NCBI RefSeq assembly: GCF_947495275.1
Contig: NZ_CANLYL010000015.1
Coordinates: forward strand, 1-64,000
Direction: 5' to 3'
Length of the DNA stretch: 64,000 nt
From: an uncultured Roseobacter sp.
GTDB taxonomy: Bacteria; Pseudomonadota; Alphaproteobacteria; Rhodobacterales; Rhodobacteraceae
Part shown: in pieces, positions 1 to 64,000 of the stretch
Numbering within the stretch: the stretch's first letter is position 1
Layout of the letters: every line of letters starts with the position of its first letter
Program-made: the position numbers and the translations under genes
Notes under the pieces: model-generated
Seen by the model: only the letters and a program-made list of their open reading frames with translations
Told to the model about the DNA's origin: nothing
Database searches by the model: none

Positions 1-146
1 GATACTTCCATGCGTCGAGAGAATTCAATCAGCAGTTCACTCGCCGATCAAGGATACTCTTTTCAACCAAATTCGCCGCATTGCATCATTGTCGAACAGC
101 GCTGAAACGGTCCACTGAAAGACCGAAAGCACAGGCCTCGATTTGA

Positions 147-650
147 TCAGAAAGGCTCTATACGATCCGCCGACAGAGCGTAGGCGATATCGGCTAACTG
201 CGTGGATGTCGAAGCTGTGCCGAACATGCCGATGACATTCACAGGCTCAAACAGACCGGAGCTTTCGTAGGGCACGCCGGTAGTGACAAAAACCAACTGG
301 TTTGCGGGCGGTGGCGGAACATGTACGCAGGCACCTACGAACGGTACCAGTATAAAGGCGGTGACACCGGTGCCCGAATAATCAATCGGAACGATAAACC
401 CTGGCAGTCGGACGATCTCGCCGTTCCAGTCTGTACGCACGCCGTGTGAGGGTGGTTGCTGGTTCGACAGGCTGGGGCCATCGTGTTGTAACAGCCCTTG
501 AATGACGGGCGGGATAGCCGGTTGACCCTCTGGCACCAGATCGGTCCACTCCAGATCTATGAAGTCCTGGGCGGCCACACTGCTTGGCGCCACCACAAAT
601 ACACTGAGCGCGGCCAGCATTGCCCGCCGGTCCAAGTGATTTGCTACCAT
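147..650 (-). CDS. DUF3299 family exported protein (copy 2 of a tandem pair)
   Basis: A 167-residue secreted protein of the DUF3299 family (COG3495). The N terminus is a signal peptide that starts with basic residues and ends near VAAQD. The family core is visible as the run PGFIVPIDYSGTGVTAFILVPF followed by GACVHVPPPPANQ, which the upstream gene repeats almost word for word. It is the last gene of the zur-zrgA-ABC operon, and its start overlaps the stop of the preceding paralogue by a few bases. DUF3299 proteins commonly sit beside zinc-responsive ABC transporters, so a periplasmic role in metal acquisition is likely but unproven. No catalytic residues can be named. Confidence 0.85.
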   Translation of the reverse strand: MVANHLDRRAMLAALSVFVVAPSSVAAQDFIDLEWTDLVPEGQPAIPPVIQGLLQHDGPSLSNQQPPSHGVRTDWNGEIVRLPGFIVPIDYSGTGVTAFILVPFVGACVHVPPPPANQLVFVTTGVPYESSGLFEPVNVIGMFGTASTSTQLADIAYALSADRIEPF

Positions 651-1147
651 TCGTAGACCTCGATGAGATCAGCGCTGAGCCCATAGCCGATGTCTGCAAT
701 CGTAGTGGATTGCAGTTCATGCCGCATCCGGCCCGTAACCCAAACCGGGTCCCACAGCTGGTCACTTGGCCAAGGCGTCTTGCTATCCACAAAGACAAGC
801 TGGTTGGCGGGCGGTGGTGGCGTGTGAATGCAGGCCCCGACGTAGGGCACCATGATAAAGCTGGTGACGCCCGCAGTAGACATATCGATTGGCAGCACAT
901 AGCCCGGCATCTTGATGTAGGCGCCGTGCAGTTCCTTGTTCAGCTTGGTTGCGTTCTCATCGAATTCTGGCAGCCAGGTGTCGTTGATTGCGTCAATTTC
1001 ACCCTCACCAATGATTTCGGCATAAGGCACACCCGGAGGGATGAGATCATCCCAACCGATCACGCGAGGTGTCGCTGCAACGCCAGCACGTGGCAGGACA
1101 GCGCAAGCTGCAGCAGCCGCAATGAGATGTCGGCGGGAAAGTGTCAT
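644..1147 (-). CDS. DUF3299 family exported protein (copy 1 of a tandem pair)
   Basis: A 167-residue protein of exactly the same length as its downstream neighbour and clearly its paralogue: both carry the PGYVLPID/PGFIVPID strand, the VPYVGAC or VPFVGAC turn and a proline block before ANQLVFV. The start at 1147 gives MTLSRRHLIAAAAACAVLPRAG, a twin-arginine-like or Sec signal peptide, and is preceded by an AGAAGGG ribosome-binding site. A longer reading frame reaches 1270 but would overlap the permease gene. It sits 17 bases after the FtsX-like permease in the same operon. The RRH motif followed by a hydrophobic stretch suggests export. Role inferred: a periplasmic partner of the zinc-linked ABC system. 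Confidence 0.87.
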   Translation of the reverse strand: MTLSRRHLIAAAAACAVLPRAGVAATPRVIGWDDLIPPGVPYAEIIGEGEIDAINDTWLPEFDENATKLNKELHGAYIKMPGYVLPIDMSTAGVTSFIMVPYVGACIHTPPPPANQLVFVDSKTPWPSDQLWDPVWVTGRMRHELQSTTIADIGYGLSADLIEVYEW

Positions 1148-1164
1148 CGTTCCAAACCCTTCTG

Positions 1165-2415
1165 CTAAATTCGCACCATCATACCATCTGCCAGCGACAT
1201 ACGGTAGGCCCGGAACGCGGGCACAAGGCTCACAATTGCGCCAGCGGCCACGACGCCCAACAGGACCCAAAACTCCCGAAGCGATGGCGGTTCAATCGGA
1301 AGCCAAAGGCCAAAGGTTGCATCGACAAGCGGTTGGGCCACAAAAAGCCCAGCATAAAGCAGAGCAAGTCCGATGACGGCACCGAGGGCCGCCATCAGAG
1401 CGGCCTCAAGCACCAGCAGGCTGAGAATGACGCGAGGCCGCGCGCCCATGGCGCGAAAGATCGCCATTTCGCGGCGGCGTTCATTCAGGCTGGAGAAGAT
1501 CGTTGCCATCATGCCAATGAGCGCGGTGACAACAACCATGGCCGACACGGCGATCAGAGCGGTCTCTGCGATCCCCACGATTTGCCAAAGCTCCTGGAGA
1601 GCGACACCCGGCAGGATCGCCAGCAACGGCTCCTGCGGGTATTCATTGATGGCGCGTTGCAAGCCAAAGACCTGCAAGCGGCTTTTGACACCCACGAGCG
1701 CCGCCGTCACGGCAATTGGCTCCAGTTCCATCTGGCGGATTACGTCGGCAGGGGTCGATTGACCCGGAATCTTGGCCCCGCTTTGCCAATCCACGTGTAT
1801 TGCTTCAATCGCTTCGAGGCTGACAATCACCGTGCGGTCTACCGGTGTGCCGGTCTTTTCCAATATACCGGACACGCGAAAGGGTTGATCCTCGTGCTCG
1901 ACAAAAGACGCAAGCCCGTGAGCCACGACAATGGGGTCTCCCACTGCATAGCTAAGCGTCGCTGCCACATCCGCCCCGATCACGGTGTCAAAAAGATCAT
2001 CCATGATCGCGCCTTTTTCTACGGCCAACGATTGCCCGGCGCGGTATTTATAACGCTCAAAGAACGCGGTGGATGTGCCCATGACCCGGAACTGACGGTG
2101 GCTGTCGCCAAGCGAGATAGGCACGATCCAATCGACCTCTGGACGGGCGGCAATGTCCTGGTAGCTCGCCCAAGTCAGATTGTTCGTGGCGTTCCCAATG
2201 CGGAAGACCGAATAGAGCAGCAACTGCACGGAACCCGACCGCGCCCCGACAATCAGGTCCGTGCCGGAGATCGTATCGGCAAAGCTGGCCTTCGCACCGG
2301 TCCGGACTTTTTCGACCCCCAGGAACAGAGCCACGGACAAGGCAATAGCGACGATGGTCATGGCGACGGTCAGCGCACGTGCCATAAGCGAGCCAAGGCA
2401 GAGACGTAGCATCAT
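1165..2415 (-). CDS. FtsX/MacB-like ABC transporter permease
   Basis: A 416-residue inner-membrane permease of the FtsX/LolCE/MacB type. It has one N-terminal membrane helix (about residues 12-35), a long periplasmic domain, and three C-terminal helices: one around TALIAVSAMVVVTALIGMM, one starting at VILSLLVLEAALMAA, and one containing FWVLLGVVAAGAIVSL. This 1+3 topology is that of mechanotransmission ABC systems, which pull on periplasmic partners rather than move a solute through a channel. The start overlaps the stop of the ATPase gene by four bases, so the two are translationally coupled. In the zur operon it most likely acts with the ZrgA-like and DUF3299 proteins. A 422-codon reading frame on the opposite strand is a shadow. 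Confidence 0.9.
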   Translation of the reverse strand: MMLRLCLGSLMARALTVAMTIVAIALSVALFLGVEKVRTGAKASFADTISGTDLIVGARSGSVQLLLYSVFRIGNATNNLTWASYQDIAARPEVDWIVPISLGDSHRQFRVMGTSTAFFERYKYRAGQSLAVEKGAIMDDLFDTVIGADVAATLSYAVGDPIVVAHGLASFVEHEDQPFRVSGILEKTGTPVDRTVIVSLEAIEAIHVDWQSGAKIPGQSTPADVIRQMELEPIAVTAALVGVKSRLQVFGLQRAINEYPQEPLLAILPGVALQELWQIVGIAETALIAVSAMVVVTALIGMMATIFSSLNERRREMAIFRAMGARPRVILSLLVLEAALMAALGAVIGLALLYAGLFVAQPLVDATFGLWLPIEPPSLREFWVLLGVVAAGAIVSLVPAFRAYRMSLADGMMVRI

Positions 2416-3113
2416 GCGGCGGTCTGCTGTGGAAGTGTCACGTCCGACAATTGTACGACGCGATCGAAATGCTCCGCCAGACGCGCATCATGGCTCACCA
2501 TAAGGAGCGTGCTACCACAGGCGCGGGTCTGCGCGAAAAGGAGGTCCAGGAAGGTGGTCTGCGTCGCTGCATCTAATGCGGATGTTGGTTCGTCTGCGAT
2601 GATCAAAGGGGGTGCGCCAATCAGGGCCCGTGCGGCTGCGACCCGCTGTTGCTGGCCCACACTGAGCGTTCCGGCTTGAGCCGTGATCGCGTCTTCAGGC
2701 AAACCCAAATTCAAACAGAGCATCCTGGCTGTGTCGCGTGGTGACGGCACGCGCGCGCGGCGCAGGGGTGCAAAGCGCAGCGGCAGCAGGATATTATCGA
2801 GGACACTTGCGTATGGCAGCAAGTTGAACTGCTGAAAGATCAGCCCGATCTGCTCGGCACGAAACCTGTCCCGTTTGCCCGCCGAAAGAGACACGATGTC
2901 GGTGCCTGCGACGACAACAGACCCTGACCGCGCCGTAATCGTGCCGCAGATCAATGACAGAAGTGTCGATTTGCCAGACCCGCTTTCACCCAGAAGCAAA
3001 ACGCTCTCGGAAGGGTCAACAGCGAATTCCGGAATATCGAGCGCAAAGGACGCCCGACCCTGCCAATGGTAGTGGACATGCTGCAATGACAGGATTGGGC
3101 TGGCCGCACACAT
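2412..3113 (-). CDS. LolD-like ABC transporter ATP-binding protein
   Basis: A 233-residue ATPase partner of the FtsX-like permease. Walker A is GESGSGKST, the signature is LSVGQQQRVAAARAL and Walker B is LIIADEPTSALD, followed by the switch His in LMVSHD, so it should hydrolyse ATP. The start at 3113 is preferred because it lies just beyond the stop of the upstream gene; the frame extends to 3188, which would overlap that gene by about 60 bases. The family (LolD/MacB/FtsE) powers periplasmic mechanical work. Its place behind Zur and the His-rich ZrgA-like protein points to zinc acquisition. Confidence 0.9.
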   Translation of the reverse strand: MCAASPILSLQHVHYHWQGRASFALDIPEFAVDPSESVLLLGESGSGKSTLLSLICGTITARSGSVVVAGTDIVSLSAGKRDRFRAEQIGLIFQQFNLLPYASVLDNILLPLRFAPLRRARVPSPRDTARMLCLNLGLPEDAITAQAGTLSVGQQQRVAAARALIGAPPLIIADEPTSALDAATQTTFLDLLFAQTRACGSTLLMVSHDARLAEHFDRVVQLSDVTLPQQTAA

Positions 3114-3126
3114 AATCGCGCTTGGC

Positions 3127-3741
3127 TCAGAACATGTCGCGCAGATCAAGAACGGGTGCATCGCGCTCAACCTCGAAGGCTGTAGCACCCCGGTCAGTGA
3201 TCACCTGAACCTCCAGTTCCAGCGCGTTCGGAAAGGCGTCGAAGTAGGCAAAGTCGATCAGCGTCGCCTGCGCGGGATTTGCGCAATTCAGCAGGTATTC
3301 GGCGTGAAACTCTGTGTGGCCGTCCTCTTCGGCATGGTGTTCGTCTTCATGATCGTGCTCTGCGTGATCGTCACCCTCTTCTTCGTGTTCTGCATGATCC
3401 TCATGCCCATGCTCATCATTTGCCTCTTCACTTTCCAGGGACGCACTTGCCTGAACAACGCTGCATCCAGCAGCCGCAGGCAGAGCGAAGAGATCAAGGG
3501 GACGTGCAAGCGTGGCCACCGCAGCGTCCACAAGGCCGCGATCTTCAGCGCTCTCGGCAGTATATTCAAAGCCCACGATATCCGCACCCGGTGCGTGCAA
3601 TTCCATCGCGATCTGGTCACCATCGAAAGCGATGTTCAACTGACCTACGCCGTGTTCGTGGGCGTCCAATTGGCGGGTTTCGTCTGCAGTAGCAGCGCTT
3701 GCAGTGAGGATGATGAGAGCAGTTGGAACGAGTCTGGTCAT
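3127..3741 (-). CDS. ZrgA/DUF2796-type histidine-rich periplasmic zinc protein
   Basis: A 204-residue exported protein. The chosen start at 3741 gives MTRLVPTALIILTASAATAD, a good signal peptide; a longer frame to 3963 runs into zur. After the LDAHEHGVGQLNIAFDG motif typical of DUF2796/ZrgA comes a loop (roughly residues 106-145) packed with His, Asp and Glu, as in EHGHEDHAEHEEEGDD, which should bind divalent metal. The C-terminal part resumes the family fold. ZrgA proteins of Vibrio are Zur-regulated and belong to a zinc ABC uptake system. The same gene set (ATPase, FtsX-like permease, DUF3299) follows here, so the role is assigned by family plus context. Confidence 0.85.
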   Translation of the reverse strand: MTRLVPTALIILTASAATADETRQLDAHEHGVGQLNIAFDGDQIAMELHAPGADIVGFEYTAESAEDRGLVDAAVATLARPLDLFALPAAAGCSVVQASASLESEEANDEHGHEDHAEHEEEGDDHAEHDHEDEHHAEEDGHTEFHAEYLLNCANPAQATLIDFAYFDAFPNALELEVQVITDRGATAFEVERDAPVLDLRDMF

Positions 3742-3772
3742 GGCTTTGATCCTATTTGGAGGTCTGGAAGGC

Positions 3773-4159
3773 TTATGTCGCGCAGGCTTGGCAGCGACCG
3801 TGGATTTCGACGATGTGGCGCGTGGCCTGAAATGCTGACTGCTCAGACAGGGCTTTGAGCTTAGGCAAAATCGGAGACCCATCATGTTCCTCAACGGTGC
3901 CACAATCCTCACAGACGGCGAGCACAGGAACTGATGCCTCGTGATCACAGCGGCAAGGTACAAATGCCTTCATGGATTCCAACTTGTGCGCCCGGCCTTG
4001 TTCCGTCAGTGCCGCGAGCGTGCGGTAGATCGTTGGTGCCGCGAGACCGGGCTCGCCAGGTTTCATTCGGTCCAGAATGGCATATGCCGTCATGGGCTTG
4101 CCGTGCTTTTTTAGGACTTTCAAGACATCCGATTGTCGCGTTGCCGCCTGTTTCCGCAT
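3773..4159 (-). CDS. zur: Fur-family zinc uptake regulator Zur
   Basis: A 128-residue Fur superfamily repressor. The N-terminal winged helix includes APTIYRTLAALTEQGRAHKLES, the recognition helix region of the family. The C-terminal dimerisation domain carries two CxxC pairs (CEDC about residue 83, CQAC near the end) for structural zinc and a conserved VEIHGRC segment. It is the first gene of a six-gene operon whose products look like a zinc uptake system. This context, together with a TTAT-N3-ATAA palindrome just upstream, favours Zur over Fur or PerR. Autoregulation through that site is inferred. Confidence 0.9.
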   Translation of the reverse strand: MRKQAATRQSDVLKVLKKHGKPMTAYAILDRMKPGEPGLAAPTIYRTLAALTEQGRAHKLESMKAFVPCRCDHEASVPVLAVCEDCGTVEEHDGSPILPKLKALSEQSAFQATRHIVEIHGRCQACAT

Positions 4160-4194
4160 GAACAGCGTCCCCTGATAAGCGAATCATTTAGTAC

Positions 4195-4207
4195 TTTATA
4201 AAATAAC
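4195..4207 (-). promoter_or_regulatory. Candidate Zur box upstream of zur
   Basis: Read on the minus strand the site is GTTATTTTATAAA, in a short AT-rich patch 36-48 bases upstream of the zur start. Its TTAT-N3-ATAA core has the same half-sites and spacing as the GTTATAATATAAC-like Zur operators of alphaproteobacteria. The outermost right base (A instead of C) and the centre differ from that consensus. Binding is inferred. Confidence 0.5.
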
Positions 4208-4806
4208 TTTGGGCTGAGATCACCATGCCAAATTGAGGGTGGCCCGTCTGTAAGCCCAACACAGGCAGAGCATCTGGAACGGTCTCAGTTTCCATCTAAT
4301 CGTCGTGAAGCTGCGGAGGGTTGGCGTATTGGATGGGACATGCCTCCGGGCCTTGGCAATGCGAGGTCTTCTCGGCTGTCTGACCTTCAGAAACAGGCAG
4401 AAAGAATTTTGCCATGCCCAAAGCTGAATCCTGGCGAATTTGAGGTCAAACGCTTCTGTAATGTTTTTGTCCATTACCTTCGATCTTTCGAAACGATTGA
4501 AGTTTTGCCGTCATCCTTAGCTGTTGATCGATGCATCATGTAAGCGCGACAACGATACATCTGCTTACTGCAAACATAGCTTTGCAAAACAATCTGTGGT
4601 GGATCAGAAACCAAACCTGATCCAAAGATGTTGGTATTACCTCTTCAGTCCTGTCTCGCCGTGGTGAGCCGAAGCGAGACCAACGGTTTCTTAGTCCCTG
4701 CTCTGGGCTTTCTAAGTCAAATAAACCCACCATCTGTTTGCCCCCAAGACCAATCATCTCTTGGCACAATTCTACTGAGCTAAGACAGGCACGCCTTAAC
4801 AAGCGC

Positions 4807-4888
4807 CTCTCTCCCGCATTGCTCATATCGGTAAGTACACTATGGTCGTGGGGTTTAATGCCGGAGCTATCAGAAATCAGGGAGAGAG
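4807..4888 (+). promoter_or_regulatory. Inverted repeat able to mask the symporter ribosome-binding site
   Basis: CTCTCTCCC at 4807-4815 is the exact complement of GGGAGAGAG at 4880-4888, which is the Shine-Dalgarno sequence of the symporter gene starting at 4891. Pairing the two arms would hide the site under a 9-bp stem enclosing a 64-base loop. The arrangement suits a regulatory leader such as a riboswitch or sRNA target, but I recognise no known riboswitch core in the loop. Confidence 0.45.
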
Positions 4889-4890
4889 AC

Positions 4891-6318
4891 ATGGACGCGA
4901 TAATCGACTTCCTCAACACCATTTTCTGGGGATATGTATTGATATATGGCCTGCTGGCGGTGGGTTTGTATTTCACTCTGCGCCTCGGGTTTCTCCAGTT
5001 TCGGCATTTCCCAGAGTTCTTTCGGGTTATCGCCAAGAGCCCGAAAACGGACGCCGCGGGAATTTCGCCGCTCCAGGCGCTGACCATCAGTCTTGCGTCA
5101 CGGGTCGGTACCGGAAACCTTGCGGGTGTGGCTGTGGCGCTAACCCTTGGCGGGCCGGGCGCGATCTTCTGGATGTGGATGGTGGCGCTGGTCGGCATGG
5201 CGACCGCCTATGCTGAATCCACGCTGGCCCAGCTTTACAAGGTCAAGAATGAAGACGGCGAATACCGTGGCGGGCCGGGGTTTTATATGGCCCGCGGTCT
5301 GGGACAGCGCTGGATGGGCGTGGTGTTCTCGCTGGCATTGATCCTGTCGTTCGGGCTGGTGTTCTCCGCCGTTCAGGCCAACTCGATTGCCGATGCCACA
5401 GCCGCCGCTTTCGACATTCCCAAGCTGGTTGTCGGGTTGATCATCGGTGGGCTCGTGTCACTGGTCATCTTTGGCGGGATCAAGAAGATCGCCAGTGTGG
5501 CTGAAATTGTGGTGCCCGTGATGGCTGGTCTCTACTTGCTGCTGGCGCTTATCGTCATCATCATCAATATCGCCGATGTTCCGGGCACGTTCTGGTTGAT
5601 CATTTCCTCGGCCTTTGGCCTGCAGGAAGCAGCCGGGGGCGTCACGGGCGGCGTGATGGCAGCCCTGCTCAACGGGGTAAAACGCGGGTTGTTCTCGAAC
5701 GAAGCGGGCATGGGGTCGGCACCAAACATCGCGGCGGTTGCCACACCGGCGCCGCACCACCCCGCCTCGCAGGGCATGGTGCAGGGGCTGGGTGTCTTTA
5801 TTGACACGATTCTGATCTGTACCGCGACGGCGCTGATGATCCTGCTGTCGGGCATCTATGCCCCAAATCAGGAGGTCACCGGGATCGAACTGACGCAGAA
5901 CGCGCTGACGGCCCATATCGGCGGGCTCGGCAATCTTTTCGTGGCAATCGCCATCTTCTTCTTCGCCTTCACATCGATCATCGGCAACTATTCCTATGCG
6001 GAAAACGCGCTGACCTACCTTGGACTGGGCGGCAGGACCTCGTTGATGGTCATGCGCAGCCTGGTCGTGCTGATGGTGATCTGGGGATCAATGCAGAGCG
6101 TGCGCACGGTGTTCAATGCCGCCGATGCTTCCATGGGGCTGATGGCCACGGTGAACCTGATCGCAATCATGCTGCTCTCGGGCACGGTGATCAAGCTGAC
6201 GAAGGACTACTTTGCCCAACGCGCAGCCGGAAAAGAACCCATTTTTGACAACGATGATTATCCCGAACTCGCGGGCAAGATCGACGGTACGATCTGGACG
6301 CGCCACGGCAAGGGCTAG
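4891..6318 (+). CDS. Sodium:amino-acid (alanine/glycine/glutamine) symporter, AGCS family
   Basis: A 475-residue polytopic inner-membrane transporter. Family motifs are clear: SRVGTGNLAGVAVALTLGGP near the N terminus and NGVKRGLFSNEAGMGSAPN in the middle, both hallmarks of AGCS Na+-coupled carriers. About ten membrane helices are readable. The start at 4891 (MDAIIDFLNTIFWGY) has a strong GGGAGAGAG ribosome-binding site; an upstream in-frame start at 4738 would add 51 residues outside the family pattern. The next gene encodes glutaminase, which suggests that glutamine is among the substrates, but substrate cannot be read from sequence. A strong hairpin follows the stop codon. Confidence 0.93.
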   Translation: MDAIIDFLNTIFWGYVLIYGLLAVGLYFTLRLGFLQFRHFPEFFRVIAKSPKTDAAGISPLQALTISLASRVGTGNLAGVAVALTLGGPGAIFWMWMVALVGMATAYAESTLAQLYKVKNEDGEYRGGPGFYMARGLGQRWMGVVFSLALILSFGLVFSAVQANSIADATAAAFDIPKLVVGLIIGGLVSLVIFGGIKKIASVAEIVVPVMAGLYLLLALIVIIINIADVPGTFWLIISSAFGLQEAAGGVTGGVMAALLNGVKRGLFSNEAGMGSAPNIAAVATPAPHHPASQGMVQGLGVFIDTILICTATALMILLSGIYAPNQEVTGIELTQNALTAHIGGLGNLFVAIAIFFFAFTSIIGNYSYAENALTYLGLGGRTSLMVMRSLVVLMVIWGSMQSVRTVFNAADASMGLMATVNLIAIMLLSGTVIKLTKDYFAQRAAGKEPIFDNDDYPELAGKIDGTIWTRHGKG

Positions 6319-6356
6319 GTCCGGACCACCGTGATCGTGGTCTTGCAAGATCAACA

Positions 6357-6396
6357 CCCGCGTCCCGACCGTATCGGTAACCGGTCGGGACGCGGG
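6357..6396 (+). promoter_or_regulatory. Perfect 15-bp stem-loop between symporter and glutaminase genes
   Basis: CCCGCGTCCCGACCG (6357-6371) and its exact reverse complement (6382-6396) flank a 10-base loop. There is no U-run after the stem, so it is not a classic terminator. It lies 38 bases after the symporter stop and 37 bases before the glutaminase start. A role in stabilising the upstream mRNA or setting the ratio of the two products is likely. Confidence 0.7.
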
Positions 6397-6433
6397 TCAC
6401 GAGCACATCCGGCCAAGCAATGAAGGACCCGTC

Positions 6434-7378
6434 ATGGCGAATGACACACCCGATCTCAGGCAGATTATTTCGCAGATCAACAGCGATATGGCCCGGGTTG
6501 AAGACCGCGGCACCGTCGCCAACTACATCCCGCAGCTGGCCTGCGTGGACCCCTCTCAGTTCGGTATCGCCGTGGTCACCGCCGATGGGGGGATCGTAAA
6601 GGGCGGGCACGCGGATACACCCTTTTCCATCCAGAGCGTGTCGAAGGTTTTCACGCTGACCCTGGCCCTCAGACAATTGGGCGAAGCGCTCTGGGATCGC
6701 GTCGGGTGGGAGCCCTCGGGTGATCCGTTCAATTCCATCGTTCAGCTTGAGGCGGAAAACGGTCGACCACGCAATCCCTTCATCAATGCCGGTGCCATCG
6801 CGGTGACGGATGCGCTGCTGGGCCGCCGTACACCGGTCGAGGTCATCACCGAGATTTTACAGTTTCTGCGCGAGGTCGCGCAGGACGAAAGTATTTCCGT
6901 GGATGCAGTCGTCGCCAAGTCCGAAAAGGCATCCGGGTTTCGCAACGTCGCATTGGCCAACTTCATGCGCGATTGGGGGATCATTCGCAATGCGCCTGAG
7001 AAGGCACTGGGTGTCTATTTCAATCACTGCGCGGTCAGCATGTCCTGCCAGCAACTGGCGCTTGCCGGGCGCTATCTGGCGTGGGGCGGGCGCCTGGATC
7101 CTGAAGGTCCCCAGATCATCCCGGCGATCATCGCGCGGCGTATAAACGCATTGATGCTGACCTGCGGGCACTATGATGGTTCCGGGGCGTTCGCCTTTCG
7201 TGTCGGCCTGCCTGGCAAAAGTGGCGTCGGTGGTGGTATTCTGGCCATTGTACCGGGACAGGCATCTATCGCAGTCTGGTCCCCGGGTCTGAATGAGGTC
7301 GGTAATTCAAAACTCGGCTCGCTGGCTTTGGAAAAACTAGCCAACCAAACAGGCTGGTCAGTTTTCGCGATGCATTGA
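6434..7378 (+). CDS. glsA: Glutaminase A
   Basis: A 314-residue serine-dependent glutaminase (L-glutamine to L-glutamate and ammonia) of the beta-lactamase-like fold. The catalytic SxxK tetrad is in SIQSVSKVF (about residues 60-68). Conserved family segments [20 protein letters not shown] and the late [12 protein letters not shown] strand are all present, and length matches the family. No signal peptide is seen, so it should be cytoplasmic. It lies just after the AGCS symporter, separated by a hairpin, consistent with uptake of glutamine followed by deamidation. The start is ATG 6434 in the context gacccgtc. Confidence 0.95.
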
Positions 7379-7500
7379 GCGGACAGCCCATCCCCAAAAT
7401 TCAGCGCGTGCCATCCTTTGCCCAAATCTTTGCTGAGCACCTTCAGCAATGTCATTCAGCCTTGTGCAGCGAACCAAATCTAGCGATCCGTTGCTAATCC

Positions 7501-8256
7501 CTACAGATCGTCATGAATGAACTGTGCGCGCCTTTCACTTTCGGGCTTAACCAAATCAAGAGCATCTTCCAATACGATGCTTCCGTCGAACAAGGCGCGG
7601 CCCACAAGCGCCCCCGAAACGAACGGGACGTATTTTAGCCGCGAGAGATCATCTAAAGTGCGCGACAATCCCCTGGCAATCACAAGAGGTTTGGCCTCAC
7701 TGGCCAGTTGCGTAACCAAAGCGATGCTATCTTCGGCATCTCCGATATCTGCGTCGATATCTGTTACGATGATCGCCGCAAAAGGATCATCGTCGAAGGC
7801 CTTGAGAAAAGCCGAAGGTGTAAAAGCGCTTTTATGTTGCCAGGCATCGCTGACCACCAAGCCTTCGAAGACATCAACCGCGAGCACAACTTGATCGGGG
7901 AACAGTTTTGCGGCCTCCTTTACGATTTCCGGCTGATGCAAGGCCAGCGTACCTACCACCACGCGCCCGACGCCATGGTCGATCCATTCGGCAATGCGCT
8001 GCAAGCTACGAAACCCGCCCCCCAATTGCACCGGAATGCCCACAGTGCGGATGATCTCTCGTACAAGATCCGCATTGCGTTCATCACCAGACATGGCGTC
8101 AAAATCAGTGATCTGGAGCCACTCCGCGCCAGATTTGGCAAAGCTCTTGGCTTTTTCGACGGGATCGACGTGCCAAATGTGGGGTTCATTGGTGCGACCC
8201 CGAAACAGGCTGACACATCGGCCATCAAGTAATTCAATCAATGGATATAGGATCAT
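7501..8256 (-). CDS. HisA-like (beta/alpha)8-barrel paralogue
   Basis: A 251-residue protein of the HisA/HisF family. HisA landmarks are present: the N-terminal PLIELLDGRCVSLFRG, the phosphate-binding QLGGGFRS and VVVGTLAL turns, the central LAVDVFEG strand with the second-half TDIDADIGDAED, and the C-terminal VSGALVGRALFDG. The usual first catalytic aspartate of HisA (in ALDLIDG) is glutamate here (Glu8). The downstream aspartates are kept. No other histidine gene is nearby. It may be a paralogue with a changed substrate rather than the biosynthetic ProFAR isomerase. The gene stands alone on the minus strand. Confidence 0.8.
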   Translation of the reverse strand: MILYPLIELLDGRCVSLFRGRTNEPHIWHVDPVEKAKSFAKSGAEWLQITDFDAMSGDERNADLVREIIRTVGIPVQLGGGFRSLQRIAEWIDHGVGRVVVGTLALHQPEIVKEAAKLFPDQVVLAVDVFEGLVVSDAWQHKSAFTPSAFLKAFDDDPFAAIIVTDIDADIGDAEDSIALVTQLASEAKPLVIARGLSRTLDDLSRLKYVPFVSGALVGRALFDGSIVLEDALDLVKPESERRAQFIHDDL

Positions 8257-8645
8257 GGCAGACTTCCTTTAATTCTCATTCCGCCTTTTGGACGCAGGCT
8301 ACTCATATCTGTGGTTGAATCCCGGTTCGCGACAAGATGCGACGACTCTCGCATATTTTGAGACTCTACCGGCTGATTGCATCATCTGATCGACACCAAG
8401 CAGGCGGTGTGTTGGCCTAACCAGTGTATTGCGCGCCTCGTCTGCAATGCGGCGCATATTTAAGCAGACGAGCGGGTTCGCTGGAGTCAATCCTTTGTCG
8501 CCAACCAAATGACGAGAATGAGTGGTCGTTTTAAAATTCTTCAAACGGGTTGAAACTATTTGAACCGGACCCCGTGAATACCTCCATAAACGACGACTTC
8601 AAATCGCCCTCAATCGCGCGTCGGTCGTTCAATCAGGAGAATGTG
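8257..8645. other. Intergenic region between the HisA-like and DoxX-like genes
   Basis: About 390 bases that must hold the promoters of the two divergent genes. Open frames here (for example 8299-8544 minus) show no recognisable domain. No tRNA, repeat or clear terminator was seen. Confidence 0.4.
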
Positions 8646-9035
8646 GTGACATTTCCCGAAAATATTTGGCCTGTCATCGGTAGGTCGATGATGGGCGGCC
8701 TCTTTGTGATTGGTGGGTTGCAGAAGATGCTGGATCCGGGCCCGGTGATGCAACTGCTTGCTGATCAAGGGATGGCCGAGAACCTCATCGTACCTGCGGC
8801 GTTGTTGAACTTTTGCGCTGGTGCCTGCGTCATCTTCAATTGGTATCTGAGGCCCACATGCTTCTTGCTCGCTGCCTACTGCGGGTTCACAAGCCTTTTC
8901 CATCTTGTTCCAACTGATGGCTGGCAGATGTCTATCTTTGTCAAGAACTGGGCAATAGCGGGCGGGTTTCTTTGCCTGTCAGCTCTCGGCAGCCATTCCA
9001 AATCCTTGGATCTGGACGAAAACGGAAAAACCTGA
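8646..9035 (+). CDS. DoxX-like small membrane protein
   Basis: A protein of about 129 residues with four hydrophobic segments: the region from IWPVIGRSMMGGLFVIGG, then LIVPAALLNFCAGACVIF, then the stretch around CFLLAAYCGFTSLF, and the last around NWAIAGGFLCLSALG. The RSMMGGLFVIGGLQKMLDP start resembles the DoxX/DUF417 fold. The start is taken as GTG 8646 because the AGGAGA at 8635-8640 fits it; an in-frame ATG at 8550 would add 32 mostly polar residues. DoxX-like proteins are inner-membrane proteins linked to redox or sulfur metabolism in some bacteria; no specific role can be read here. It stands alone. Confidence 0.7.
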   Translation: MTFPENIWPVIGRSMMGGLFVIGGLQKMLDPGPVMQLLADQGMAENLIVPAALLNFCAGACVIFNWYLRPTCFLLAAYCGFTSLFHLVPTDGWQMSIFVKNWAIAGGFLCLSALGSHSKSLDLDENGKT

Positions 9036-9121
9036 GTTCAGTTGAAACTTTTCAAGCTCCAAGCTCGTGACTGTTTTGTTGGGGTAAGTTTACGCGGCGC
9101 TTTGCAGCGGAAAATTCAAAA

Positions 9122-9150
9122 CCCCTGACGATTAAAACGTTCAACAGGGG
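9122..9150 (+). promoter_or_regulatory. Short hairpin overlapping a ribosome-binding site
   Basis: CCCCTG (9122-9127) pairs with CAGGGG (9145-9150). The right arm is the ribosome-binding site of the gene that starts at 9157. The 6-bp stem is short, so this is a weak candidate for translational control. Confidence 0.3.
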
Positions 9151-9156
9151 AAGAAC

Positions 9157-9933
9157 ATGAGAATGACGAGAAAACTGATCGTGACGGCCATGGCGCTGAT
9201 ATTGTCGGCGGGAGTTTCAAATGCGGCAACCATCGGCTCTTTTGACGACACGCGCGTTCTTGAGAGGCGCGTCCTGAACACGGGCGCTGATCGTGATGTA
9301 CTGCGCAACGCTATTGCTGACGAGGGCCATACTTTGGCTGACACGACAGACGTGTTGACCGCTGAATATCTGAACGGGCTCGACGTATTCTATACTTCTG
9401 TGCTAGCTTTTGGGAGCGGTTCACCCATTCTGTCCTCCACGGAGCAGGACGCATTGATATCCTGGGTCAGCGGCGGCGGGATTCTTTTGTCGACAGGTGA
9501 GATCCCTTTCTTTCGAGCCAGCTATGAGGCGGTTCTCAACCCATTTGGTATCGAGTTGATCGGTCAGGCTGCCGCCAGTGGCTCGGTCTGGGCGAATGAT
9601 CCCGGCATCGCCCTGCTGTCAAACGGCGTTGCAGGCAGTGATCTGACCGACTCCGGATCCGGGGTTTTGGCGACAGGGATGTCTACCACCCTGGCAATAA
9701 ATAATGGCAATGTCATTGGTTTGAGCAAGGTCTTCGGATCTGGTCTCGTTATCGCCATTGGCGATAGCAACTTTCTTGACGATCAGTTTATCAATCCCGC
9801 CGGTGAGCAGTTTTTTCGCAATGCTTTGAACGCGGAAGTTCCAGCGGTTCCACTGCCCGCCGCCTTGCCATTGTTACTTGCAGGCCTGGGGGCGTTCGGC
9901 GTGCTGCGGTCGCGCCGCAAGAGCCCATCTTAA
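9157..9933 (+). CDS. VPLPA-CTERM sorting-domain exported protein
   Basis: A 258-residue secreted protein. The N terminus is a signal peptide ending around VSNAAT. The C terminus has the motif VPLPAALPLL, a hydrophobic helix and a basic tail RSRRKS, the tripartite VPLPA-CTERM signal handled by an exosortase-type system in Rhodobacterales. The body (residues 40-225) has alternating strands and helices with ISWVSGGGILLSTGE and AIGDSNFLDD, reminiscent of glutamine-amidotransferase-like DUF4350 folds, without an obvious catalytic Cys. The partner exosortase is not in this window. Probably surface or matrix associated; precise role unknown. Confidence 0.8.
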   Translation: MRMTRKLIVTAMALILSAGVSNAATIGSFDDTRVLERRVLNTGADRDVLRNAIADEGHTLADTTDVLTAEYLNGLDVFYTSVLAFGSGSPILSSTEQDALISWVSGGGILLSTGEIPFFRASYEAVLNPFGIELIGQAAASGSVWANDPGIALLSNGVAGSDLTDSGSGVLATGMSTTLAINNGNVIGLSKVFGSGLVIAIGDSNFLDDQFINPAGEQFFRNALNAEVPAVPLPAALPLLLAGLGAFGVLRSRRKSPS

Positions 9934-9954
9934 CTGGGCTCTGCAAATATTTTT
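9920..9954 (+). terminator. Rho-independent terminator after the VPLPA-CTERM gene
   Basis: AGAGCCCA (9920-9927) pairs with TGGGCTCT (9935-9942) as an 8-bp stem with a 7-base loop that contains the stop codon. A T-rich stretch follows at 9945-9954. Confidence 0.65.
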
Positions 9955-10037
9955 GCGCCTTTGAAACTAACCAACGATCCCTTGCGTGACTATGGCATCT
10001 GGCCATCGAGCGCCAAATTTAAGAATAGGAGAAAAAC

Positions 10038-10451
10038 ATGAGTAAGATAGTAGTCGCAGGCCTTTTGAGCATGATATCAACGGGTGTCTTCGCAGATGGT
10101 CACGCGCCGGTACCCCTTGTTGAAGCGACCAACCAATCGGTGTCAAACGGAGTTGTGAGCGCGCATAAGGTTGTCGCCGGAGAGAACGGCTGGCTTGTAG
10201 TGCACCGTACGGACGCTGAGATGAAGCCGGGCCCGGTTGTTGGGTATGCCCCGCTCCGTATGGGAGACAACATGGATGTAGCAGCCATCCTCACCGAAGA
10301 AATCTCCTCTGGTGAGATGCTGATGCTCATGGTTCACGCCGAAGCGGGCGGTACAAAGACTGGCGTTTTCGAATATACGCTTGGCGCGAAAGAAGATGGC
10401 CCAATTCGGATCGACGATAAACTGGTGATGACGGTTGTGACCGCGCAGTAA
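10038..10451 (+). CDS. DUF7282-like small exported protein
   Basis: A 137-residue protein with a signal peptide ending near VFADGHA and a beta-rich body. The phrases QSVSNGVVSAHKVVAGENGWLVVH and GENMDV-like GDNMDVAAILTEEI fit the DUF7282 pattern of small periplasmic or surface proteins. The ribosome-binding site is an AGGAG about six bases before ATG 10038. It lies about 120 bases upstream of an ECF sigma/anti-sigma pair, so it may be a target of that pair. Function unknown. Confidence 0.75.
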   Translation: MSKIVVAGLLSMISTGVFADGHAPVPLVEATNQSVSNGVVSAHKVVAGENGWLVVHRTDAEMKPGPVVGYAPLRMGDNMDVAAILTEEISSGEMLMLMVHAEAGGTKTGVFEYTLGAKEDGPIRIDDKLVMTVVTAQ

Positions 10452-10570
10452 GCATAGGTTGACATAGGTGCGAATAGCCCAAGTGCCTTTTGGAAGCTGC
10501 GGGAGGTATCTTCGCTTTTAATTGACACGTGTCTGTTTCGGCATAGCGTGTCTTGGGCGGGGACATCTTT

Positions 10571-11113
10571 ATGACAACACCAGCAGATATCGAAAAGATG
10601 ATCGCGCAAATTGCATTGCGCGATCATTCCGCGTTTTCGGCGCTCTATGACGCGACAAGCCGGAAGCTCTTCGGCGTCTGCCTTCATGTCTTGAACAACC
10701 GCAGTGAAGCCGAAGAGGTTTTGCAAGAGATCTATGCCCGGATCTGGCACAAAGCCGACAACTACGCCGTCACAGGCCACAGCCCGATGACATGGCTCAT
10801 TACACTGGCCCGCAATCTGGCGATCGACAGGTTGCGAACCCGCAAGGCACCAACAAAGGACATCGACACCGTTGTGGACTTGGCGGATGATCGACCTGGC
10901 CCCGAGGCAGAGGCAATCGCCAGTTCTGAAAGGGCGCGGATTGAAGCTTGCATGGATGAGCTGGAAGCGGCGCGTGCGGATGCCGTCAGACGGGCTTATT
11001 TGAGCGGTGAAACATACAAGGAACTCGCGGCACGCCATGGAGTGCCGCTCAACACCATGCGAACTTGGCTACGCCGCAGCCTGCAAAAACTGAGGGACTG
11101 TCTGACGCGATGA
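10571..11113 (+). CDS. ECF-type RNA polymerase sigma factor
   Basis: A 180-residue sigma-70 family factor with only regions 2 and 4. Region 2 is visible in FGVCLHVLNNRSEAEEVLQE through MTWLITLARNLAIDRLR. Region 4 carries the helix-turn-helix YKELAARHGVPLNTMRTWLRRSL. The start at ATG 10571 is preferred over an upstream in-frame TTG at 10553. Its last codons overlap the start of the anti-sigma gene by four bases, so the pair is coupled. The RskA-like partner suggests the SigK/RskA type of membrane-controlled stress response. The regulon is unknown. Confidence 0.92.
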   Translation: MTTPADIEKMIAQIALRDHSAFSALYDATSRKLFGVCLHVLNNRSEAEEVLQEIYARIWHKADNYAVTGHSPMTWLITLARNLAIDRLRTRKAPTKDIDTVVDLADDRPGPEAEAIASSERARIEACMDELEAARADAVRRAYLSGETYKELAARHGVPLNTMRTWLRRSLQKLRDCLTR

Positions 11114-11796
11114 CCACAGCCGATGATCCATATGACGACGAGGTTTTCGCAGCCGAATATGTCCTGCATCTTCTCGATGCTTCGGAACGTCAGCGCTTTG
11201 AGACACGTTTGCGGGATGACGCCGGTCTGCGCCAATTGGTTCATCGGTGGGAAGCACAACTGGTGCCAATCGCCGACGAAATCGAAGAGGTTATGCCCCC
11301 CGCGCACGTCAGGACTGCTATCATGGCCAAGATCGCGCAGACACCGTCATCGCCGCCCTTCTTGCGTAGGTGGTCAATCGGAATATTGGGTATCGCAGTT
11401 GCGATGCTCATTGCGGTTTTCGCATTTGGCCCGCTGTTGCGCGGGACAGTCGATTTGACCCCGCAGTTTCAGGCCGAGCTTACGTCGGAGGACGGCACAA
11501 TCATTTTAATCGCTGGTGTCATTCCGCCAACACATGAGATCGTTATTGAACGTTTCGCAGATGTCATCCCTGAAGGTCGTGTATTGGAACTGTGGCTGAT
11601 CGCCCAAGGCAGCGACCTGCCCGTATCGCTGGGACTGCTGGAAGCCGAAGGTCTGACACGTATCCGCGTTCCCGATGACATCGCCCCGGGGGTGCGCACC
11701 GGCACAGTTGCAATCTCCGAAGAACCACCGGGAGGCTCGCCAACAGGCATGCCCACAGGCCAGATTCTGGCGACCGGCACATTCAAAGATATCTAA
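11110..11796 (+). CDS. RskA-like membrane-bound anti-sigma factor
   Basis: A 228-residue protein. The N-terminal cytoplasmic helix bundle (AAEYVLHLLDASERQRFETRL) is typical of anti-sigma domains that hold an ECF factor. A single membrane helix lies near residues 95-113 (IGILGIAVAMLIAVFAFGP). The periplasmic C-terminal domain contains the RskA pattern GRVLELWLIAQG followed by PVSLGLLE and EPPGGSPTGMPTG. The start at 11110 overlaps the sigma stop in an ATGA junction; a longer frame from 11065 would lie within the sigma gene. No zinc-binding HxxxCxxC motif is present, so it is not a ZAS-type sensor. Confidence 0.9.
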   Translation: MTTADDPYDDEVFAAEYVLHLLDASERQRFETRLRDDAGLRQLVHRWEAQLVPIADEIEEVMPPAHVRTAIMAKIAQTPSSPPFLRRWSIGILGIAVAMLIAVFAFGPLLRGTVDLTPQFQAELTSEDGTIILIAGVIPPTHEIVIERFADVIPEGRVLELWLIAQGSDLPVSLGLLEAEGLTRIRVPDDIAPGVRTGTVAISEEPPGGSPTGMPTGQILATGTFKDI

Positions 11797-11894
11797 AGCG
11801 TTTCGACTTTACCTTGAGGCATCGAACATCGCTTTTCGCGTTCGACCGAAGGGAGAGGCAACGAACAAGCGATCCGATATTGAGTCGAAACGCT
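11797..11894. repeat. MITE-like element with 12-bp inverted ends
   Basis: AGCGTTTCGACT at 11797-11808 is matched by its exact reverse complement AGTCGAAACGCT at 11883-11894. The 98-base unit has no coding capacity and starts right at the anti-sigma stop codon. Short AT-containing sequences flank both ends, but a clean target duplication is not obvious. It may be a miniature transposable element or a long-stem RNA structure. Confidence 0.45.
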
Positions 11895-12136
11895 ATAGGC
11901 ACCAGTGGATCGGCCGTGAACGTCCGACCGAAGGCTCCCGAACTGCGGGATCCGGGGAATACCGTCCTTGCCTTGAGAGTACAAAATATCTGTAAAACAG
12001 GGCAGAAGGCAGCGCCTCCAGATCAGTAAATACTAAGACACTTGCGGTTGGCTCGGCTTTGTTATTGGTTTTGGACCCACAATTCTCTGCTTGATCGGCG
12101 CAAAGGTGATATCGCGTTTGGACAAGAGATGTCCGC
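11797..12136. other. Convergent intergenic region after the anti-sigma gene
   Basis: About 340 bases between two convergent genes. Apart from the inverted-repeat unit at its left end, the rest (11895-12136) shows no gene I can support and no clear terminator with a T-run. Confidence 0.4.
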
Positions 12137-12718
12137 CTATGCCGTCTCCGAAGTTTCGGCCTCGGACTTGATCTCCAGCGGTAGGTTGATGGTCGGTAGC
12201 GCCTCTTTGAAAATCGTGGCGCCGTCAACCTTCACTTCGACCGTGGGCTTCGCGCGGCCCGCAGCAATCGCGGTAATACGACGGTTGGTTACGGTGACAA
12301 TCAACCCTTCGACCTTGAGCGTGAAAATCACCGGGACCGGTAATTTACGTAGCTCGATGATTTTGCCCAGTTCAATGACGATGTGAGGGGTGAATTCGGC
12401 TTTCAAATTGTGGCTGGCAATCGAAACTTGCCGGGGTTTGTCATCCTTGGGGCCCTCGTCTCCGATGAGCGCACCGACCTGTTCCAGTCCTTTCCACGCC
12501 TTGAGCAACTCTTTTACCGGTGAGATCGCCAGCGCGTCATCGACAGCCTTCTCCACAGCCATTCTCAGCGTCGACCCGTCGAGGTCTATCGCCTTCAGCT
12601 TCGGCCCGCCGTCGCCCTTCAACAAGGACTGACTTACTGCTTCAGCCAGTTCTTGCATGCGGACTTCAGGCAATTCCTTCGACAGAACCTTGCCCTCTAC
12701 CCTTGCTGTTTCAGTCAT
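12137..12718 (-). CDS. Hypothetical protein coupled to the Ig-repeat stalk protein
   Basis: A 193-residue protein without signal peptide or membrane helix. The N-terminal half is helical (ELAEAVSQSLLKGDGG and RMAVEKAVDDALAISPVKELL). The C-terminal half (residues 95-185) is a series of beta strands rich in Val, Ile and Lys, such as HIVIELGKIIELRKLPVPV and RAKPTVEVKVDGATIF. The start overlaps the stop of the 889-residue upstream gene by four bases, so the two are made together. I recognise no family. Cytoplasmic location is likely, where it could meet the cytosolic tail of its partner. Confidence 0.75.
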   Translation of the reverse strand: MTETARVEGKVLSKELPEVRMQELAEAVSQSLLKGDGGPKLKAIDLDGSTLRMAVEKAVDDALAISPVKELLKAWKGLEQVGALIGDEGPKDDKPRQVSIASHNLKAEFTPHIVIELGKIIELRKLPVPVIFTLKVEGLIVTVTNRRITAIAAGRAKPTVEVKVDGATIFKEALPTINLPLEIKSEAETSETA

Positions 12719-15384
12719 CGTGCTGGCTCCTTGTTTTCTTCAAACGCAATCTCGACTGCCGGTGCTTCATCCTCGTCAATGCGTATTGCAAGGCTCGCCG
12801 GGGCAGACGGAACAAGCGCTATTCTGGGATCCTGATCGGGTTCCGCAAAGACGCGTAGCTGGGGTGTCGGCGCATGTGTTTCATGGCCCGCAGTATCACC
12901 TTGCCTGCGACCTCGCAGGCGCGCGCCGAAAAACCCCATGCCGATGCCGCTCAGAATGAGACCGCCGATCCAGACCCAAGGTGGGGTGGCAAAACCGGGC
13001 GAGACAGGGCGGATCAACGTGATTTGCGAACTTGCGAGCATTTGGCCAGCGGCGTCCTGCGCCTCGATCACAAGCGCACGGCTCTGACCTGGTTCCGGTG
13101 TGTTGATCTCCCCAAGCCACTCGACCCCGTCAAAACGACCGCGCTCCAGCACTTGGTTCGTGCCTGAATCTGACACAACGATCACCGCAGTATCTGCCGG
13201 GTTGATGACCTCAACTAAGAGGCGCGTGGTGCTCGCCTCAATCTCAAACCCATCCGGCGAGGTTACAAGCAGCGTGACCAGTTTGGCGGCTGGTCGGGTC
13301 AGCGTGATCTGTGCAGACGCATAATCTTCGCCGTCGCGACCAATCGCCAAGATGTTCACAAGCCGCGTCGCACCGGGGTCTGGCATGTCGATTTGCAGTT
13401 CCGCGCGACCCTGAACCAAAGCGCTCTCGGCCATCGCGGTTCGATCCGAACCGTCATTCGCACCCCTGGCGATGATGCTCTCGATCCAGTCCGCGCCGGT
13501 CGTGACATGGGCCTCGGCCGTGATCATGTCCGTATCAACCTCAAATCGTCGGTCTGGCCGCACTTGCAGGCGAACTGCGGGGCGTTCAACGCGCAAACTG
13601 TCTTCAGCCAGAACATTGTTCCCTTGATCAACAGCCTGTGCATGAAAAACGAGTGCTTGACCCGGGGCGGGCATTGCCTGCGTATTGCTCCACTTGCCAT
13701 TTCCGACGGGCCATCGCGCTAATTCGATCATGTCCGGCGCACCACGGATGACCAAGTCTGTCACAGTCCCGGCGTTTTCCAGAACGAGGTTCAATTGTAC
13801 CTCATTCGCATCGACAACTTGTCCTGCGGCGCTTTCCAGCGTAAGGCGCGGCGGCACGACCGGCTCCGGGCGGGTCAGCGTCACGGTTTGCTCAGCTATT
13901 TGCCGACCGCTCCGATCAAGCGCCACAAAAGTCACCCTCTCAGAGCCGCCGGGCTCGGGCGAAGGAAGTGTGAGAACTTCGGAGCCACCACTGAATTCCC
14001 TACCGACTGAAGCCACCCCGACTCTGCGGGCTTCAAGCCGGGACACTGCGGAAGCACCACTTGGGATTGTGACCATAAACCCAACGCTCTGGGCATCGAC
14101 ATTCACCGCACCTGAGGGGCTCACATCAATCCGCACCGACGGTCGGATCAGACGCAAGGTTGCGGCGTCGCGCGGCCTACCTTCCGGTCCCAGAGCCTCC
14201 ACCTGAAACGCGGCCTTCTGACCCGGCGGTGGCATCGGTAGGTCAAAGTAAAGCTGCGACCCACCCCATTCCTGGGTTTGATTGCTGATACCGGGACCTG
14301 TGATCCTGATCCATCTGGTGGGCCCTGCCTGCCGCAAACCAACGCCGACATTCGTGCGAGGACTATCAACCTCGACCTCGTTCGGTAAATCCAGTTCAAC
14401 AGGTTGAACGGCAATACACGCGCTGTTCAATTCGTCCCGCAGCGCCGTCCACCGGATACCTCCCGCGTTGAACCTATCCATGCGACCACCCAGGTAGCCG
14501 CCGATGGCTTTGCAGGTATTGGGCCCAAGCGCACCATCGCTCCCGCCCGGCGAATTCCCGACACATGCAAGATTTTCCTGCACTTGCCTGACCAGCGCAT
14601 TGCTTACCGCAACACGCGGGCCACACCAGGGCACAAGCCGGAGCACAACCTTCGCGCGCGCTGAAAGACCGGCTGAATTCGTTGCCAGGATTGTCGCTGA
14701 ACGCTCGTTGAAGTCCCGCGGCAGATCTATGGTTGCTGAGTAGTTGGAGGAACCCTGAGGCGCGGACATAGGTACGCGGTTGTTATCCTCGTAAATGAAA
14801 AAGACCGATTGAATGCCGCTTTCGCCGTCGGCCACCTTTACCCTGACTGGTGCGGTGCGACCTTGGCCTTGCACAGTTTGCGTTTCAGGCGCGATGTCCG
14901 GGCGCGTCCTGTCGGCACGTTCGACATCGTCACCCTTGTCGTTGCTCCCCGCATTTTTATCCGTCTCCGGGTTGTCCGTGTCTGATGTATCATCGCCCGA
15001 GTCCAGCGGCCGGTCAAGTTGAGCGAAATTGAAATCCCCGCCAATAAAGACATCGCAATCGCCAGCAGTTAGAACAGTGACGACCTGAGCAAACCGTATG
15101 AGGTCTGACCTAATGCCTTCACCCCTTAGCCGGATAAACACCTCTCGCGTCGCCGTACAGGTTTTGACCTTTCCCAGAAACTCCCGAACATTTCGGGGTC
15201 GGGTCAGCATAACCACCAGAAAAGCACTCTTCATAAACCTTGAGGCATTCGCGACATACAGGCCGGAATAGCCCGGGATCGGTTCAGCACCCCGAGGCAC
15301 GGTATTGGTTGATTGCGCCATCAATTGCCCAGCTGGATGTACCAGCAGGCAAATCGCCACGATCAAACTCAGAACTACACGCAT
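12715..15384 (-). CDS. Large periplasmic Ig-like repeat protein with C-terminal membrane anchor
   Basis: An 889-residue protein, not recognised as a named family. Residues 1-23 form a signal peptide (VVLSLIVAICLLVHPAGQ). A globular N-terminal domain (30-125) is followed by an acidic linker (128-170). A first Ig-like unit spans about 171-255, then a Cys-containing peptidoglycan-binding-like stretch around 258-297 (LVRQVQENLACVG, DGALGPNTCKAI). Four or five Ig-like units of about 95 residues follow, each closing with a similar strand: RLIRP 411, TLTRP 502, RVERP 598, TLTRP 694, TLIRP 789. A membrane helix at 803-821 precedes a 68-residue cytosolic tail. Topology suggests a cell-envelope sensor or stalk. 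The ATG at 15384 is chosen; a TTG at 15414 is in frame. Confidence 0.8.
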   Translation of the reverse strand: MRVVLSLIVAICLLVHPAGQLMAQSTNTVPRGAEPIPGYSGLYVANASRFMKSAFLVVMLTRPRNVREFLGKVKTCTATREVFIRLRGEGIRSDLIRFAQVVTVLTAGDCDVFIGGDFNFAQLDRPLDSGDDTSDTDNPETDKNAGSNDKGDDVERADRTRPDIAPETQTVQGQGRTAPVRVKVADGESGIQSVFFIYEDNNRVPMSAPQGSSNYSATIDLPRDFNERSATILATNSAGLSARAKVVLRLVPWCGPRVAVSNALVRQVQENLACVGNSPGGSDGALGPNTCKAIGGYLGGRMDRFNAGGIRWTALRDELNSACIAVQPVELDLPNEVEVDSPRTNVGVGLRQAGPTRWIRITGPGISNQTQEWGGSQLYFDLPMPPPGQKAAFQVEALGPEGRPRDAATLRLIRPSVRIDVSPSGAVNVDAQSVGFMVTIPSGASAVSRLEARRVGVASVGREFSGGSEVLTLPSPEPGGSERVTFVALDRSGRQIAEQTVTLTRPEPVVPPRLTLESAAGQVVDANEVQLNLVLENAGTVTDLVIRGAPDMIELARWPVGNGKWSNTQAMPAPGQALVFHAQAVDQGNNVLAEDSLRVERPAVRLQVRPDRRFEVDTDMITAEAHVTTGADWIESIIARGANDGSDRTAMAESALVQGRAELQIDMPDPGATRLVNILAIGRDGEDYASAQITLTRPAAKLVTLLVTSPDGFEIEASTTRLLVEVINPADTAVIVVSDSGTNQVLERGRFDGVEWLGEINTPEPGQSRALVIEAQDAAGQMLASSQITLIRPVSPGFATPPWVWIGGLILSGIGMGFFGARLRGRRQGDTAGHETHAPTPQLRVFAEPDQDPRIALVPSAPASLAIRIDEDEAPAVEIAFEENKEPAR

Positions 15385-15785
15385 CTCAAATCGCCTTGGC
15401 GCGCTATGGGGCAAAAAATTCCTAGAATATGTAAGAAATTAGCACAAAAGCTGACACTACGCCAATGAAACGGTTGTGGTACCTATCGGAGGTGTTCTGA
15501 GATCCCTTTGCGATTGGCCGATTGGAACGCTGCTTGCGGAACCCATCAGGGCTGGTGGTAACTGCCAGGCAAGCAGGCCGGACACACGACCGTTCTGGAG
15601 CCATCTGCACAGGTCTTTCGAAGAGTTGCTGCAATGCTGCGGTGCAGTTTCCATGAAGTGGCGTTGGTAAAGGATCGCAAAAAATCTGGATCAAAGAATG
15701 ACTGCAACACAGGATATTGCCAACGTTGGATTTGCAGGCCATTTCTGTTCTAACGGCTGGAACTTCAAATGAGGCTACGCCTGTA
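15385..15785. other. Intergenic region upstream of the HAD gene
   Basis: About 400 bases between divergent genes. Reading frames that cross it, including a 223-codon one on the minus strand that runs into the HAD gene, are not supported by any recognisable domain. Promoters for both neighbours must lie here but I could not pick them with confidence. Confidence 0.4.
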
Positions 15786-16442
15786 ATGACAAAGTTCGAT
15801 CTGGTGATTTTCGATTGTGATGGGGTGCTACTCGACAGTGAGATCATTGCATGCCGTGCAGATGCTGAAGCGTTCACAGGCATAGGATATGAAATTACAC
15901 CTGAAGAAGTATCAATGAGATTTGCAGGTATGCCGGATGAAGCTGTCGACGCTGCTCTTGCTACTGAAATTGGGAAACCTTTTCCTGCTAACTTTAGGGC
16001 AAAAATAAAAAGTGCCGTCATCGAAAAATACAGAACAGAATTGCAACCGATTTGCGGTGCAGAAACTCTGCTTACTTCTCTAAAAACAGCCAAGTGTATT
16101 GCTTCGTCAGCCTCTCCCGCAAAATTAGCACTAGGCTTGATCGAAACCGAATTGTACGAGCTGGTCTATCCGAACATCTTCTCGACCAGATTGGTTGAAA
16201 GGGGAAAGCCGCATCCAGATATTTTCCTTTATGCCGCAGAAAAAATGGAGGCTTCTCCGTCCAATTGTATCGTGATCGAGGATAGCGTTGCAGGCGTCAC
16301 AGCAGCTAAATCAGCGGGTATGACATGCATCGGTTTTTCTGGTGGGTCACACTGCACAAATGGGCACTCGCAACGCTTGTTTGATGTTGGTGCGGAATCG
16401 GTTGTCGATAGGCTCGAGGCAGTTTTGTCACTCGTTGAGTAA
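15786..16442 (+). CDS. HAD-superfamily phosphatase (beta-phosphoglucomutase/phosphoglycolate phosphatase type)
   Basis: A 218-residue cytoplasmic hydrolase. Motif I is FDCDGVLLDSE with the nucleophilic and acid/base aspartates; the cap domain follows (residues 20-80). Motif II Ser appears in KCIASSAS, the motif III lysine in RGKPHPDIFLYAAEKM, and motif IV in IVIEDSVAGV. This is subfamily IA with a C1 helical cap, which acts on small phosphorylated sugars or glycolate phosphate. The start at 15786 (MTKFDLVIFDCDGV) is favoured over the frame opening at 15717. Codon use is AT-richer than the neighbours, which hints at recent acquisition. Confidence 0.88.
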   Translation: MTKFDLVIFDCDGVLLDSEIIACRADAEAFTGIGYEITPEEVSMRFAGMPDEAVDAALATEIGKPFPANFRAKIKSAVIEKYRTELQPICGAETLLTSLKTAKCIASSASPAKLALGLIETELYELVYPNIFSTRLVERGKPHPDIFLYAAEKMEASPSNCIVIEDSVAGVTAAKSAGMTCIGFSGGSHCTNGHSQRLFDVGAESVVDRLEAVLSLVE

Positions 16443-17286
16443 CTGACGAAACGTGCTCGCCGTCTTCATGTGCCGTGTTCCGCGACCGCAACGTCTTCGC
16501 GCTGCCAATTCGATTTGCCAAAATAAGCCTCGGAGCAATGTTAAGACGGATGGATAGCGATCTGTCTGCTTTGGGTTATGGGTCTCTTCACTTCAACACA
16601 GTGAAGCGCAATGAAATCATTGCCGGAATGGATTAAATCTGTTTCGCCCATTGGCAGTGGTTTCCGCAAGCAACCAAATGTGATCCGAAGCGCGTATCCC
16701 GCCGTTTTTGTAGAAATCATCTATCGGAAACCAGCGATCGCTTGCCGAATGTCTTCCACCAAGGAAGTCGCATTCATTGGTGTGTCCGTAGTTACATTCA
16801 CCAAAGCGCGGGTCCCGTGCGGAGAATGAAAAGCCCAAGAGGCCATGCGCCGGGCCAGCACACGCGCGTAAATGCGCTAGGCGGCGGGCTCTGGCAAGGA
16901 ACCCTGCATGCGCCTTCTGGGATGCGCATAAGCAACAAACCTCTTTCGGTGCGTCATGGTCCGCCAACCATTCCGTCGGTGTGCCGATCTCGTCCATTGT
17001 GCCTAAGGGGCGTCAATGTGATACCAGAACGGCTGGACCGGCTTGGCATTCGGCCTCTCGGAAAGCAACGTCACTTTGCCTGCGCAGCCGCTTTCGGTCT
17101 TCCGAAGATCGGACGCCACATGGAGTGACCAGGTCTTCCGGGAATTCATCCTGGGCTAAAAGCGCATAGACCAAGCCATAGTGCAGCACGCGAGCAATAG
17201 CTTTTTTTGTTTGCCTATAGGCCGGTTACAACAACGCTGTTTTCACCGGTCTCGCCTATTTCTGATTCAACACGAACAACGCCCTT
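16443..17286. other. Long gene-poor stretch, possibly decayed
   Basis: About 840 bases with overlapping short open frames on both strands (for example 16617-16997 minus and 16742-17128 plus). I recognise no domain in any of them and none has a good ribosome-binding site. The length without a gene, beside a clearly decayed gene at 18 kb, suggests eroded sequence. No inverted repeats of an insertion sequence were found. Confidence 0.4.
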
Positions 17287-17883
17287 TCAGTACAGGGTTT
17301 CCCGATAGCGTTGCTCGGCATAAGATTGATCGGTCGAGGTAACTTCCAGATTGGAATGGTCTTGGACTATTTGATACATCGAAGGGATTGGACGGCTTTC
17401 AGGCCAAGTTTCCGGACGCCATAGTCCAGCGCGTATCGAGGCCTTGCCGCAGTGAATGAATATCTCTTCAGCAGTAATGCGAAGTACCGTTTTTGGGCTT
17501 CGCTCATTCACCTTAAACGCATCGCAAAGCGTCGGATCATCGCTGATTTCGGCAGTGCCATTTACACGTAGCGTTTCTGCAATTGACGGAATCATGAAGA
17601 AAACAGCTACTTTCGGATAGGCCAGAATGTTCATCAAACCGTCAATCCGGTTGTTGCCCGGTCGATCCGGAACAAGCAACGTTGTATCATTTTCGATTTT
17701 GACAAACCCCGGGGCATCCCCTTTCGGCGATACGTCAAGATCAGTTCCATCGGATGTTGCCACAACAAGAAAAGTAGCGTTTTCGATGAAGTGGCGGCAA
17801 TGCATGTCAAAATGAGAGAGCGTTTTTGCTGTCGCGTGCGGTGAAGCGGGGCCGTAAATCTCTCTGAGCTTTTCTGGGGTCAT
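17287..17883 (-). CDS. PPOX-type FMN-dependent flavoprotein (pyridoxamine 5'-phosphate oxidase-like)
   Basis: A 198-residue protein of the split-barrel flavin family. Typical strands are FLVVATSDGTDLDVSPKGD, the flavin-contact region LLVPDRPGNNRIDGLMNIL and KVAVFFMIPSIAETLRVNGTA, with a late GKASIRAGLWRPETWP motif found in the MSMEG_1061-like subgroup. The start at 17883 has an AAGGAG ribosome-binding site ten bases away; the frame extends upstream to 18141, but that part overlaps decayed sequence. Members bind FMN or F420 and reduce small molecules; the substrate is unknown. It probably has its own promoter. Confidence 0.88.
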   Translation of the reverse strand: MTPEKLREIYGPASPHATAKTLSHFDMHCRHFIENATFLVVATSDGTDLDVSPKGDAPGFVKIENDTTLLVPDRPGNNRIDGLMNILAYPKVAVFFMIPSIAETLRVNGTAEISDDPTLCDAFKVNERSPKTVLRITAEEIFIHCGKASIRAGLWRPETWPESRPIPSMYQIVQDHSNLEVTSTDQSYAEQRYRETLY

Positions 17884-17984
17884 AACTGGCACTCCTTTGA
17901 TCGACATAACAGGAGGGACGCGTCGAGCAAAGCCCGCTATCGGCGCAGACCGGACTTCTAGCTGGTCGTCAAATGTTGCGATGC

Positions 17985-18615
17985 GGCTTCGGCAAAGCTG
18001 TTCTCGTTTGATGACTTTCATCCGTAATCGGGTCCCCGGGCAGAGGTCAAGCTGAAGGATGACAGCCGAGATTCCATCCACCCGCCCGAAGATATTGCTG
18101 ACACCATATTGCCCCAACGATCCACTACATTGATGTGACATTTATCGCCTGCCAGCAATCCGGGATTGCAGCTGCCATCGTCATCTTTCGGTGTCGGTTC
18201 TCCCATACCCATTGCCATGAACGCGTCCGGATCGATCTTCAAACTTTGTCGTGAGCGCCATGCCTTGAAGCAAGGCCGTCCCTTGATCGCAGCATACCCG
18301 AAGTGCGTGATTTGGCCAGATCGGAGAACACGCTTCACCTCATGCATGTCGTGCCAGAGCAAGAAGCACTCAGCCCGCTGGCACAGTTCATCCCTGAAGG
18401 TTTTGAAATGCACATCGTGCAGAAAGCTGAGCATCGCTCGAGGCGTTGTCCGGGGACCTGCCCAAAGCTGGAGAACTGCAGTTCCATCGACCAAGATGAC
18501 ACCAAGTCGATTGACGGCAGCGCGGCGCCAACAGCCACCGTGCTTGAACCAAACCGGTTTGTGATCCCGGGGTCCGCCATGTGTCATCCGGCGCGCTGGG
18601 GTCAATCCCATCTAC
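17985..18615 (-). pseudogene. Decayed gamma-glutamyltransferase-like gene
   Basis: On the minus strand the phrases RRxL-like RQSLKIDPD, MGEPTPKDDDGS, GDKCHINVVDRWGNMVSA and ISSGGW follow the order of the gamma-glutamyltransferase/acylase family, where they surround the catalytic small subunit. After SGGW the match continues in another frame as ISAVILQLDLCPGTRLRM, corresponding to the family segment SSPVIPxLGFCLGTRxQM. This indicates a frameshift near 18070. The Thr nucleophile region is altered (GDKCH for GDTxH). Upstream of about 18250 the match fades. Edges are approximate. It lies between thuA and the PPOX gene on the same strand. Confidence 0.55.
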
Positions 18616-18654
18616 AGGGTGACGGTATAAGATGCCGCGTAAATGCAAGGCTGC

Positions 18655-19437
18655 CTAGCGGTATCCTGCTTCGCCATCAGCATGCAGTTTCGGTCCACGT
18701 GTGCTGATTGGCTCCAGCGTGTCTTCGACCACTCTGTTCGGCGCCGAGGCGACATCTGGTATGCGCGCTTCTGGGTTAACCGCCCATTTGACGGCGTTGG
18801 TCAGGACCTTTCGAACGTTTTGATCGTAATAGGTCGGGTAGGTTTCATGGCCGGGTCGAAAATAGAATATATTGCCCGCGCCGCGCCGATAGGTGAGACC
18901 TGACCGGAAGACCTCCCCGCCCTGAAACCAACTAATAAGCACCGTCTCAAGCGGTTCCGGCACAGCAAAGGGCTCGCCGTACATTTCCTCATGTTCCAGC
19001 TCGAAATGATCGGGAAGGTCTTGTGTAATCGGATGGCCCCGGGCGGTAACCCAAAGGCGCTCTCGCTCTCCAGCCTCGCGCCAGGTCAGATTGCATGGTG
19101 TTCCCATAAGCCTTTTGAAGATTTTCGAGAAATGTGCGGAGTGAAGAATGATAAGGCCCATTCCGCTCCAAACCGCCTCTGTAACCCGATCTACGATGTC
19201 GTCGGAAACATCACCATGTGCGGCGTGACCCCACCAGAGCAAGACATCCGTCTGATCGATGCGCGACTGCGATAATCCGTGTTCCGGATCTTGCAAAGTG
19301 GCGGTGGTGGCCTCTATCCCCGTGTCACCATTCAGGGCGTCGGCGATGCAGGCATGCATACCCTCAGGATAGACATCTGCCACCGTCTTGTTGGTTTGTT
19401 CATGGACGTTTTCTCCCCAGACGACGGCTCTGATCAT
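18655..19437 (-). CDS. thuA: ThuA-family sugar-utilisation protein
   Basis: A 260-residue cytoplasmic protein of the ThuA fold (glutamine-amidotransferase-like). The family segments [45 protein letters not shown] and [15 protein letters not shown] are all present. ThuA acts with ThuB in trehalose/maltitol/sucrose use in rhizobia by producing 3-keto sugars. Here it is the last gene of a sugar ABC operon, and its start overlaps the stop of the LacI-type regulator by four bases. ThuB-like Gfo/Idh is missing from this operon. Name given by family similarity. Confidence 0.88.
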
Positions 19438-20477
19438 AGCTGCTTGCCATTTGTCAGTTTGCGCGGAGCGGCGGTGCTCGCGCGCGGGATCAGTTCTGGT
19501 GTGATTATCACCGGATCCGAGGCATCGTCTGAGTTATCAAGAATTGAAATGAGCTTGCGACAGGCCAACTGACCCCATTCGCGACGTGGAAGACGTATGC
19601 TGGAAAGGCCAGGGTTAAAAATCGCGGAGTAGGGCATATCATCATAGCCTATCACTGAGATATCTTCCGGCACACGCACTCCGGCACTTACTAGCCCATG
19701 CAATAGGCCGGTTGCGGTCTCATCATTGTGGACAAAAACCGCCGTGGGCAAATCACCCGCCTCGATCAGACGGCCTGCAGCTTCGAGTCCGTAATCTACG
19801 GAAAGTGATCCATAAAGCTCCCGATCCCGCTGAACGCGAATGCCGGCATTTTTGAGCGTCTGAGAAAACCCATGGTAGCGGCGTTCAAAACCGTTGACCT
19901 GTAAGGGGCCACAGACCTGCACGATGTCGCGGTGACCCAATTCAATAAGGTGGCTCGCTGCAAGCCGTCCGCCAAGCACGTCATCTGTGCGCACGGTCGG
20001 CAACTCGATCTCCTTGTGGCCGCCGCAGGAGACCAAGGGCGGCCCAGAATAGACACCCTCAGCATCGCTTGGCAGCAGGTCTTCCAGAAAACCGTTTGTG
20101 TTGAGGATCAAGCCGCCCGCCTGGTTCATCAGCAACATGTCTGAGAAGGCGCGTTCATTGTCGGCATCTTCAGATGTGTCGCCGATCAGAATGACATAGC
20201 CCTGCGCGCGCGCCTCTTCCTCGATGCCTTTGAAGAACTCCGCGAAGAATGCATTCGTGATTTCGGAGACCAGAACGAGCAGTGTTTTGCTGCGCCCGCG
20301 CCGCAGGTCACCGGCGGCTTGATTGGCACGGTAGCCGAGATCCTTCATCACTTGGAAAACGTGGTCTCGGGTGTCGGATTTCACGTCACCGGGACGCGAC
20401 ATGGCACGGGATACGGTTGCAATTGAAACACCCGCCTCACGCGCGACGTCCTTCACCGTGGGCCGCTTTCTGCTCAT
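19434..20477 (-). CDS. LacI-family transcriptional regulator
   Basis: A 347-residue repressor. The N-terminal helix-turn-helix and hinge read [21 protein letters not shown], followed by a periplasmic-binding-protein-like ligand domain (residues 60-340) with [14 protein letters not shown] and the effector-cleft segment [13 protein letters not shown]. It is embedded in the sugar ABC operon, 18 bases after the ATPase gene and coupled to thuA. It likely binds the two identical operators upstream of the solute-binding protein gene (25696-25732) and releases them when the sugar is present. Confidence 0.93.
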
Positions 20478-20495
20478 AGGTTTATCCCAGCTTGA

Positions 20496-21500
20496 TCAGG
20501 CGGCAACAGGCCTGCCGTTATCATTGAATTTATGAATGAATTCAGGTTGTGGGCGCAAGTAAACAGTCTCTCCGACTTGCTGGTCATGTTGCCCGTCAAG
20601 ACTGACAGTCAAAACTCCAGCACCGGGGACTTTCACGTAAAGAATGGTGTCATGGCCGAGGCGTTCGACCAAGGTCACTTTTCCCTCCCAAGTATTGTCA
20701 CCTGCACCGATCGCAAAGTGCTCAGGACGAACGCCGAGCGTGGCGGCGCCTACGGCATCGGCGTATCGGCCTTTGACGAAATTCATCTTCGGAGAACCGA
20801 TGAATCCGGCGACAAACTCTGTTGCCGGGTGGTTATAGAGCTCCATCGGGCTGCCGACCTGTTCAATATTACCAGCGTTCAGGACGACGATCCGGTCCGC
20901 CATGGTCATGGCTTCGACCTGATCATGGGTGACGTAGACCATAGTTGTTTCCATGCGCTGGTGCAGTTCGCTAATTTCGACGCGTGTTTCCGAACGCAAG
21001 GCGGCATCAAGATTCGATAACGGCTCGTCCAGCAAGAAGACTTGCGGCTTGCGTACGATCGCACGGCCAATGGCCACACGCTGGCGCTGACCGCCCGAGA
21101 GCTGACCGGGTTTGCGGTCAAGGTAAGGACCCAGTTTGAGCGCGTCCGCAGCTTCTTGCACCTTTTGCGCGATCTCATCCTTCGAACGGCGCTCTAGACT
21201 CAGGGAAAACCCCATGTTTTCCGCCACGGTCATCTGCGGGTAGAGCGCATATGACTGGAAGACCATCGCGATGTCCCGTTGGCGTGGCGACAGATCGTTG
21301 GCACGTTTGCCGCCGATCATCAGGTCGCCGCCCGTGACCTCTTCAAGTCCAGCGATCATCCTGAGTAAAGTGGACTTGCCACAACCCGAAGGTCCGACAA
21401 AAACGACAAATTCGCCGTCGGCAATCGACAGATTGATGTCATGCAAGACCTCAACATCGCCGTAAGCCTTCGACAGGTTTTTTAGTTCTACGCCAGCCAT
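20496..21500 (-). CDS. Sugar ABC transporter ATP-binding protein (UgpC/MalK type)
   Basis: A 334-residue ATPase that powers the sugar importer of this operon. Walker [11 protein letters not shown]-loop region [14 protein letters not shown], signature [15 protein letters not shown], Walker [13 protein letters not shown] and the H-loop VYVTHD are intact. The C-terminal TOBE-type domain (residues 235-325; FIGSPKMNFVKGRY, LGVRPEHF) is that of MalK/UgpC proteins and binds regulators in some members. It follows the dehydrogenase gene by 11 bases. It is a paralogue of the ATPase at 52.1-53.1 kb. Confidence 0.93.
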   Translation of the reverse strand: MAGVELKNLSKAYGDVEVLHDINLSIADGEFVVFVGPSGCGKSTLLRMIAGLEEVTGGDLMIGGKRANDLSPRQRDIAMVFQSYALYPQMTVAENMGFSLSLERRSKDEIAQKVQEAADALKLGPYLDRKPGQLSGGQRQRVAIGRAIVRKPQVFLLDEPLSNLDAALRSETRVEISELHQRMETTMVYVTHDQVEAMTMADRIVVLNAGNIEQVGSPMELYNHPATEFVAGFIGSPKMNFVKGRYADAVGAATLGVRPEHFAIGAGDNTWEGKVTLVERLGHDTILYVKVPGAGVLTVSLDGQHDQQVGETVYLRPQPEFIHKFNDNGRPVAA

Positions 21501-21511
21501 TTGTTCCTCCC

Positions 21512-22540
21512 TTATCCTGCCACCAGCGGGGCGCGAATGATTTTGCGGACAGTCGCCAGGGATGCAGCTTGCAGGAGCCGATCCTTCGATCCCGAAAGGA
21601 TCGCCGCGACATCATGCAGGATCATATCGCCGATCGGGTGACGCCCTCCTTCAACGGCGGCCGCGCGATGCGGCGACCAGATGACATTTTCGGCCTGTCG
21701 CATCTCTGCGCGTTTCGACACAGGCTCGCGTGGAAACACATCACTGGCGAGCCGAATGCGGCCCGCATCAGCGGCCTCGACTAGCGCGTCAAAATCCACA
21801 AGATGTGACCGACTGATGACGACAACCAAAGTGCCTGGGCGCATCTGTTCGATCAGCCCGCGCGACACCAACTTGTAATTCTCTTCTGTGGGGGTTGCTG
21901 CCACGACAATGCAGCGGCAGGTTCTCACAATCTCCTCTAGCGCGACAAAAGTCATGTCATCGAAGGACGCGCCAGCGGCTTTCAGCCAGGGATCGAAGGC
22001 ATGGACCCTTGGCGCAAAAGGTTTGAGCAGGCGCAGACATTCCTGCGCGATTGACCCAAAACCAACAAAACCGATGCTTTGCCCGTAGAGTGAGAAGTCG
22101 GTTCCGAGGTTGTCATTGAACCAGCGTTCTGACCCTGCGCGAAACCGTTCGTGCTCATCTACGATGCCACGTCCACCTGCAATCATCAGTCCGAGGGCCA
22201 TCTCCGCGACCGACCGGCGGAACCCGGGCGCGCAAGACAGAACTTCTATATCGCGCTCGAAACAGGCTTCATAGTCGATGCCGGTCTGGAAGGTGCCCGA
22301 AACTTCGATCACTGCCTTGAGATTTGGCGCTTTGTCCAAGTCGCTCCGGTCCAGTTCTGGTTTTGCTGCGACGACGAACTCTGCTTCGGGTAATCGTAAA
22401 AGGAAATCCTCGCGCGTCATGGGCCAGTTCACACCGCCATGGATGTCGCAGTGCTCACTTAATCCGGCAAATGCGCTTGGTCGGAACAGCTCTTCGACCT
22501 GCCTAAAGTGCTGGTCCATAATGATAAGTGGTTTCGACAT
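21512..22540 (-). CDS. D-isomer specific 2-hydroxyacid dehydrogenase family protein
   Basis: A 342-residue NAD(P)-dependent oxidoreductase. The Rossmann fingerprint is GFVGFGSIAQECLRLL. Catalytic residues of the family are in place: Arg in VVVISRSHLVDFDAL, Glu in DVFPREPV and His in IWSPHRAAAVEG. The start at 22540 has a GAGG ribosome-binding site; an alternative ATG at 22555 overlaps the permease stop in an ATGA junction and would add five residues. In this operon it may oxidise or reduce the imported sugar acid or a derived keto compound. Its substrate cannot be read. Confidence 0.88.
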   Translation of the reverse strand: MSKPLIIMDQHFRQVEELFRPSAFAGLSEHCDIHGGVNWPMTREDFLLRLPEAEFVVAAKPELDRSDLDKAPNLKAVIEVSGTFQTGIDYEACFERDIEVLSCAPGFRRSVAEMALGLMIAGGRGIVDEHERFRAGSERWFNDNLGTDFSLYGQSIGFVGFGSIAQECLRLLKPFAPRVHAFDPWLKAAGASFDDMTFVALEEIVRTCRCIVVAATPTEENYKLVSRGLIEQMRPGTLVVVISRSHLVDFDALVEAADAGRIRLASDVFPREPVSKRAEMRQAENVIWSPHRAAAVEGGRHPIGDMILHDVAAILSGSKDRLLQAASLATVRKIIRAPLVAG

Positions 22541-22551
22541 TTGGATTTGCC

Positions 22552-23361
22552 TCATTTCACCGCGCCTGCGGTCATCCCGCGCACGAAGTGACGTTGAAAG
22601 AAGAGAAACAGGATCACGACCGGGATCGCCATGATAACAGTGCCGCTGGACAGGCCAGTGACATCGCGGGTCATTGTGCCTTGGAAGTTCAGGAGCCCGA
22701 CCGATAGCGTTCGCATCTGGTCCTGTGTCATAAGCAGCAGCCGCAGCAGCAGGTCGTTCCAGCTCCATAGAAACTCCAGAAGCGCCGTGGTCACGACGGC
22801 GGGTGTGGCGATTGGCATTACAACGCGCCGGTAAATCTGAAATTCGGTCGCACCGTCGATCCGCGCCGCCTCATGCAGCGCTTTGGGCACACCTATGAAA
22901 TAGGACGAAAACATAAACACGAAGATCGAAACTGCCAGCGCAAGGTCGGCAAAGATCACGCCGAGATGGGTGTTGAGCAACCCGAAGGACCGCACAATCT
23001 GGAACAGAGGCAAGACGATGGCCGTGACAGGGATCATCAGGCCAATCAGAAACAGCACTTGCAGCACAATCTTGCCCCGAAACTCCATGAAAACCATGGC
23101 GTAGGCCGCGAGCGAAGCGATCAGGATCATCATCAGCGCGTCGATCACGGAAATCACCAACGTGTTGAAGAAATAACGGCTGAAACCGCCTTCGGTCCAG
23201 ACACGGACATAATGCTCGAACGTCAGATTGAACGGCGGATACCACGGTGGGTTCACCAGTTCCGTCGTGGGTTTCAGCGATGTGAAGACCGTTAGGATCA
23301 GCGGTGAGACCATCAAAATGGCGATGACACCCAAAACGAAAACAAGGAGCCACCGTCCCAT
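22552..23361 (-). CDS. Sugar ABC transporter permease (MalG type)
   Basis: A 269-residue inner-membrane permease with six helices. The EAA loop, which contacts the ATPase, reads EAARIDGATEFQIYRRVVMPIA. The N terminus (LLVFVLGVIAILMVSPLILTVFTSLK) and the RHFVRGMTAGAVK ending are typical of MalG-like CUT1 proteins. It abuts the MalF-type gene with no gap, so the two are co-translated and form a heterodimer. Substrate unknown, likely an oligosaccharide or polyol. Confidence 0.93.
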   Translation of the reverse strand: MGRWLLVFVLGVIAILMVSPLILTVFTSLKPTTELVNPPWYPPFNLTFEHYVRVWTEGGFSRYFFNTLVISVIDALMMILIASLAAYAMVFMEFRGKIVLQVLFLIGLMIPVTAIVLPLFQIVRSFGLLNTHLGVIFADLALAVSIFVFMFSSYFIGVPKALHEAARIDGATEFQIYRRVVMPIATPAVVTTALLEFLWSWNDLLLRLLLMTQDQMRTLSVGLLNFQGTMTRDVTGLSSGTVIMAIPVVILFLFFQRHFVRGMTAGAVK

Positions 23362-24249
23362 CTAACGGTCCTCCCTATTCTGAATTTGCATGTATAGTAT
23401 GGTCGCGATGCTGACGATCACCAAAAGCGCGACGCCAATGGCGGAGCCATACCCATATTGGTTCTCGAGCGCCCCGCGCTTGTACATGTAGGTCGACAGA
23501 ATTTCGGAAAATCGGATCGGGCCGCCCTGTGTTGTGGCCCAGACGATGTCGAACACTTTGAAGGACTGCGTGAGCGTCAGGATGAAGACAACAGCGGTAA
23601 CGGGCCGCAGTGCTGGAAGGGTGACGAAGCGGAACGCCTGAAACGGGTTTGCACCATCAACGCGCGCCGCCTCATAGAGATCTTCGTCCACGGCCTGAAG
23701 CCCTGCCAGAAAGATGATGACACTGAGGCCAATGGTCGACCAGCTATGTGCCAAGGCCAGTGCGTAGAGCACGGCATCGGGGCTGCCGAGCCATGGGGTC
23801 GCCAGAGCGCCCAAACCAATGTTCTCAAGCACCTGATTGATGACGCCTGCGGGCTGATACATCCAGCGCCAGATTGTGGCGACCGCCATGGGCGAGATCA
23901 CCACCGGAAGCACAATGCAGGTCTGGATCAAAAGCCGGGCCTTCCAGACTCGCGCCAGCATCGCTGCGATCACCAACCCAAGACCGACATTAATCACTAT
24001 GATTACGCCAGACCAGATGAAGGTATTCCGAAACGCCTCCCAAAATATCTTGTCTGTGAAGAGGCGTTGATAGTTTTCTAGCCCGACGAAGTTACGTTCC
24101 GGTCTGATTCCATCCCAATCCGTGAAGGAGTATTCGATCACGGAATAGGTTGGGTAAAGGGCGAATACAGCGTAGATCGTCAGAGCAGGCAGCAGGAACA
24201 GAACGGGGTTCAGGCGCTGCGCCCATTTGGAGTCCGGATAAGAAAACAT
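23362..24249 (-). CDS. Sugar ABC transporter permease (MalF type)
   Basis: A 295-residue permease with six membrane helices, starting MFSYPDSKWAQRLNPVLFLLPAL. The EAA loop EAARVDGANPFQAFRFVTLPAL is intact. It pairs with the adjacent MalG-type protein. It is separated from the solute-binding protein gene by 102 bases containing a strong hairpin, the usual way to make more binding protein than permease. Confidence 0.93.
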   Translation of the reverse strand: MFSYPDSKWAQRLNPVLFLLPALTIYAVFALYPTYSVIEYSFTDWDGIRPERNFVGLENYQRLFTDKIFWEAFRNTFIWSGVIIVINVGLGLVIAAMLARVWKARLLIQTCIVLPVVISPMAVATIWRWMYQPAGVINQVLENIGLGALATPWLGSPDAVLYALALAHSWSTIGLSVIIFLAGLQAVDEDLYEAARVDGANPFQAFRFVTLPALRPVTAVVFILTLTQSFKVFDIVWATTQGGPIRFSEILSTYMYKRGALENQYGYGSAIGVALLVIVSIATILYMQIQNREDR

Positions 24250-24297
24250 ACGGCTATTCCCGGCGGAATGGTTTGAGTTGTGCGGCGGATGTTCACG

Positions 24298-24328
24298 CCC
24301 CCGGAGAAAGGAAGAGTTTCCCCGGGGG
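24298..24328 (-). promoter_or_regulatory. Stem-loop between binding-protein and permease genes
   Basis: CCCCCGGAGAAA (24298-24309) pairs with TTTCCCCGGGGG (24317-24328) with one mismatch and a 7-base loop. It follows the stop of the solute-binding gene on the minus strand, has no U-run, and probably protects the upstream message or attenuates read-through. Confidence 0.65.
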
Positions 24329-24351
24329 AGGCAATATTTGGTGCGTCAAAT

Positions 24352-25662
24352 CTAGCGTTCGGCGATGCCGCCGGGCAGCATGATCTCACCTGCTTCTTTC
24401 GCCGCGACCCAGGCGTTTTGCATCTCGGCAGCAAACTCCTCCGCCGTCATCACGTCCAGCAGCAACGCTTGCAGGCCATCGTAGGACACTGTCGTCAAGC
24501 TACCCGGTGTGATCGTATCTAGGAATGCCGGAACCGAGCCGTTTGCCGCGTGATCATCGGAGGCTTTCCAGATGTCGACCGCAAGGACTGGCATCTTCGC
24601 TTCGGCCAGAGCGGTGTCCAGCGGTCCGACAGGAACCGTGCCTGCATTCAGCAGAGCCACCCGACCTTCGGTTGATGTGAACATAAAATTCAGGAAGTCG
24701 ATCGCAGCTTCCTTGTTCTCAGAGCTTTCGCGGATGTACCAACCACTGCCGATCGAGTTTGTTGGATGGATTTTCTGCTCATCCTCGATAGGTGGCACAG
24801 CAAAGACGCCGAATTCGCCAATCCGATCGCCGGTAGCCTCTGTTCCGCCGCCGATCACCCACGGCCCGGTAAAGGTCATCGGCACTTCGCCAGCCCAGAA
24901 GCGATCCATCAATTCGCCGTAGCCAATCGCGACGGGCGTTGGCCCGAACCATCCGGCCTTACCCATCTCCTGTAGCTTGGCAGAGGCCGCGACGAAGGGT
25001 GCGTCTGTCCACGCACCATCCCCGAAGAGAACGCTTTCGATGCCCTCCGGCCCTGCATAGCGACCAAACATCATGGATTGCCAGTGGGAGATTGGCCATT
25101 TATCCGCCGCGCCAAGACCGATGGGGGTGTCGAACCCCGCCTGCTGCAGCTTGGAAACGACGACCTCCATTTCTGCCCAACTGGTTGGCACTTCAATACC
25201 ATGATCGGAAAAGATTGCTTTGTTGTAGAACATGCCGGTTGTCTCGACCTCATTGCCAAAGGCCCATAACTTTCCGTCACTGGAGGTCTGCGCCACGATG
25301 CCAGCGGGGATCGTTGCACCCCAGCCGTGCTCGAAATAAGCGTCAGTCAGATCAGCCACCAATCCACCGGCGATCAGCGCTGCGGGTTGACCCGGCCCAG
25401 TGCCAAAAGAAAAAAGGTCCGGCCCTTCCCCCGCAGACAAGGCGGGAATAAGTGCGGGGTTAAAGAGGTCTGACGAATTCTTGACGACGGTTACGGTCGT
25501 GGCTGCATTCTGTGCATTGAATGCTGCGGCGAGATCATCATAGACGGTTGTCTGCCCCGGCTCACCCGCCACCCAGACAACCACTTCAGATTGTGCATGC
25601 GCCGAGATCGGCAGCGCTAGAAACGCGGCGATCAGCGCACTCGCTCCAATAATTGCTTTCAT
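24352..25662 (-). CDS. Sugar ABC transporter solute-binding protein
   Basis: A 436-residue periplasmic binding protein (CUT1 family). The start at 25662 has a GGGAGGA ribosome-binding site and gives the signal peptide KAIIGASALIAAFLALPISAHA; a longer frame reaches 25806 but covers the operator region. Family landmarks include VVVWVAGEPGQTTVYDDLAAAF at the N terminus, EVPMTFTGPWVIGG and AAIDFLNFMFTSTEGR. It is the first gene of a seven-gene operon (binding protein, two permeases, dehydrogenase, ATPase, LacI regulator, ThuA). Confidence 0.92.
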   Translation of the reverse strand: MKAIIGASALIAAFLALPISAHAQSEVVVWVAGEPGQTTVYDDLAAAFNAQNAATTVTVVKNSSDLFNPALIPALSAGEGPDLFSFGTGPGQPAALIAGGLVADLTDAYFEHGWGATIPAGIVAQTSSDGKLWAFGNEVETTGMFYNKAIFSDHGIEVPTSWAEMEVVVSKLQQAGFDTPIGLGAADKWPISHWQSMMFGRYAGPEGIESVLFGDGAWTDAPFVAASAKLQEMGKAGWFGPTPVAIGYGELMDRFWAGEVPMTFTGPWVIGGGTEATGDRIGEFGVFAVPPIEDEQKIHPTNSIGSGWYIRESSENKEAAIDFLNFMFTSTEGRVALLNAGTVPVGPLDTALAEAKMPVLAVDIWKASDDHAANGSVPAFLDTITPGSLTTVSYDGLQALLLDVMTAEEFAAEMQNAWVAAKEAGEIMLPGGIAER

Positions 25663-25695
25663 GATTTTCCTCCCACGGATCACTTTCAGAAATTT

Positions 25696-25732
25696 ATGTA
25701 AACGAATACATCTTAAATGTAAACGAATACAT
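25696..25732 (-). promoter_or_regulatory. Twin LacI-type operators upstream of the sugar ABC operon
   Basis: ATGTAAACGAATACAT occurs twice, at 25696-25711 and 25717-25732, 21 bases apart start to start. Each copy is an imperfect palindrome with a central CG (TGTA-N2-CG-N2-TACA), the hallmark of LacI-family operators. They lie 34-70 bases upstream of the binding-protein start, where they would block the promoter. The LacI gene of the same operon is the likely partner. Confidence 0.75.
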
Positions 25733-26021
25733 TTTGATGGTATCGCCAAACCAGCCCTCGCATTTGCCAGGAAGCCAGGGGCGTGGCTCACTTTGAAATT
25801 TTCCACTTAGTTCTTTGGTCAGGATGTCGCGATCGCCATCGCGGTGGAATTCACTTGACTATTCAGCGCGACTACCAGCTTAGCAGTCGTTTTTCCGATT
25901 TTTTTTTGTCGCCGGCCTGGCAGCTTCAGCAGCAATCGATTTCGAAATATCGGCCAGATATCTACTGAGGAACATAGGTTTGCCTAGACTATGGCAACGG
26001 GCGCCTTGAAAAGTTAAATGG

Positions 26022-26052
26022 CAGGCCCGCAGAAGCGGACCCGCCTGTTTTT
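26022..26052. terminator. Terminator-like hairpin after the 723-residue membrane protein gene
   Basis: CAGGC-CCGC and GCGG-GCCTG arms (26022-26047, with a short bulge in the right arm) enclose an AGAA loop. On the plus strand a run of five T follows. On the minus strand it lies 15 bases after the stop of the upstream gene but the T-run is weak, so direction is uncertain. Confidence 0.4.
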
Positions 26053-26061
26053 AGAATGGAT

Positions 26062-28233
26062 TCATTTCCCTTGCTTGAACGGGCTGGCAATCCAATTTGT
26101 CAGACCCTCTGCGTGTTTTTGCATGCGCTGGGCAAAGGGCGTGCTATAGCGAACTAGGGGCACAAAACCGGGGCTGAAAACCGAGGCGTTCCATGTGATC
26201 CTGATCCCGGGCATAAAGGGCAGGGAGCCTGATACCGTGCTGTAGGGTCCGCGGCCACGCCATTCGCCAGTGCGCACATACCCGACCCCATCAAACCCGA
26301 TGAGCAGCTTGTAGCGGTGCGCGTCTACATAAGCGTTCCCCCAAGGTACACTTGGTCCGAAACCGATGCCGGGACGGTTAAATGTCCAGACAAAGACCGC
26401 AGTGGCCAGAGTGAAACCGGGGTTGATGCGCATGGGCACAGCATCTGAAAGGTAGTTCTTAAGGCTGCCAGAGTAGAACATAACCCAACCGCCCATATTC
26501 GCCCCGATCCCGCCTGTCCCCGGGATGACGAAGCGAAAGCCCCAACTGGTTTCAAGACCGGTGTATAGAAGCGCTTCATGGGTGAAGAACTGGCGCAGAA
26601 TACCCGCCGTACGATGTGCCCAACGTTCGATACCTGTATCGCCGGTGACAGCTGCCAACCAACGTGCAACAGGTGCACTGACACGAGAAACGACTTCAAA
26701 TCCGCGCTCAAGGCCAATCAGAAGGCTGACACGTGTGCGCAAGACAGGAGCGACCATCGCATAGCGCGCAGTTGGCAAAGAATTACGCAGGATGGCCAGA
26801 TGAGCTTCGTGCATTGCCCAAACCCGATCGCGCAAATCGCGAGGAGACAAGGCAGCATCGCTCATCAAGACGTGACGCGCCTGAGCATACCGGTTCAGGC
26901 CCTCCAGCAACGCCCGACCGTTTGCGTCGTCACCAGCTGCCATAACTTCAGGCAGCTTCGTAACCAGTTTGGATGGCAAGGCTCTGTAGCCATCCAAGCC
27001 GAGGTGAGACCGTGTCTTAGCCATTGCCTCTAGGGCCTGGGTCGTTGGCAGCTGCAAGAACCGGGTTTCAGCCTCCATATACGCAGACCAGGCATCAGCC
27101 TTGACGTCATCGGCGCGATTGATCTGCAACGACAACGGCAGTTCCTGCAAGGCACCATGAGGTTCGGCTAAAGCGGCATTTCCGGCCGCTTTCTTTCTGG
27201 GGCGCCAGTCGCTAACCAGACGATCCACGACGAAAACGCCGATCATGAGGCTGATGATCAAATCCCAAACAGCCATAGATGACGCGCTTTGCAATACCGC
27301 GATTTGGGGCAGGTCAGACACAACCATTTCAGCGATCATGACCAGGGCAACCGCAAGGATCTTGACCACATAGGCTGCCCCGGGGAAGCCAAGGGCAAGA
27401 ACGCTCAACTCCGATCCGTGTACGCCGCGGCGAAACAAGTTCAATCGCAGAATGTTCGGCACAGCTACACCCAATGCGCCAGCGGCCAGCAGGGCCAGTG
27501 TCTGCCAAGCTGCGAATGCGCCTTCTAAAGCACCGGGAGCACCGTAGAGCACTACAGCGGGCAGTACCAATGCGATGACACCGATGTTGATGTAAAACAC
27601 CTGACGTGCGGGTGTCAGCGGCTTGCCCTTGCGGGTCATGCTGCCTTTCTGAACCCAGAGCATCGACAACTCGCTTACGATGCCACCGGCAACCAAAAGA
27701 GTCAGCAGACCGAGTTTTTCGAGTGTCCAGGCTTCGCTGCCATGTGCGGCCATCAAGCCCAGCAGCAAGAGCGCAAGCGCCATGCCGAAGTCGATCCCGC
27801 GACGTGCCTTGCGGCGTTTCGCGTGCAGGCCGTTGGTACCGTCTTCATCGCCAAAGACCAAAAGTGCTGCTTCGCGTTCCAGCGCAACCTTGATCGGCAG
27901 GGCGGCTGTCACGGCCAGAATTGAAACTTCTAGCGCGACATACCAGAACAGCAATCCACTGCCTGTGATCATTAGAATTGGGAAAAACAACGCGCAAAGC
28001 TCCGCGCGGGAGGGCACAAGATCCCGCACCGCGTTGCGCCCGCCTGCGAGACTGACACCCAGACCCAGCATGGCAGCACCGGTATAGACAGCCAGCGCTG
28101 TGAGCAGGGGCCCTTGGGAGTTTACGCTATCCAGCCCAAAGGCCGAAATGATAAAAGCTCCCAGTCCATAAAACAGCACGTAAAAGAGGGGAGGCCAGCC
28201 AAGGCCTCGGTTAGAGGTTTGAGTATCCGACAT
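26062..28233 (-). CDS. Polytopic membrane protein of unknown function with large soluble C-terminal region
   Basis: A 723-residue protein I do not recognise. Residues 12-340 hold about ten hydrophobic helices, for example PPLFYVLFYGLGAFIISAF, FGMALALLLLGLMAAH and VFYINIGVIALVLPAVVLYG, with charged loops between. Residues 345-723 are soluble: first helical with many Arg/Ala, then a Gly- and aromatic-rich beta region (GTGGIGANMGGWVMFYSG and GEWRGRGPYSTVSGS). It is transcribed away from the five-gene protease/SPFH/ZorA-like operon and shares its promoter region (28234-28425), so it may be part of that system. Ribosome-binding site present in front of ATG 28233. Confidence 0.75.
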   Translation of the reverse strand: MSDTQTSNRGLGWPPLFYVLFYGLGAFIISAFGLDSVNSQGPLLTALAVYTGAAMLGLGVSLAGGRNAVRDLVPSRAELCALFFPILMITGSGLLFWYVALEVSILAVTAALPIKVALEREAALLVFGDEDGTNGLHAKRRKARRGIDFGMALALLLLGLMAAHGSEAWTLEKLGLLTLLVAGGIVSELSMLWVQKGSMTRKGKPLTPARQVFYINIGVIALVLPAVVLYGAPGALEGAFAAWQTLALLAAGALGVAVPNILRLNLFRRGVHGSELSVLALGFPGAAYVVKILAVALVMIAEMVVSDLPQIAVLQSASSMAVWDLIISLMIGVFVVDRLVSDWRPRKKAAGNAALAEPHGALQELPLSLQINRADDVKADAWSAYMEAETRFLQLPTTQALEAMAKTRSHLGLDGYRALPSKLVTKLPEVMAAGDDANGRALLEGLNRYAQARHVLMSDAALSPRDLRDRVWAMHEAHLAILRNSLPTARYAMVAPVLRTRVSLLIGLERGFEVVSRVSAPVARWLAAVTGDTGIERWAHRTAGILRQFFTHEALLYTGLETSWGFRFVIPGTGGIGANMGGWVMFYSGSLKNYLSDAVPMRINPGFTLATAVFVWTFNRPGIGFGPSVPWGNAYVDAHRYKLLIGFDGVGYVRTGEWRGRGPYSTVSGSLPFMPGIRITWNASVFSPGFVPLVRYSTPFAQRMQKHAEGLTNWIASPFKQGK

Positions 28234-28425
28234 TTATCGTCTCCGGCGGGGAGGAGGGTCCCCGTAGCCAGCCCGGAACAACCTCCCGGGATATGACGTG
28301 TCGCGTTGTTCCCACCGGCGCCTTTGACCGGACGCAAAAAAATTGACTGCTCTACCCAAATCGGCAAATCTGATTGCATGGGAGTGGGATCCCGGGGTCG
28401 ATGGGTGTTGTGGGGTGGTTAATAA

Positions 28426-29376
28426 ATGGGTGTATTGAGCTTTGTGGACGTCTTCGATGTACGCGACATCGAATTCGGTACATCACGCCCTGTTGGCAAA
28501 CTCGAAAAGGTAATGTTGACTTCAGCCACGCGCGTTTTGAACACGGACTCCGATCAAGAAGGCTATGGCGCCTTTCTGTATGGGGAAGAAATTCCGCTCC
28601 AGTTTATTGACATCACCCGGATGGCCGAAGCGCCCGGGGTCGCCGTCAGGCGGCAGGAGTTCAAGATTTTGCCCGGTGATGACACCAAAGATATCGTCCC
28701 GGGCACCCATCTGGTCGTTGCGCAATCACCGCATAGCAGCTACTGGGCCGCAATGTCGCCGCTAAGGCCCCACAGGCGGGAACGTCCAGCTCTTCTGGAC
28801 GACGCCTCAGAGCTTGCACAGCTCAAAGCCGGTATTGCCAAGAGCCCGCGCGACCTTTTCGAAACCCGAAAGGGTGTGCTGACAGCCGCTGTGGAAGAGG
28901 ATGATTTTCGCGTGTTCTTACGCCCGTCGGTACGCGCGCAATACCGACAGCTATCCCATGTCATCGGATATGTGGACGGCAGCGACGGGCCAATCGAAAA
29001 GCTGAACGCGGTCGAGATGGAAATCATGAACAGCAAGCGCCTGAAGGCTACACTTGCAGCCGTTGCCCGGGGTGCGCCCGTTGGCCCTAATCGGTCTCTC
29101 AGCGTTCCCAAGCGCCTGCGCGATGACTTGGAAGGCTTGATGCTCTTTTCGGTCCGGCAGGCTTTGGCCGGGCCCGGTGCCGAGGCCGAACCAGAGACCT
29201 ATGTGGGCAAACCGGTAGGTCTTTATGCCCGTCATCTGTTCATGGACCACGCTCATAATGCGGCGCGTCAGGCGGACGAGACCGGAGACCAGTTAATGGT
29301 TGAACAAGACGCGCTGGAGCGTGGCGACTATGTGCAGCGACAACTCGCGCGGTATCTTTCCGAGCTTTATGCGTGA
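28426..29376 (+). CDS. Hypothetical protein, first gene of the ZorA-like/protease operon
   Basis: A 316-residue protein with no signal peptide and no membrane helix; family not recognised. The N-terminal half is beta-rich (KVMLTSATRVLN, GYGAFLYGEEIPLQFIDI, GTHLVVAQSPH). The C-terminal half is helical and ends with a probable coiled region ERGDYVQRQLARYLSELY. A GGGGTGG ribosome-binding site precedes ATG 28426. The stop overlaps the GTG start of the protease gene by four bases, so both are translated together. It could be an adaptor or regulator of the operon; no function can be stated. Confidence 0.75.
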   Translation: MGVLSFVDVFDVRDIEFGTSRPVGKLEKVMLTSATRVLNTDSDQEGYGAFLYGEEIPLQFIDITRMAEAPGVAVRRQEFKILPGDDTKDIVPGTHLVVAQSPHSSYWAAMSPLRPHRRERPALLDDASELAQLKAGIAKSPRDLFETRKGVLTAAVEEDDFRVFLRPSVRAQYRQLSHVIGYVDGSDGPIEKLNAVEMEIMNSKRLKATLAAVARGAPVGPNRSLSVPKRLRDDLEGLMLFSVRQALAGPGAEAEPETYVGKPVGLYARHLFMDHAHNAARQADETGDQLMVEQDALERGDYVQRQLARYLSELYA

Positions 29377-30659
29377 GCGACATAAAAACAGATAATCTGC
29401 GCGCACGAGCCGATGCATGGGCACGACGACGGCTTGCAGCAATTGGAAAGACGGGTGGATTTGGAACCAAGAGGCATTTCGATTGTCTTGGTACTGGTGT
29501 TTGTGTGGCAAATGGCCTGGTGCTCACAGCCCATCATGTAACCGAGGGTGCCCAGACGCTTTCGATTAAGATCGCCGGGCGGATTGTGTCGGGCGCAGTT
29601 GTCCATGAAGATCGCCAGCACGATCTGTCGCTTGTCAGGCTCGCCGAAGAGATCGGCCAGCCTGTCGTTTTCGCCTTTGGGCAGGACAGCAGCCTGTCAC
29701 AACACGGCCATCTGGTTGCCGCTTTGGGCTACCCGGCCAGCGAAGGAACAGATCAGTTTTCGCTATCTCGATTTCAACCAAAACACTTCGATATGCCGCA
29801 ACATGATCGGCCCGGCGCGGCAACTGGGATTTTGGAGGTGCAGGGTGGTTTGGAAGAAGGGTATAGCGGTGGACCCTTCATGATGATCGAACATGATCTG
29901 ATGCCGATTGTTGGTCAATCGCAAAGGGGCGGGCGCGCGGGGTTTTCGCAGGTGCGGGGAGCCACGCATCTTGTTCACTATCTTTGGGCGCATGACGTGC
30001 AGCCTGTCATCAAACCGTGGTGGGATCTGATCCGTAGGTCTTTGGCCACCCCGAGCGAAAGCCAGCGCTTGTGGGCCGGAGCACTCGGACTGCCGGGAAA
30101 ACATGCCACCGTCCTTCTCGGCCCGCCCATGGCTGAACTGGAACAGCGTTTCACTCTCGTGCCAAACGCAGATGGCAGACCGGTGCTGATGGCGCAATCC
30201 GTGTTGCCATTGGGCGCAATTGGTCTGCCCAACGCCGGCGCTGCGTTGACAGGCTTGAATCCTGCTGACCTGCCGCGATTGTTTGCCCACCTCGGGCCCG
30301 GTTGGCGCTTGCGCCTGCCAACTTTTGATGAGTGGCGCACAGCTCATACCCCCCCGGATCGAGAGGCCCCGCCGCCTTGGCCTGCGGGCCGCGAAACGCT
30401 GGTCGGAAAGCGAGTGCCGCCGCGCGGCCTGCCGGGCCCTTTCGGCGTTCAGATGGCTCCGTTAGGGCATTGGGAGTTGGTCAGCGAAGCGGATGGCACG
30501 CTGAGTATTGTCGCCCCGCCGCTTGAGATCGGAGGCCCGCCACGCAAACGCACCTTGTCTGGTCTGGGCGAAACAGGTGGCGTTGTGCAACGCGTGTGTC
30601 TTGATTTGCCCCAAAACGCATTGGAGCAAACACTAACCGCCGCCAAATGGGAGAGATGA
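29373..30659 (+). CDS. Trypsin-like serine protease fused to a degenerate formylglycine-enzyme-like domain
   Basis: A 428-residue protein without signal peptide, so cytoplasmic. Residues 35-200 form a trypsin-like domain with an apparently complete triad: His55 in TAHHV, Asp84 in HDLSLVRL and Ser165 in GYSGGP. Residues 245-411 look like a shortened FGE/SUMF1-type fold: RLRLPTFDEW (cf. RLPTEAEWE) and FGVQMAPLGHWEL (cf. GLYDMLGNVWEW). The cysteines needed by true formylglycine enzymes are absent, so this part is more likely a binding module. Trypsin and FGE-like modules both recur in bacterial conflict systems. The GTG start at 29373 overlaps the upstream stop; the stop overlaps the next start. 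Confidence 0.8.
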   Translation: MSDIKTDNLRARADAWARRRLAAIGKTGGFGTKRHFDCLGTGVCVANGLVLTAHHVTEGAQTLSIKIAGRIVSGAVVHEDRQHDLSLVRLAEEIGQPVVFAFGQDSSLSQHGHLVAALGYPASEGTDQFSLSRFQPKHFDMPQHDRPGAATGILEVQGGLEEGYSGGPFMMIEHDLMPIVGQSQRGGRAGFSQVRGATHLVHYLWAHDVQPVIKPWWDLIRRSLATPSESQRLWAGALGLPGKHATVLLGPPMAELEQRFTLVPNADGRPVLMAQSVLPLGAIGLPNAGAALTGLNPADLPRLFAHLGPGWRLRLPTFDEWRTAHTPPDREAPPPWPAGRETLVGKRVPPRGLPGPFGVQMAPLGHWELVSEADGTLSIVAPPLEIGGPPRKRTLSGLGETGGVVQRVCLDLPQNALEQTLTAAKWER

Positions 30660-33493
30660 TGACCGAAGATTCACCAAAAGAACCCGAGGCAGAGCCCACA
30701 GAGGAAGTCGTAGATGAACCCGATAGGTCACCTGTGGAAGATGAGGTCGATGAAGATACCCCAGTTGGCGAAACACCGGTGGAAACGGAGTATTCGGATA
30801 TATCAGACGAGGAGGGATCGGATACCTCCAACGGCGTCCTGGGCGGAGACCCGGAAGCAGCGGACTTGCCCAAGTTTCGTCTTAACGATTCTGATCGCGA
30901 CGCTGCGATCCAATCCTATGCTCTTAAGGCTGAGCCAGCTGATCCGACCTATGAGTCGCTTTCCGGCTATGCCGACGCGCTCTTGCAGGCCCTGCAAACC
31001 CACCGACTCGTCGTCATGGCAACACCGCTTTTTGCTCTGGAACTGGCTCAGGCCTGTTTGCACAGTCACCTTGGAGAGCTTGATCTGCATCGCGCAGACA
31101 CCGGCCGGGACAAAGTTGCATTCCCGAAGTCCCTAAGCCTAGCACTAGACGATCATGGTGCGGCTCTGTCCGGGCAGATCATCTTTGTACCGTTAACACA
31201 GCGCCAGTTTGCAACGAATCCCAATACATCTAAGGGCCTTCTTGAAATTAAGACCCTGGCCGAAAAATTTGACCTCAGGGTCTTGGTCACCATTGACCGC
31301 CAAAGCGCGTTCTCGCTGGCCCCGAATGTCGTTTCTGCTGATGTTGCCGGGACAGTCAGGGTTGATTGGATCGCGGCATATCTGTCGCAGTTTGGCGAAG
31401 GCGGGCGGATTTCTTCGCAGGCCATCCATCAGGCGGCGAGCGAACTTCGTCGGGCCGCCGGAGACGAGGCAACGCAGGAGCTGCGCATCGCCGACGATCT
31501 GCTGACCTTCTCAAAAGAATATGGTAGCTCTGGTAACACCATCACCGACAACGAATTTCTGACCCGAATGGTCAATATCGCCCGGCAGGACAAGGCTGCG
31601 CGCGATGCCACATTTGTCGCGAAACTCAACGAAGGATGGGATGCAAGCCTTGTGCGTCTTTTGATGACCTTCATGGCGCTCAGCGCAGACGACAGGCATG
31701 GTCCGAGGATCGAAACGATTTTTCGTTTGGGATCGGAGGTTCTCAAAAACGAGACATTGCAAAAACCCCGCCTGACGCATGTCGAAACCCGCGAAGGAAC
31801 CGATGGTAATCACATCATCACCAAGTCTGAACCAGAGAGTGTGGCAGCCGTACAAGTTTGGTCCGATCAGTTTGATGCGCTAATGCATCGTTGCAACATC
31901 GAAGTGCACGAAGATCATGGTCCCAACTCAGAAGAAGACGGCGTGCCAGAACGTAGTCAAATTCTGCGCTTTCAAATGCTTCAGGGGCGCTCGGTGCCCG
32001 ATATGCTCAGGCGGCTTTACCCCAAAAGCCTAATCGAGACAGGCAATGCCATCCTGAAAGTTTATCCCACCTGTTCGGATAGCTGGATGGATGGCGGCAG
32101 TATGGTACGTACGCTGAGCGAAATGTTGTTCGCAGTTGCGCAAATTCACCCCACAGGGTTTCGGTTTGAGCATTTGTGGTCGGCAACCCTGACCGGGTTG
32201 GAAGAGCAGGAGATTGCGAAGCAAAGCAGCAGCATATTACAAATAATGTACCGCGCGTTTCCTGCGACACGGCTTTTGTACATGTACTGGAAACATGAAA
32301 GCGATCACGGGCGCGGCGATGAACTACTGGAAACTGCGCGCCGGATAATGGTTGACCATATCCGTCTCCGGAAAGATTTCAGCGTCTGTCAGACAGGTAT
32401 TTTTGCGCTTTTGTATCTGTGTATCGAACCCGAGTACCCAACCGCCGACATGTCCAGCACGTTTTTGAAACTGATCGCGGGCGGTGGCAGCAAGCGCAAC
32501 GTTTTTATCGAAGCACTGCAACGGTTGAGCGATACGAAGGAGAACGGATCAGACGCGTCGGTGGCGATCAAGCTGACCCGCAACGTTCTCTATTATGCCA
32601 TGCGCGACGACATCGAGGTGCGCGAGCGACTTGTACTGGATCACTATGCCCATCGGCAGGAAGCCGGCGACACCCGTTATTTTCTTGAACTGATGTATGT
32701 GCGATTGACCTACGACGCCATCAAACTGGACTTCACAAGAGGTGAGACCTCTGGCTCCAAATTGCTGGGAGCGCGTGTTTTTTCAGCGCTGAGCGAAGGC
32801 GAAACTTCGGAAATGGTGAAAGCACTTTGGTCTGCCAAGATTGATTTGCTGCAAATCACCACGCAAGGACAACAACAAAACCACTTTCTCGGAGACGCGG
32901 CGCGTATCCTTTGCTCCAGCTTTGAAGCCTACGCTCGCGCCGAACACACACCCCCCAGCCAAGAGGAAGTGCAGGGTCTCTTGCTTAAGGCGTTGTCGCG
33001 AGATCTAGTGGACCGAGTCAACCGATCCGACGCGAAAATCCGTTCCGCTTGGCAAGACGAAACAAGCAGCGCACCGTTGCAGGCGATCATTGACACGCTC
33101 GAGGGCAATCCCCGAGACGAAGTCGCCGACATCTACTTTTCGACCGCCAGCTTTGTTCGTTCGCTTGCGGTTAGCCGCTGGCCGTTTTTGGCACTTGGCG
33201 ATGATATTGCTGATGATGATATTGAGGAGGCCCGCGCGCATATCGAAGCCTTTCCCGGTCACCTCGCTCGCCATCTTAGCCGCCATGATTGCAGCCTGCT
33301 GCGTCAGCATTGGCGCACCGCCCGCAAGATCCTGTTTGATAGCCTGCCACTTGCCAATGACGTTTTTTCAAGTCAACCTAAACGGGCGTGTTACCGGGGT
33401 TGGGTTGAGGAAAAGCGCGCTGAATTTCAAATGTTGATAGAAGGTCTTTCCGAAATTTCATACGGCTCGGAAGTGATATCGAAGGAGATTTAG
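30656..33493 (+). CDS. Large acidic protein, possible degenerate STAND-like NTPase
   Basis: A 945-residue cytoplasmic protein, not recognised. The first 60 residues are a disordered acidic stretch rich in Glu, Asp and Pro. Residues about 95-240 have the strand order of a P-loop NTPase (THRLVVMATPLFALELAQA, GQIIFVPLTQRQF, LRVLVTIDRQ) but lack any GxxxxGK. The rest (250-945) is a long helical solenoid with aromatic pairs such as RLLYMYWKHESDHG. The start is taken at 30656 because ATG there forms an ATGA junction with the protease stop; ATGs at 30647 and 30659 are alternatives. It sits between the protease and the SPFH-like scaffold. Confidence 0.7.
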   Translation: MMTEDSPKEPEAEPTEEVVDEPDRSPVEDEVDEDTPVGETPVETEYSDISDEEGSDTSNGVLGGDPEAADLPKFRLNDSDRDAAIQSYALKAEPADPTYESLSGYADALLQALQTHRLVVMATPLFALELAQACLHSHLGELDLHRADTGRDKVAFPKSLSLALDDHGAALSGQIIFVPLTQRQFATNPNTSKGLLEIKTLAEKFDLRVLVTIDRQSAFSLAPNVVSADVAGTVRVDWIAAYLSQFGEGGRISSQAIHQAASELRRAAGDEATQELRIADDLLTFSKEYGSSGNTITDNEFLTRMVNIARQDKAARDATFVAKLNEGWDASLVRLLMTFMALSADDRHGPRIETIFRLGSEVLKNETLQKPRLTHVETREGTDGNHIITKSEPESVAAVQVWSDQFDALMHRCNIEVHEDHGPNSEEDGVPERSQILRFQMLQGRSVPDMLRRLYPKSLIETGNAILKVYPTCSDSWMDGGSMVRTLSEMLFAVAQIHPTGFRFEHLWSATLTGLEEQEIAKQSSSILQIMYRAFPATRLLYMYWKHESDHGRGDELLETARRIMVDHIRLRKDFSVCQTGIFALLYLCIEPEYPTADMSSTFLKLIAGGGSKRNVFIEALQRLSDTKENGSDASVAIKLTRNVLYYAMRDDIEVRERLVLDHYAHRQEAGDTRYFLELMYVRLTYDAIKLDFTRGETSGSKLLGARVFSALSEGETSEMVKALWSAKIDLLQITTQGQQQNHFLGDAARILCSSFEAYARAEHTPPSQEEVQGLLLKALSRDLVDRVNRSDAKIRSAWQDETSSAPLQAIIDTLEGNPRDEVADIYFSTASFVRSLAVSRWPFLALGDDIADDDIEEARAHIEAFPGHLARHLSRHDCSLLRQHWRTARKILFDSLPLANDVFSSQPKRACYRGWVEEKRAEFQMLIEGLSEISYGSEVISKEI

Positions 33494-33496
33494 ACG

Positions 33497-35734
33497 GTGT
33501 TGATTAGCGCTATGGACGATTTGATACGGAAGGCCGAAAAGCGCGAAGAATTACCGCCTTTCATGGTTGAAATCCGGACCCGCCCGGACGGGCAGATTGC
33601 GCGGAAACTACTGGAAAGAAGCATCGGCTCCTCGCTCTGGTTCATGCGCCTGGACAGCAAGGTTGAGGTCGGACAACTACCGATTGACTTGCGTGACTTT
33701 CGGGCCAAACGCACTCTGAAAGCGAGTGTGCGTTTGCGGCTGGCCATTCCCAAACCGGGTGAGACAGCGGTAGAGGCCTTGGCGAGCTCGCCCTCTCTAC
33801 CCACCGAATGTGTCCGCGGTTGGGTCAAGGATGTGATGCAGGCGCAGGTCGATGCCTTGGGCCCTGAGGATCTGGCGCTTTGGATGACGCTGAACAGCGG
33901 GAAGCTCGAAGATGACATCTGCAAGGCGCTCAAGGAAAAAGGTTTCCTTGCTGAGGTGCAGGTCGAAACCGGAGACCTGCCAGACACAACGCGCGAGGTA
34001 AAGACAGGAACTTTCAACGTGCGCCCACGCGATGTGGACTGGGCGCTGCCGGTGTCCGTCGGCATCAGGCTTGATCACGCGGGGAAAGCTGAAGTTAAAC
34101 CGCCCGCGAATGAGACCGCGTGGATTAGCGAAATCCGTGAAGTCGTACGCGATTATGTGGAGCGCCACGAGACGCTCGACAGTGTCCGTGAGACCGAAGC
34201 TTTCGCGGACCGCCTCAGACAGCATCTCGACGGCGCCTGCCTGCGTTTTGGCTGGAAAATCGATCGTATGGAGCTGACAAGCGATCTATCGCAGTTCCAA
34301 GAGACGCTCATTGACACGTTTCCTTCGGAATGGCGCTCACACAGTGGTCGTGTTTTTGCATTCCGCACCAAAGTCGAACTGTCTATCGCTGCAAATGGGG
34401 CCAAGCGTTACGTGCAAGCCGAGTTACCCAGTTTGCGCAGTTGGACAGAAAAAAATCTCAAAACCTGTTTTGATAAGATTCTATTCGAACGCGATACCGA
34501 TGACCTGAATCCCGATAACTTCGATTCCGTCAGCTCGAAGTTGCGCGACTGCCTGTCTCGCCGTGCTGAGGAGAAAGGCCTGAAGGTTGGTATTGTCCTG
34601 GTCGAACCTACGATTCCGGAATGGCGATACCTGACAAAACGCGAGTTTGAAGTTGATCAGATGCGTTTTGGCACCACTAATCCTGACCATGATGCAGTGT
34701 TTTCCATGGTCATTCAGGGCAAATTCCCGACTGTCGGACCTGCCTTTCAAGCCGGAAGTGACAAAAAGCCCATACCTCAACAGATCAAAGACACCGGGGT
34801 TGAAGCGGCAAAACTGGTGATGCAGGGGATCGAACTGGAGGATTACATTTCCCACTTCGAAGCGCTCGATAACCGAGTCATGCATAACACCGAGCGCAGT
34901 GAACCCGTCAAAGCCGAATTGGAGCGCGAGATTTCCGCCCGGCTTCTGAGCCATTTGGGGTTTGTCGTCAGCCGCGTTCAAGTAACTAAAATTGACCCGG
35001 AGATCCGCGAAAAGCAGGCTCAGCTATTGCGCGAGGGCCCGCGGGAATTCGTGGTTGATGTTCTGCCTGATGCTCCGGGCATCGACGATCTGTCACCGGG
35101 ATTGCGGCCCAAGGAAGCACTGGTACCGTTCACGCTGAAGGCGGAACTAAGGCCGCCCGACCGGCAGTATGTGGTCAATCTGGCCCTGCGGGAACTCGAC
35201 CCGGACAGACTCTGGGGTCAGATTGAGGGATGGGTACTTGCAGCGCTTGATGGCCGCAGTCACGAAGGGTTGCGCTGCAACGATCTTGAGAGCCATTCCA
35301 GCTTGATCCGTTTGCTCAACGATGAAGTCGGCGCTCTCCTGCTCGCACGCGGCGTTGGAATCGATTTTCTGAGCATTGAGCGCGGCAACAGTGAGGTTGA
35401 GCAAGGCGTCATTGACGAAAAGATTACCCAACCTTTGACCAATCAGAGACACCAAAAAGCGCTCGACGATCTCAGGCGAGAACATGAGTTGGAATACGAA
35501 CGAAGCCACCTTACCGGCGAACGTATCCACCTTGAAGATTTGCAGGCAGCAAGAACCAAGGCCGTCGAAAACGAGGCCCAAAGCCTATCAGAGGTTGAAC
35601 GCGCTATGGCGGAATCGCGGCGCGCACAACGAAACAACCGCCCCCAAGGCGAGATCGGTCATGACCCCAAGACCGAAGACACAGCGGCGGATGGCACAGA
35701 CGACGCCCGCAAGAACCGCTGGTCCAAGAAGTAG
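33497..35734 (+). CDS. Multi-SPFH/band-7-like repeat protein with C-terminal coiled coil
   Basis: A 745-residue protein with no membrane helix. I read five tandem repeats of about 90-100 residues (near 66-160, 171-265, 286-372, 398-500, 540-630). Each starts with a beta strand pair (LKASVRLRLAIP, LPVSVGIRLDH, FRTKVELSIAAN, FSMVIQGKF, FTLKAELRPP), continues with helices and ends with a Gly-containing turn plus strand (EKGFLAEVQVETGD, RFGWKIDRMELTSD, EKGLKVGIVLVEP, HLGFVVSRVQVTKID, ARGVGIDFLSIERG). This matches the SPFH/band-7 pattern of flotillin and stomatin. Residues 640-712 form a charged coiled coil. GTG 33497 is preferred for its GGAG site. It may form a ring or scaffold around the adjacent ZorA-like channel. 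Confidence 0.7.
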   Translation: MLISAMDDLIRKAEKREELPPFMVEIRTRPDGQIARKLLERSIGSSLWFMRLDSKVEVGQLPIDLRDFRAKRTLKASVRLRLAIPKPGETAVEALASSPSLPTECVRGWVKDVMQAQVDALGPEDLALWMTLNSGKLEDDICKALKEKGFLAEVQVETGDLPDTTREVKTGTFNVRPRDVDWALPVSVGIRLDHAGKAEVKPPANETAWISEIREVVRDYVERHETLDSVRETEAFADRLRQHLDGACLRFGWKIDRMELTSDLSQFQETLIDTFPSEWRSHSGRVFAFRTKVELSIAANGAKRYVQAELPSLRSWTEKNLKTCFDKILFERDTDDLNPDNFDSVSSKLRDCLSRRAEEKGLKVGIVLVEPTIPEWRYLTKREFEVDQMRFGTTNPDHDAVFSMVIQGKFPTVGPAFQAGSDKKPIPQQIKDTGVEAAKLVMQGIELEDYISHFEALDNRVMHNTERSEPVKAELEREISARLLSHLGFVVSRVQVTKIDPEIREKQAQLLREGPREFVVDVLPDAPGIDDLSPGLRPKEALVPFTLKAELRPPDRQYVVNLALRELDPDRLWGQIEGWVLAALDGRSHEGLRCNDLESHSSLIRLLNDEVGALLLARGVGIDFLSIERGNSEVEQGVIDEKITQPLTNQRHQKALDDLRREHELEYERSHLTGERIHLEDLQAARTKAVENEAQSLSEVERAMAESRRAQRNNRPQGEIGHDPKTEDTAADGTDDARKNRWSKK

Positions 35735-35741
35735 GTGCGCC

Positions 35742-37280
35742 ATGACATATAGTGATCGGGTCCGTGGCCTCGCGGACAGCGTCTTGCCGCTTATTCTAAC
35801 TGTTTTTCGCCGCGATCTCGGTGAAGGCAAGATTTATTTTCTCGTGGCTGCTGCCTTAACAACGCTGCTGCCTTTCTTATTCGTCATTCAGGCCCCGCGT
35901 GAGTTTTGGTATCTAGGCAAAGGTGCTTTTTTTGTATCGTTGGCTATTTTTCTCGTTTTTACACTGCTTTCGCTGTACTTGGCAGCGGTGACTCTGGTTA
36001 AATTCGCGGCTGAGTATCGCTACGCAATCGCGATTTTCAGGCTGGTGCGCGATGACCTGCAAACGCTTGACGGCGATGATGAAGCGCTGGGTTCCGACGA
36101 CGTTCGACCTCCTCGCTATGTGCCAGCGGAAGCGCGCAATTCGATCTGCGCCAAACTGGTGGTAAAATATTACGACACCGCGCGCGCCTTGCGATCCGAC
36201 GACGGGATCGCCAAACAGGTGATAGAAGCCGAACTTGCGGGGCACCGCGGTAACTTGCGCCCTCTGTCCGGCTTTGCCCTGCGCATCGGCATCCTGTTGA
36301 CGTTCTTCGGCCTGTTGTTCGGGCTTGCACCGGTGGGGGCGGCACTTGACGAAAAGGACATTACCAATATTCCAATAGGCCAATTGCTGAGCGGTCTCAC
36401 AGTGTCCTTTGCGTCGTCAATTGCTGGATTAGCGGCAGCGCTGGTCATCGGGATCATGGGTTTGGCGATTGAGAACGCTTTCCAGAAACTACGCGGAGCG
36501 ATCGAGGATCTGGCTTTGGCGCTTCGGCAGTTATTTTCCCGCGTCCGTTTTGGAGGCGACCTTTCGCAGACAGTCGATCATCTGACATCGGAGATGCGTA
36601 ACCACGCGCGTGAAATGGAAAGCCATGGGGTGCAGGTTGAGCGTACTGTCACCATCGCATCTGAGGCCTTCCGCGATCACACGACCGAAAGCGCTAGGAT
36701 CATGCAGGCTGTTGCGCGCAGCACCGATGATCTTTCAGAGCTCAGCAACCGACATCGCGCGCAAATCGACCGAATTGCAGAAGCAACGAACAGCCTACAT
36801 GGCTTCGAAGAAAAATGGGCAGACCACTTTCGGAAAATGTTGGAAGACAATGCCACGGTAGCCCGAGATCATGCCGCTGATCTTGCCAATTCCCTTGCGA
36901 CCGATCTTGGTACGATACGCGAAGCCATGGTAGAGAGCATGGCCGAGGATCGTTCGCAGTTAAGCGACACCATTGTCGCGTTGTCAAAATCCAACACCCA
37001 AGTTGGCGCAACGCTTGACCAGCTGCAAGGTGAATCCCTAGCACGTGAAGCTGACCTGACGGCTGCGATTTCGGCCCTGACCCGCGAGCTGAAAACCATG
37101 GCCGCCAAAGACAAAGCGCCAAAAAGGAAGCGCAAAGGTGGTTGGGTTTGGGTTCTAATTCTGCTGGGGTTGACCGGCGCGGCACTATATGGCGGCTTCC
37201 CCTTGTATGCGCCGCTCATAGAAGAAATGGCACCGGGCCTGCTGGAGGAACTGGGTTTGCGGCTACAGACGCCTACCTGA
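35742..37280 (+). CDS. MotA/TolQ/ZorA-like channel protein with coiled-coil tail and extra C-terminal helix
   Basis: A 512-residue membrane protein. Helices lie at about 31-50 and 63-88, then a cytoplasmic loop (89-178), then helices at 179-202 and 214-246. The last of these, GLTVSFASSIAGLAAALVIG, matches the proton-channel signature of the MotA/TolQ/ExbB family. Residues 250-460 form a long coiled coil like the tail of ZorA. Unlike ZorA, the protein ends with another membrane helix (466-488, WVWVLILLGLTGAALYGG). The start at 35742 follows the upstream stop by 7 bases with an AGGTG site; the frame is open from 35484 but that overlaps the SPFH-like gene. The convergent neighbour encodes the fitting MotB-like partner. 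Confidence 0.82.
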   Translation: MTYSDRVRGLADSVLPLILTVFRRDLGEGKIYFLVAAALTTLLPFLFVIQAPREFWYLGKGAFFVSLAIFLVFTLLSLYLAAVTLVKFAAEYRYAIAIFRLVRDDLQTLDGDDEALGSDDVRPPRYVPAEARNSICAKLVVKYYDTARALRSDDGIAKQVIEAELAGHRGNLRPLSGFALRIGILLTFFGLLFGLAPVGAALDEKDITNIPIGQLLSGLTVSFASSIAGLAAALVIGIMGLAIENAFQKLRGAIEDLALALRQLFSRVRFGGDLSQTVDHLTSEMRNHAREMESHGVQVERTVTIASEAFRDHTTESARIMQAVARSTDDLSELSNRHRAQIDRIAEATNSLHGFEEKWADHFRKMLEDNATVARDHAADLANSLATDLGTIREAMVESMAEDRSQLSDTIVALSKSNTQVGATLDQLQGESLAREADLTAAISALTRELKTMAAKDKAPKRKRKGGWVWVLILLGLTGAALYGGFPLYAPLIEEMAPGLLEELGLRLQTPT

Positions 37281-38583
37281 CCCGGCTACGCGCTTCGTTA
37301 ACCGCTTTGCGAAAGCCATTCAGCAGCAGTTGATAACTGCATTGTCCGTCTTTCTCAAAGGTGGCGAGAATCTCGACACGACGTTCTTTTGGAAAACTCC
37401 GCCGCCAGAAGAGCCGCTGCGTCGAATCCACTTTGGAGTAAATGTTGTCGAAACTATCCAGATCCAGTGATCCTTGCAGAAAATTCTGCAGGGTCGCGGA
37501 ACGGCTGCGCCCGTACCCTTCGATCGCAATACAGCGCATCGGCACCCCCAAAGATGCTAATTCATATGCAATGGTCAGGGCCCGTTCCGCAGAAAGCTGG
37601 AGGTTGTTGTCGAAACCACGGCGAATACCCCGCGCCATGCGCTCGGGCGACGCGTGGCCCGCAACGCGTACAACATTGGTTTTCTGTAGCGCGATATTGT
37701 TCAACAGCCCCGGCAGCAGCCGGTACATTTCGATCCGACCTCGGGGCGTCAGATTTGCCTTACCTTGCTCGAATACTTCGAGATCGCTGCTGTCGTTCAA
37801 ATTAACGGCAATGCGCCTTTCTTGCAGCCGAAGCTGCTCGTTGGCTGCATCCAGCAGTTGCTGCAATTGAGCTATCCGTGAGTCAAACGCCGAAAGTTGC
37901 GCGTTCGCGTCCTCCAGGAGTGCTGCGTTTTCGGACTGTTGTCGCTCCAAAGCGCGTTTAAGATTGTCCACCTCGCTGGTGGATTGTTGCCCGGCATTGG
38001 AAGCTGATTCTTTGTTTAGTACTTCCACCGCCAATTTTTGCGCCAACAGTTTGTTTTCCTCAACAAGCTTATTGGTGCGCTTGGTCTGTCCGTTCAGCGC
38101 GCGTTCTTTTTGAGCAAGCGAGGCTAGCGCTGTATTCAAACTCCGGCCAAGCTCATCCAACCGCTTGGTCAACTCGCCCTCTCTGCGACTAAGAAAATCT
38201 GACTGTTTGCCCAAATCAATCGCGGCGTTTGCGGAAGCGGTAATCTCTGCACGCAACGAATCAACTTCGGATTGTGCCAGATCGCGAGCAATGCCTGCCG
38301 CCCGGGCATCATCGCGCGCCGCATTCGCTTCTGCCTGACTTCGCGCCAGATCGTTTTCTACCTCAACAATACGCCCTTCCAATATGTCCTGCGAACTTTG
38401 GAATTCCTGATACTCTTCGGCTGGAATGCTCACGATATTTGCGCTTCCTAGCGCTTGTGAAGCAACTTCGGCTTTGCGCTCAATAGCCAAGAGCGTGAGG
38501 ATAACCACCACAAAAGCCAGAAGCGAAATCACCAGATCCATGCCCGGGCCCATCTCGATATCTGCTGAATCCGTATTATCCAT
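37273..38583 (-). CDS. MotB/ZorB-like OmpA-domain protein
   Basis: A 436-residue protein. The N-terminal membrane helix (about residues 15-34, DLVISLLAFVVVILTLLAI) carries Asp16 at its start, the position of the proton-carrying Asp in MotB, TolR and ZorB. A long coiled coil follows (40-255, DILEGRIVEVENDLARSQAE). The C-terminal OmpA-like peptidoglycan-binding domain (about 265-410) shows VVRVAGHASPE, NNLQLSAERALTIAYELASLG, IEGYGRSRS and ERRVEI. Its 3' end overlaps that of the ZorA-like gene by 8 bases in convergent orientation. Together they should make an ion-driven stator-like unit. The gene is not the flagellar motB, although flagellar genes follow. Confidence 0.85.
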   Translation of the reverse strand: MDNTDSADIEMGPGMDLVISLLAFVVVILTLLAIERKAEVASQALGSANIVSIPAEEYQEFQSSQDILEGRIVEVENDLARSQAEANAARDDARAAGIARDLAQSEVDSLRAEITASANAAIDLGKQSDFLSRREGELTKRLDELGRSLNTALASLAQKERALNGQTKRTNKLVEENKLLAQKLAVEVLNKESASNAGQQSTSEVDNLKRALERQQSENAALLEDANAQLSAFDSRIAQLQQLLDAANEQLRLQERRIAVNLNDSSDLEVFEQGKANLTPRGRIEMYRLLPGLLNNIALQKTNVVRVAGHASPERMARGIRRGFDNNLQLSAERALTIAYELASLGVPMRCIAIEGYGRSRSATLQNFLQGSLDLDSFDNIYSKVDSTQRLFWRRSFPKERRVEILATFEKDGQCSYQLLLNGFRKAVNEARSRVR

Positions 38584-38847
38584 AACGCCCCCACCGCTCT
38601 ACGTGTTGACTTTGAACAATCATCGTCAAATTAGAAAGAACTTTGCGAGGCTTTCTGAACCGGGGCTTGCAAAATGGCGGGTTAAATGGCGAGCAGGTCA
38701 ACGGGCACCTGTTTGCACTTCGAGCTTAGGTGCGACGGTAGACCCATGCGAAATGGAACGAGCCAGCAAAGTTGTTCTCGGGGAAAATCTATGAAAACCT
38801 GCTGCGAAGATCAAATCTGACAGAGAACGCCAATTCCGAGCGCTCGC

Positions 38848-39252
38848 TCATTTGAAAACAGTTTGTGAAATAGCTTGCTCCAACCGGCTTTCATTCTTGC
38901 TGCGTTGGAGGCTGGATAGCTGATCATCCAGAAGTTCATCAGCTGCCATCACTTTTCCAAATGCCTGTCTAACTTGTCGAACATGTTGCTCCTTTTCTGC
39001 CAGAACCAATGCCAGCTGCATGTTCAAAGATATTTTTGCTTTTTCCAACCAAGCATTCCATATCACGTCAGCGCCAATAGCCCTCATCTGGAGCTCTCCA
39101 TTCTTTTCGGAGGCGCGCTTTTGTTCGCTTAACTTGATTAATTCATTTCGCAGTGTGTTTTCTCGGGTCAGCAAAGACCGAAAGGCTTGCTGCCTGACCT
39201 GGTACCTGGCGTCGACCAGTTTCCGTAACTGTTCCAATTCAGCAATTTTCAA
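38848..39252 (-). CDS. Small helical protein of the flagellar cluster, FliJ-like in character
   Basis: A 134-residue protein that is helical throughout, with many charged and Gln residues (LRNELIKLSEQKRASEKNGE, LVLAEKEQHVRQVRQAFGKV). Size and coiled-coil character resemble FliJ-type export chaperones, but no diagnostic motif is seen. The start overlaps the stop of flhB by four bases, so it is the last gene of the flhA-fliR-flhB run. A role in flagellar export is inferred from position. Confidence 0.7.
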   Translation of the reverse strand: MKIAELEQLRKLVDARYQVRQQAFRSLLTRENTLRNELIKLSEQKRASEKNGELQMRAIGADVIWNAWLEKAKISLNMQLALVLAEKEQHVRQVRQAFGKVMAADELLDDQLSSLQRSKNESRLEQAISQTVFK

Positions 39253-40337
39253 AACGGACGCGCCTTGGCTTTTTGACGCATTGTTTCTGCGAATCTTATG
39301 GCAGCTGCAACCGCACGATAGTGATCCGGTGCGATTTGATCGCCTATTTCGGTGGTTGCGTGAAGGGCACGGGCAGTCGGAGGGTCACTGTGAATGGGTA
39401 CGTTGTTTTCCGCAGCGATTTCTCTTATCCGCAAGGCTATCTCGTCGACGCCTTTTGCAACACATTCTGGTGCCTGACCCGGCTTTCGATCCCACTTCAA
39501 TGCGACCGCAAAATGCGTTGGGTTCACAATAATCACATCAGCAGTCGGCACATCCGCCATCATTTGTGCCCCTGCGATGGATTGCGCGCGTTGTCGGCGT
39601 TCCTGCTTCATGTGCGGATCGCCTTCGCTGTTTTTGGTTTCATCCATGATTTCTTTTCGTGACATCATGTTTTTTCTTAGATGCTCGAAGTGCTGCCATG
39701 TCGCATCAATGACACCGATTATTCCGGAGACAACGACCACGACGAGAAGGAAGGAAAGACAGATTTCGGCAAGGAGAACGATAACGATCCGTGGGTTGGT
39801 CTGTAGGACCGAAACCATTTCTTCCAATCTTGAGTTGATGAAGATTGCCAGGCACGCAGAGTAAATCAGCAGTTTCGCAAAACTGATTACAAATTGGAAA
39901 AGACCAGTTCGCCCAAACTTGTTTTTTGCATTTGAGATGATGGAGATCTTGGACAGTTTGGGCGCAATTTTATTAGGCGCGAAAACAATCCCTTTGAGCG
40001 CAATGAGGCACAATAAAACTGCCAATGCAGGTAACAAGAAAATGGGTGCCAGAGAGCTTATGACGCTTCTTAGTAGCCCTTGAGTGGGCGCTGCCGCAGT
40101 TCCTTCAAAAAAGAGCGGCGCAAGTTGAGCAGATTGATCGATCAGGACCATCAAGGAAGACCCCAATTGTATCAAACCGCTGCTGCCTGCCGATACAAAG
40201 GCAAGTAACAAGCCCGCGTAGGCGGCAGCTGTCAACACTTCTGTTGAGCGTGCGATCTCGCCTTTTTTTCGCGCCTCAAGGAGTTTTTGAGGCGTTGCAT
40301 CATATGTCTTGTCACTTTGGTCGGCTTGCTCGCTCAT
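39249..40337 (-). CDS. flhB: Flagellar export apparatus protein FlhB
   Basis: A 362-residue component of the flagellar type III export gate. Four membrane helices fill residues 30-215. The cytoplasmic domain contains the self-cleaving NPTH loop (VIIVNPTHFAVALKWDRKPG), which switches export specificity from rod/hook to filament proteins. The N terminus, TYDATPQKLLEARKKGEI, is diagnostic of FlhB. It is coupled to fliR upstream (ATGA overlap) and to a small helical gene downstream. Confidence 0.96.
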   Translation of the reverse strand: MSEQADQSDKTYDATPQKLLEARKKGEIARSTEVLTAAAYAGLLLAFVSAGSSGLIQLGSSLMVLIDQSAQLAPLFFEGTAAAPTQGLLRSVISSLAPIFLLPALAVLLCLIALKGIVFAPNKIAPKLSKISIISNAKNKFGRTGLFQFVISFAKLLIYSACLAIFINSRLEEMVSVLQTNPRIVIVLLAEICLSFLLVVVVVSGIIGVIDATWQHFEHLRKNMMSRKEIMDETKNSEGDPHMKQERRQRAQSIAGAQMMADVPTADVIIVNPTHFAVALKWDRKPGQAPECVAKGVDEIALRIREIAAENNVPIHSDPPTARALHATTEIGDQIAPDHYRAVAAAIRFAETMRQKAKARPF

Positions 40338-41104
40338 GGGAGTGGACCAAAGGGGTTGCTCAGGAATTCATCCATGACGCCCACCCAAACAGACAGGATG
40401 AGCGGCGACGCCACGAGAAGCAGAAACAGGCCGCCCGCGGTGATAACTGGTGCGCCAACAAAAGCCACCATGAGTTGCGGCATCGCTTTATTTATAGCGC
40501 CAAGCGCGACGTTATACAGAACCGACAGAATGATGAAAGGAGCGGCAAGGGTGAAGGCAAGAGTAAAGGCCCGTGCGACATGAGCAGCGCCCCACTCGGA
40601 AAGGACTGATCCGTCCGTAAACTTTCCCATCGGCATGAAGTCATAGGACAGGATGATCATTTCCGCCGCCTTAACGTGCAAACCCGTCATCACGGCCAAG
40701 GCCAACCCGCCAATGATAAGCACGTATCCCATTGCAGGCATCGGGTCCACGCCCGCACCGCCAAAAACCTGCGAGAGCGATGTCGAGTGTGCGGCGATCG
40801 TACCAGCGGTCTGAAGTGCCAAGACAAATAATCTGATGCCGATACCGAGTGCCAACCCGGCCAGTATCTCCGGCAGCATCACCAGTACGAAATTACCCAG
40901 GTCGACAGGTGTTTGTATGGGTGCAATGGCTGGGGCCACTGCCACGGTGAAGGCCAAGGCGACGATTAGTTTAACGCGGGCAGGGACAGATTGCTCTCCG
41001 AATGCTGGTAACAACGACGCCAAAGCCGCTACCCTTAGGAAAACCAAAAAACCATGCCATAGCGCATCGTTCAAAATTGGCATCAGTTCCGCCAGTGCAG
41101 TCAT
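40334..41104 (-). CDS. fliR: Flagellar export apparatus protein FliR
   Basis: A 256-residue membrane protein of the export gate. About six helices are visible. Family landmarks include WHGFLVFLRVAALASLLPAFG near the N terminus and ALQTAGTIAAHSTSLSQVFG in the middle. The gene overlaps flhA and flhB by four bases at each end. FliQ, its usual partner, is not in this window. Confidence 0.95.
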   Translation of the reverse strand: MTALAELMPILNDALWHGFLVFLRVAALASLLPAFGEQSVPARVKLIVALAFTVAVAPAIAPIQTPVDLGNFVLVMLPEILAGLALGIGIRLFVLALQTAGTIAAHSTSLSQVFGGAGVDPMPAMGYVLIIGGLALAVMTGLHVKAAEMIILSYDFMPMGKFTDGSVLSEWGAAHVARAFTLAFTLAAPFIILSVLYNVALGAINKAMPQLMVAFVGAPVITAGGLFLLLVASPLILSVWVGVMDEFLSNPFGPLP

Positions 41105-43185
41105 GCAGCAACAACACCGACTAATGCAGGGCGGGCATCCAAACCAATCTCCTCAAAGGAGAGAACAGGATTGGAAATACCTTTTGCGCGCATGACAGTC
41201 CGCAAGAATCTTCTTCTTCGAGTGTTCGTGACTATTGCTGCGTTGATCCCATCTTGGCTTGCCGAGAGCAGTTTTTCCGAAACGTTTTCAGCGAGTTGAT
41301 TGAAGAGATCTGGCGGCAGAGCGATGTCGAGTCCGCGATCTGCCTCGACCTGATAGGTATTAAATGTTTCTTCCCACTCTGGAGCAAGTTGAACAAGTGG
41401 TAAGGTTCCATCCTCTCTTTTGAGCTCAGCAACAAGCTGAAAGCCCAGTCGCTGCCGGACATGTTCACAAATCGCCTCAGGCTGCGCGTTTTGTGCCCGT
41501 GCTTCGGCCGTTGCCTCCAAGATCAAGGGAAGGTTTCTGATTGAGACCTGTTCATCGACCAAGAGTCGCAGCACGGCGTGCAATACATCAACCGGCACTT
41601 TGTCCGGGATCATCTCATCGAGTAGTTTGCGATTTGCTTCGGCACGGATGGGATCTGAAATGTTTACCATTTCTGACAGCAGTCGGCGCAAGGATTTGAG
41701 CGATAACAATCTTGAGAAGTTGCGCTTCACAGTTTCTAATAGATGCGTAGCCAGAATTTCGGCAGGTGTAACCAGCGTGAGCCCGTCAAGAGCGGCTTGT
41801 TCTTGATCCCGGTTGTTTATCCATCTCGCAGGTGCGCCGTATACTGGTTCGGTCGTGTCAGTACCATTGGGCGCAGTGGTCGAACCATCTGGAACGAGCG
41901 CGAGTATTTGGTCTGGGTTAATTTCGGCACGCGCTTGTTCAACGCCCTGGATTCGCAACACATAGGTTCCGACTGGCAATGCTGCATTATCGGTCAGCCG
42001 GATCTCCGGCAGAATAAGACCAAAAACTGAAGCAACATGCGTACGCATGTTCGAGATACGCGCATCTAGCCCCGTTCCAGGATCAAGAACCATGTTTACT
42101 AAATCTGGCGCGAATTCGACGTGAATGTCATCCAGTTCCAAAATATCTCCGAGTGGTTTGTCTTTGGGCAATGCCTCTTCGGTGGGACCGGTTTCTGACA
42201 ATTGCGGTGAGGCCTTAGCTTGTCGGTGCAGCCAATATGCGGCTGTGCCCAGACAGGCGCCGCCAAATATGAATGGTGCAAAAGGCAGTCCGGGGAACAA
42301 CGCAAACAGGATCATTAGAGCGGCCACAGTTGCGATCGCAGAGGGGTGTTTCCCAAGTTGGCTGAAGACAGCGAGATCGGTGGCACCCTGGGCGCCGCCC
42401 CGAGCAAGCAACAGAGCGGATGCTATCGAGATCACAACTGCAGGGATTTGGGATACGAGCCCATCCCCAACAGTCAGAATTGAATATGTTTCGAATGCCT
42501 GACCGATAGGCATGCCATGGACGGCAACACCCATCACCAATCCCGCAACGAGATTCAGCAGCGTAATGAGCAAACCTGCTACCGCGTCGCCTTTCACAAA
42601 TTTTGACGCGCCATCCAAAGATCCGAAGAAGGTGGTTTCTTGTTGTTCTCTTTCGCGTCTCTCGCGTGCTTCTGTATGCGTTATCGCCCCCGCTGCCATA
42701 TCGCTATCGATGGCGAGTTGTTTTCCTGGCATTCCGTCCAGCGCAAACCGCGCACCGACTTCCGCCATTCGTGTCGCGCCCTTGGTGATTACCATGAAGT
42801 TAACGATCAGAAGTACGCAGAATACGACAAGACCCAAGAAGACGCTGCCGCCCATGACGAATTGAGCGAAGCCTTCAATGACATCACCTGCTGCATCTGT
42901 CCCGGTATGGCCCTGGCCAATAATCAACTTGGTCGATGAAACATTTAACGACAGCCTTAACATCAGTGATGCTAGCAAAATTGTAGGGAAAGCTGAAAAA
43001 TCAAGCGGCCGTTCTATGAAAAGAGTGACAGTAAATATCAGTATTGCCAACGCAAAAGATGCTGCAAGCCCTACGTCCAACACCCACGCCGGCATGGGCA
43101 AAATCATCATTACGATGATGGCCATGAGAGCTACCGCTAGGAGGATAGTGGGGTTAAACAGAGCTTTGTCAAACAGGTTTTTCAC
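41101..43185 (-). CDS. flhA: Flagellar export gate protein FlhA
   Basis: A 694-residue protein, the largest part of the export gate. The N-terminal half has eight helices and the family signature RFALDGMPGKQLAID in the cytoplasmic FHIPEP loop. The C-terminal half (from about residue 340) is the cytosolic ring domain that docks chaperones. Length matches the family. Its start overlaps the stop of the transglycosylase gene, placing cell-wall opening and export in one operon. Confidence 0.97.
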   Translation of the reverse strand: MKNLFDKALFNPTILLAVALMAIIVMMILPMPAWVLDVGLAASFALAILIFTVTLFIERPLDFSAFPTILLASLMLRLSLNVSSTKLIIGQGHTGTDAAGDVIEGFAQFVMGGSVFLGLVVFCVLLIVNFMVITKGATRMAEVGARFALDGMPGKQLAIDSDMAAGAITHTEARERREREQQETTFFGSLDGASKFVKGDAVAGLLITLLNLVAGLVMGVAVHGMPIGQAFETYSILTVGDGLVSQIPAVVISIASALLLARGGAQGATDLAVFSQLGKHPSAIATVAALMILFALFPGLPFAPFIFGGACLGTAAYWLHRQAKASPQLSETGPTEEALPKDKPLGDILELDDIHVEFAPDLVNMVLDPGTGLDARISNMRTHVASVFGLILPEIRLTDNAALPVGTYVLRIQGVEQARAEINPDQILALVPDGSTTAPNGTDTTEPVYGAPARWINNRDQEQAALDGLTLVTPAEILATHLLETVKRNFSRLLSLKSLRRLLSEMVNISDPIRAEANRKLLDEMIPDKVPVDVLHAVLRLLVDEQVSIRNLPLILEATAEARAQNAQPEAICEHVRQRLGFQLVAELKREDGTLPLVQLAPEWEETFNTYQVEADRGLDIALPPDLFNQLAENVSEKLLSASQDGINAAIVTNTRRRRFLRTVMRAKGISNPVLSFEEIGLDARPALVGVVAA

Positions 43186-43898
43186 AATCCGCTACCTTTA
43201 GTTCCACGCCGAAGGAGCGACCGGCCTGACGTTGCGCTCAGAGGAACAAGAGATCCTCGCAAAGGTTTATGATTAGTTTTTCGCAATAGGGGGAATTGAT
43301 TTTGTTGAGATGGCAATAAACCCGCGTCGACAGTTTGAAGGCCCGGTTCGCCCAAGCCCGAGAGCACCCTTGAAAACCTCCGTTGATAACGTGTTGCGTG
43401 CTCTTGCGTTCGCGAATGGTATGCTCCCGCAGCCGACACCCAATCACCTTTCTCAGCAAAGAGATCAGACAAAAATTTGGCGGCATATTGAGCATTTCTG
43501 ACGGGGTCGAACATTTCCGAGATCGAGGCGAATGCGTCGCCATGCCATCGATAATTCAGTTGGAAGCATCCAATATCGATATTTTCTTTTCCAGAAGAGA
43601 GGTGTTTCCGAGTGAAATCTACGACTGCGACCTCGGTCGTTAGCCAAAGCCCCTTTCCCTCGACATTAATTGCCCATGGCCAAGGCTCAAAGCGGCCATT
43701 TGTTGTTCGCCCTGTCTCGGTTCTACTGATCGCACGAAGTATCTCTAATGGAACGCCAGCTTCTTCGGCGGCTATGGCTGCTGCTTGGTCGCATAAGTTA
43801 TCTTCTGCAGAATGCGCTGGCGCGTTTAGGCACACTAAACTGAGCACAACCAACAAACGCGAATATGACAGATGCTTGAACTGCTCAACAATTGACAT
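43182..43898 (-). CDS. sltF: Flagellar lytic transglycosylase (SltF-like)
   Basis: A 238-residue periplasmic enzyme that cleaves the glycan strands of peptidoglycan. A signal peptide (LLVVLSLVCLNAPAHS) is followed by an SLT domain with the catalytic Glu in ISRTETGR, the substrate-cleft segment NIDIGCFQLNYRWHG and late GAYHSRTQEHATRY. SltF of Rhodobacter opens the wall for the flagellar rod, and the same gene position next to flhA supports the assignment. The C-terminal 45 residues are low in predicted structure. About 100 bases separate it from the upstream gene. Confidence 0.85.
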   Translation of the reverse strand: MSIVEQFKHLSYSRLLVVLSLVCLNAPAHSAEDNLCDQAAAIAAEEAGVPLEILRAISRTETGRTTNGRFEPWPWAINVEGKGLWLTTEVAVVDFTRKHLSSGKENIDIGCFQLNYRWHGDAFASISEMFDPVRNAQYAAKFLSDLFAEKGDWVSAAGAYHSRTQEHATRYQRRFSRVLSGLGEPGLQTVDAGLLPSQQNQFPLLRKTNHKPLRGSLVPLSATSGRSLLRRGTKGSGL

Positions 43899-44000
43899 TC
43901 TGATCCCTCAAAGCCGCATTCTGCGGATTTCATTTAGGGTAGCTATTCAAAGTTTATTTTTAGTAACTGACAGATGAATCAGCTAATTTTCCAAAATCAT

Positions 44001-46244
44001 TTAATTCGCGACAGAAAACTCATTTAACAAATTTGCCAAAGTTCCACGTGCTAAGGCACTTTGCTTCAAAGCTGTTCCAGTAACAGCCAGCATTCTGTTG
44101 CCACTTGGAATCTCAGCGACCGTTTCGTTAGCCAGAGCGCCAACTTCAGATAACTCTGGAGCGTGTGTCGGCGCAAGATCAACCCAATCATCGGATAGCC
44201 AAGTTGAACGCGATGCGGATTCTAAGTCATTTGCTGAAAGAAACAGCGTGGCTGCAGTACGACTGTCCCCAAGCGACAAATATGCTTCCGCTCGGATTCT
44301 GTTCGCGTCCTGCCCAGTGATATCTCCGAGCGAAACGAGGGCATCATTTGGGTGACCAAGGGCTAACTGAATTTGCGCTAGCAGCAGCGAAGTCTCAGGA
44401 TTGTGATTGTCCGAAATCCCGTTTGCTAAAACGCGCTCAGCTTCCCGAAAGAACCCAAGGTCATGTAGCCTGGAAGCCGTCGCCACTATTGTTTTTGGAT
44501 CAAGCTCTTGAGGCTGCGGCGGGAATCGAGAAAACAGGTTCTCCAAAAAGATAATGTCATCGCTAGAGCGCGCCAACTCATGAAAAACGTGGGACTGAAG
44601 TTCCGCAATCAACTGATTGTCAGCGACTATTTCCGGACTCTGCATGGCGAGGAATGCCTTTTCGAATTGGCCTGATTTCGCTGACGCAATCGTGTGAGCT
44701 CGAAGCAGTTCCGTCCCAATGTCGCTATCGCGAAGTTCGAAATTAAACGATTCTATTAGCAAAGCTACATCTGCCGATATTGGGCTATCTTCCTCCACTG
44801 AGCTATTGACCAACTCGATCAGCGCCTCAGGTGTCTCTTGAGTATTGGATCGGATGACGCCCTCTAAGAGTTCGTTTGCTGTAGCATTGTTTCCAAGTTC
44901 AGTTTCAATTTTAGCCTTTGCTAACTCGGATTGTTTTGTGGGCGCCGCACTACCCAATTGCACACTTCTCAATGCAATCGATGCAGCTTCTAAGTCGCCG
45001 TAACGCGTCAGTCTTTTACTCACGATAGGAGCGAGAAACGCCCTGAGGTGGAACGGGAGCTTTGAGAGTGCACGAAGTGCTGCCTTTTCGTTCAGTATCT
45101 GATCTACGGGCACATCTTTTGCTGCCATCAAGGCCCAAAGCGCCAGATCGGAATCGCAGTCGAGGTATCGGTGAGCGAAGCGGGGATTTCTAGCATGGCC
45201 AAACTCCATTATATCGGCGAGGTCGAGTAACTCTGGGTAGTCGGCTTCTAAACCTTCGGCCAGTCGGAGAACTTGTTTGGCTTCAACGCCGAAGCCAAAG
45301 TAAAGGTACAATCGAGCAAGTTGAAGAGCTTGATCAGTGTTAAGCTTGTCAAGTTCGTTATAGAGCGCCGTACGTTGAGCTGCGATTTGTAGGTAAAATG
45401 CTTCGTCATTTCCCCAATCTGAAATTGCTAGTTTTTTAGGATCCCCACAGGTTGCTCCTGAAGTCATTAAATCGATATCGGAATCGCTCTCAGGAACATC
45501 ACGGCTGTTGGTAACTCTCATATTCCCCGGACTCGGCGTTGCCGCTTCTGTTATCTGTTCCGATGAATCAAAAATGACCTCTTGTTCATCGCTATTTCTG
45601 ACGAGGTCTCCCAAATTTGGGGTCGCGGGCTGCAGAATGCCTCGCGATGCCGCATTACTTACTCCAACCAAAAGCTGGCTTCGGGTTTCCTCGATCAGAG
45701 CTTGCTGCCGTTTGTCTTCGTCATTTGTAGGCGGCGAACTTGAAAGTCGAGGTGTAATCGTATCAATTTCCGAGCTGTTTTGAGCTCCTACATTCGACTC
45801 CGGAGCGGACCACAGCAAGTCTCCAAAATTGAACGCAGTTCTGGGTATCGCTTGAACACGACGGGGTGTAGCGGAAGGGAGTTCTTCCGGAAGTGCGGGC
45901 CCGTCCAGAATATCGATGACCAGAAAATCCCCTTGGTCAATGAATGTATTCAGCTCGCACAGGCAGGAAAGTTCTAAATCCAGTCGTGAAGGAGAGGCCC
46001 TTATTTCCGTCAGGAAGTCCCGGGAGATTACATCGAATGCTTGGCTTGTGTCGAAGCCGTCGGAATGTCCCGAAAACAATATCGATTGTTGACCTGCTGC
46101 ACCTTCCAGCTGCCAGTCGACCGATTGTGGAAGTTGCATTACAAGACGCGTAAATCCTTCATGATCTCCAGAGCGGACGACAATTGGTTCGGCTACTGCT
46201 ACAGTTGCGGTACCAACCAACAAGCTGGCCAACAGTATCTTCAT
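44001..46244 (-). CDS. Exported AMIN-like/TPR-like protein of the flagellar cluster
   Basis: A 747-residue protein with a signal peptide (KILLASLLVGTATVAVAEP). Residues 20-115 look like an AMIN-type beta domain (VVRSGDHEGFTRLVMQLP). A long, Ser-rich linker (130-260) leads to a helical TPR-like solenoid (270-720; e.g. LGFFREAERVLANGI, LGHPNDALVSLGDITG). It lies between motA and sltF with a four-base overlap at its start, so it is made with the motor protein. It is likely a periplasmic flagellar accessory in Rhodobacterales; precise role unknown. Codon use is AT-richer than in the sugar operons. Confidence 0.75.
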   Translation of the reverse strand: MKILLASLLVGTATVAVAEPIVVRSGDHEGFTRLVMQLPQSVDWQLEGAAGQQSILFSGHSDGFDTSQAFDVISRDFLTEIRASPSRLDLELSCLCELNTFIDQGDFLVIDILDGPALPEELPSATPRRVQAIPRTAFNFGDLLWSAPESNVGAQNSSEIDTITPRLSSSPPTNDEDKRQQALIEETRSQLLVGVSNAASRGILQPATPNLGDLVRNSDEQEVIFDSSEQITEAATPSPGNMRVTNSRDVPESDSDIDLMTSGATCGDPKKLAISDWGNDEAFYLQIAAQRTALYNELDKLNTDQALQLARLYLYFGFGVEAKQVLRLAEGLEADYPELLDLADIMEFGHARNPRFAHRYLDCDSDLALWALMAAKDVPVDQILNEKAALRALSKLPFHLRAFLAPIVSKRLTRYGDLEAASIALRSVQLGSAAPTKQSELAKAKIETELGNNATANELLEGVIRSNTQETPEALIELVNSSVEEDSPISADVALLIESFNFELRDSDIGTELLRAHTIASAKSGQFEKAFLAMQSPEIVADNQLIAELQSHVFHELARSSDDIIFLENLFSRFPPQPQELDPKTIVATASRLHDLGFFREAERVLANGISDNHNPETSLLLAQIQLALGHPNDALVSLGDITGQDANRIRAEAYLSLGDSRTAATLFLSANDLESASRSTWLSDDWVDLAPTHAPELSEVGALANETVAEIPSGNRMLAVTGTALKQSALARGTLANLLNEFSVAN

Positions 46245-47110
46245 GCGGCACCCTGTTTTACAGACTTCAGCGCTTCCTCCAGTTCGGAGAAGCTGGGACG
46301 ACAGTGTGAAGGAGTGTTTTGGCGACCAACTTCGATGCAGATATTAGTTGCATGTGCATGAAGATTGGCGACGAGGACTTCACGGATCAATTGATAGAAA
46401 TGACCATCGTCTTCCGTTACTGTTTTCACTTTTGCGGCAAATGGCCCGACCAAACCATAAGCTAAAAATACACCAAGAAATGTACCTACTAGCGCCCCGC
46501 CGATCAGCTTTCCCAAGACTTCCGGTGGTTGATCGATCGATGCCATCGTTTTGATGATGCCCAAGACGGCCGCAACGATACCTAGCGCGGGCAATCCGTC
46601 TGCCACTGTTTGCAAGGCATGGCTTGAATGCATCGCGTGATGCATGTTGGCTTCCATTCGCTTTTCAAGAACTTCTTCGACCTGGTGCGGATCGTCATAG
46701 TTCATCGAAGCGGATCGCATTGTGTCACAAATCAATGCGATTGCCTCGCGGTCCTTCAAGATTTTTGGATACTTGGAAAAAATCGATGAATCATCGGGTG
46801 CCTCAATATGCTCTTCGATTGCGACTGGATTCTGACGCGCAAGGCGAATGAGTTCAAACAGCAAGCACAAAAGGTCGCGATAGTCTTCGTGTGCCCATTT
46901 GGGTCCCTTGAACACTCTTCCCATGTCACGAGCCGTTTGCTTGATGGCGGACATGTCGTTGCTGATCAGAAAAGCACCAATCGCCGCGCCACCAATCATC
47001 GTGAGCTCGAAGGGCAATGCTTTAAAAATAATGCCCATTTTGCCGCCAGCGGCTAGGTAGCCGCCGAACACCATGACAAAAATGGTGATAATGCCGATGA
47101 TTCCAATCAT
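46241..47110 (-). CDS. motA: Flagellar motor stator protein MotA
   Basis: A 289-residue stator channel protein with four helices: N-terminal GIIGIITIFVMVFGGYLA and FELTMIGGAAIGAFLI, then LPALGIVAAVLGIIKTM and LIGGALVGTFLGVFLAYGLVG. The conserved prolines and the cytoplasmic charged loop between helices 2 and 3 are present. The start at 47110 has a GGGGAA site; an upstream start at 47143 adds 11 residues. MotB is not adjacent, and must be elsewhere in the genome; the OmpA-domain protein at 37-38.6 kb has a different coiled-coil build. Confidence 0.94.
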   Translation of the reverse strand: MIGIIGIITIFVMVFGGYLAAGGKMGIIFKALPFELTMIGGAAIGAFLISNDMSAIKQTARDMGRVFKGPKWAHEDYRDLLCLLFELIRLARQNPVAIEEHIEAPDDSSIFSKYPKILKDREAIALICDTMRSASMNYDDPHQVEEVLEKRMEANMHHAMHSSHALQTVADGLPALGIVAAVLGIIKTMASIDQPPEVLGKLIGGALVGTFLGVFLAYGLVGPFAAKVKTVTEDDGHFYQLIREVLVANLHAHATNICIEVGRQNTPSHCRPSFSELEEALKSVKQGAA

Positions 47111-47176
47111 GTCATTCCCCAGTCCAGAGTACTGTTGCACCATCGCAAATGGAGGTTAAGAAAGCCTCAGCAAGAC

Positions 47177-47782
47177 CTAACCTTTTGGAACATCGGCATT
47201 GCGACCGGCTAAAATCACACTGATCGAGTAGGCGGCTTGCGGCGAAAGCCCCGCCATGATTCCGGCGGCGGCATCAGGCCTCATGCGACCGAGAAACCCG
47301 GCTGCAAATGCAGGTTCCATTTCTTCGAAAAGCGGTGCCGCATCTTTGGGCTTCATGTTCTCGTAAACGGACGTCAGCCGCGCCAAGTCGTCTTCAGCGG
47401 CTGTATTCGCAAGCGCTAACAAACCCTTCAATGTCTCTTCGGCATCTTGCAAAACGGTCAGGCGGCGTTCGATTTCTTCATCTGCAACCGCTAGAGCTTT
47501 CATTCTCATATCGATTTGAATTTCGCGCTCACTGATGCGCTGTTCGCGTTCCTGAAATGCTCTGAGCATATTGGACATGTCGGCTTTTTCCGCTTTGGTC
47601 AGAGACGGCGTATTGTTTTTGGTCTCAGCCATTTCCTCAGCTGGTGCCATGGGATTTTCGGTAGCGATCGCTTGGCCCGCTCCCGAACTGACCCGAAGAG
47701 CAGCAGACGCGATTAAAAGACCGGCGATGAGCAAAATTGACCCGCGACCGTTTCGGCCGCCGAAAGACAAATTAATCATCAC
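47177..47782 (-). CDS. MotE-like flagellar accessory protein
   Basis: A 201-residue protein with an N-terminal membrane anchor (ILLIAGLLIASAALRV), a coiled coil (residues 65-125, FQEREQRISEREIQID) and a C-terminal MgtE_N-like helical domain (YENMKPKDAAPLFEEM, AAGFLGRMRPDAAAGIMAGL). This is the MotE layout, a chaperone of the motility protein MotC in rhizobia. It overlaps the next upstream gene by four bases and precedes motA. The start may be ATG 47782 or 47779. Confidence 0.78.
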   Translation of the reverse strand: MMINLSFGGRNGRGSILLIAGLLIASAALRVSSGAGQAIATENPMAPAEEMAETKNNTPSLTKAEKADMSNMLRAFQEREQRISEREIQIDMRMKALAVADEEIERRLTVLQDAEETLKGLLALANTAAEDDLARLTSVYENMKPKDAAPLFEEMEPAFAAGFLGRMRPDAAAGIMAGLSPQAAYSISVILAGRNADVPKG

Positions 47783-48168
47783 TGATGTGCCTCCGCTCCT
47801 CGATGCCGAACAAACATCGGTTCATTGCTTGATTGCTGCGATGGGGCTTCGCTGGGTGCGATCGGCGCACTTGTTTGGCCAGCGGTTGGGATATCATGCA
47901 AGGACGCCATTTGAAGCTCTAGCTGACGCGACATCTCTTCTGCTCTTTGGGTAAGATCGGTAAGCGTTTGAGCTGACGTCGAGGCAGTGGCCTGAGCCGC
48001 AGATAGGGTCTTGGTTAAATCATCGACCTGCGCCGAAAGCACCGCCACCGCACCGCCAACACCTTTTTCAAGGTCGTTGAAACGGTTGAGGCGTCGCCCG
48101 AGGACGAAACAATAAATTCCGGCGCCAATAGCGCCTGCTGCCAACAAAATGTCTGCAATTAGGTCCAT
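47779..48168 (-). CDS. Small membrane-anchored coiled-coil flagellar protein
   Basis: A 129-residue protein with one N-terminal membrane helix (LIADILLAAGAIGAGIYCFVLG), then a coiled coil (35-95, GGAVAVLSAQVDDLTKTL) and a disordered Pro/Ser-rich tail. The pattern resembles DUF6468-type proteins found next to fliL in alphaproteobacteria. It is coupled to the MotE-like gene. Role inferred from position only. Confidence 0.75.
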   Translation of the reverse strand: MDLIADILLAAGAIGAGIYCFVLGRRLNRFNDLEKGVGGAVAVLSAQVDDLTKTLSAAQATASTSAQTLTDLTQRAEEMSRQLELQMASLHDIPTAGQTSAPIAPSEAPSQQSSNEPMFVRHRGAEAHQ

Positions 48169-48178
48169 TTCACCCTCC

Positions 48179-48667
48179 TTAATTCAACACGAATTCCATG
48201 ATCAGTACGTCGTTTACGCGGTCTGGTCCGGCAACTACTTGAACGCGGCGCAGCATTTGCGCCCTCAGTCGCGTCAGTGAGGAAGGGTTTTCGAGGTCCT
48301 TTAACTCAAGTGCGCGTAGGTAGCTGTTCAATACATCGACGACACGGGGCAAGATGGCTTCAACATCGTCGACATGTTCGCTTGGTACCTCAAGCGATGC
48401 CCTGAACCTTAAATGTTGTTGTACGCTGCGACTGGGAAGCGATATCGTGATAGGATCGATCGTTACAAAGGCGACTTCCGGAAGGGCATCCGGTTCTTTC
48501 GCCTCTTCCGCATGTTCATCCACCGATTCGCCGCTAAGGATCATGCCAGACCATGTGGCGAAAAACCCGCCACCGCCGCCTGCCAGAAGCAGAACGAGCC
48601 CAATAATCAAAGGCATTTTCGATGATTTTGTTTCAGTTGCCGGTTCGTCGGCCGTCGCATCTGCCAT
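48179..48667 (-). CDS. fliL: Flagellar basal body-associated protein FliL
   Basis: A 162-residue single-pass membrane protein. The helix is at residues 18-40 (MPLIIGLVLLLAGGGGGFFA), followed by a linker and the periplasmic FliL domain (from about 68; FVTIDPITISLP, LRFRASLEVP, PRVVDVLNSYLRAL, LRAQMLRRVQVV). FliL forms a ring around the stator. It is the first gene of the minus-strand flagellar operon, divergent from fliF. Confidence 0.92.
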   Translation of the reverse strand: MADATADEPATETKSSKMPLIIGLVLLLAGGGGGFFATWSGMILSGESVDEHAEEAKEPDALPEVAFVTIDPITISLPSRSVQQHLRFRASLEVPSEHVDDVEAILPRVVDVLNSYLRALELKDLENPSSLTRLRAQMLRRVQVVAGPDRVNDVLIMEFVLN

Positions 48668-48713
48668 ATTATTTCCGTTTGCGGTTACGAAAATCGTTAT
48701 AGACGCGATTGCA

Positions 48714-48728
48714 CTAACCGATTGTTAA
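48714..48728. promoter_or_regulatory. CtrA-like box in the fliL/fliF divergent promoter
   Basis: The site reads CTAA-CCGATTG-TTAA, one base off the CtrA consensus TTAA-N7-TTAA. It lies about 50 bases upstream of fliL and about 60 bases upstream of fliF. CtrA controls flagellar genes in Rhodobacterales, so this is a reasonable operator. Binding is inferred. Confidence 0.5.
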
Positions 48729-48789
48729 GCCAGATCGTTCATTGCTGTTGTCATCGCTAAACAGAACGTTTGGCTTGACGGAGGCGAAT

Positions 48790-50412
48790 GTGCAGCAACT
48801 ACTAAATGCCTGGACGGGGATGAATATACGCCGTCAAATAATTGTTGTCGTGGCAACTGGCGCAATGTTCTTCGCGATCCTGGCAATGTCGAGAATGGCA
48901 TCAGCGCCGACCATGACACTTTTGTATGCAGGGTTGGAGAACGGTGCGGCAGGAGACGTTGTTCGCGCATTGGAACAGCGTGGCGCTGAATTCGAGGTCC
49001 GCGGGGGATCAATTTTCGTCGATGCGCAGCAACGTGACCAGTTGCGTATGACGCTGGCAAGTGAAGGTCTTCCTGCCAATTCCAGCAGTGGTTATGAACT
49101 TCTCGACACGCTTTCCGGATTTGGCACAACGTCACAAATGTTTGACGCGGCCTATTGGCGCGCAAAGGAAGGGGAGCTCGCAAGAACCATCGTTTCGAGC
49201 CCTCATATCGGGATGGCGCGCGTCCATATTGCCAGCACCGGATCAAATCCCTTTCAACGAGGTGTGACACCCAAGGCGTCCGTTGCCGTGACATCCACTG
49301 GAGCCACAATTACCGCTCAGCAAGCGAAGGCTATTCGCTTCCTTGTGTCCTCTGCGGTCGCAGGCCTGGCTTCAGAAGACGTTGCTGTTATCGACGCAAA
49401 TGGGACACTTGTTGGTACGGCGGAAGATGTCGTTCCTGCCAATGGTGGCGATGACAAAGCCCAATTGTTGCGAGACAAGGTTCAACGCCTGCTGGAGGCG
49501 CGCGTAGGTTTTGGCAATGCAGTTGTCGAAGTCAGCGTCGACACTGTGACCGAAAGCGAAGCCATTCGGGAGAGGACATTTGATCCTGAAAGCCGTGTTG
49601 CGATCAGCACAGACACTGAGGAGCGGAGCAATACCTCCAATGAAGCGGGGGGCGGAAACGTAACGGTCGCTTCGAACCTACCTGATGAAGAAGGTGCTGG
49701 TGGTGAAAACTCATCCTCCCAAAACAGTGAGTCCCGCGAACGCGTCAACTACGAAGTTTCTGAAACTGAGCGGGAAATCGTTCGCGTTCCGGGTGCAATC
49801 AAGAGGCTGACCGTCGCGGTTTTGGTAAATGAAGCGACGATAGCGGGCGATGATGGGTCCCAAACGTTTGCTCCACGCGAAGAGAGTGAGTTGAATGCGC
49901 TCAAAGATTTGGTTGCCTCAGCTGTCGGGTTTGATGAATCCAGAGGGGATATCATCACCATTAAATCGATGGCACTCCAAAATGTGCCGCCCGTCGGGAC
50001 AGAAGCGGGAACGTCTCTTTTGGATGGGTTCCACATCGATTTGATGTCGACCATTCAGATGGCGGTGTTGGCGCTGGTTACACTAATATTGGGTCTATTT
50101 GTTGTGCGACCGCTTTTGATGAAGCCAGCTGAACCGGCGAGTTCAAATGTGCCGGCGTTGCCAGCAGGCACTGACGCATCATCAGACGAAGCAGGGTTAA
50201 CCGGAGAAGTTACATCCGAGGATTTCGATTTGCCTGAGTTGCCGATCATTTCCGGGTTTGGGGGCGAAGGTGGTGAGCTGCCAGAATTACCAATGGGGGG
50301 TGGGCTTTCGGAGGATCCGGTAGATCGCCTTCGCGCAATGATCGGCGAACGGCAGGAAGAAACCGTCGAAATTCTGCGGAGCTGGTTGGAAGATAAAGAG
50401 GAGAGTGTCTGA
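48790..50412 (+). CDS. fliF: Flagellar MS-ring protein FliF
   Basis: A 540-residue inner-membrane ring protein. One helix lies near the N terminus (IIVVVATGAMFFAILAMS) and one near residue 435 (IQMAVLALVTLILGLFVV). Ring-building motifs sit between them, for example RMTLASEGLPANSSSGYELLD and YWRAKEGELARTIVSS. The C-terminal tail (SEDPVDRLRAMIGERQEETVEILRSWL) binds FliG. The start is taken as GTG 48790 because GGAGG at 48780-48784 fits it; a TTG at 48742 would add 16 residues. The stop overlaps the fliH start. Confidence 0.95.
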   Translation: MQQLLNAWTGMNIRRQIIVVVATGAMFFAILAMSRMASAPTMTLLYAGLENGAAGDVVRALEQRGAEFEVRGGSIFVDAQQRDQLRMTLASEGLPANSSSGYELLDTLSGFGTTSQMFDAAYWRAKEGELARTIVSSPHIGMARVHIASTGSNPFQRGVTPKASVAVTSTGATITAQQAKAIRFLVSSAVAGLASEDVAVIDANGTLVGTAEDVVPANGGDDKAQLLRDKVQRLLEARVGFGNAVVEVSVDTVTESEAIRERTFDPESRVAISTDTEERSNTSNEAGGGNVTVASNLPDEEGAGGENSSSQNSESRERVNYEVSETEREIVRVPGAIKRLTVAVLVNEATIAGDDGSQTFAPREESELNALKDLVASAVGFDESRGDIITIKSMALQNVPPVGTEAGTSLLDGFHIDLMSTIQMAVLALVTLILGLFVVRPLLMKPAEPASSNVPALPAGTDASSDEAGLTGEVTSEDFDLPELPIISGFGGEGGELPELPMGGGLSEDPVDRLRAMIGERQEETVEILRSWLEDKEESV

Positions 50413-51011
50413 TGTCCCTATCACACAGATACCGCAATCTTGGTGGTTCGAAGGCTGATAAGGAGGCGTCGGGTGACGTCAGCATTGAAGGTTTGGAAGA
50501 TGAAAAGCTTGCCGCCTTTGAAAAAGGATATCAGGCTGGGTGGGATGATGCCGTAAAGGCGCAATCAGATACCGTCGCCAAGATCAGTGCGGATTTTGGT
50601 CAAAACCTCCAGGACATGACCTTCACATACCAAGAGGCGCTTTCAAAGCTTACAGTTTCAATCGAGCCGATAATGGCAGAGATCATCGACAAGCTGCTGC
50701 CAGAAGTTGTGAAAAATGCACTTGGCGCCCACATCATCGAGCAGACATGCCAGATGATCAAAGAAAATGCCGAGCAGCCTGTAGAGATCGTGGTCGCGCC
50801 CGCCAACGTCGAAACCGTTCGGGAGTTGGCGCAGGGAAAGATTTCTGCCCCATTCGAGTTGATTTCAGAAGCCACGCTGGGTGAAGGGCAGGCTTTTGTC
50901 CGCATTGGGTCCGCCGAGCAGAGTGTAGACCTTGATGCGGTTGTTTCGGGTATTTCAGAAGCGATGACCGCGTTTTTCCATGAAGCTGAGCAGGAGAATA
51001 AAGATGGATGA
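50412..51011 (+). CDS. fliH: Flagellar export ATPase regulator FliH
   Basis: A 199-residue soluble protein. A central helical part (FEKGYQAGWDDAVKAQSDTV through TVSIEPIMAEIIDKLLPEVV) and a C-terminal globular part (EIVVAPANVETVRELAQGK, SEATLGEGQAFVRIGSAEQSVDLD) follow the FliH/HrpE pattern. FliH holds the FliI ATPase and links it to the C-ring through FliN, which is encoded just downstream and overlaps by eight bases. The start ATG shares a base with the fliF stop. Confidence 0.85.
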   Translation: MSLSHRYRNLGGSKADKEASGDVSIEGLEDEKLAAFEKGYQAGWDDAVKAQSDTVAKISADFGQNLQDMTFTYQEALSKLTVSIEPIMAEIIDKLLPEVVKNALGAHIIEQTCQMIKENAEQPVEIVVAPANVETVRELAQGKISAPFELISEATLGEGQAFVRIGSAEQSVDLDAVVSGISEAMTAFFHEAEQENKDG

Positions 51012-51297
51012 AGCTAGTGTTTCCCGGAGTTCGGCCTTGGATTCTTCAAATCCTTTTACCTCTGTCCCGATTGAGGTCAGCGTGTGTGTCGGGAAGGCTC
51101 GGCCGCTCATAAGAGAGCTTGTCGCACTTGGAGAAAACGCCGTACTTGCGCTCGATAGATCAGTTGAAGATCCCGTCGAGCTTTATGTTGGCGACAGGCT
51201 GATCGCACGGGGCCTCCTTGAAGAACAGGAAGGTGATCAGAATGGTCAGTTGATTGTCAGATTGACTGAAGTCGTTGACCTTCAAGCAGGTATGTAA
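51004..51297 (+). CDS. fliN: Flagellar motor switch protein FliN
   Basis: A 97-residue C-ring protein. The SpoA core is visible as VPIEVSVCVGKARPLIRELVALGENAVLALDRS, split here into VPIEVSVCVGKARPLIRE and LVALGENAVLALDRS, then DPVELYVGDRLIARGLL. It forms the base of the rotor with FliM (not in this window) and receives CheY-P signals. It overlaps fliH upstream and fliP downstream. A start at 50980 is in frame but lies inside fliH. Confidence 0.92.
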   Translation: MDEASVSRSSALDSSNPFTSVPIEVSVCVGKARPLIRELVALGENAVLALDRSVEDPVELYVGDRLIARGLLEEQEGDQNGQLIVRLTEVVDLQAGM

Positions 51298-52039
51298 TTT
51301 TTTGTTCTGGCATCGCTGGCAACTTGCAGCTGTTCTCCTCGTCCTCATAGTATTTCCGTGGGAGGCGAACGCGCAGGAACTATCCATTTCTCTGGGAGAG
51401 GATGGTTCGCTAAGCGCGCGCACGATCCAGCTATTCGCGCTTATAACGGTCTTGAGTCTTGCGCCTGGGCTCGCAATAATGGTGACCTGCTTTCCCTTCA
51501 TCGTGACCGTTCTTTCAATTCTGCGCCAGGCAATTGGACTGCAACAATCCCCGCCAAATATGCTTATCGTCAGCCTGGCTCTGTTCCTGACCTATTTCGT
51601 GATGGAACCGGTTTTCGTTGCAGCATGGACAGATGGTATTGTTCCATTGAACAATGAGGAAATAGAAATTGAGGTCGCATTTCAGCGCGTGCTGGCACCA
51701 TTTCGCGTATTTATGGCCAGTCGGTTGGACCCTGAAACCTATTTTGCCATGGCAGAGCTTCGTCCAGATACAATTGGTACCTCGCCAACCCCGGATGCGC
51801 CTCTTTCAGTTTTGGTGCCAAGTTTCCTATTGTCGGAAGTATCCCGCGCATTTCAGATTGGGTTTTTGATATTCCTGCCCTTTTTGATAATCGACCTGGT
51901 TGTTGCGGCCGTGTTGATGTCGATGGGCATGATGATGGTGCCCCCGGTAATTGTGTCGCTTCCGTTTAAACTGGCATTTTTTGTTATCGCCGACGGCTGG
52001 GGATTGATCGCAAGTAGCTTAGTGCGCAGCTACTTTTGA
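51275..52039 (+). CDS. fliP: Flagellar export apparatus protein FliP
   Basis: A 254-residue export-gate protein with a cleavable signal peptide (LAAVLLVLIVFPWEANA) and four further helices. Family landmarks are LAPGLAIMVTCFPFIVTVLSILRQAIG, readable as LAPGLAIMVTCF and LSILRQAIGLQQSPPN, and late VLMSMGMMMVPPVIVSLPFK. The start is uncertain: TTG 51275 lies inside fliN, and TTG 51302, just after the fliN stop with an AGG site, would give 245 residues. It is the last gene of the plus-strand flagellar run. Confidence 0.93.
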   Translation: MTFKQVCNFLFWHRWQLAAVLLVLIVFPWEANAQELSISLGEDGSLSARTIQLFALITVLSLAPGLAIMVTCFPFIVTVLSILRQAIGLQQSPPNMLIVSLALFLTYFVMEPVFVAAWTDGIVPLNNEEIEIEVAFQRVLAPFRVFMASRLDPETYFAMAELRPDTIGTSPTPDAPLSVLVPSFLLSEVSRAFQIGFLIFLPFLIIDLVVAAVLMSMGMMMVPPVIVSLPFKLAFFVIADGWGLIASSLVRSYF

Positions 52040-52115
52040 ACTAAACGCAACGGACCAACCTAAGAAGCTGGCACCAAATCGCATCCGTTCACAGGCGACT
52101 TGATCTCCAGATTAT

Positions 52116-53117
52116 CTACAGCGCTGCTCTTTGCATTTCCGCGTCAAAAACAAATGCTGCGTGATCATCGAAATCCAGTTCGATCTTCTCACCGACGTTC
52201 GTGCCGTTCTGACCGAAGAGGCGCACGGTCAGCGCTTCTTTTTCGTCCGTTGCGACCAGAAGATTGGTATCACCACCCAAACGCTCGACATGGGTGACGG
52301 CGCCTTTGATCCGCCCCTTTGGCACGATACGTAAATGCTCTGGCCGGATACCAAGCGTTCCGTTTACCGGGATCGCCAGCGGAGCTTTTTGTAGGAAGTT
52401 CATCGATGGTGATCCCAAAAATCCCGCAACGAACTGGTTTGCCGGATTGTTGTAAAGCTCCATCGGGCTTCCGACCTGTTCAACCCGGCCATCCCGCAAC
52501 ACCACGATTTTGTCGGCAAGCGTCATCGCTTCGGTCTGATCATGGGTAACATAGATCATCGACGCGCTGAGTGTACGATGCAACTCAGCGATCTCGATCC
52601 GTGTATTCATCCGCAATGCGGCATCAAGGTTCGACAGCGGTTCGTCGAATAGAAAGAGCTTGGGGTCTCGCACAATGGCCCGTCCAATCGCAACCCGCTG
52701 TCGTTGGCCACCTGACAGATCAGACGGGCGGCGGTCCACGTATGCCGCGAGATCGAGCATCTCCACGGCCTTCTCCACCCGTTCCTCAATGACGGATTTG
52801 GGCTGCTTTTCCTGCCGCAACCCCAGGGCCATGTTGTCGCGGACGCTGAGGTGCGGATAAAGCGCGTAGGACTGGAAGACCATCGCAATTCCGCGTTTGG
52901 CGGGTGGCACTGCGTTGACCACATCGCCGCCAATGTTGACGGTACCGCTGGAGGCATCCTCAAGCCCCGCGATAACGCGCAGCAAGGTTGATTTGCCACA
53001 CCCCGACGGGCCGACAAACACCACGAACTCACCATCTTCAACGGTGAGGTTGATGTCCTTGAGAACCTCAATCTCCCCAAAGGATTTATGGACATTCGTG
53101 AGGGTCAGAGCGGTCAT
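52116..53117 (-). CDS. Amino-sugar ABC transporter ATP-binding protein (UgpC/MalK type)
   Basis: A 333-residue ATPase with Walker [10 protein letters not shown], signature [15 protein letters not shown], Walker [13 protein letters not shown] and H-loop VYVTHD. A MalK-type C-terminal domain ([20 protein letters not shown]) follows. It is the last gene of the MurQ operon; its start overlaps the Gfo/Idh stop by four bases. A paralogue serves the sugar operon at 20.5 kb. Confidence 0.93.
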
Positions 53118-54139
53118 TTCAGATCTCCTAAATCGACTGGTGCGCCACGCCGGATGCTTTCATCGGCGGCAATACAGATGCGCAGGGATTGCAGGGCGTC
53201 GTTCATGTGACGCGTGAGGTCGGTGTTTTTGCTTATGGCATCGAGCATAAATGCCTGCTCGGCATCGCAAAGCGCCTGATGGCCGGGCTCGTCTGGCAGG
53301 TCTATCAGACTGTCGCCTTCGGGACGGTGCACCAGCAGGCCGCCGACAGAGGTGTGTCCGTCGATGTCGTCTGAGGCGCCCTTGTTGCCATCGGTGATGG
53401 ACACGGAACCGTTGGGCGACACCACATCCTTCACGAAAAAGGCGGTTTCCGACATCATCGGTCCCCAACCGGCCTCGTACCAGCCCAGCGACCCATCGTC
53501 GAACCAGACCTGTAGCTGCCCGTAATTATACATGTCAGGCGCAATTTCATCCGACAGGCGCAGCCCCATGCCGCTGACGCGGAGCGGTTTGGCATCGGTG
53601 ATCTGGCACATCACATCGACATAATGCACACCGCAATCCACCAGCGGAGAGGTGGCTTGCATCAGCGCTTTATGGGTTTCCCAGGTTGGTCCGTCCGATT
53701 GCTGGTTGAGGTTCATTCGAAAGACATATGGCCCACCCAATGCGCGGGCCTCGCTAATCAACCGTTGCCAACTGGGGTGATGACGGAGGATATACCCAAC
53801 CACAAGTTTGCGGTTCAGGCGTTTGGCCGTAGCAACAACGCGTTCGGCATCTGCAACCGTCGTGGCCAGAGGTTTTTCGATGAAAACATCCGCGCCCGCT
53901 TCCATGGCCGCGATGGCGTAATCGGCATGGCTGTCCGAATAGGTTGCGATGCAGACCAGATCGGGATTTTGCGCCAGCCCTTCTTCAAATTGGGTGAAGC
54001 GGGAGTATCCCTGCAGCGGTTCGGGCAGCGCAACATCTGAACGATTGACCAGCCCGACAATCTGCGCCTCGGGGTGATTGTGATAGGCCAGCGCGTGGCT
54101 GCGCCCCATATTCCCAAGACCTGCGACAACAACTCTCAT
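53114..54139 (-). CDS. Gfo/Idh/MocA-family NAD(P)-dependent oxidoreductase
   Basis: A 341-residue dehydrogenase. The Rossmann motif is [17 protein letters not shown] (GxGxxG), followed by the family [14 protein letters not shown] with the conserved Lys. The middle strand [16 protein letters not shown] carries the HxxD-like catalytic region. It sits inside the amino-sugar ABC operon, coupled to both neighbours, so it probably oxidises an imported sugar (such as an anhydro-sugar or glycoside). Such an enzyme is not needed for the simple MurNAc-GlcNAc route, which hints at a wider substrate range. Confidence 0.9.
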
Positions 54140-54975
54140 TTCACCGCTCCCGATGTGATGCCCCGGATCAACTGGCGGGAAAAGATGACATAGAGCGCCA
54201 TGACCGGCAGGATCGCCAGAGACAGGGCCGACAGAACCGCATTCCAGTCAGTTACGAACTGACCAATGAACACCTGGCTGCCGAGCGTCAGCGTTTTGAC
54301 CTCTTCGGCCGGGGCCAGGATCAGCGGGAACCACAGATCGTTCCAGATCGGGATCATGTTGAACACGGCTACAGTTGCCATCGCCGGGCGCACCAGCGGC
54401 AGAACCAGACGGAAAAAGATGCGGTATTCGCTAAGCCCGTCGATGCGGCCTGCATTTTTGAGATCATCGCTGACCTGACGCATGAATTCCGACAGGATAA
54501 AGACGGCAAGCGGCAATCCTTGGGCGGTGTAGACAAGGATCAGCGCCCAGAGCGTGTTGACCAACCCGGTCTGCACCATCATTTCGAGAATGGCGACGGT
54601 GCCGATGCGGATCGGGATCATGATTCCCAGCGCCAGATAAAGGCCCATGATCAGGTTGCCCTTGAAGCGATACTCTGCCAACGCAAAGGCGGCCATGGCG
54701 CCAAAGAGCAGGATGAAAAAAAGCGATCCCACGGTGACAATCATCGAGTTCTGGAAGTAGAGGAAGAAATCCCCCTGTTTCAGAACGGTCTCGTAACCGA
54801 TCAACGAAAAACTGTCGCTGTTTGGCAGGGCCAGAGGTTCGCGAAAAATCGCCTTGCGGGTCTTGAAGCTGTTGATCACGATCACAAAGACCGGAAACAG
54901 AGCAATCAGCGTGTAGAGGATCAACGCGCCATGGGCGGCGTAGGTGTTGAAAGGGTTCTTGCGTGCGGCGTTCAT
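54136..54975 (-). CDS. Sugar ABC transporter permease (MalG type)
   Basis: A 279-residue permease with six helices. The N terminus is NTYAAHGALILYTLIALFPVFVIVINSFK in type; the EAA-like loop LKNAGRIDGLSEYRIFFRL and the ending [14 protein letters not shown] are family marks. The start at 54975 has a GAGGAG site. It is 12 bases after the MalF-type gene and coupled to the Gfo/Idh gene by overlap. Confidence 0.92.
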   Translation of the reverse strand: MNAARKNPFNTYAAHGALILYTLIALFPVFVIVINSFKTRKAIFREPLALPNSDSFSLIGYETVLKQGDFFLYFQNSMIVTVGSLFFILLFGAMAAFALAEYRFKGNLIMGLYLALGIMIPIRIGTVAILEMMVQTGLVNTLWALILVYTAQGLPLAVFILSEFMRQVSDDLKNAGRIDGLSEYRIFFRLVLPLVRPAMATVAVFNMIPIWNDLWFPLILAPAEEVKTLTLGSQVFIGQFVTDWNAVLSALSLAILPVMALYVIFSRQLIRGITSGAVK

Positions 54976-54986
54976 GTCCGTTCTCC

Positions 54987-55913
54987 TCAGAACTGATAGC
55001 GACGCATGCGCGACTGGATACCGAAGAGGTACAGGCACACACCGACCAGGATGATGGCAAACATGGCGGACGCAATGGTCGAGCCCATGTGGGGGTCGCC
55101 AAGTTGCAGCTGGAACCCGAAGAACGTGCGGTACATGAAGGTGCCGAGGATATCAGTGCTGAAATCCGGGCCCGCCAATGCTCCTTGCGCTGCATAAATC
55201 AGGTCAAACGCGTTGAAGTTGGCTACAAACGTCAGGATCGAGATGATGCCGATCGAAGGCAGGATCAGCGGCAGTTTGATCTTCCAGAAAGCCGCCAGAC
55301 CGGTGATCCCCTCAACTTCGGCAGCTTCGAGGATTTCTTCGGGAATGGACAGCAGCGCCGCGTAGATCAGCATCATCGGAATGCCCACAAACTGCCAGAC
55401 GGAGACCAGCGACAAAGTTGTCAGCGCGTAGGCTTCCTTGCCCAACCAGGGGGCGTAGAGCGATTTCAGCCCGACCGCATCCAGCATGCCGGGTGCGATG
55501 CCCCAGATGGGTGACAGGATCAGCTTCCAGGCGAAGCCGACGATCACAAAGCTCAGGATGGTCGGGATGAAAATAGCGGAACGGTAGAAGCTTGCGAAAC
55601 GCAGCTTTGGATGGCTGAGGATGGCTGCAAGCGCGATCCCTATGGGGTTCTGCACCAGCATGTGAATGACAAAAAACCAGAAATTATTGCCCAAGGCGTT
55701 CCAGAATTGGGTGGACCATACGGTATCACCAAAAAGCGTCCTGAAGTTCTGCAAGCCGACGTAGACGCGGGCTTGATCCACTTCGGTGAAAAGCGACAGG
55801 CGCAGGGTATTGAACAGCGGGTAAATCATCACCGCCGTGTAGACCAGCACAGCAGGCGCCAGAAACACGACGATATGCCATCTGAACTTTGGCTTTGAAT
55901 GCGGATCAGACAT
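54987..55913 (-). CDS. Sugar ABC transporter permease (MalF type)
   Basis: A 308-residue permease with six helices (for example WHIVVFLAPAVLVYTAVMIYP). The EAA loop reads EAAEVEGITGLAAFWKIKLPLI. It pairs with the MalG-type protein encoded next. A 186-base gap with a nested stem-loop separates it from the binding-protein gene upstream. Confidence 0.92.
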   Translation of the reverse strand: MSDPHSKPKFRWHIVVFLAPAVLVYTAVMIYPLFNTLRLSLFTEVDQARVYVGLQNFRTLFGDTVWSTQFWNALGNNFWFFVIHMLVQNPIGIALAAILSHPKLRFASFYRSAIFIPTILSFVIVGFAWKLILSPIWGIAPGMLDAVGLKSLYAPWLGKEAYALTTLSLVSVWQFVGIPMMLIYAALLSIPEEILEAAEVEGITGLAAFWKIKLPLILPSIGIISILTFVANFNAFDLIYAAQGALAGPDFSTDILGTFMYRTFFGFQLQLGDPHMGSTIASAMFAIILVGVCLYLFGIQSRMRRYQF

Positions 55914-55950
55914 GAGCGGTTCCTATTTTGCGACGCAGTTTCGGTATGCG

Positions 55951-55994
55951 CTTGCCGAGACCGTTGAAGTCTCAGCTTCAACAGACCGGGCAAG
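55951..55994 (-). promoter_or_regulatory. Nested stem-loop between binding-protein and permease genes
   Basis: CTTGCC (55951-55956) pairs with GGCAAG (55989-55994), and inside it GTTGAAG (55963-55969) pairs with CTTCAAC (55976-55982). No T-run follows. It resembles the hairpin at the same position in the other sugar ABC operon and probably raises the ratio of binding protein to permease. Confidence 0.6.
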
Positions 55995-56099
55995 CGGGTG
56001 ATTCAAAGGTGGTCATTATTTGGAGCCGGATGGTCTCCATTTGCTGCCCCGGGACCAAGGGAGGAGGAAGTCCCGGAGCAGTGGTCGTTTTATCGGATG

Positions 56100-57353
56100 T
56101 TATTTCTGCGGGTCGTACCAGCTGGAAAGACCTTCTTGCAGGCGCTTGCCCGCATCTTCCGGGCTCTCCTCACCTTTGATCACAGCCACGGAGGCGTTCC
56201 ATGTCTCGTTCTCAAGGTTTGGCGTGCCACGCGACAGGACCTGATAGGTGGACCGGATGGTGCTTTCACATTCGGCTCGCCAGGAAATAAATTCCTGTGC
56301 CAAGGGATCTTCCAACGTGACAGGTGCATCAGACAGCGGAAAGAACCCCGGCAGCGCATTGGCAAAGATCGTGGCAAATTCTGACGAACCCACCCAGTTG
56401 AGGAACGTCTTGGCCGCTTCGGGGTTGGGTGTTGCGGCGTTCATGCCGATCCCGATGTCGGTGTGGTCGGAGATATAGCAAGTGTCGCCGGCATTTTGGA
56501 CAGGTGGGTAGAATGCGCCCATCTCAAAATCCGCCAAGCCGTTGAAGCCGGAGATCTCCCACGACCCTGTCGGATAGACAGCGGCGCGGCCCAGCGTGAA
56601 GATGTTCTGGCTGTCCGGGTAGGTTTGTGCCTCGTAGCCATCGCCCAGATAGTTACCCCATTTTGCAAGCTGGCGGTAAGGAGCAACCCAGGCCTCATCC
56701 GTCAGTTTCTGATCTCCGGCCAGCAATGCCAGGCGCCCTTCTTCGCCTTTCCAATAATTCGGCCCGATGTTGTTGTATCCCATCGTCGCGGCTTCCCACT
56801 GGTCATTGGTGCCCATCGCCATCGGGATGTAAGTGCCGTCCTCTTTGATCTTGTCGAGTGCCGCAAAGAACTCAGCTTCGGTCTTGGGCTCCTCGATGCC
56901 CAGTTCAGCAAAGGCATCCTTGTTGTAGATAAATCCGTGGATCACCGAGGCCATGGGCACACAGTACTGGATTGACGCATCGTCAGTGCTCCAACCCGAT
57001 TTTGCCACCGGCGAGAAGCTGGCCATGCCCTCGAGGCCGCTGATGTCCGCAAGGTGACCCGCTTCAAACAGAGCCAATGATGCATCGAAAGGACGGCATG
57101 TGATAATGTCGCCTGCCGATCCCGCATCCAGTTTCGAGTTCAGCACGGCGTTGTATTCCGCAGGCGCGGAGGGTGTGAAGTTCAATTTGATCCCGGGGTG
57201 CGCGGCCTCGAATGCCGGAATGATCTTATCCTGCCAGATGGCCAGGTCATCGTTGCGCCAGCTCTCAATGGTCAGCGTCACATCTTCCGCAGCAGCAGCC
57301 CCCGCGAGCACTGTTGTTGCCAGCATGGCACCGATCAGTGTTGATTTAGTCAT
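56100..57353 (-). CDS. Sugar ABC transporter solute-binding protein
   Basis: A 417-residue periplasmic binding protein (CUT1 type) with signal peptide STLIGAMLATTVLAGAAAA. Landmarks include VTLTIESWRNDDLAIWQDKI, MASVIHGFIYNKDAFAELGI and GRAAVYPTGSWEISGF. The start overlaps the murQ stop by eight bases, so it is expressed with the etherase. The neighbours suggest MurNAc, GlcNAc or a small cell-wall sugar as ligand. Confidence 0.92.
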   Translation of the reverse strand: MTKSTLIGAMLATTVLAGAAAAEDVTLTIESWRNDDLAIWQDKIIPAFEAAHPGIKLNFTPSAPAEYNAVLNSKLDAGSAGDIITCRPFDASLALFEAGHLADISGLEGMASFSPVAKSGWSTDDASIQYCVPMASVIHGFIYNKDAFAELGIEEPKTEAEFFAALDKIKEDGTYIPMAMGTNDQWEAATMGYNNIGPNYWKGEEGRLALLAGDQKLTDEAWVAPYRQLAKWGNYLGDGYEAQTYPDSQNIFTLGRAAVYPTGSWEISGFNGLADFEMGAFYPPVQNAGDTCYISDHTDIGIGMNAATPNPEAAKTFLNWVGSSEFATIFANALPGFFPLSDAPVTLEDPLAQEFISWRAECESTIRSTYQVLSRGTPNLENETWNASVAVIKGEESPEDAGKRLQEGLSSWYDPQK

Positions 57354-58269
57354 GGTTTTCTCCCTTTTTGACAGTCTTGTCTTGGTTTGAATTCAGGATA
57401 TTCATACATTCCGCCAAATGCCCGTCGTGAGCATTCAACATATCCTCCGCCTTTTCAGGCGAGCACCCCGCAGCAATCAGAATTGCCAGCTTGGTATTCC
57501 CTTGGACCGCTTTCAGGGCTGACTGCGCAGCCTCTCGGTTCACATTTGCAATGTTCATCACCATTCCGGCTGAGCGGTTTTCTAATTTCGCGTTATCGGC
57601 AACGACATTGACCATCTGCCCCTGATAGACGTGGCCGAGTCGGATTCCCATGAGCGATGACATCATGTTGAGCGCAACCTTTTGCGCTGTCCCCGCTCCG
57701 AGGCGCGTAGATCCAGCGATGACCTCTGGCGGTGTGGCCAGGCAAATCGGAATATGCGCGAGATCAAGCAGCTTTGAGCCCTGGTTGTTTGCGATCGCAA
57801 TCACCTTGGCGCCCTTGTGTCGCGCGGCCTCGGCCACCGCGAGAGCATAGGGCGTTGTGCCGCTGGCGCTGAGCACAATGACCACATCGCCATCGCGAAG
57901 CGTCTCGGCAATAACATCGGCGGCACCGTCATCATCTTCGGTGTGTCCGGGCATATTGCCATCAGCCGGTATCCCACCCGCCATGTGAATACTTACAGAT
58001 TTTGTTGATACGCCAAATGTACCCGGCAACTCGCAGGCATCGGCTAGCGCCATCAGTCCGGAGCTCCCGGCAGCGGCATATGTAATTCTTTTGTCGGACC
58101 GGACCGCTTCGGCCATCGCCTCGGCCGCCTGCAATATGTCTTGTGTCGCTGCGCGTACAGCCGACAATGCCGCTACTTGGCCATCAAGCAGGGCATCCGC
58201 GGCCTTAAGCGCAGGAAGCGCGTCCACGACTTCATGATCAGGCAGGCATTCTGTTGTTGGCAGCGGCAT
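57346..58269 (-). CDS. murQ: N-acetylmuramic acid 6-phosphate etherase MurQ
   Basis: A 307-residue SIS-fold lyase that splits the lactyl ether of MurNAc-6-P to give GlcNAc-6-P and D-lactate. Sugar-phosphate loop motifs ITYAAAGSSGLMALAD and IVLSASGTTPYALAV are present, and the MurQ signature reads PPEVIAGSTRLGAGTAQKVALNM. Catalytic acids lie in the helix after GNMPGHTEDDDGA. It is the first gene of the minus-strand transporter operon and divergent from the kinase. No PTS gene is nearby, so its substrate must be made by a kinase. Confidence 0.95.
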   Translation of the reverse strand: MPLPTTECLPDHEVVDALPALKAADALLDGQVAALSAVRAATQDILQAAEAMAEAVRSDKRITYAAAGSSGLMALADACELPGTFGVSTKSVSIHMAGGIPADGNMPGHTEDDDGAADVIAETLRDGDVVIVLSASGTTPYALAVAEAARHKGAKVIAIANNQGSKLLDLAHIPICLATPPEVIAGSTRLGAGTAQKVALNMMSSLMGIRLGHVYQGQMVNVVADNAKLENRSAGMVMNIANVNREAAQSALKAVQGNTKLAILIAAGCSPEKAEDMLNAHDGHLAECMNILNSNQDKTVKKGENHD

Positions 58270-58291
58270 TCGAATCTCCTCTCTGCAATCT

Positions 58292-58312
58292 AATACCTTT
58301 TAAATACCTTTT
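58292..58312 (-). promoter_or_regulatory. Direct-repeat operator in front of murQ
   Basis: AATACCTTTT occurs at 58292-58301 and again at 58303-58312, 11 bases apart. It lies 23-43 bases upstream of the murQ start. It is the mirror image of the AGGTATT pair on the other side of the intergenic region. The GntR regulator encoded at 59.3 kb is the likely binder. Confidence 0.6.
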
Positions 58313-58402
58313 GTCTACCATTTTTTAACACCTTCGAAAAATATTATGAAAACATAACCAATATTGGCATATTTAGGTAAAAAGGTCTTTTATTTCAGAA
58401 AT

Positions 58403-58420
58403 AGGTATTATAAAGGTATT
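58403..58420 (+). promoter_or_regulatory. Direct-repeat operator overlapping the kinase ribosome-binding site
   Basis: AGGTATT occurs at 58403-58409 and 58414-58420, again 11 bases apart. The second copy overlaps the AAAGG ribosome-binding site of the kinase at 58423. A weaker pair (AGGTAAA, AGGTC) lies just upstream at 58375-58387. Confidence 0.55.
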
Positions 58421-58422
58421 GC

Positions 58423-59316
58423 ATGTCTCATTCAGCCCATACATTCCTTGTTGGCGTAGATGGCGGCGGTACGGGGTGCCGAACCGCTGTTGGTACGCTT
58501 GCTGACGGCGTCCTTGCGCAAGCGCAGGGCGGCAGGGCGAATGCGGCGACAGACCCAGATATGGCAATAAGAAATATTCTCATCGCAGTGAACGCTGCGG
58601 CAAAAAAAGCTGGTATTCCGAAATCTGCACTGAAGAATGCCGTGGCCCACCTTGGTCTGGCCGGTGTGATGACGCAGAAAGATGCTCAGCGAATCGCGAT
58701 GGCGCTGCCATTTGAGAAATCTCTCGTTACAGATGACCGACCGACTGCGGTAAACGGGGCATTGGGGGGCGAAGACGGGTACCTGCTATCTGTCGGAACA
58801 GGAACAATCTCTGCCGCAAACCGATCCGGCACGTTCAGTTACATTGGTGGTTGGGGGTTTCACGTCGCCGACCAAGGATCAGGCGCGTGGCTCGGTCGGG
58901 CATCACTGGAGCAAACGCTTCTTTGTCATGACGGTCTGGCTGAACATACCGAGTTGACCCGAACATTGTTTGCCCGGTTTGAAGACGACCCCAATGCGAT
59001 TGTGGCATTTAGCATGTCGGCCAAACCCGGAGATTATGGCGCGCTTGCGCCGATGATCGTTTCTGCGGCGAACAACGGCGACCCTTGGGGGAGCGCCATT
59101 ATGCGCAAAGGAGCGGATTATCTCACCCGTTGTTTGGATGCGCTGGGCTTCCGGCCTGGAGACAGGATGTGTCTTTCTGGTGGCGTCGGCCCCCATTACG
59201 CCGCGTATCTCCCCGATGAATGCCTGACGGGGCGTGTCGCCTCAAAAGGCACCGCATTAGACGGTGCATTTTCCTTGGCACGAGCGGCGGCAACCTCGTT
59301 GCAGGAGGACGCATGA
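58423..59316 (+). CDS. BadF/BadG-type N-acetylhexosamine kinase
   Basis: A 297-residue ASKHA-fold kinase. The ATP-binding phosphate-1 loop is LVGVDGGGTGCRTAVG; the second half carries LSVGTGTISAANRSG and LCLSGGVGPHYAAYLP. The family includes GlcNAc kinases. Since the operon has an ABC importer and MurQ but no PTS, this kinase probably phosphorylates imported MurNAc and/or GlcNAc. The stop overlaps the start of the GntR regulator. Confidence 0.88.
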   Translation: MSHSAHTFLVGVDGGGTGCRTAVGTLADGVLAQAQGGRANAATDPDMAIRNILIAVNAAAKKAGIPKSALKNAVAHLGLAGVMTQKDAQRIAMALPFEKSLVTDDRPTAVNGALGGEDGYLLSVGTGTISAANRSGTFSYIGGWGFHVADQGSGAWLGRASLEQTLLCHDGLAEHTELTRTLFARFEDDPNAIVAFSMSAKPGDYGALAPMIVSAANNGDPWGSAIMRKGADYLTRCLDALGFRPGDRMCLSGGVGPHYAAYLPDECLTGRVASKGTALDGAFSLARAAATSLQEDA

Positions 59317-60074
59317 TGAGCATCCCGGAATTTCTGTCGCCCAATGGGTGGCTGCAATCAGACGGCGGACCCCGCTACCTTCAACTGCGCCAACGGCTCA
59401 GCGAGGGGGTTGACCAGGGCATTCTGAAAGCCGGCAGTTCCTTGCCTCCTGAGCGTGAACTTGCCGCCATTACGAATCTGTCCCGCGTCACCGTCCGAAA
59501 AGCCATTCAGGCGCTCGCAGAGGACGGGGTTATCGTTCAAAAGCAGGGGTCGGGCTCCTTTGTTGCCTCTGACACGCCCAAATTTGAACAATCCTTGTCG
59601 CGGTTGACATCTTTCAGCGAAGACATGTCCCGGCGCGGGATGGCATCCACCAGCATCTGGCTGGAACGCGGTGTCTTCATGCCGTCACCGGATGAGGTAC
59701 TGGCGCTGGCGCTCACTGCTGATGCATCCGTGTCCCGTATTGCGCGCCTGCGTACCGCTGATAATAAGCCCATGGCAATTGAACGGGCCTCGCTATCGAC
59801 GGAAATGCTGCCAAACCCACTGATTGTCGAGACTTCACTGTATGAAGTTCTTGAGAAGGCGGGGTTGCGTCCGATCCGAGCGTTGCAGAAGATTTCCGCG
59901 ATAAATCTTGCTGAAGATAACGCCAACCTGCTCGAGGTGTCCCCTGGTGAAGCAGGGCTGCGAATCGAGCGTACTTCCTATCTCGCCGACGGTCGTGTCG
60001 TCGAATTCACCCAATCGATCTACCGCGGAGACACCTACAATTTTGTGGCTGAGCTTCGCCTTGCTAAAGAATAG
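59313..60074 (+). CDS. GntR/HutC-family transcriptional regulator
   Basis: A 253-residue regulator with an N-terminal winged helix (LPPERELAAITNLSRVTVRKAIQALAEDGVIVQKQGSGSFV in type; key part LSRVTVRKAIQALAEDG) and a C-terminal UTRA ligand domain (residues 95-245, with IARLRTADNKPMAIERASL). Such HutC-type proteins (NagR/DasR) respond to GlcNAc-6-P or GlcN-6-P. ATG 59313 and ATG 59316 are both possible, with AGGAGG at 59303-59308. It likely binds the AGGTATT repeats in front of murQ and the kinase. Confidence 0.92.
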   Translation: MMSIPEFLSPNGWLQSDGGPRYLQLRQRLSEGVDQGILKAGSSLPPERELAAITNLSRVTVRKAIQALAEDGVIVQKQGSGSFVASDTPKFEQSLSRLTSFSEDMSRRGMASTSIWLERGVFMPSPDEVLALALTADASVSRIARLRTADNKPMAIERASLSTEMLPNPLIVETSLYEVLEKAGLRPIRALQKISAINLAEDNANLLEVSPGEAGLRIERTSYLADGRVVEFTQSIYRGDTYNFVAELRLAKE

Positions 60075-60083
60075 GTCTGCACA

Positions 60084-61115
60084 ATGACAAATCCTCAAAC
60101 GCAAATGCGGCGGGAAGTTCTGGAAATCCCCGTTGCCGTTGAGCGGCTGCTGAAAAACGGTCGTGACGAGATCGCGCGTGCATCCGATGCGCTTCGGTCT
60201 CAGAACCCTGCTTATTTGGTGAGTGTGGCGCGTGGCTCTTCGGACCATGTGGCGACCTATCTCAAATATGCATCCGAACTCCTTTTGGGAACACCCATTG
60301 CTTCCATTGGGCCTTCAATTGCTTCGATCTACGGCAAAAGACTGAATCTGGAAGGCAGTGCTTGCCTGTCAGTGTCTCAATCCGGGAAGAGCCCTGATAT
60401 CGTTGAAATGGCGCGCATGGCCCGGTCTGGTGGCGCGTTGTCTATTGCTATGACCAATGATCCAGCCAGCCCCTTGGCGCAGGTTGCCGATCATACCTTG
60501 AACCTGCACGCGGGGCCTGAGCTGAGTGTGGCGGCCACAAAAACCTTCGTAAATTCGGCTGTCGTGGGTATTTGGTTGTTAGCGGAATGGGCAGAGGATG
60601 ACGCCTTGCGTCGATCCATTCAAAATTTGCCTTCGAAGCTCCAGCAAGCCGTGCAGATCGACTGGCCAGAAGCCCGAGCAGCAATTGGTAATCGGAATTC
60701 CATATTCTGCCTCGGTCGAGGACCTGCATATGCGGTCTCAAATGAAGCCGCGTTGAAGTTCAAAGAAACCTGCCAACTTCATGCGGAGTCCTACTCTTCC
60801 GCGGAAGTCCTGCATGGCCCGGTTTCAATCGTAGACGGTGGCTTTCCGGTTGTTGCACTGGCAGCCCGGGATGAGGCGGAACAGGCCTTGGCCACCGTGG
60901 CAGATGAAATGGCCTTAAAAGGTGCCAAGGTGTTCGCGACAAGTGGAAAGGTCGCGCAGGCAACGCAGCTGCAGACCGTGCGCACCGATCACCCGCTAAC
61001 CGACCCAATTGCGTTGATCGCCAGTTTCTATGCGATGGTCGAGCGGGTTGCAGCTTCTCGCGGGATCAACCCTGACGCCCCGCGCCACCTCAAGAAAGTG
61101 ACTGAAACGGTATGA
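60084..61115 (+). CDS. SIS-domain glucosamine-6-phosphate deaminase/isomerase (NagB-II type)
   Basis: A 343-residue enzyme equal to the isomerase half of GlmS without the glutaminase domain. Two SIS domains are visible: VSVARGSSDHVATYLKYASE and LSVSQSGKSPDIVEMARMA, then CLGRGPAYAVSNEAALKFKE with the catalytic segment HAESYSSAEVLHGP and the C-terminal PDAPRHLKKVTETV. In sugar operons with NagA but no NagB this type converts GlcN-6-P to Fru-6-P and ammonia. It lies 9 bases after the regulator and overlaps nagA by four. Confidence 0.9.
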   Translation: MTNPQTQMRREVLEIPVAVERLLKNGRDEIARASDALRSQNPAYLVSVARGSSDHVATYLKYASELLLGTPIASIGPSIASIYGKRLNLEGSACLSVSQSGKSPDIVEMARMARSGGALSIAMTNDPASPLAQVADHTLNLHAGPELSVAATKTFVNSAVVGIWLLAEWAEDDALRRSIQNLPSKLQQAVQIDWPEARAAIGNRNSIFCLGRGPAYAVSNEAALKFKETCQLHAESYSSAEVLHGPVSIVDGGFPVVALAARDEAEQALATVADEMALKGAKVFATSGKVAQATQLQTVRTDHPLTDPIALIASFYAMVERVAASRGINPDAPRHLKKVTETV

Positions 61116-62287
61116 ACGATGTCGTCAAGGCATATGTTGGTGCACAGATTCATGACGGTCATAGCCTGCATGAAAATCATGCCCTTGTTGTAGACAAGCA
61201 AGGGGCCACATCGTTGTGCCCGCATTATGCGTTGCCGCCCGGGTGCAAGCTGCAAAAGCTCGATGGTGGCATGATCGCGCCGGGGTTTGTCGATTTACAG
61301 GTCAATGGCGGGGGCGGGGTCATGTTCAATGATGACCAGTCCGTTGATGCGCTCAGGACGATTGCGAAAGCCCATGCCGGCATCGGGACCGCAGCCTTGC
61401 TCCCAACGCTGATCACTGACACGCCAGAACGCACGAAAGCGGCCATCAGGGCCGTCAAACAGGCCATCGCGGAAGGGGTCCCGGGGATTGCGGGCATCCA
61501 TCTGGAAGGGCCGCATCTGTCGGTACGCCGAAAAGGCGCGCATGACCCCGATCTTATCCGCCCCATGGAAGATCAAGACTTGCGGCTGCTGATTGAAACG
61601 GCGGAGCAAGTACCGAATGTGATGGTCACCGTTGCGCCCGAAAACACAACCGTGGCGCAGATGGAAAAACTGACAGATGCGGGGGTAATACTTTCGCTGG
61701 GACACACGGATGCGGATCACGATACCTGTACGACCGCCTTTGATGCGGGCGTTAAATGCGTCACCCACCTTTTCAACGCGATGAGCCAGATGGGGAATCG
61801 CGAACCCGGTCTTGTGGGGGCAACGCTTGCCCGCGACGACGTTTATGCCGGTCTTATTGCTGATGGCATCCATGTCCACCCAACGACGATGCGGAATGCC
61901 CTTGCTGCAAAGGCCGTGTCTGATCGGATTTTTCTGGTTACCGATGCCATGGCGACAGCCGGTTCAGCGATCAGTGGTTTTACGATCAATGGCCGCAGGG
62001 TTTTCCGGAAAGACGGTCGGTTGACGCTCGCGGATGGGACGTTGGCGGGGGCCGATTTGGAGATGGCGCGGGCTATCTCTATCCTCACTGAGGACGTTGG
62101 GGAAGAAATGCGGCGCGCGCTCGCCCGTGCTACCTCGCTCCCGGCAGAAATTCTTCGGGACACTCAAGGGCTGGGTAGCCTGTCGGGCAAGCTGAGTTCA
62201 GTGCTGTATTTCGGCAAGGGCCGCCTCGAGCCGGAGTGGCTTCACCGTGTCACGGAAGACGCGAACGATATCGCTTTTGCCCCATAA
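61112..62287 (+). CDS. nagA: N-acetylglucosamine-6-phosphate deacetylase NagA
   Basis: A 391-residue amidohydrolase (GlcNAc-6-P to GlcN-6-P and acetate). Family marks are GFVDLQVNGGGGVMFND, the metal-ligand Glu in IHLEGPHLS, His residues in LSLGHTDADHDT and VTHLFNAMSQM, and the catalytic Asp in LVTDAMATAGS. The start overlaps the deaminase stop by four bases. It completes the route MurNAc-6-P to Fru-6-P encoded in this locus. Confidence 0.96.
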   Translation: MNDVVKAYVGAQIHDGHSLHENHALVVDKQGATSLCPHYALPPGCKLQKLDGGMIAPGFVDLQVNGGGGVMFNDDQSVDALRTIAKAHAGIGTAALLPTLITDTPERTKAAIRAVKQAIAEGVPGIAGIHLEGPHLSVRRKGAHDPDLIRPMEDQDLRLLIETAEQVPNVMVTVAPENTTVAQMEKLTDAGVILSLGHTDADHDTCTTAFDAGVKCVTHLFNAMSQMGNREPGLVGATLARDDVYAGLIADGIHVHPTTMRNALAAKAVSDRIFLVTDAMATAGSAISGFTINGRRVFRKDGRLTLADGTLAGADLEMARAISILTEDVGEEMRRALARATSLPAEILRDTQGLGSLSGKLSSVLYFGKGRLEPEWLHRVTEDANDIAFAP

Positions 62288-62664
62288 CTGAAAATCCCTC
62301 ACGACTCAGTGTGCTCGATAATGGCGCGGCACGCCAGAATCCTTTGTGGCCTGATGTGCCCAATTGCTTGGGGGTTGACGTGAATTTTTGCCCCGAGAGC
62401 CAAACTTGCGATCGACTTTCTGACTGGTCAAAATGCCAAGCGATCTATGTTTTCCGGCCAGATGCAGAGCCAGGAAAAAGGTAAAACGATCAACCGGATG
62501 TTCGAGAATTAGTCCCGCCGGGACCGACATCAGTCCAGTGGCCGAGGGTACTCTCGTGCTGTCAACAGATGGCGCGGGAATCGTCGACGAATTGAAAAAT
62601 CGCGCAATCTGTGGTAGAATTCTGTCTCTATTTCAAAAAACTTATTTCGCTCGGAGACTTTGTC
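62288..62664. other. Intergenic region after nagA
   Basis: About 380 bases. A frame at 62433-62789 overlaps the start of the next gene in another frame and is not supported. No clear terminator follows nagA. The region should hold the promoter of the repeat protein that starts at 62665. Confidence 0.4.
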
Positions 62665-64000
62665 ATGAATATATTTTCAAGGCGTATTGCGCCAACGATA
62701 TTGGTTTGCCTGACGTTTTCTATCGCTGCCGCACCAACTGCGCATGCGCAAAGCGCGGGGTGCGAGGGTTTGTTGCTCTCGACCTCTGAAGACTTCACCA
62801 TGCAGCAATCTGAAGGTCCCGATGGCAACCCCATTGTTTCGGATGGTGACCTTCTGGCATTTAACGGCGGGACAACAACGATCTGCCGTCGAAACAGAGA
62901 GCTTCTGGAGCGGTTCGATATCCCGCGTGTGGATTTTGGGCTGGATGCGGTGGCCGCCGTCGATCGTAACCGGGAGGTGATCGCCTTTTCAACCGAACTG
63001 GACGATCCCAATGGTCAGTTTGGCGCAGGTGATCTGATTTTTACAACTGGATTGGTTATTCCCAATTCAGCCCTGACGCAGCGATTTGATTTGCGTCACG
63101 ACATTGGACTTGATGCAGTGAGCCTGTTGGGGCGTCCGGAGGGGTGGCGTGAATTCATCGCAAAGCTGGACGGCGTTCCGCGTCGTGAGATTGTGCAGCA
63201 ACCGGAGATAATTCTCGAACTGCTGAGTGCTTTTGAGATCGACATACTCTTCTCGACCGAGGGTACGGCGCCAACAGTGAAGAGCCCGCGCTTCATAGAT
63301 GGTGATTTGCTATCGGTATTGAGCGGCACGATCTTCCGGTCCAATCAGACGCTTCTTCCCTCGCTACCTGCGGGCATTCCGTCCAAGGGGGTTGATTTCG
63401 GACTGGATGCCTACACGTTTGGTGTCGATCCTCAGACCGGCGGACCAACCGAGTTGATGTCGACGGAAATCGATATGCGGGCCGATGGCATCTTGACGGA
63501 TGGTGATGCGCTGCAACCCGGGCCTACCTTGCGGTTCCGCAATGAAGTTCTGTTGAAATCCCTGCTTCCTGCGACGTTTGATCTGGGCCTCGATGCGCTA
63601 CATCAGACAGCCGGGGAAATCGCTTGTGGCGCCCCCTCAATCACACGAATCAGCAACATCGACATCACCAACATCAGCGGCGGCCTGGCGCAGACACCTG
63701 GCCTGAGCGATCGGCCTTTTGGCGGGTCTTTGCGCATTCAGGGTGCCATGCCCACGTGGTTGGAGTGCCCGATCCTGCCGCAGTATGAGTTTCGTGTTGA
63801 AATTGATGATGGTTCCGGCTTTCCAGCAATTGGCGACCCCAACACACTTGCGGTGCCAACAAACTGGCGACGCCAACTTGACGGCAACCCTTCTGTGATC
63901 ATTGATTGCGTGCCCTCCGTCACCAACCCTCGCCAGCTATATCAGCCTGACAGCAACGGGTGGTTCAATCTGGCGGACTACAGGCGTTTTGACGAATGTG
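62665..64000 (+). CDS. Secreted repeat protein, partial (runs off the window)
   Basis: An open frame from ATG 62665 (CGGAG site 8 bases upstream) to the window edge, 445 codons visible. A signal peptide ends at HAQSAG. Four degenerate repeats follow, each with a DGDLL-like entry and a closing GLDA: DGDLLAFNGG to FGLDAV (60-96), AGDLIFTTG to IGLDAV (121-152), DGDLLSVLSG to FGLDAY (212-250), DGDALQPG to LGLDAL (279-312). A Cys-containing beta region begins near residue 320. I recognise no family. It looks like a cell-surface or extracellular protein; the C terminus is unseen. Confidence 0.75.
   Translation, partial: MNIFSRRIAPTILVCLTFSIAAAPTAHAQSAGCEGLLLSTSEDFTMQQSEGPDGNPIVSDGDLLAFNGGTTTICRRNRELLERFDIPRVDFGLDAVAAVDRNREVIAFSTELDDPNGQFGAGDLIFTTGLVIPNSALTQRFDLRHDIGLDAVSLLGRPEGWREFIAKLDGVPRREIVQQPEIILELLSAFEIDILFSTEGTAPTVKSPRFIDGDLLSVLSGTIFRSNQTLLPSLPAGIPSKGVDFGLDAYTFGVDPQTGGPTELMSTEIDMRADGILTDGDALQPGPTLRFRNEVLLKSLLPATFDLGLDALHQTAGEIACGAPSITRISNIDITNISGGLAQTPGLSDRPFGGSLRIQGAMPTWLECPILPQYEFRVEIDDGSGFPAIGDPNTLAVPTNWRRQLDGNPSVIIDCVPSVTNPRQLYQPDSNGWFNLADYRRFDEC

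Follow-up and report, generated by a model that had tools for sequence, protein, structure and literature searches.

Type III Zorya has ZorF and ZorG as its effector set. PMC11890865 describes the flow of ions, the tail of ZorA and the binding of peptidoglycan as important to how Zorya works. Ternary conflict systems of the MoxR-vWA kind contain VMAP, iSTAND, trypsin, TIR, FGS and Band-7 parts (PMC7159879, PMC8195603, both in excerpt), and trypsin-like proteases are also part of bacterial immune systems of the nuclease-protease type (Hachiman, AVAST, Lamassu, DRT; PMC12799240, in excerpt).

The window, a stretch of 64,000 nucleotides from an uncultured Roseobacter sp., contains a cassette of six genes, all of them present as ORFs at the listed positions (Table 1), which is rare and, from its gene content, looks like a device for defence or stress that has not been described before. 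We tentatively read it as an envelope-sensing, envelope-anchored conflict system (defence or programmed damage) in which motor strain would free a cytosolic protease, with defence as the presumed role, and our confidence in this reading falls a little short of even.

Table 1. Genes of the cassette, with positions in the window
Gene	Product	Position	Strand	Basis
1	316-aa protein (P0001), no family	28426..29376	+	ORF; hydropathy scan: no hydrophobic segment
2	Trypsin-like serine protease, 428 aa	29373..30659	+	Trypsin_2; no hydrophobic segment
3	Large protein of 948 aa with a very acidic N-terminus	30647..33493	+	ORF; no Walker A
4	Tandem SPFH-repeat protein, 745 aa, four to five units, C-terminal coiled coil	33497..35734	+	
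5	ZorA-like stator channel	35742..37280 (probable start; listed ORF from 35484, 598 aa)	+	PADLOC, PDB, hydropathy
6	ZorB-like stator subunit, 436 aa	37273..38583	-	OmpA, PADLOC, Asp16

Genes 1 and 2 overlap by 4 nt and genes 2 and 3 by 13 nt, a gap of 3 nt separates genes 3 and 4, and gene 5 probably starts at 35742, 7 nt past the gene 4 stop, since its first hydrophobic segment falls downstream of that Met. Gene 6 converges on gene 5 with an 8-nt overlap. The ORF coordinates agree with the earlier note on this DNA, which had described five plus-strand genes that overlap or nearly touch and a ZorB-like partner converging on them; of its gene sizes, the 316 aa of the first protein stand, whereas the 945 aa given for the acidic protein become 948 aa by the ORF.

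The stator pair carries the likeness to Zorya. A hydropathy scan of gene 5 revealed four hydrophobic segments and, beyond a coiled tail of ~224 aa, a fifth one at the C-terminus; the protein matches PADLOC ZorA2 (E = 2.3e-10) and its best solved relative is a type I ZorA (PDB 8vvn, 3.6e-5), in keeping with the channel that had been proposed, yet it stays far under the cut-off of NCBIfam ZorA (31.9 of 190 bits), and Pfam MotA_ExbB is not listed at E<=1. The gene 6 protein, for which Asp16 and an OmpA domain had been claimed, indeed has Asp16 in its single hydrophobic segment, together with a coiled stretch and an OmpA-like domain in its C-terminal part (Pfam OmpA, 3.3e-9), and its residues 221-360 match PADLOC ZorB3 (4.4e-9). 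The OmpA-like domain contains GHASPE, and the Asp that peptidoglycan binders usually carry at the position in question looks replaced. As in Zorya (types I-III), the features of ZorA, a MotA-type channel with a long cytoplasmic tail, and of ZorB, a transmembrane Asp and an OmpA-like domain, are thus found in the window; in contrast, ZorC, ZorD, ZorE, ZorF and ZorG gave no PADLOC or NCBIfam match in genes 1-4 at E<=1, and the cassette is therefore not Zorya by membership, the absence of the first three having been noticed before. Unlike the stator of Zorya, that of the window is joined to a protease, a large protein and SPFH repeats, lies below the NCBIfam cut-offs and closes the gene 5 tail with a fifth hydrophobic segment, which was not found described in the available sections of PMC11890865. 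An exotic Zorya, in which ZorA and ZorB would act in the Zorya mode with an unrecognised cytosolic effector set, would account for the PADLOC matches and for the type I ZorA as best solved relative, but the lack of matches to ZorC-ZorG, the low NCBIfam score, the tail that ends in a hydrophobic segment and the five loci described below, which in the stretches read hold the core pair without ZorAB, make this reading improbable.

Gene 2 is, judged by its Trypsin_2 domain (Pfam, 1.4e-14) and its motifs for the catalytic His (LTAHH at 51) and Ser (GYSGGP at 163), a trypsin-like protease. The trypsin-FGE-like fusion that had been proposed thus keeps its first half, but the C-terminal part gave no family at E<=10, its match to FGE-sulfatase covering just 14 columns (0.025), that is, an FGE-like motif only. 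The PADLOC scan of the window genes also returned weak matches to RT-Protease and LmuA. The nuclease-protease pairs share the trypsin-like protease with the window, whereas an MBL-fold was unmatched by Pfam among the seven window proteins scanned (comparison with PMC12799240, in excerpt). The parts that overlap with MoxR-vWA systems are trypsin and TIR effectors, FGS, kinases, Band-7 and non-catalytic adaptors, as well as short domains that pair an effector with its adaptor (PMC7159879, PMC8195603, in excerpt), but none of genes 1-6 matches MoxR, vWA or VMAP at E<=1, vWA being found only at the related locus G035. By word search, the main texts of both papers do not mention MotA, and that of PMC7159879 mentions neither ExbB nor stator. 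No cognate motif was found to link the protease with the large protein, equally good shuffles numbering 191 of 300 for the window and 90 of 300 for the Neorhizobium locus described below, and this lack counts against the conflict-system reading.

Genes 1 and 3 gave no family in Pfam, PADLOC and NCBIfam at E<=1, and a solved relative of gene 3 was likewise not found. The acidity ascribed to the large protein of gene 3 is evident in its first 90 residues (31 D+E vs 5 K+R). A candidate identity for gene 3 is an inactive STAND/AAA NTPase, a P-loop NTPase fold that would have lost its Walker A. The Walker A pattern G....GK[ST] is missing in all seven large proteins compared (window, Neorhizobium, other loci), and the AlphaFold model of gene 3 run alone (pLDDT 38.9) is too poor to show a fold. 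Sequence comparison across the loci indicates very fast divergence of the large proteins; a homology search among them gave none, and segment tests produced no alignment whatever.

Gene 4 can be placed by fold in the SPFH/Band-7 superfamily, weakly so for the protein alone, with support from its repeats and from a homologue. Pfam Band_7 matched gene 4 at 0.017, under the cut-off, and at 3.3 and 6.8 in the whole-genome search, while the homologue is barely above the cut-off (23.8 of 23.6 bits). Units 1-3, with borders drawn by eye, match each other with E values of 3.4e-5 to 0.0026, and the merged units (unit 4 was dropped from the merge after matching poorly) match the Band-7 proteins of the own genome at 9e-5, with a negative control at 0.84 and single units at just 0.0043 to 0.36, against a comparison set of five proteins to which L062, read from the wrong ORF, added noise. 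The SPFH-repeat protein that had been proposed is thus upheld by the repeats and the merged units. A low-confidence model (four-sequence alignment, 43.8) predicts five successive beta-beta-alpha-alpha-beta units followed by a long helix; Foldseek returned 111 matches for it, none at E<=0.001, and among the best 50 of these SPFH chains are common near the top, with HLA chains, taken as noise, there too. As in stomatin, prohibitin and HflK/C, the SPFH core of the own-genome Band-7 proteins is what the merged repeats match, but a single gene 4 chain contains four to five units and lacks a hydrophobic segment.

The six-part layout has a second instance on one Neorhizobium plasmid, in another gene order and with an identity of ~24% in the two best-matching pairs. 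By sequence comparison, homology between the two loci is demonstrated for the SPFH proteins (BLAST 9.6e-15, hhalign 2.3e-10) and the ZorA-like proteins (1.5e-7 and 1.8e-6) and is weak for the ZorB-like proteins (0.007 and 0.0012). The Neorhizobium protease matches Trypsin_2 (1.1e-10), and the ZorA-like protein has five hydrophobic segments and a tail of ~224 aa, as in gene 5. The ZorB-like protein, which neither the OmpA nor the ZorB model matches, is assigned by a 23-residue match and its position, and has the motif GPG-x-DL-x-ISL in common with gene 6. Gene 1 and the large protein correspond to Neorhizobium genes by position only, homology between gene 1 and its 378-aa counterpart being undetected. 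What the two distant genomes have in common is a ZorAB-like pair together with a protease of trypsin type that has its His and Ser motifs and lacks a hydrophobic segment, an SPFH-repeat protein and a large protein, and the check on co-occurrence of all six families that the earlier note had suggested adds one further genome, but with two of the six families matched by position only. These two loci are the only ones known with the full layout, and queries of plasmids with P0003, P0013, P0014, P0019, the G817 SPFH protein and the DNA of the cassette brought up nothing other than the Neorhizobium plasmid (one plasmid record). It should be noted that gene 6 lies on the opposite strand and is the first gene to follow where the flagellar operon ends, as would be expected if two adjacent systems, a stator pair and an unrelated SPFH-protease operon, touched by chance. 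The return of the layout in another gene order, with the same stator variant at both loci, makes this very improbable, and the repetition implies that the window set is more than a chance neighbourhood.

At five more loci, four from Magnetococcales and one from the class of the window, a related protein with SPFH repeats comes paired with a large protein, and TIR, lipoprotein, FGE or vWA parts are seen across them. ZorAB was not found in these loci (15-30 kb each), two of which lie at contig ends, so that a stator may stand further out. Because they hold the core pair without ZorAB, the family extends beyond ZorAB, and the window cassette is, as far as gene content tells, the motor-protease version of a modular family, not described before, whose core is built on SPFH repeats. 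TIR domains are typical of conflict systems, and TIR genes adjoin the core pair in three of the four Magnetococcales loci (Pfam, for the two loci run, 3.7e-30 and 8e-6, the latter under the cut-off). The TIR N-terminus and its own large protein share a motif, indicative of an effector-adaptor role for the large protein; equally good shuffles, with pieces picked after the motif had been noticed, numbered 1 of 1000 in G804, 2 of 1000 in G817 and 48 of 1000 in G711.

SPFH proteins act with FtsH in quality control, and the cassette might instead be a machine for envelope maintenance or stress rather than defence, in which the SPFH scaffold, stator and lipoproteins would span the envelope and the protease would serve quality control. 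Lipoprotein-like genes with glycine zipper and coiled coil at the Neorhizobium locus and in three of the four Magnetococcales loci would suit such a machine, as would the S41-like proteases that adjoin the core in two Magnetococcales loci and the FGE protein (2.9e-24), FtsX-like permease and SH3/glycine-zipper lipoprotein-like gene found beside a vWA protein at G035. The G035 parts and S41-like proteases also fit an envelope function and are counted against the conflict-system reading, but the sporadic presence (lower bounds from a limited search), the TIR domains next to the core in three loci and the very fast divergence of the large proteins render the envelope machine somewhat unlikely.

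All tallies of distribution include the own genome and, coming from a limited search, are lower bounds, because a two-sequence profile (at least 1 of 385 genomes in the class) missed G035, which was in the sample and was later caught by a six-sequence profile. Among 19 genomes from the genus and 295 from the family sample, P0004 as query found the scaffold gene in at least 1 each, the own genome in both cases, and the six-sequence profile found it in at least 5 of 398 in the phylum and 3 of 275 in the class, one of the three weakly (the match of G051 in the class search had 3.5e-4). A fixed housekeeping set, which the earlier note had named as a refutation, is ruled out by the genus and family counts. 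Scaffold relatives were found neither in viral contigs, by a pattern scan that reaches close relatives only, nor in phage records, which counts against the conflict-system reading; of two pattern scans of genome collections, one gave no relative and the other only refound three Magnetococcales. A defence island around the cassette was not seen, the gene at 26062-28233, the sole flanking window gene scanned, having no PADLOC match.

The conflict-system reading is supported by the Neorhizobium layout, the sporadic presence, the TIR neighbours, the motif shared by TIR and large proteins and the analogy to Zorya (PMC11890865, in excerpt); counted against it are the unseen homology of the large and first-gene proteins, the weak ZorB-like match in Neorhizobium, the GHASPE motif and the number of full loci. 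Under this conflict-system reading, the SPFH-repeat protein would form a ring or cage close to the stator, on the cytoplasmic side of the inner membrane. The large protein would be the adaptor that holds the effector, and ZorB would sense or grip the cell wall. Upon a disturbance of the envelope, for example phage entry, ion flow would turn the ZorA-like tail, which seems anchored in the membrane at both ends, and strain in the tail would alter the SPFH-large protein assembly, so that the protease would be freed and would cut its targets; at the related loci, the same core would drive TIR effectors instead.

A further-reaching claim, which we regard as unlikely, is that the cassette would represent a class of immune machine not seen before: a rotary stator driven by protons or sodium would be the mechanical sensor or switch for a protease, and other bacteria would reuse the core for TIR effectors. 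The SPFH-repeat cage and the large adaptor would then tie envelope strain, via the doubly anchored ZorA tail, to the release of a cytosolic trypsin-like effector. If true, ion-driven stators, known for turning flagella, for transport and for Zorya defence, would also switch a protease, a modular family with exchangeable effectors (protease, TIR) would be built on tandem SPFH domains, and membrane scaffolds of the prohibitin/stomatin type in bacteria would be tied, in a way open to testing, to immunity or programmed damage.

ZorA matches were present in 8 of 59 relatives, the own genome included. By eye, at loci of only 3-4 kb each (L002-L008) in which the neighbourhoods are barely visible, L003, L004, L005 and L007 look like another pair, of a stator and a peptidoglycan-binding protein, and L002 and L006 look like other ZorAB-type pairs.

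All six genes claimed in the earlier note were present at its positions when the open reading frames of the window were read, including gene 6 converging on gene 5 with an overlap of 8 nt. Among genes 1 to 5, the first junction is an overlap of 4 nt, the second an overlap of 13 nt and the third a gap of 3 nt. Gene 5 probably starts 7 nt past the stop codon of gene 4, because its first hydrophobic segment comes after that codon.

Coordinates of the cassette genes and of further features at this and related loci
Feature	Sequence	Position	Strand
Gene 1, 316 aa	window	28426-29376	+
Gene 2, protease	window	29373-30659	+
Gene 3, large protein, 948 aa	window	30647-33493	+
Gene 4, tandem SPFH-repeat protein	window	33497-35734	+
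Gene 5, ZorA-like (probable start)	window	35742-37280	+
Gene 6, ZorB-like	window	37273-38583	-
Membrane protein, 723 aa	window	26062-28233	other
Flagellar cluster break, cassette side	window	38584-39252	
Further flagellar genes	contig C3 of the same genome	about 430000-435400	
Phosphotransferase-like protein	L011 (Neorhizobium)	10839-13061	
S41-like protease	L014 (Magnetococcales)	7125-8573	
S41-like protease	L020 (Magnetococcales)	3801-5171	

Gene 2 encodes a Trypsin_2 domain (Pfam, 1.4e-14) with the motifs LTAHH at 51 and GYSGGP at 163. The gene 5 protein matches PADLOC ZorA2 (2.3e-10) and the solved type I ZorA 8vvn (3.6e-5), but its NCBIfam ZorA score is 31.9 bits, below the threshold of 190. 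The gene 6 protein has an OmpA-like domain (Pfam, 3.3e-9) and, by sequence and hydropathy scan, a single hydrophobic segment with Asp16 inside it. For genes 1 and 3 no family was returned at E<=1 by Pfam, PADLOC or NCBIfam. Since the hydropathy scan gave no membrane segment in genes 1 to 4, we take the protease, the large protein and the scaffold to be soluble.

On its own the gene 4 protein scores no better than 0.017 for Band_7 in Pfam; searching the whole genome gave 3.3 and 6.8. It was divided into five units, the borders being cut by eye on an alignment of six family sequences, and units 1-2, 1-3, 2-3 and 1-5 match one another (1.2e-4, 3.4e-5, 0.0026 and 0.0025), with weaker matches for 2-5 (0.045) and 3-5 (0.14) and none better than 0.09 for unit 4 with any other. 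When the columns of five unit pairs were shuffled 30 times each, the real match was equalled in 0/30 shuffles for 2-3 and 2-5, 1/30 for 2-4 and 4-5, and 5/30 for 3-4. When compared with Band-7 proteins encoded in the window's own genome, the units scored 0.0043 to 0.36 singly and the whole protein 0.029, and a merger of units 1, 2, 3 and 5 reached 9e-5 (negative control, 0.84). A low-confidence model (pLDDT 43.8) has five beta-beta-alpha-alpha-beta repeats and a long final helix; Foldseek placed prohibitin, erlin and stomatin near the top, many HLA chains interspersed, with no match at E<=0.001.

A tblastn search with gene 4 against 72,556 plasmid records returned a single match, plasmid CP030828 of Neorhizobium sp. 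NCHU2750, on which genes for proteins of 378 aa, 431 aa (trypsin-like; Trypsin_2, Pfam, 1.1e-10), 992 aa and 824 aa (SPFH) lie on one strand, adjoined by a divergent pair encoding ZorA-like (517 aa) and ZorB-like (306 aa) proteins. Window and Neorhizobium proteins match by BLAST and hhalign for SPFH (9.6e-15; 2.3e-10), ZorA-like (1.5e-7; 1.8e-6) and ZorB-like (0.007; 0.0012), and the first genes and large proteins correspond by place and size only. The Neorhizobium ZorA-like protein exceeds the Pfam MotA_ExbB cut-off (5.5e-6); for its ZorB-like partner, neither an OmpA nor a ZorB model gave a match. In the ZorA-like proteins of both loci, four hydrophobic segments are followed by a tail, with 224 residues between hydropathy peaks, and then by a fifth segment. 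Past the stator pair lie two genes of lipoprotein-like character and, at the locus end, one for a phosphotransferase-like protein of 740 aa that matches APH at 6.8e-6 and, weakly, TCAD9 at 0.037.

With sequence profiles, relatives of the SPFH-repeat protein turned up in four genomes of Magnetococcales (three so named; G817 is grouped with them through its relationship to G717) and in G035, a genome that shares the class of the window. The G035 locus (L066/L067) is a further version of the family, and its gene 4 homologue, at 23.8 bits, just exceeds the Band_7 cut-off of 23.6. The gene directly adjoining the SPFH-repeat gene encodes a large protein (838-1031 aa) in 7/7 loci, and in 0/7 does that protein carry a Walker A motif. 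Homology links the G711 and G804 large proteins to the one of G717 (1e-54 and 3e-44), and those of G817 and G035 join this set at 1.8e-5 and 0.0012; for those of the window and Neorhizobium, homology was not detected (0.031 and 0.18).

The genes around this core pair vary. TIR genes lie there in G711, G804 and G817 (Pfam, run on two loci: G711 3.7e-30; G817 8e-6, under the cut-off). G717, G711 and G804 each encode a glycine-zipper protein and a coiled-coil one that look lipoprotein-like by eye, and a one-membrane-segment protein, kinase-like by eye, for which Pfam gave no kinase match in G717. G035 has a glycine-zipper/SH3 protein, an FGE-sulfatase protein (2.9e-24), an FtsX-like permease and a vWA protein. 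The 15-30 kb read at each of these five genomes' loci showed no ZorAB, those of G711 and G804 being at contig ends. S41-like proteases adjoin two Magnetococcales loci and have a sequence match near the Neorhizobium locus, in a gene whose annotation reads carboxyl-terminal processing protease.

The first 45-50 residues of each TIR protein match the N-terminus of its own large protein, with as good a match in 1/1000 (G804), 2/1000 (G817) and 48/1000 (G711) shuffles. Matches across loci occur between G711 and G804, which are close relatives (0/1000 and 61/1000), and the G817 motif does not match their large proteins (788/1000 and 767/1000). Homotypic effector-adaptor domains are known from other conflict systems (PMC8195603), and the motif fits that idea. 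No such link joins protease and large protein in the window (191/300) or Neorhizobium (90/300). The TIR motif (L019, L020, L021) is short, varies by lineage and resembles homotypic signalling motifs.

Alongside the observed cassette, with its domains and conserved membrane layout, we propose that the stator pair would be active, the SPFH protein might form a ring, the large protein would serve as adaptor and the protease as effector, and phage or envelope damage might be the trigger. The analogy with Zorya is drawn because, according to PMC11890865, ion flow matters for function there, as do the ZorA tail and the binding of peptidoglycan. Among the titles and abstracts that searches of open-licence literature listed, there was no description of the gene set; the conflict systems of PMC7159879 are nearest in vocabulary. 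Each part attached to the core pair is of a known kind. We rate the gene set, whose defence role is putative, as categorically new because the core pair fits no named system returned by the tools or searches.

Counting the window's genome each time, the scaffold was found in 1/19 genomes of the genus, 1/295 of a family sample, 3/275 of the class (one weak) and 5/398 of the phylum. An flhB-like gene is present in 17/18 genomes of the genus, followed by a 134-aa gene and then further, presumably flagellar, genes in the six read of 16 other genomes; these gene names are provisional readings by eye. In the window's genome the further flagellar genes are on a different contig, and therefore the cluster, continuous in the six relatives, is broken at the cassette. 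The window starts at base 1 of its contig. On its other side the cassette is adjoined by the 723-aa membrane protein, which has no match in Pfam, PADLOC or NCBIfam and whose gene occurs in 1/18 genomes of the genus, its own.
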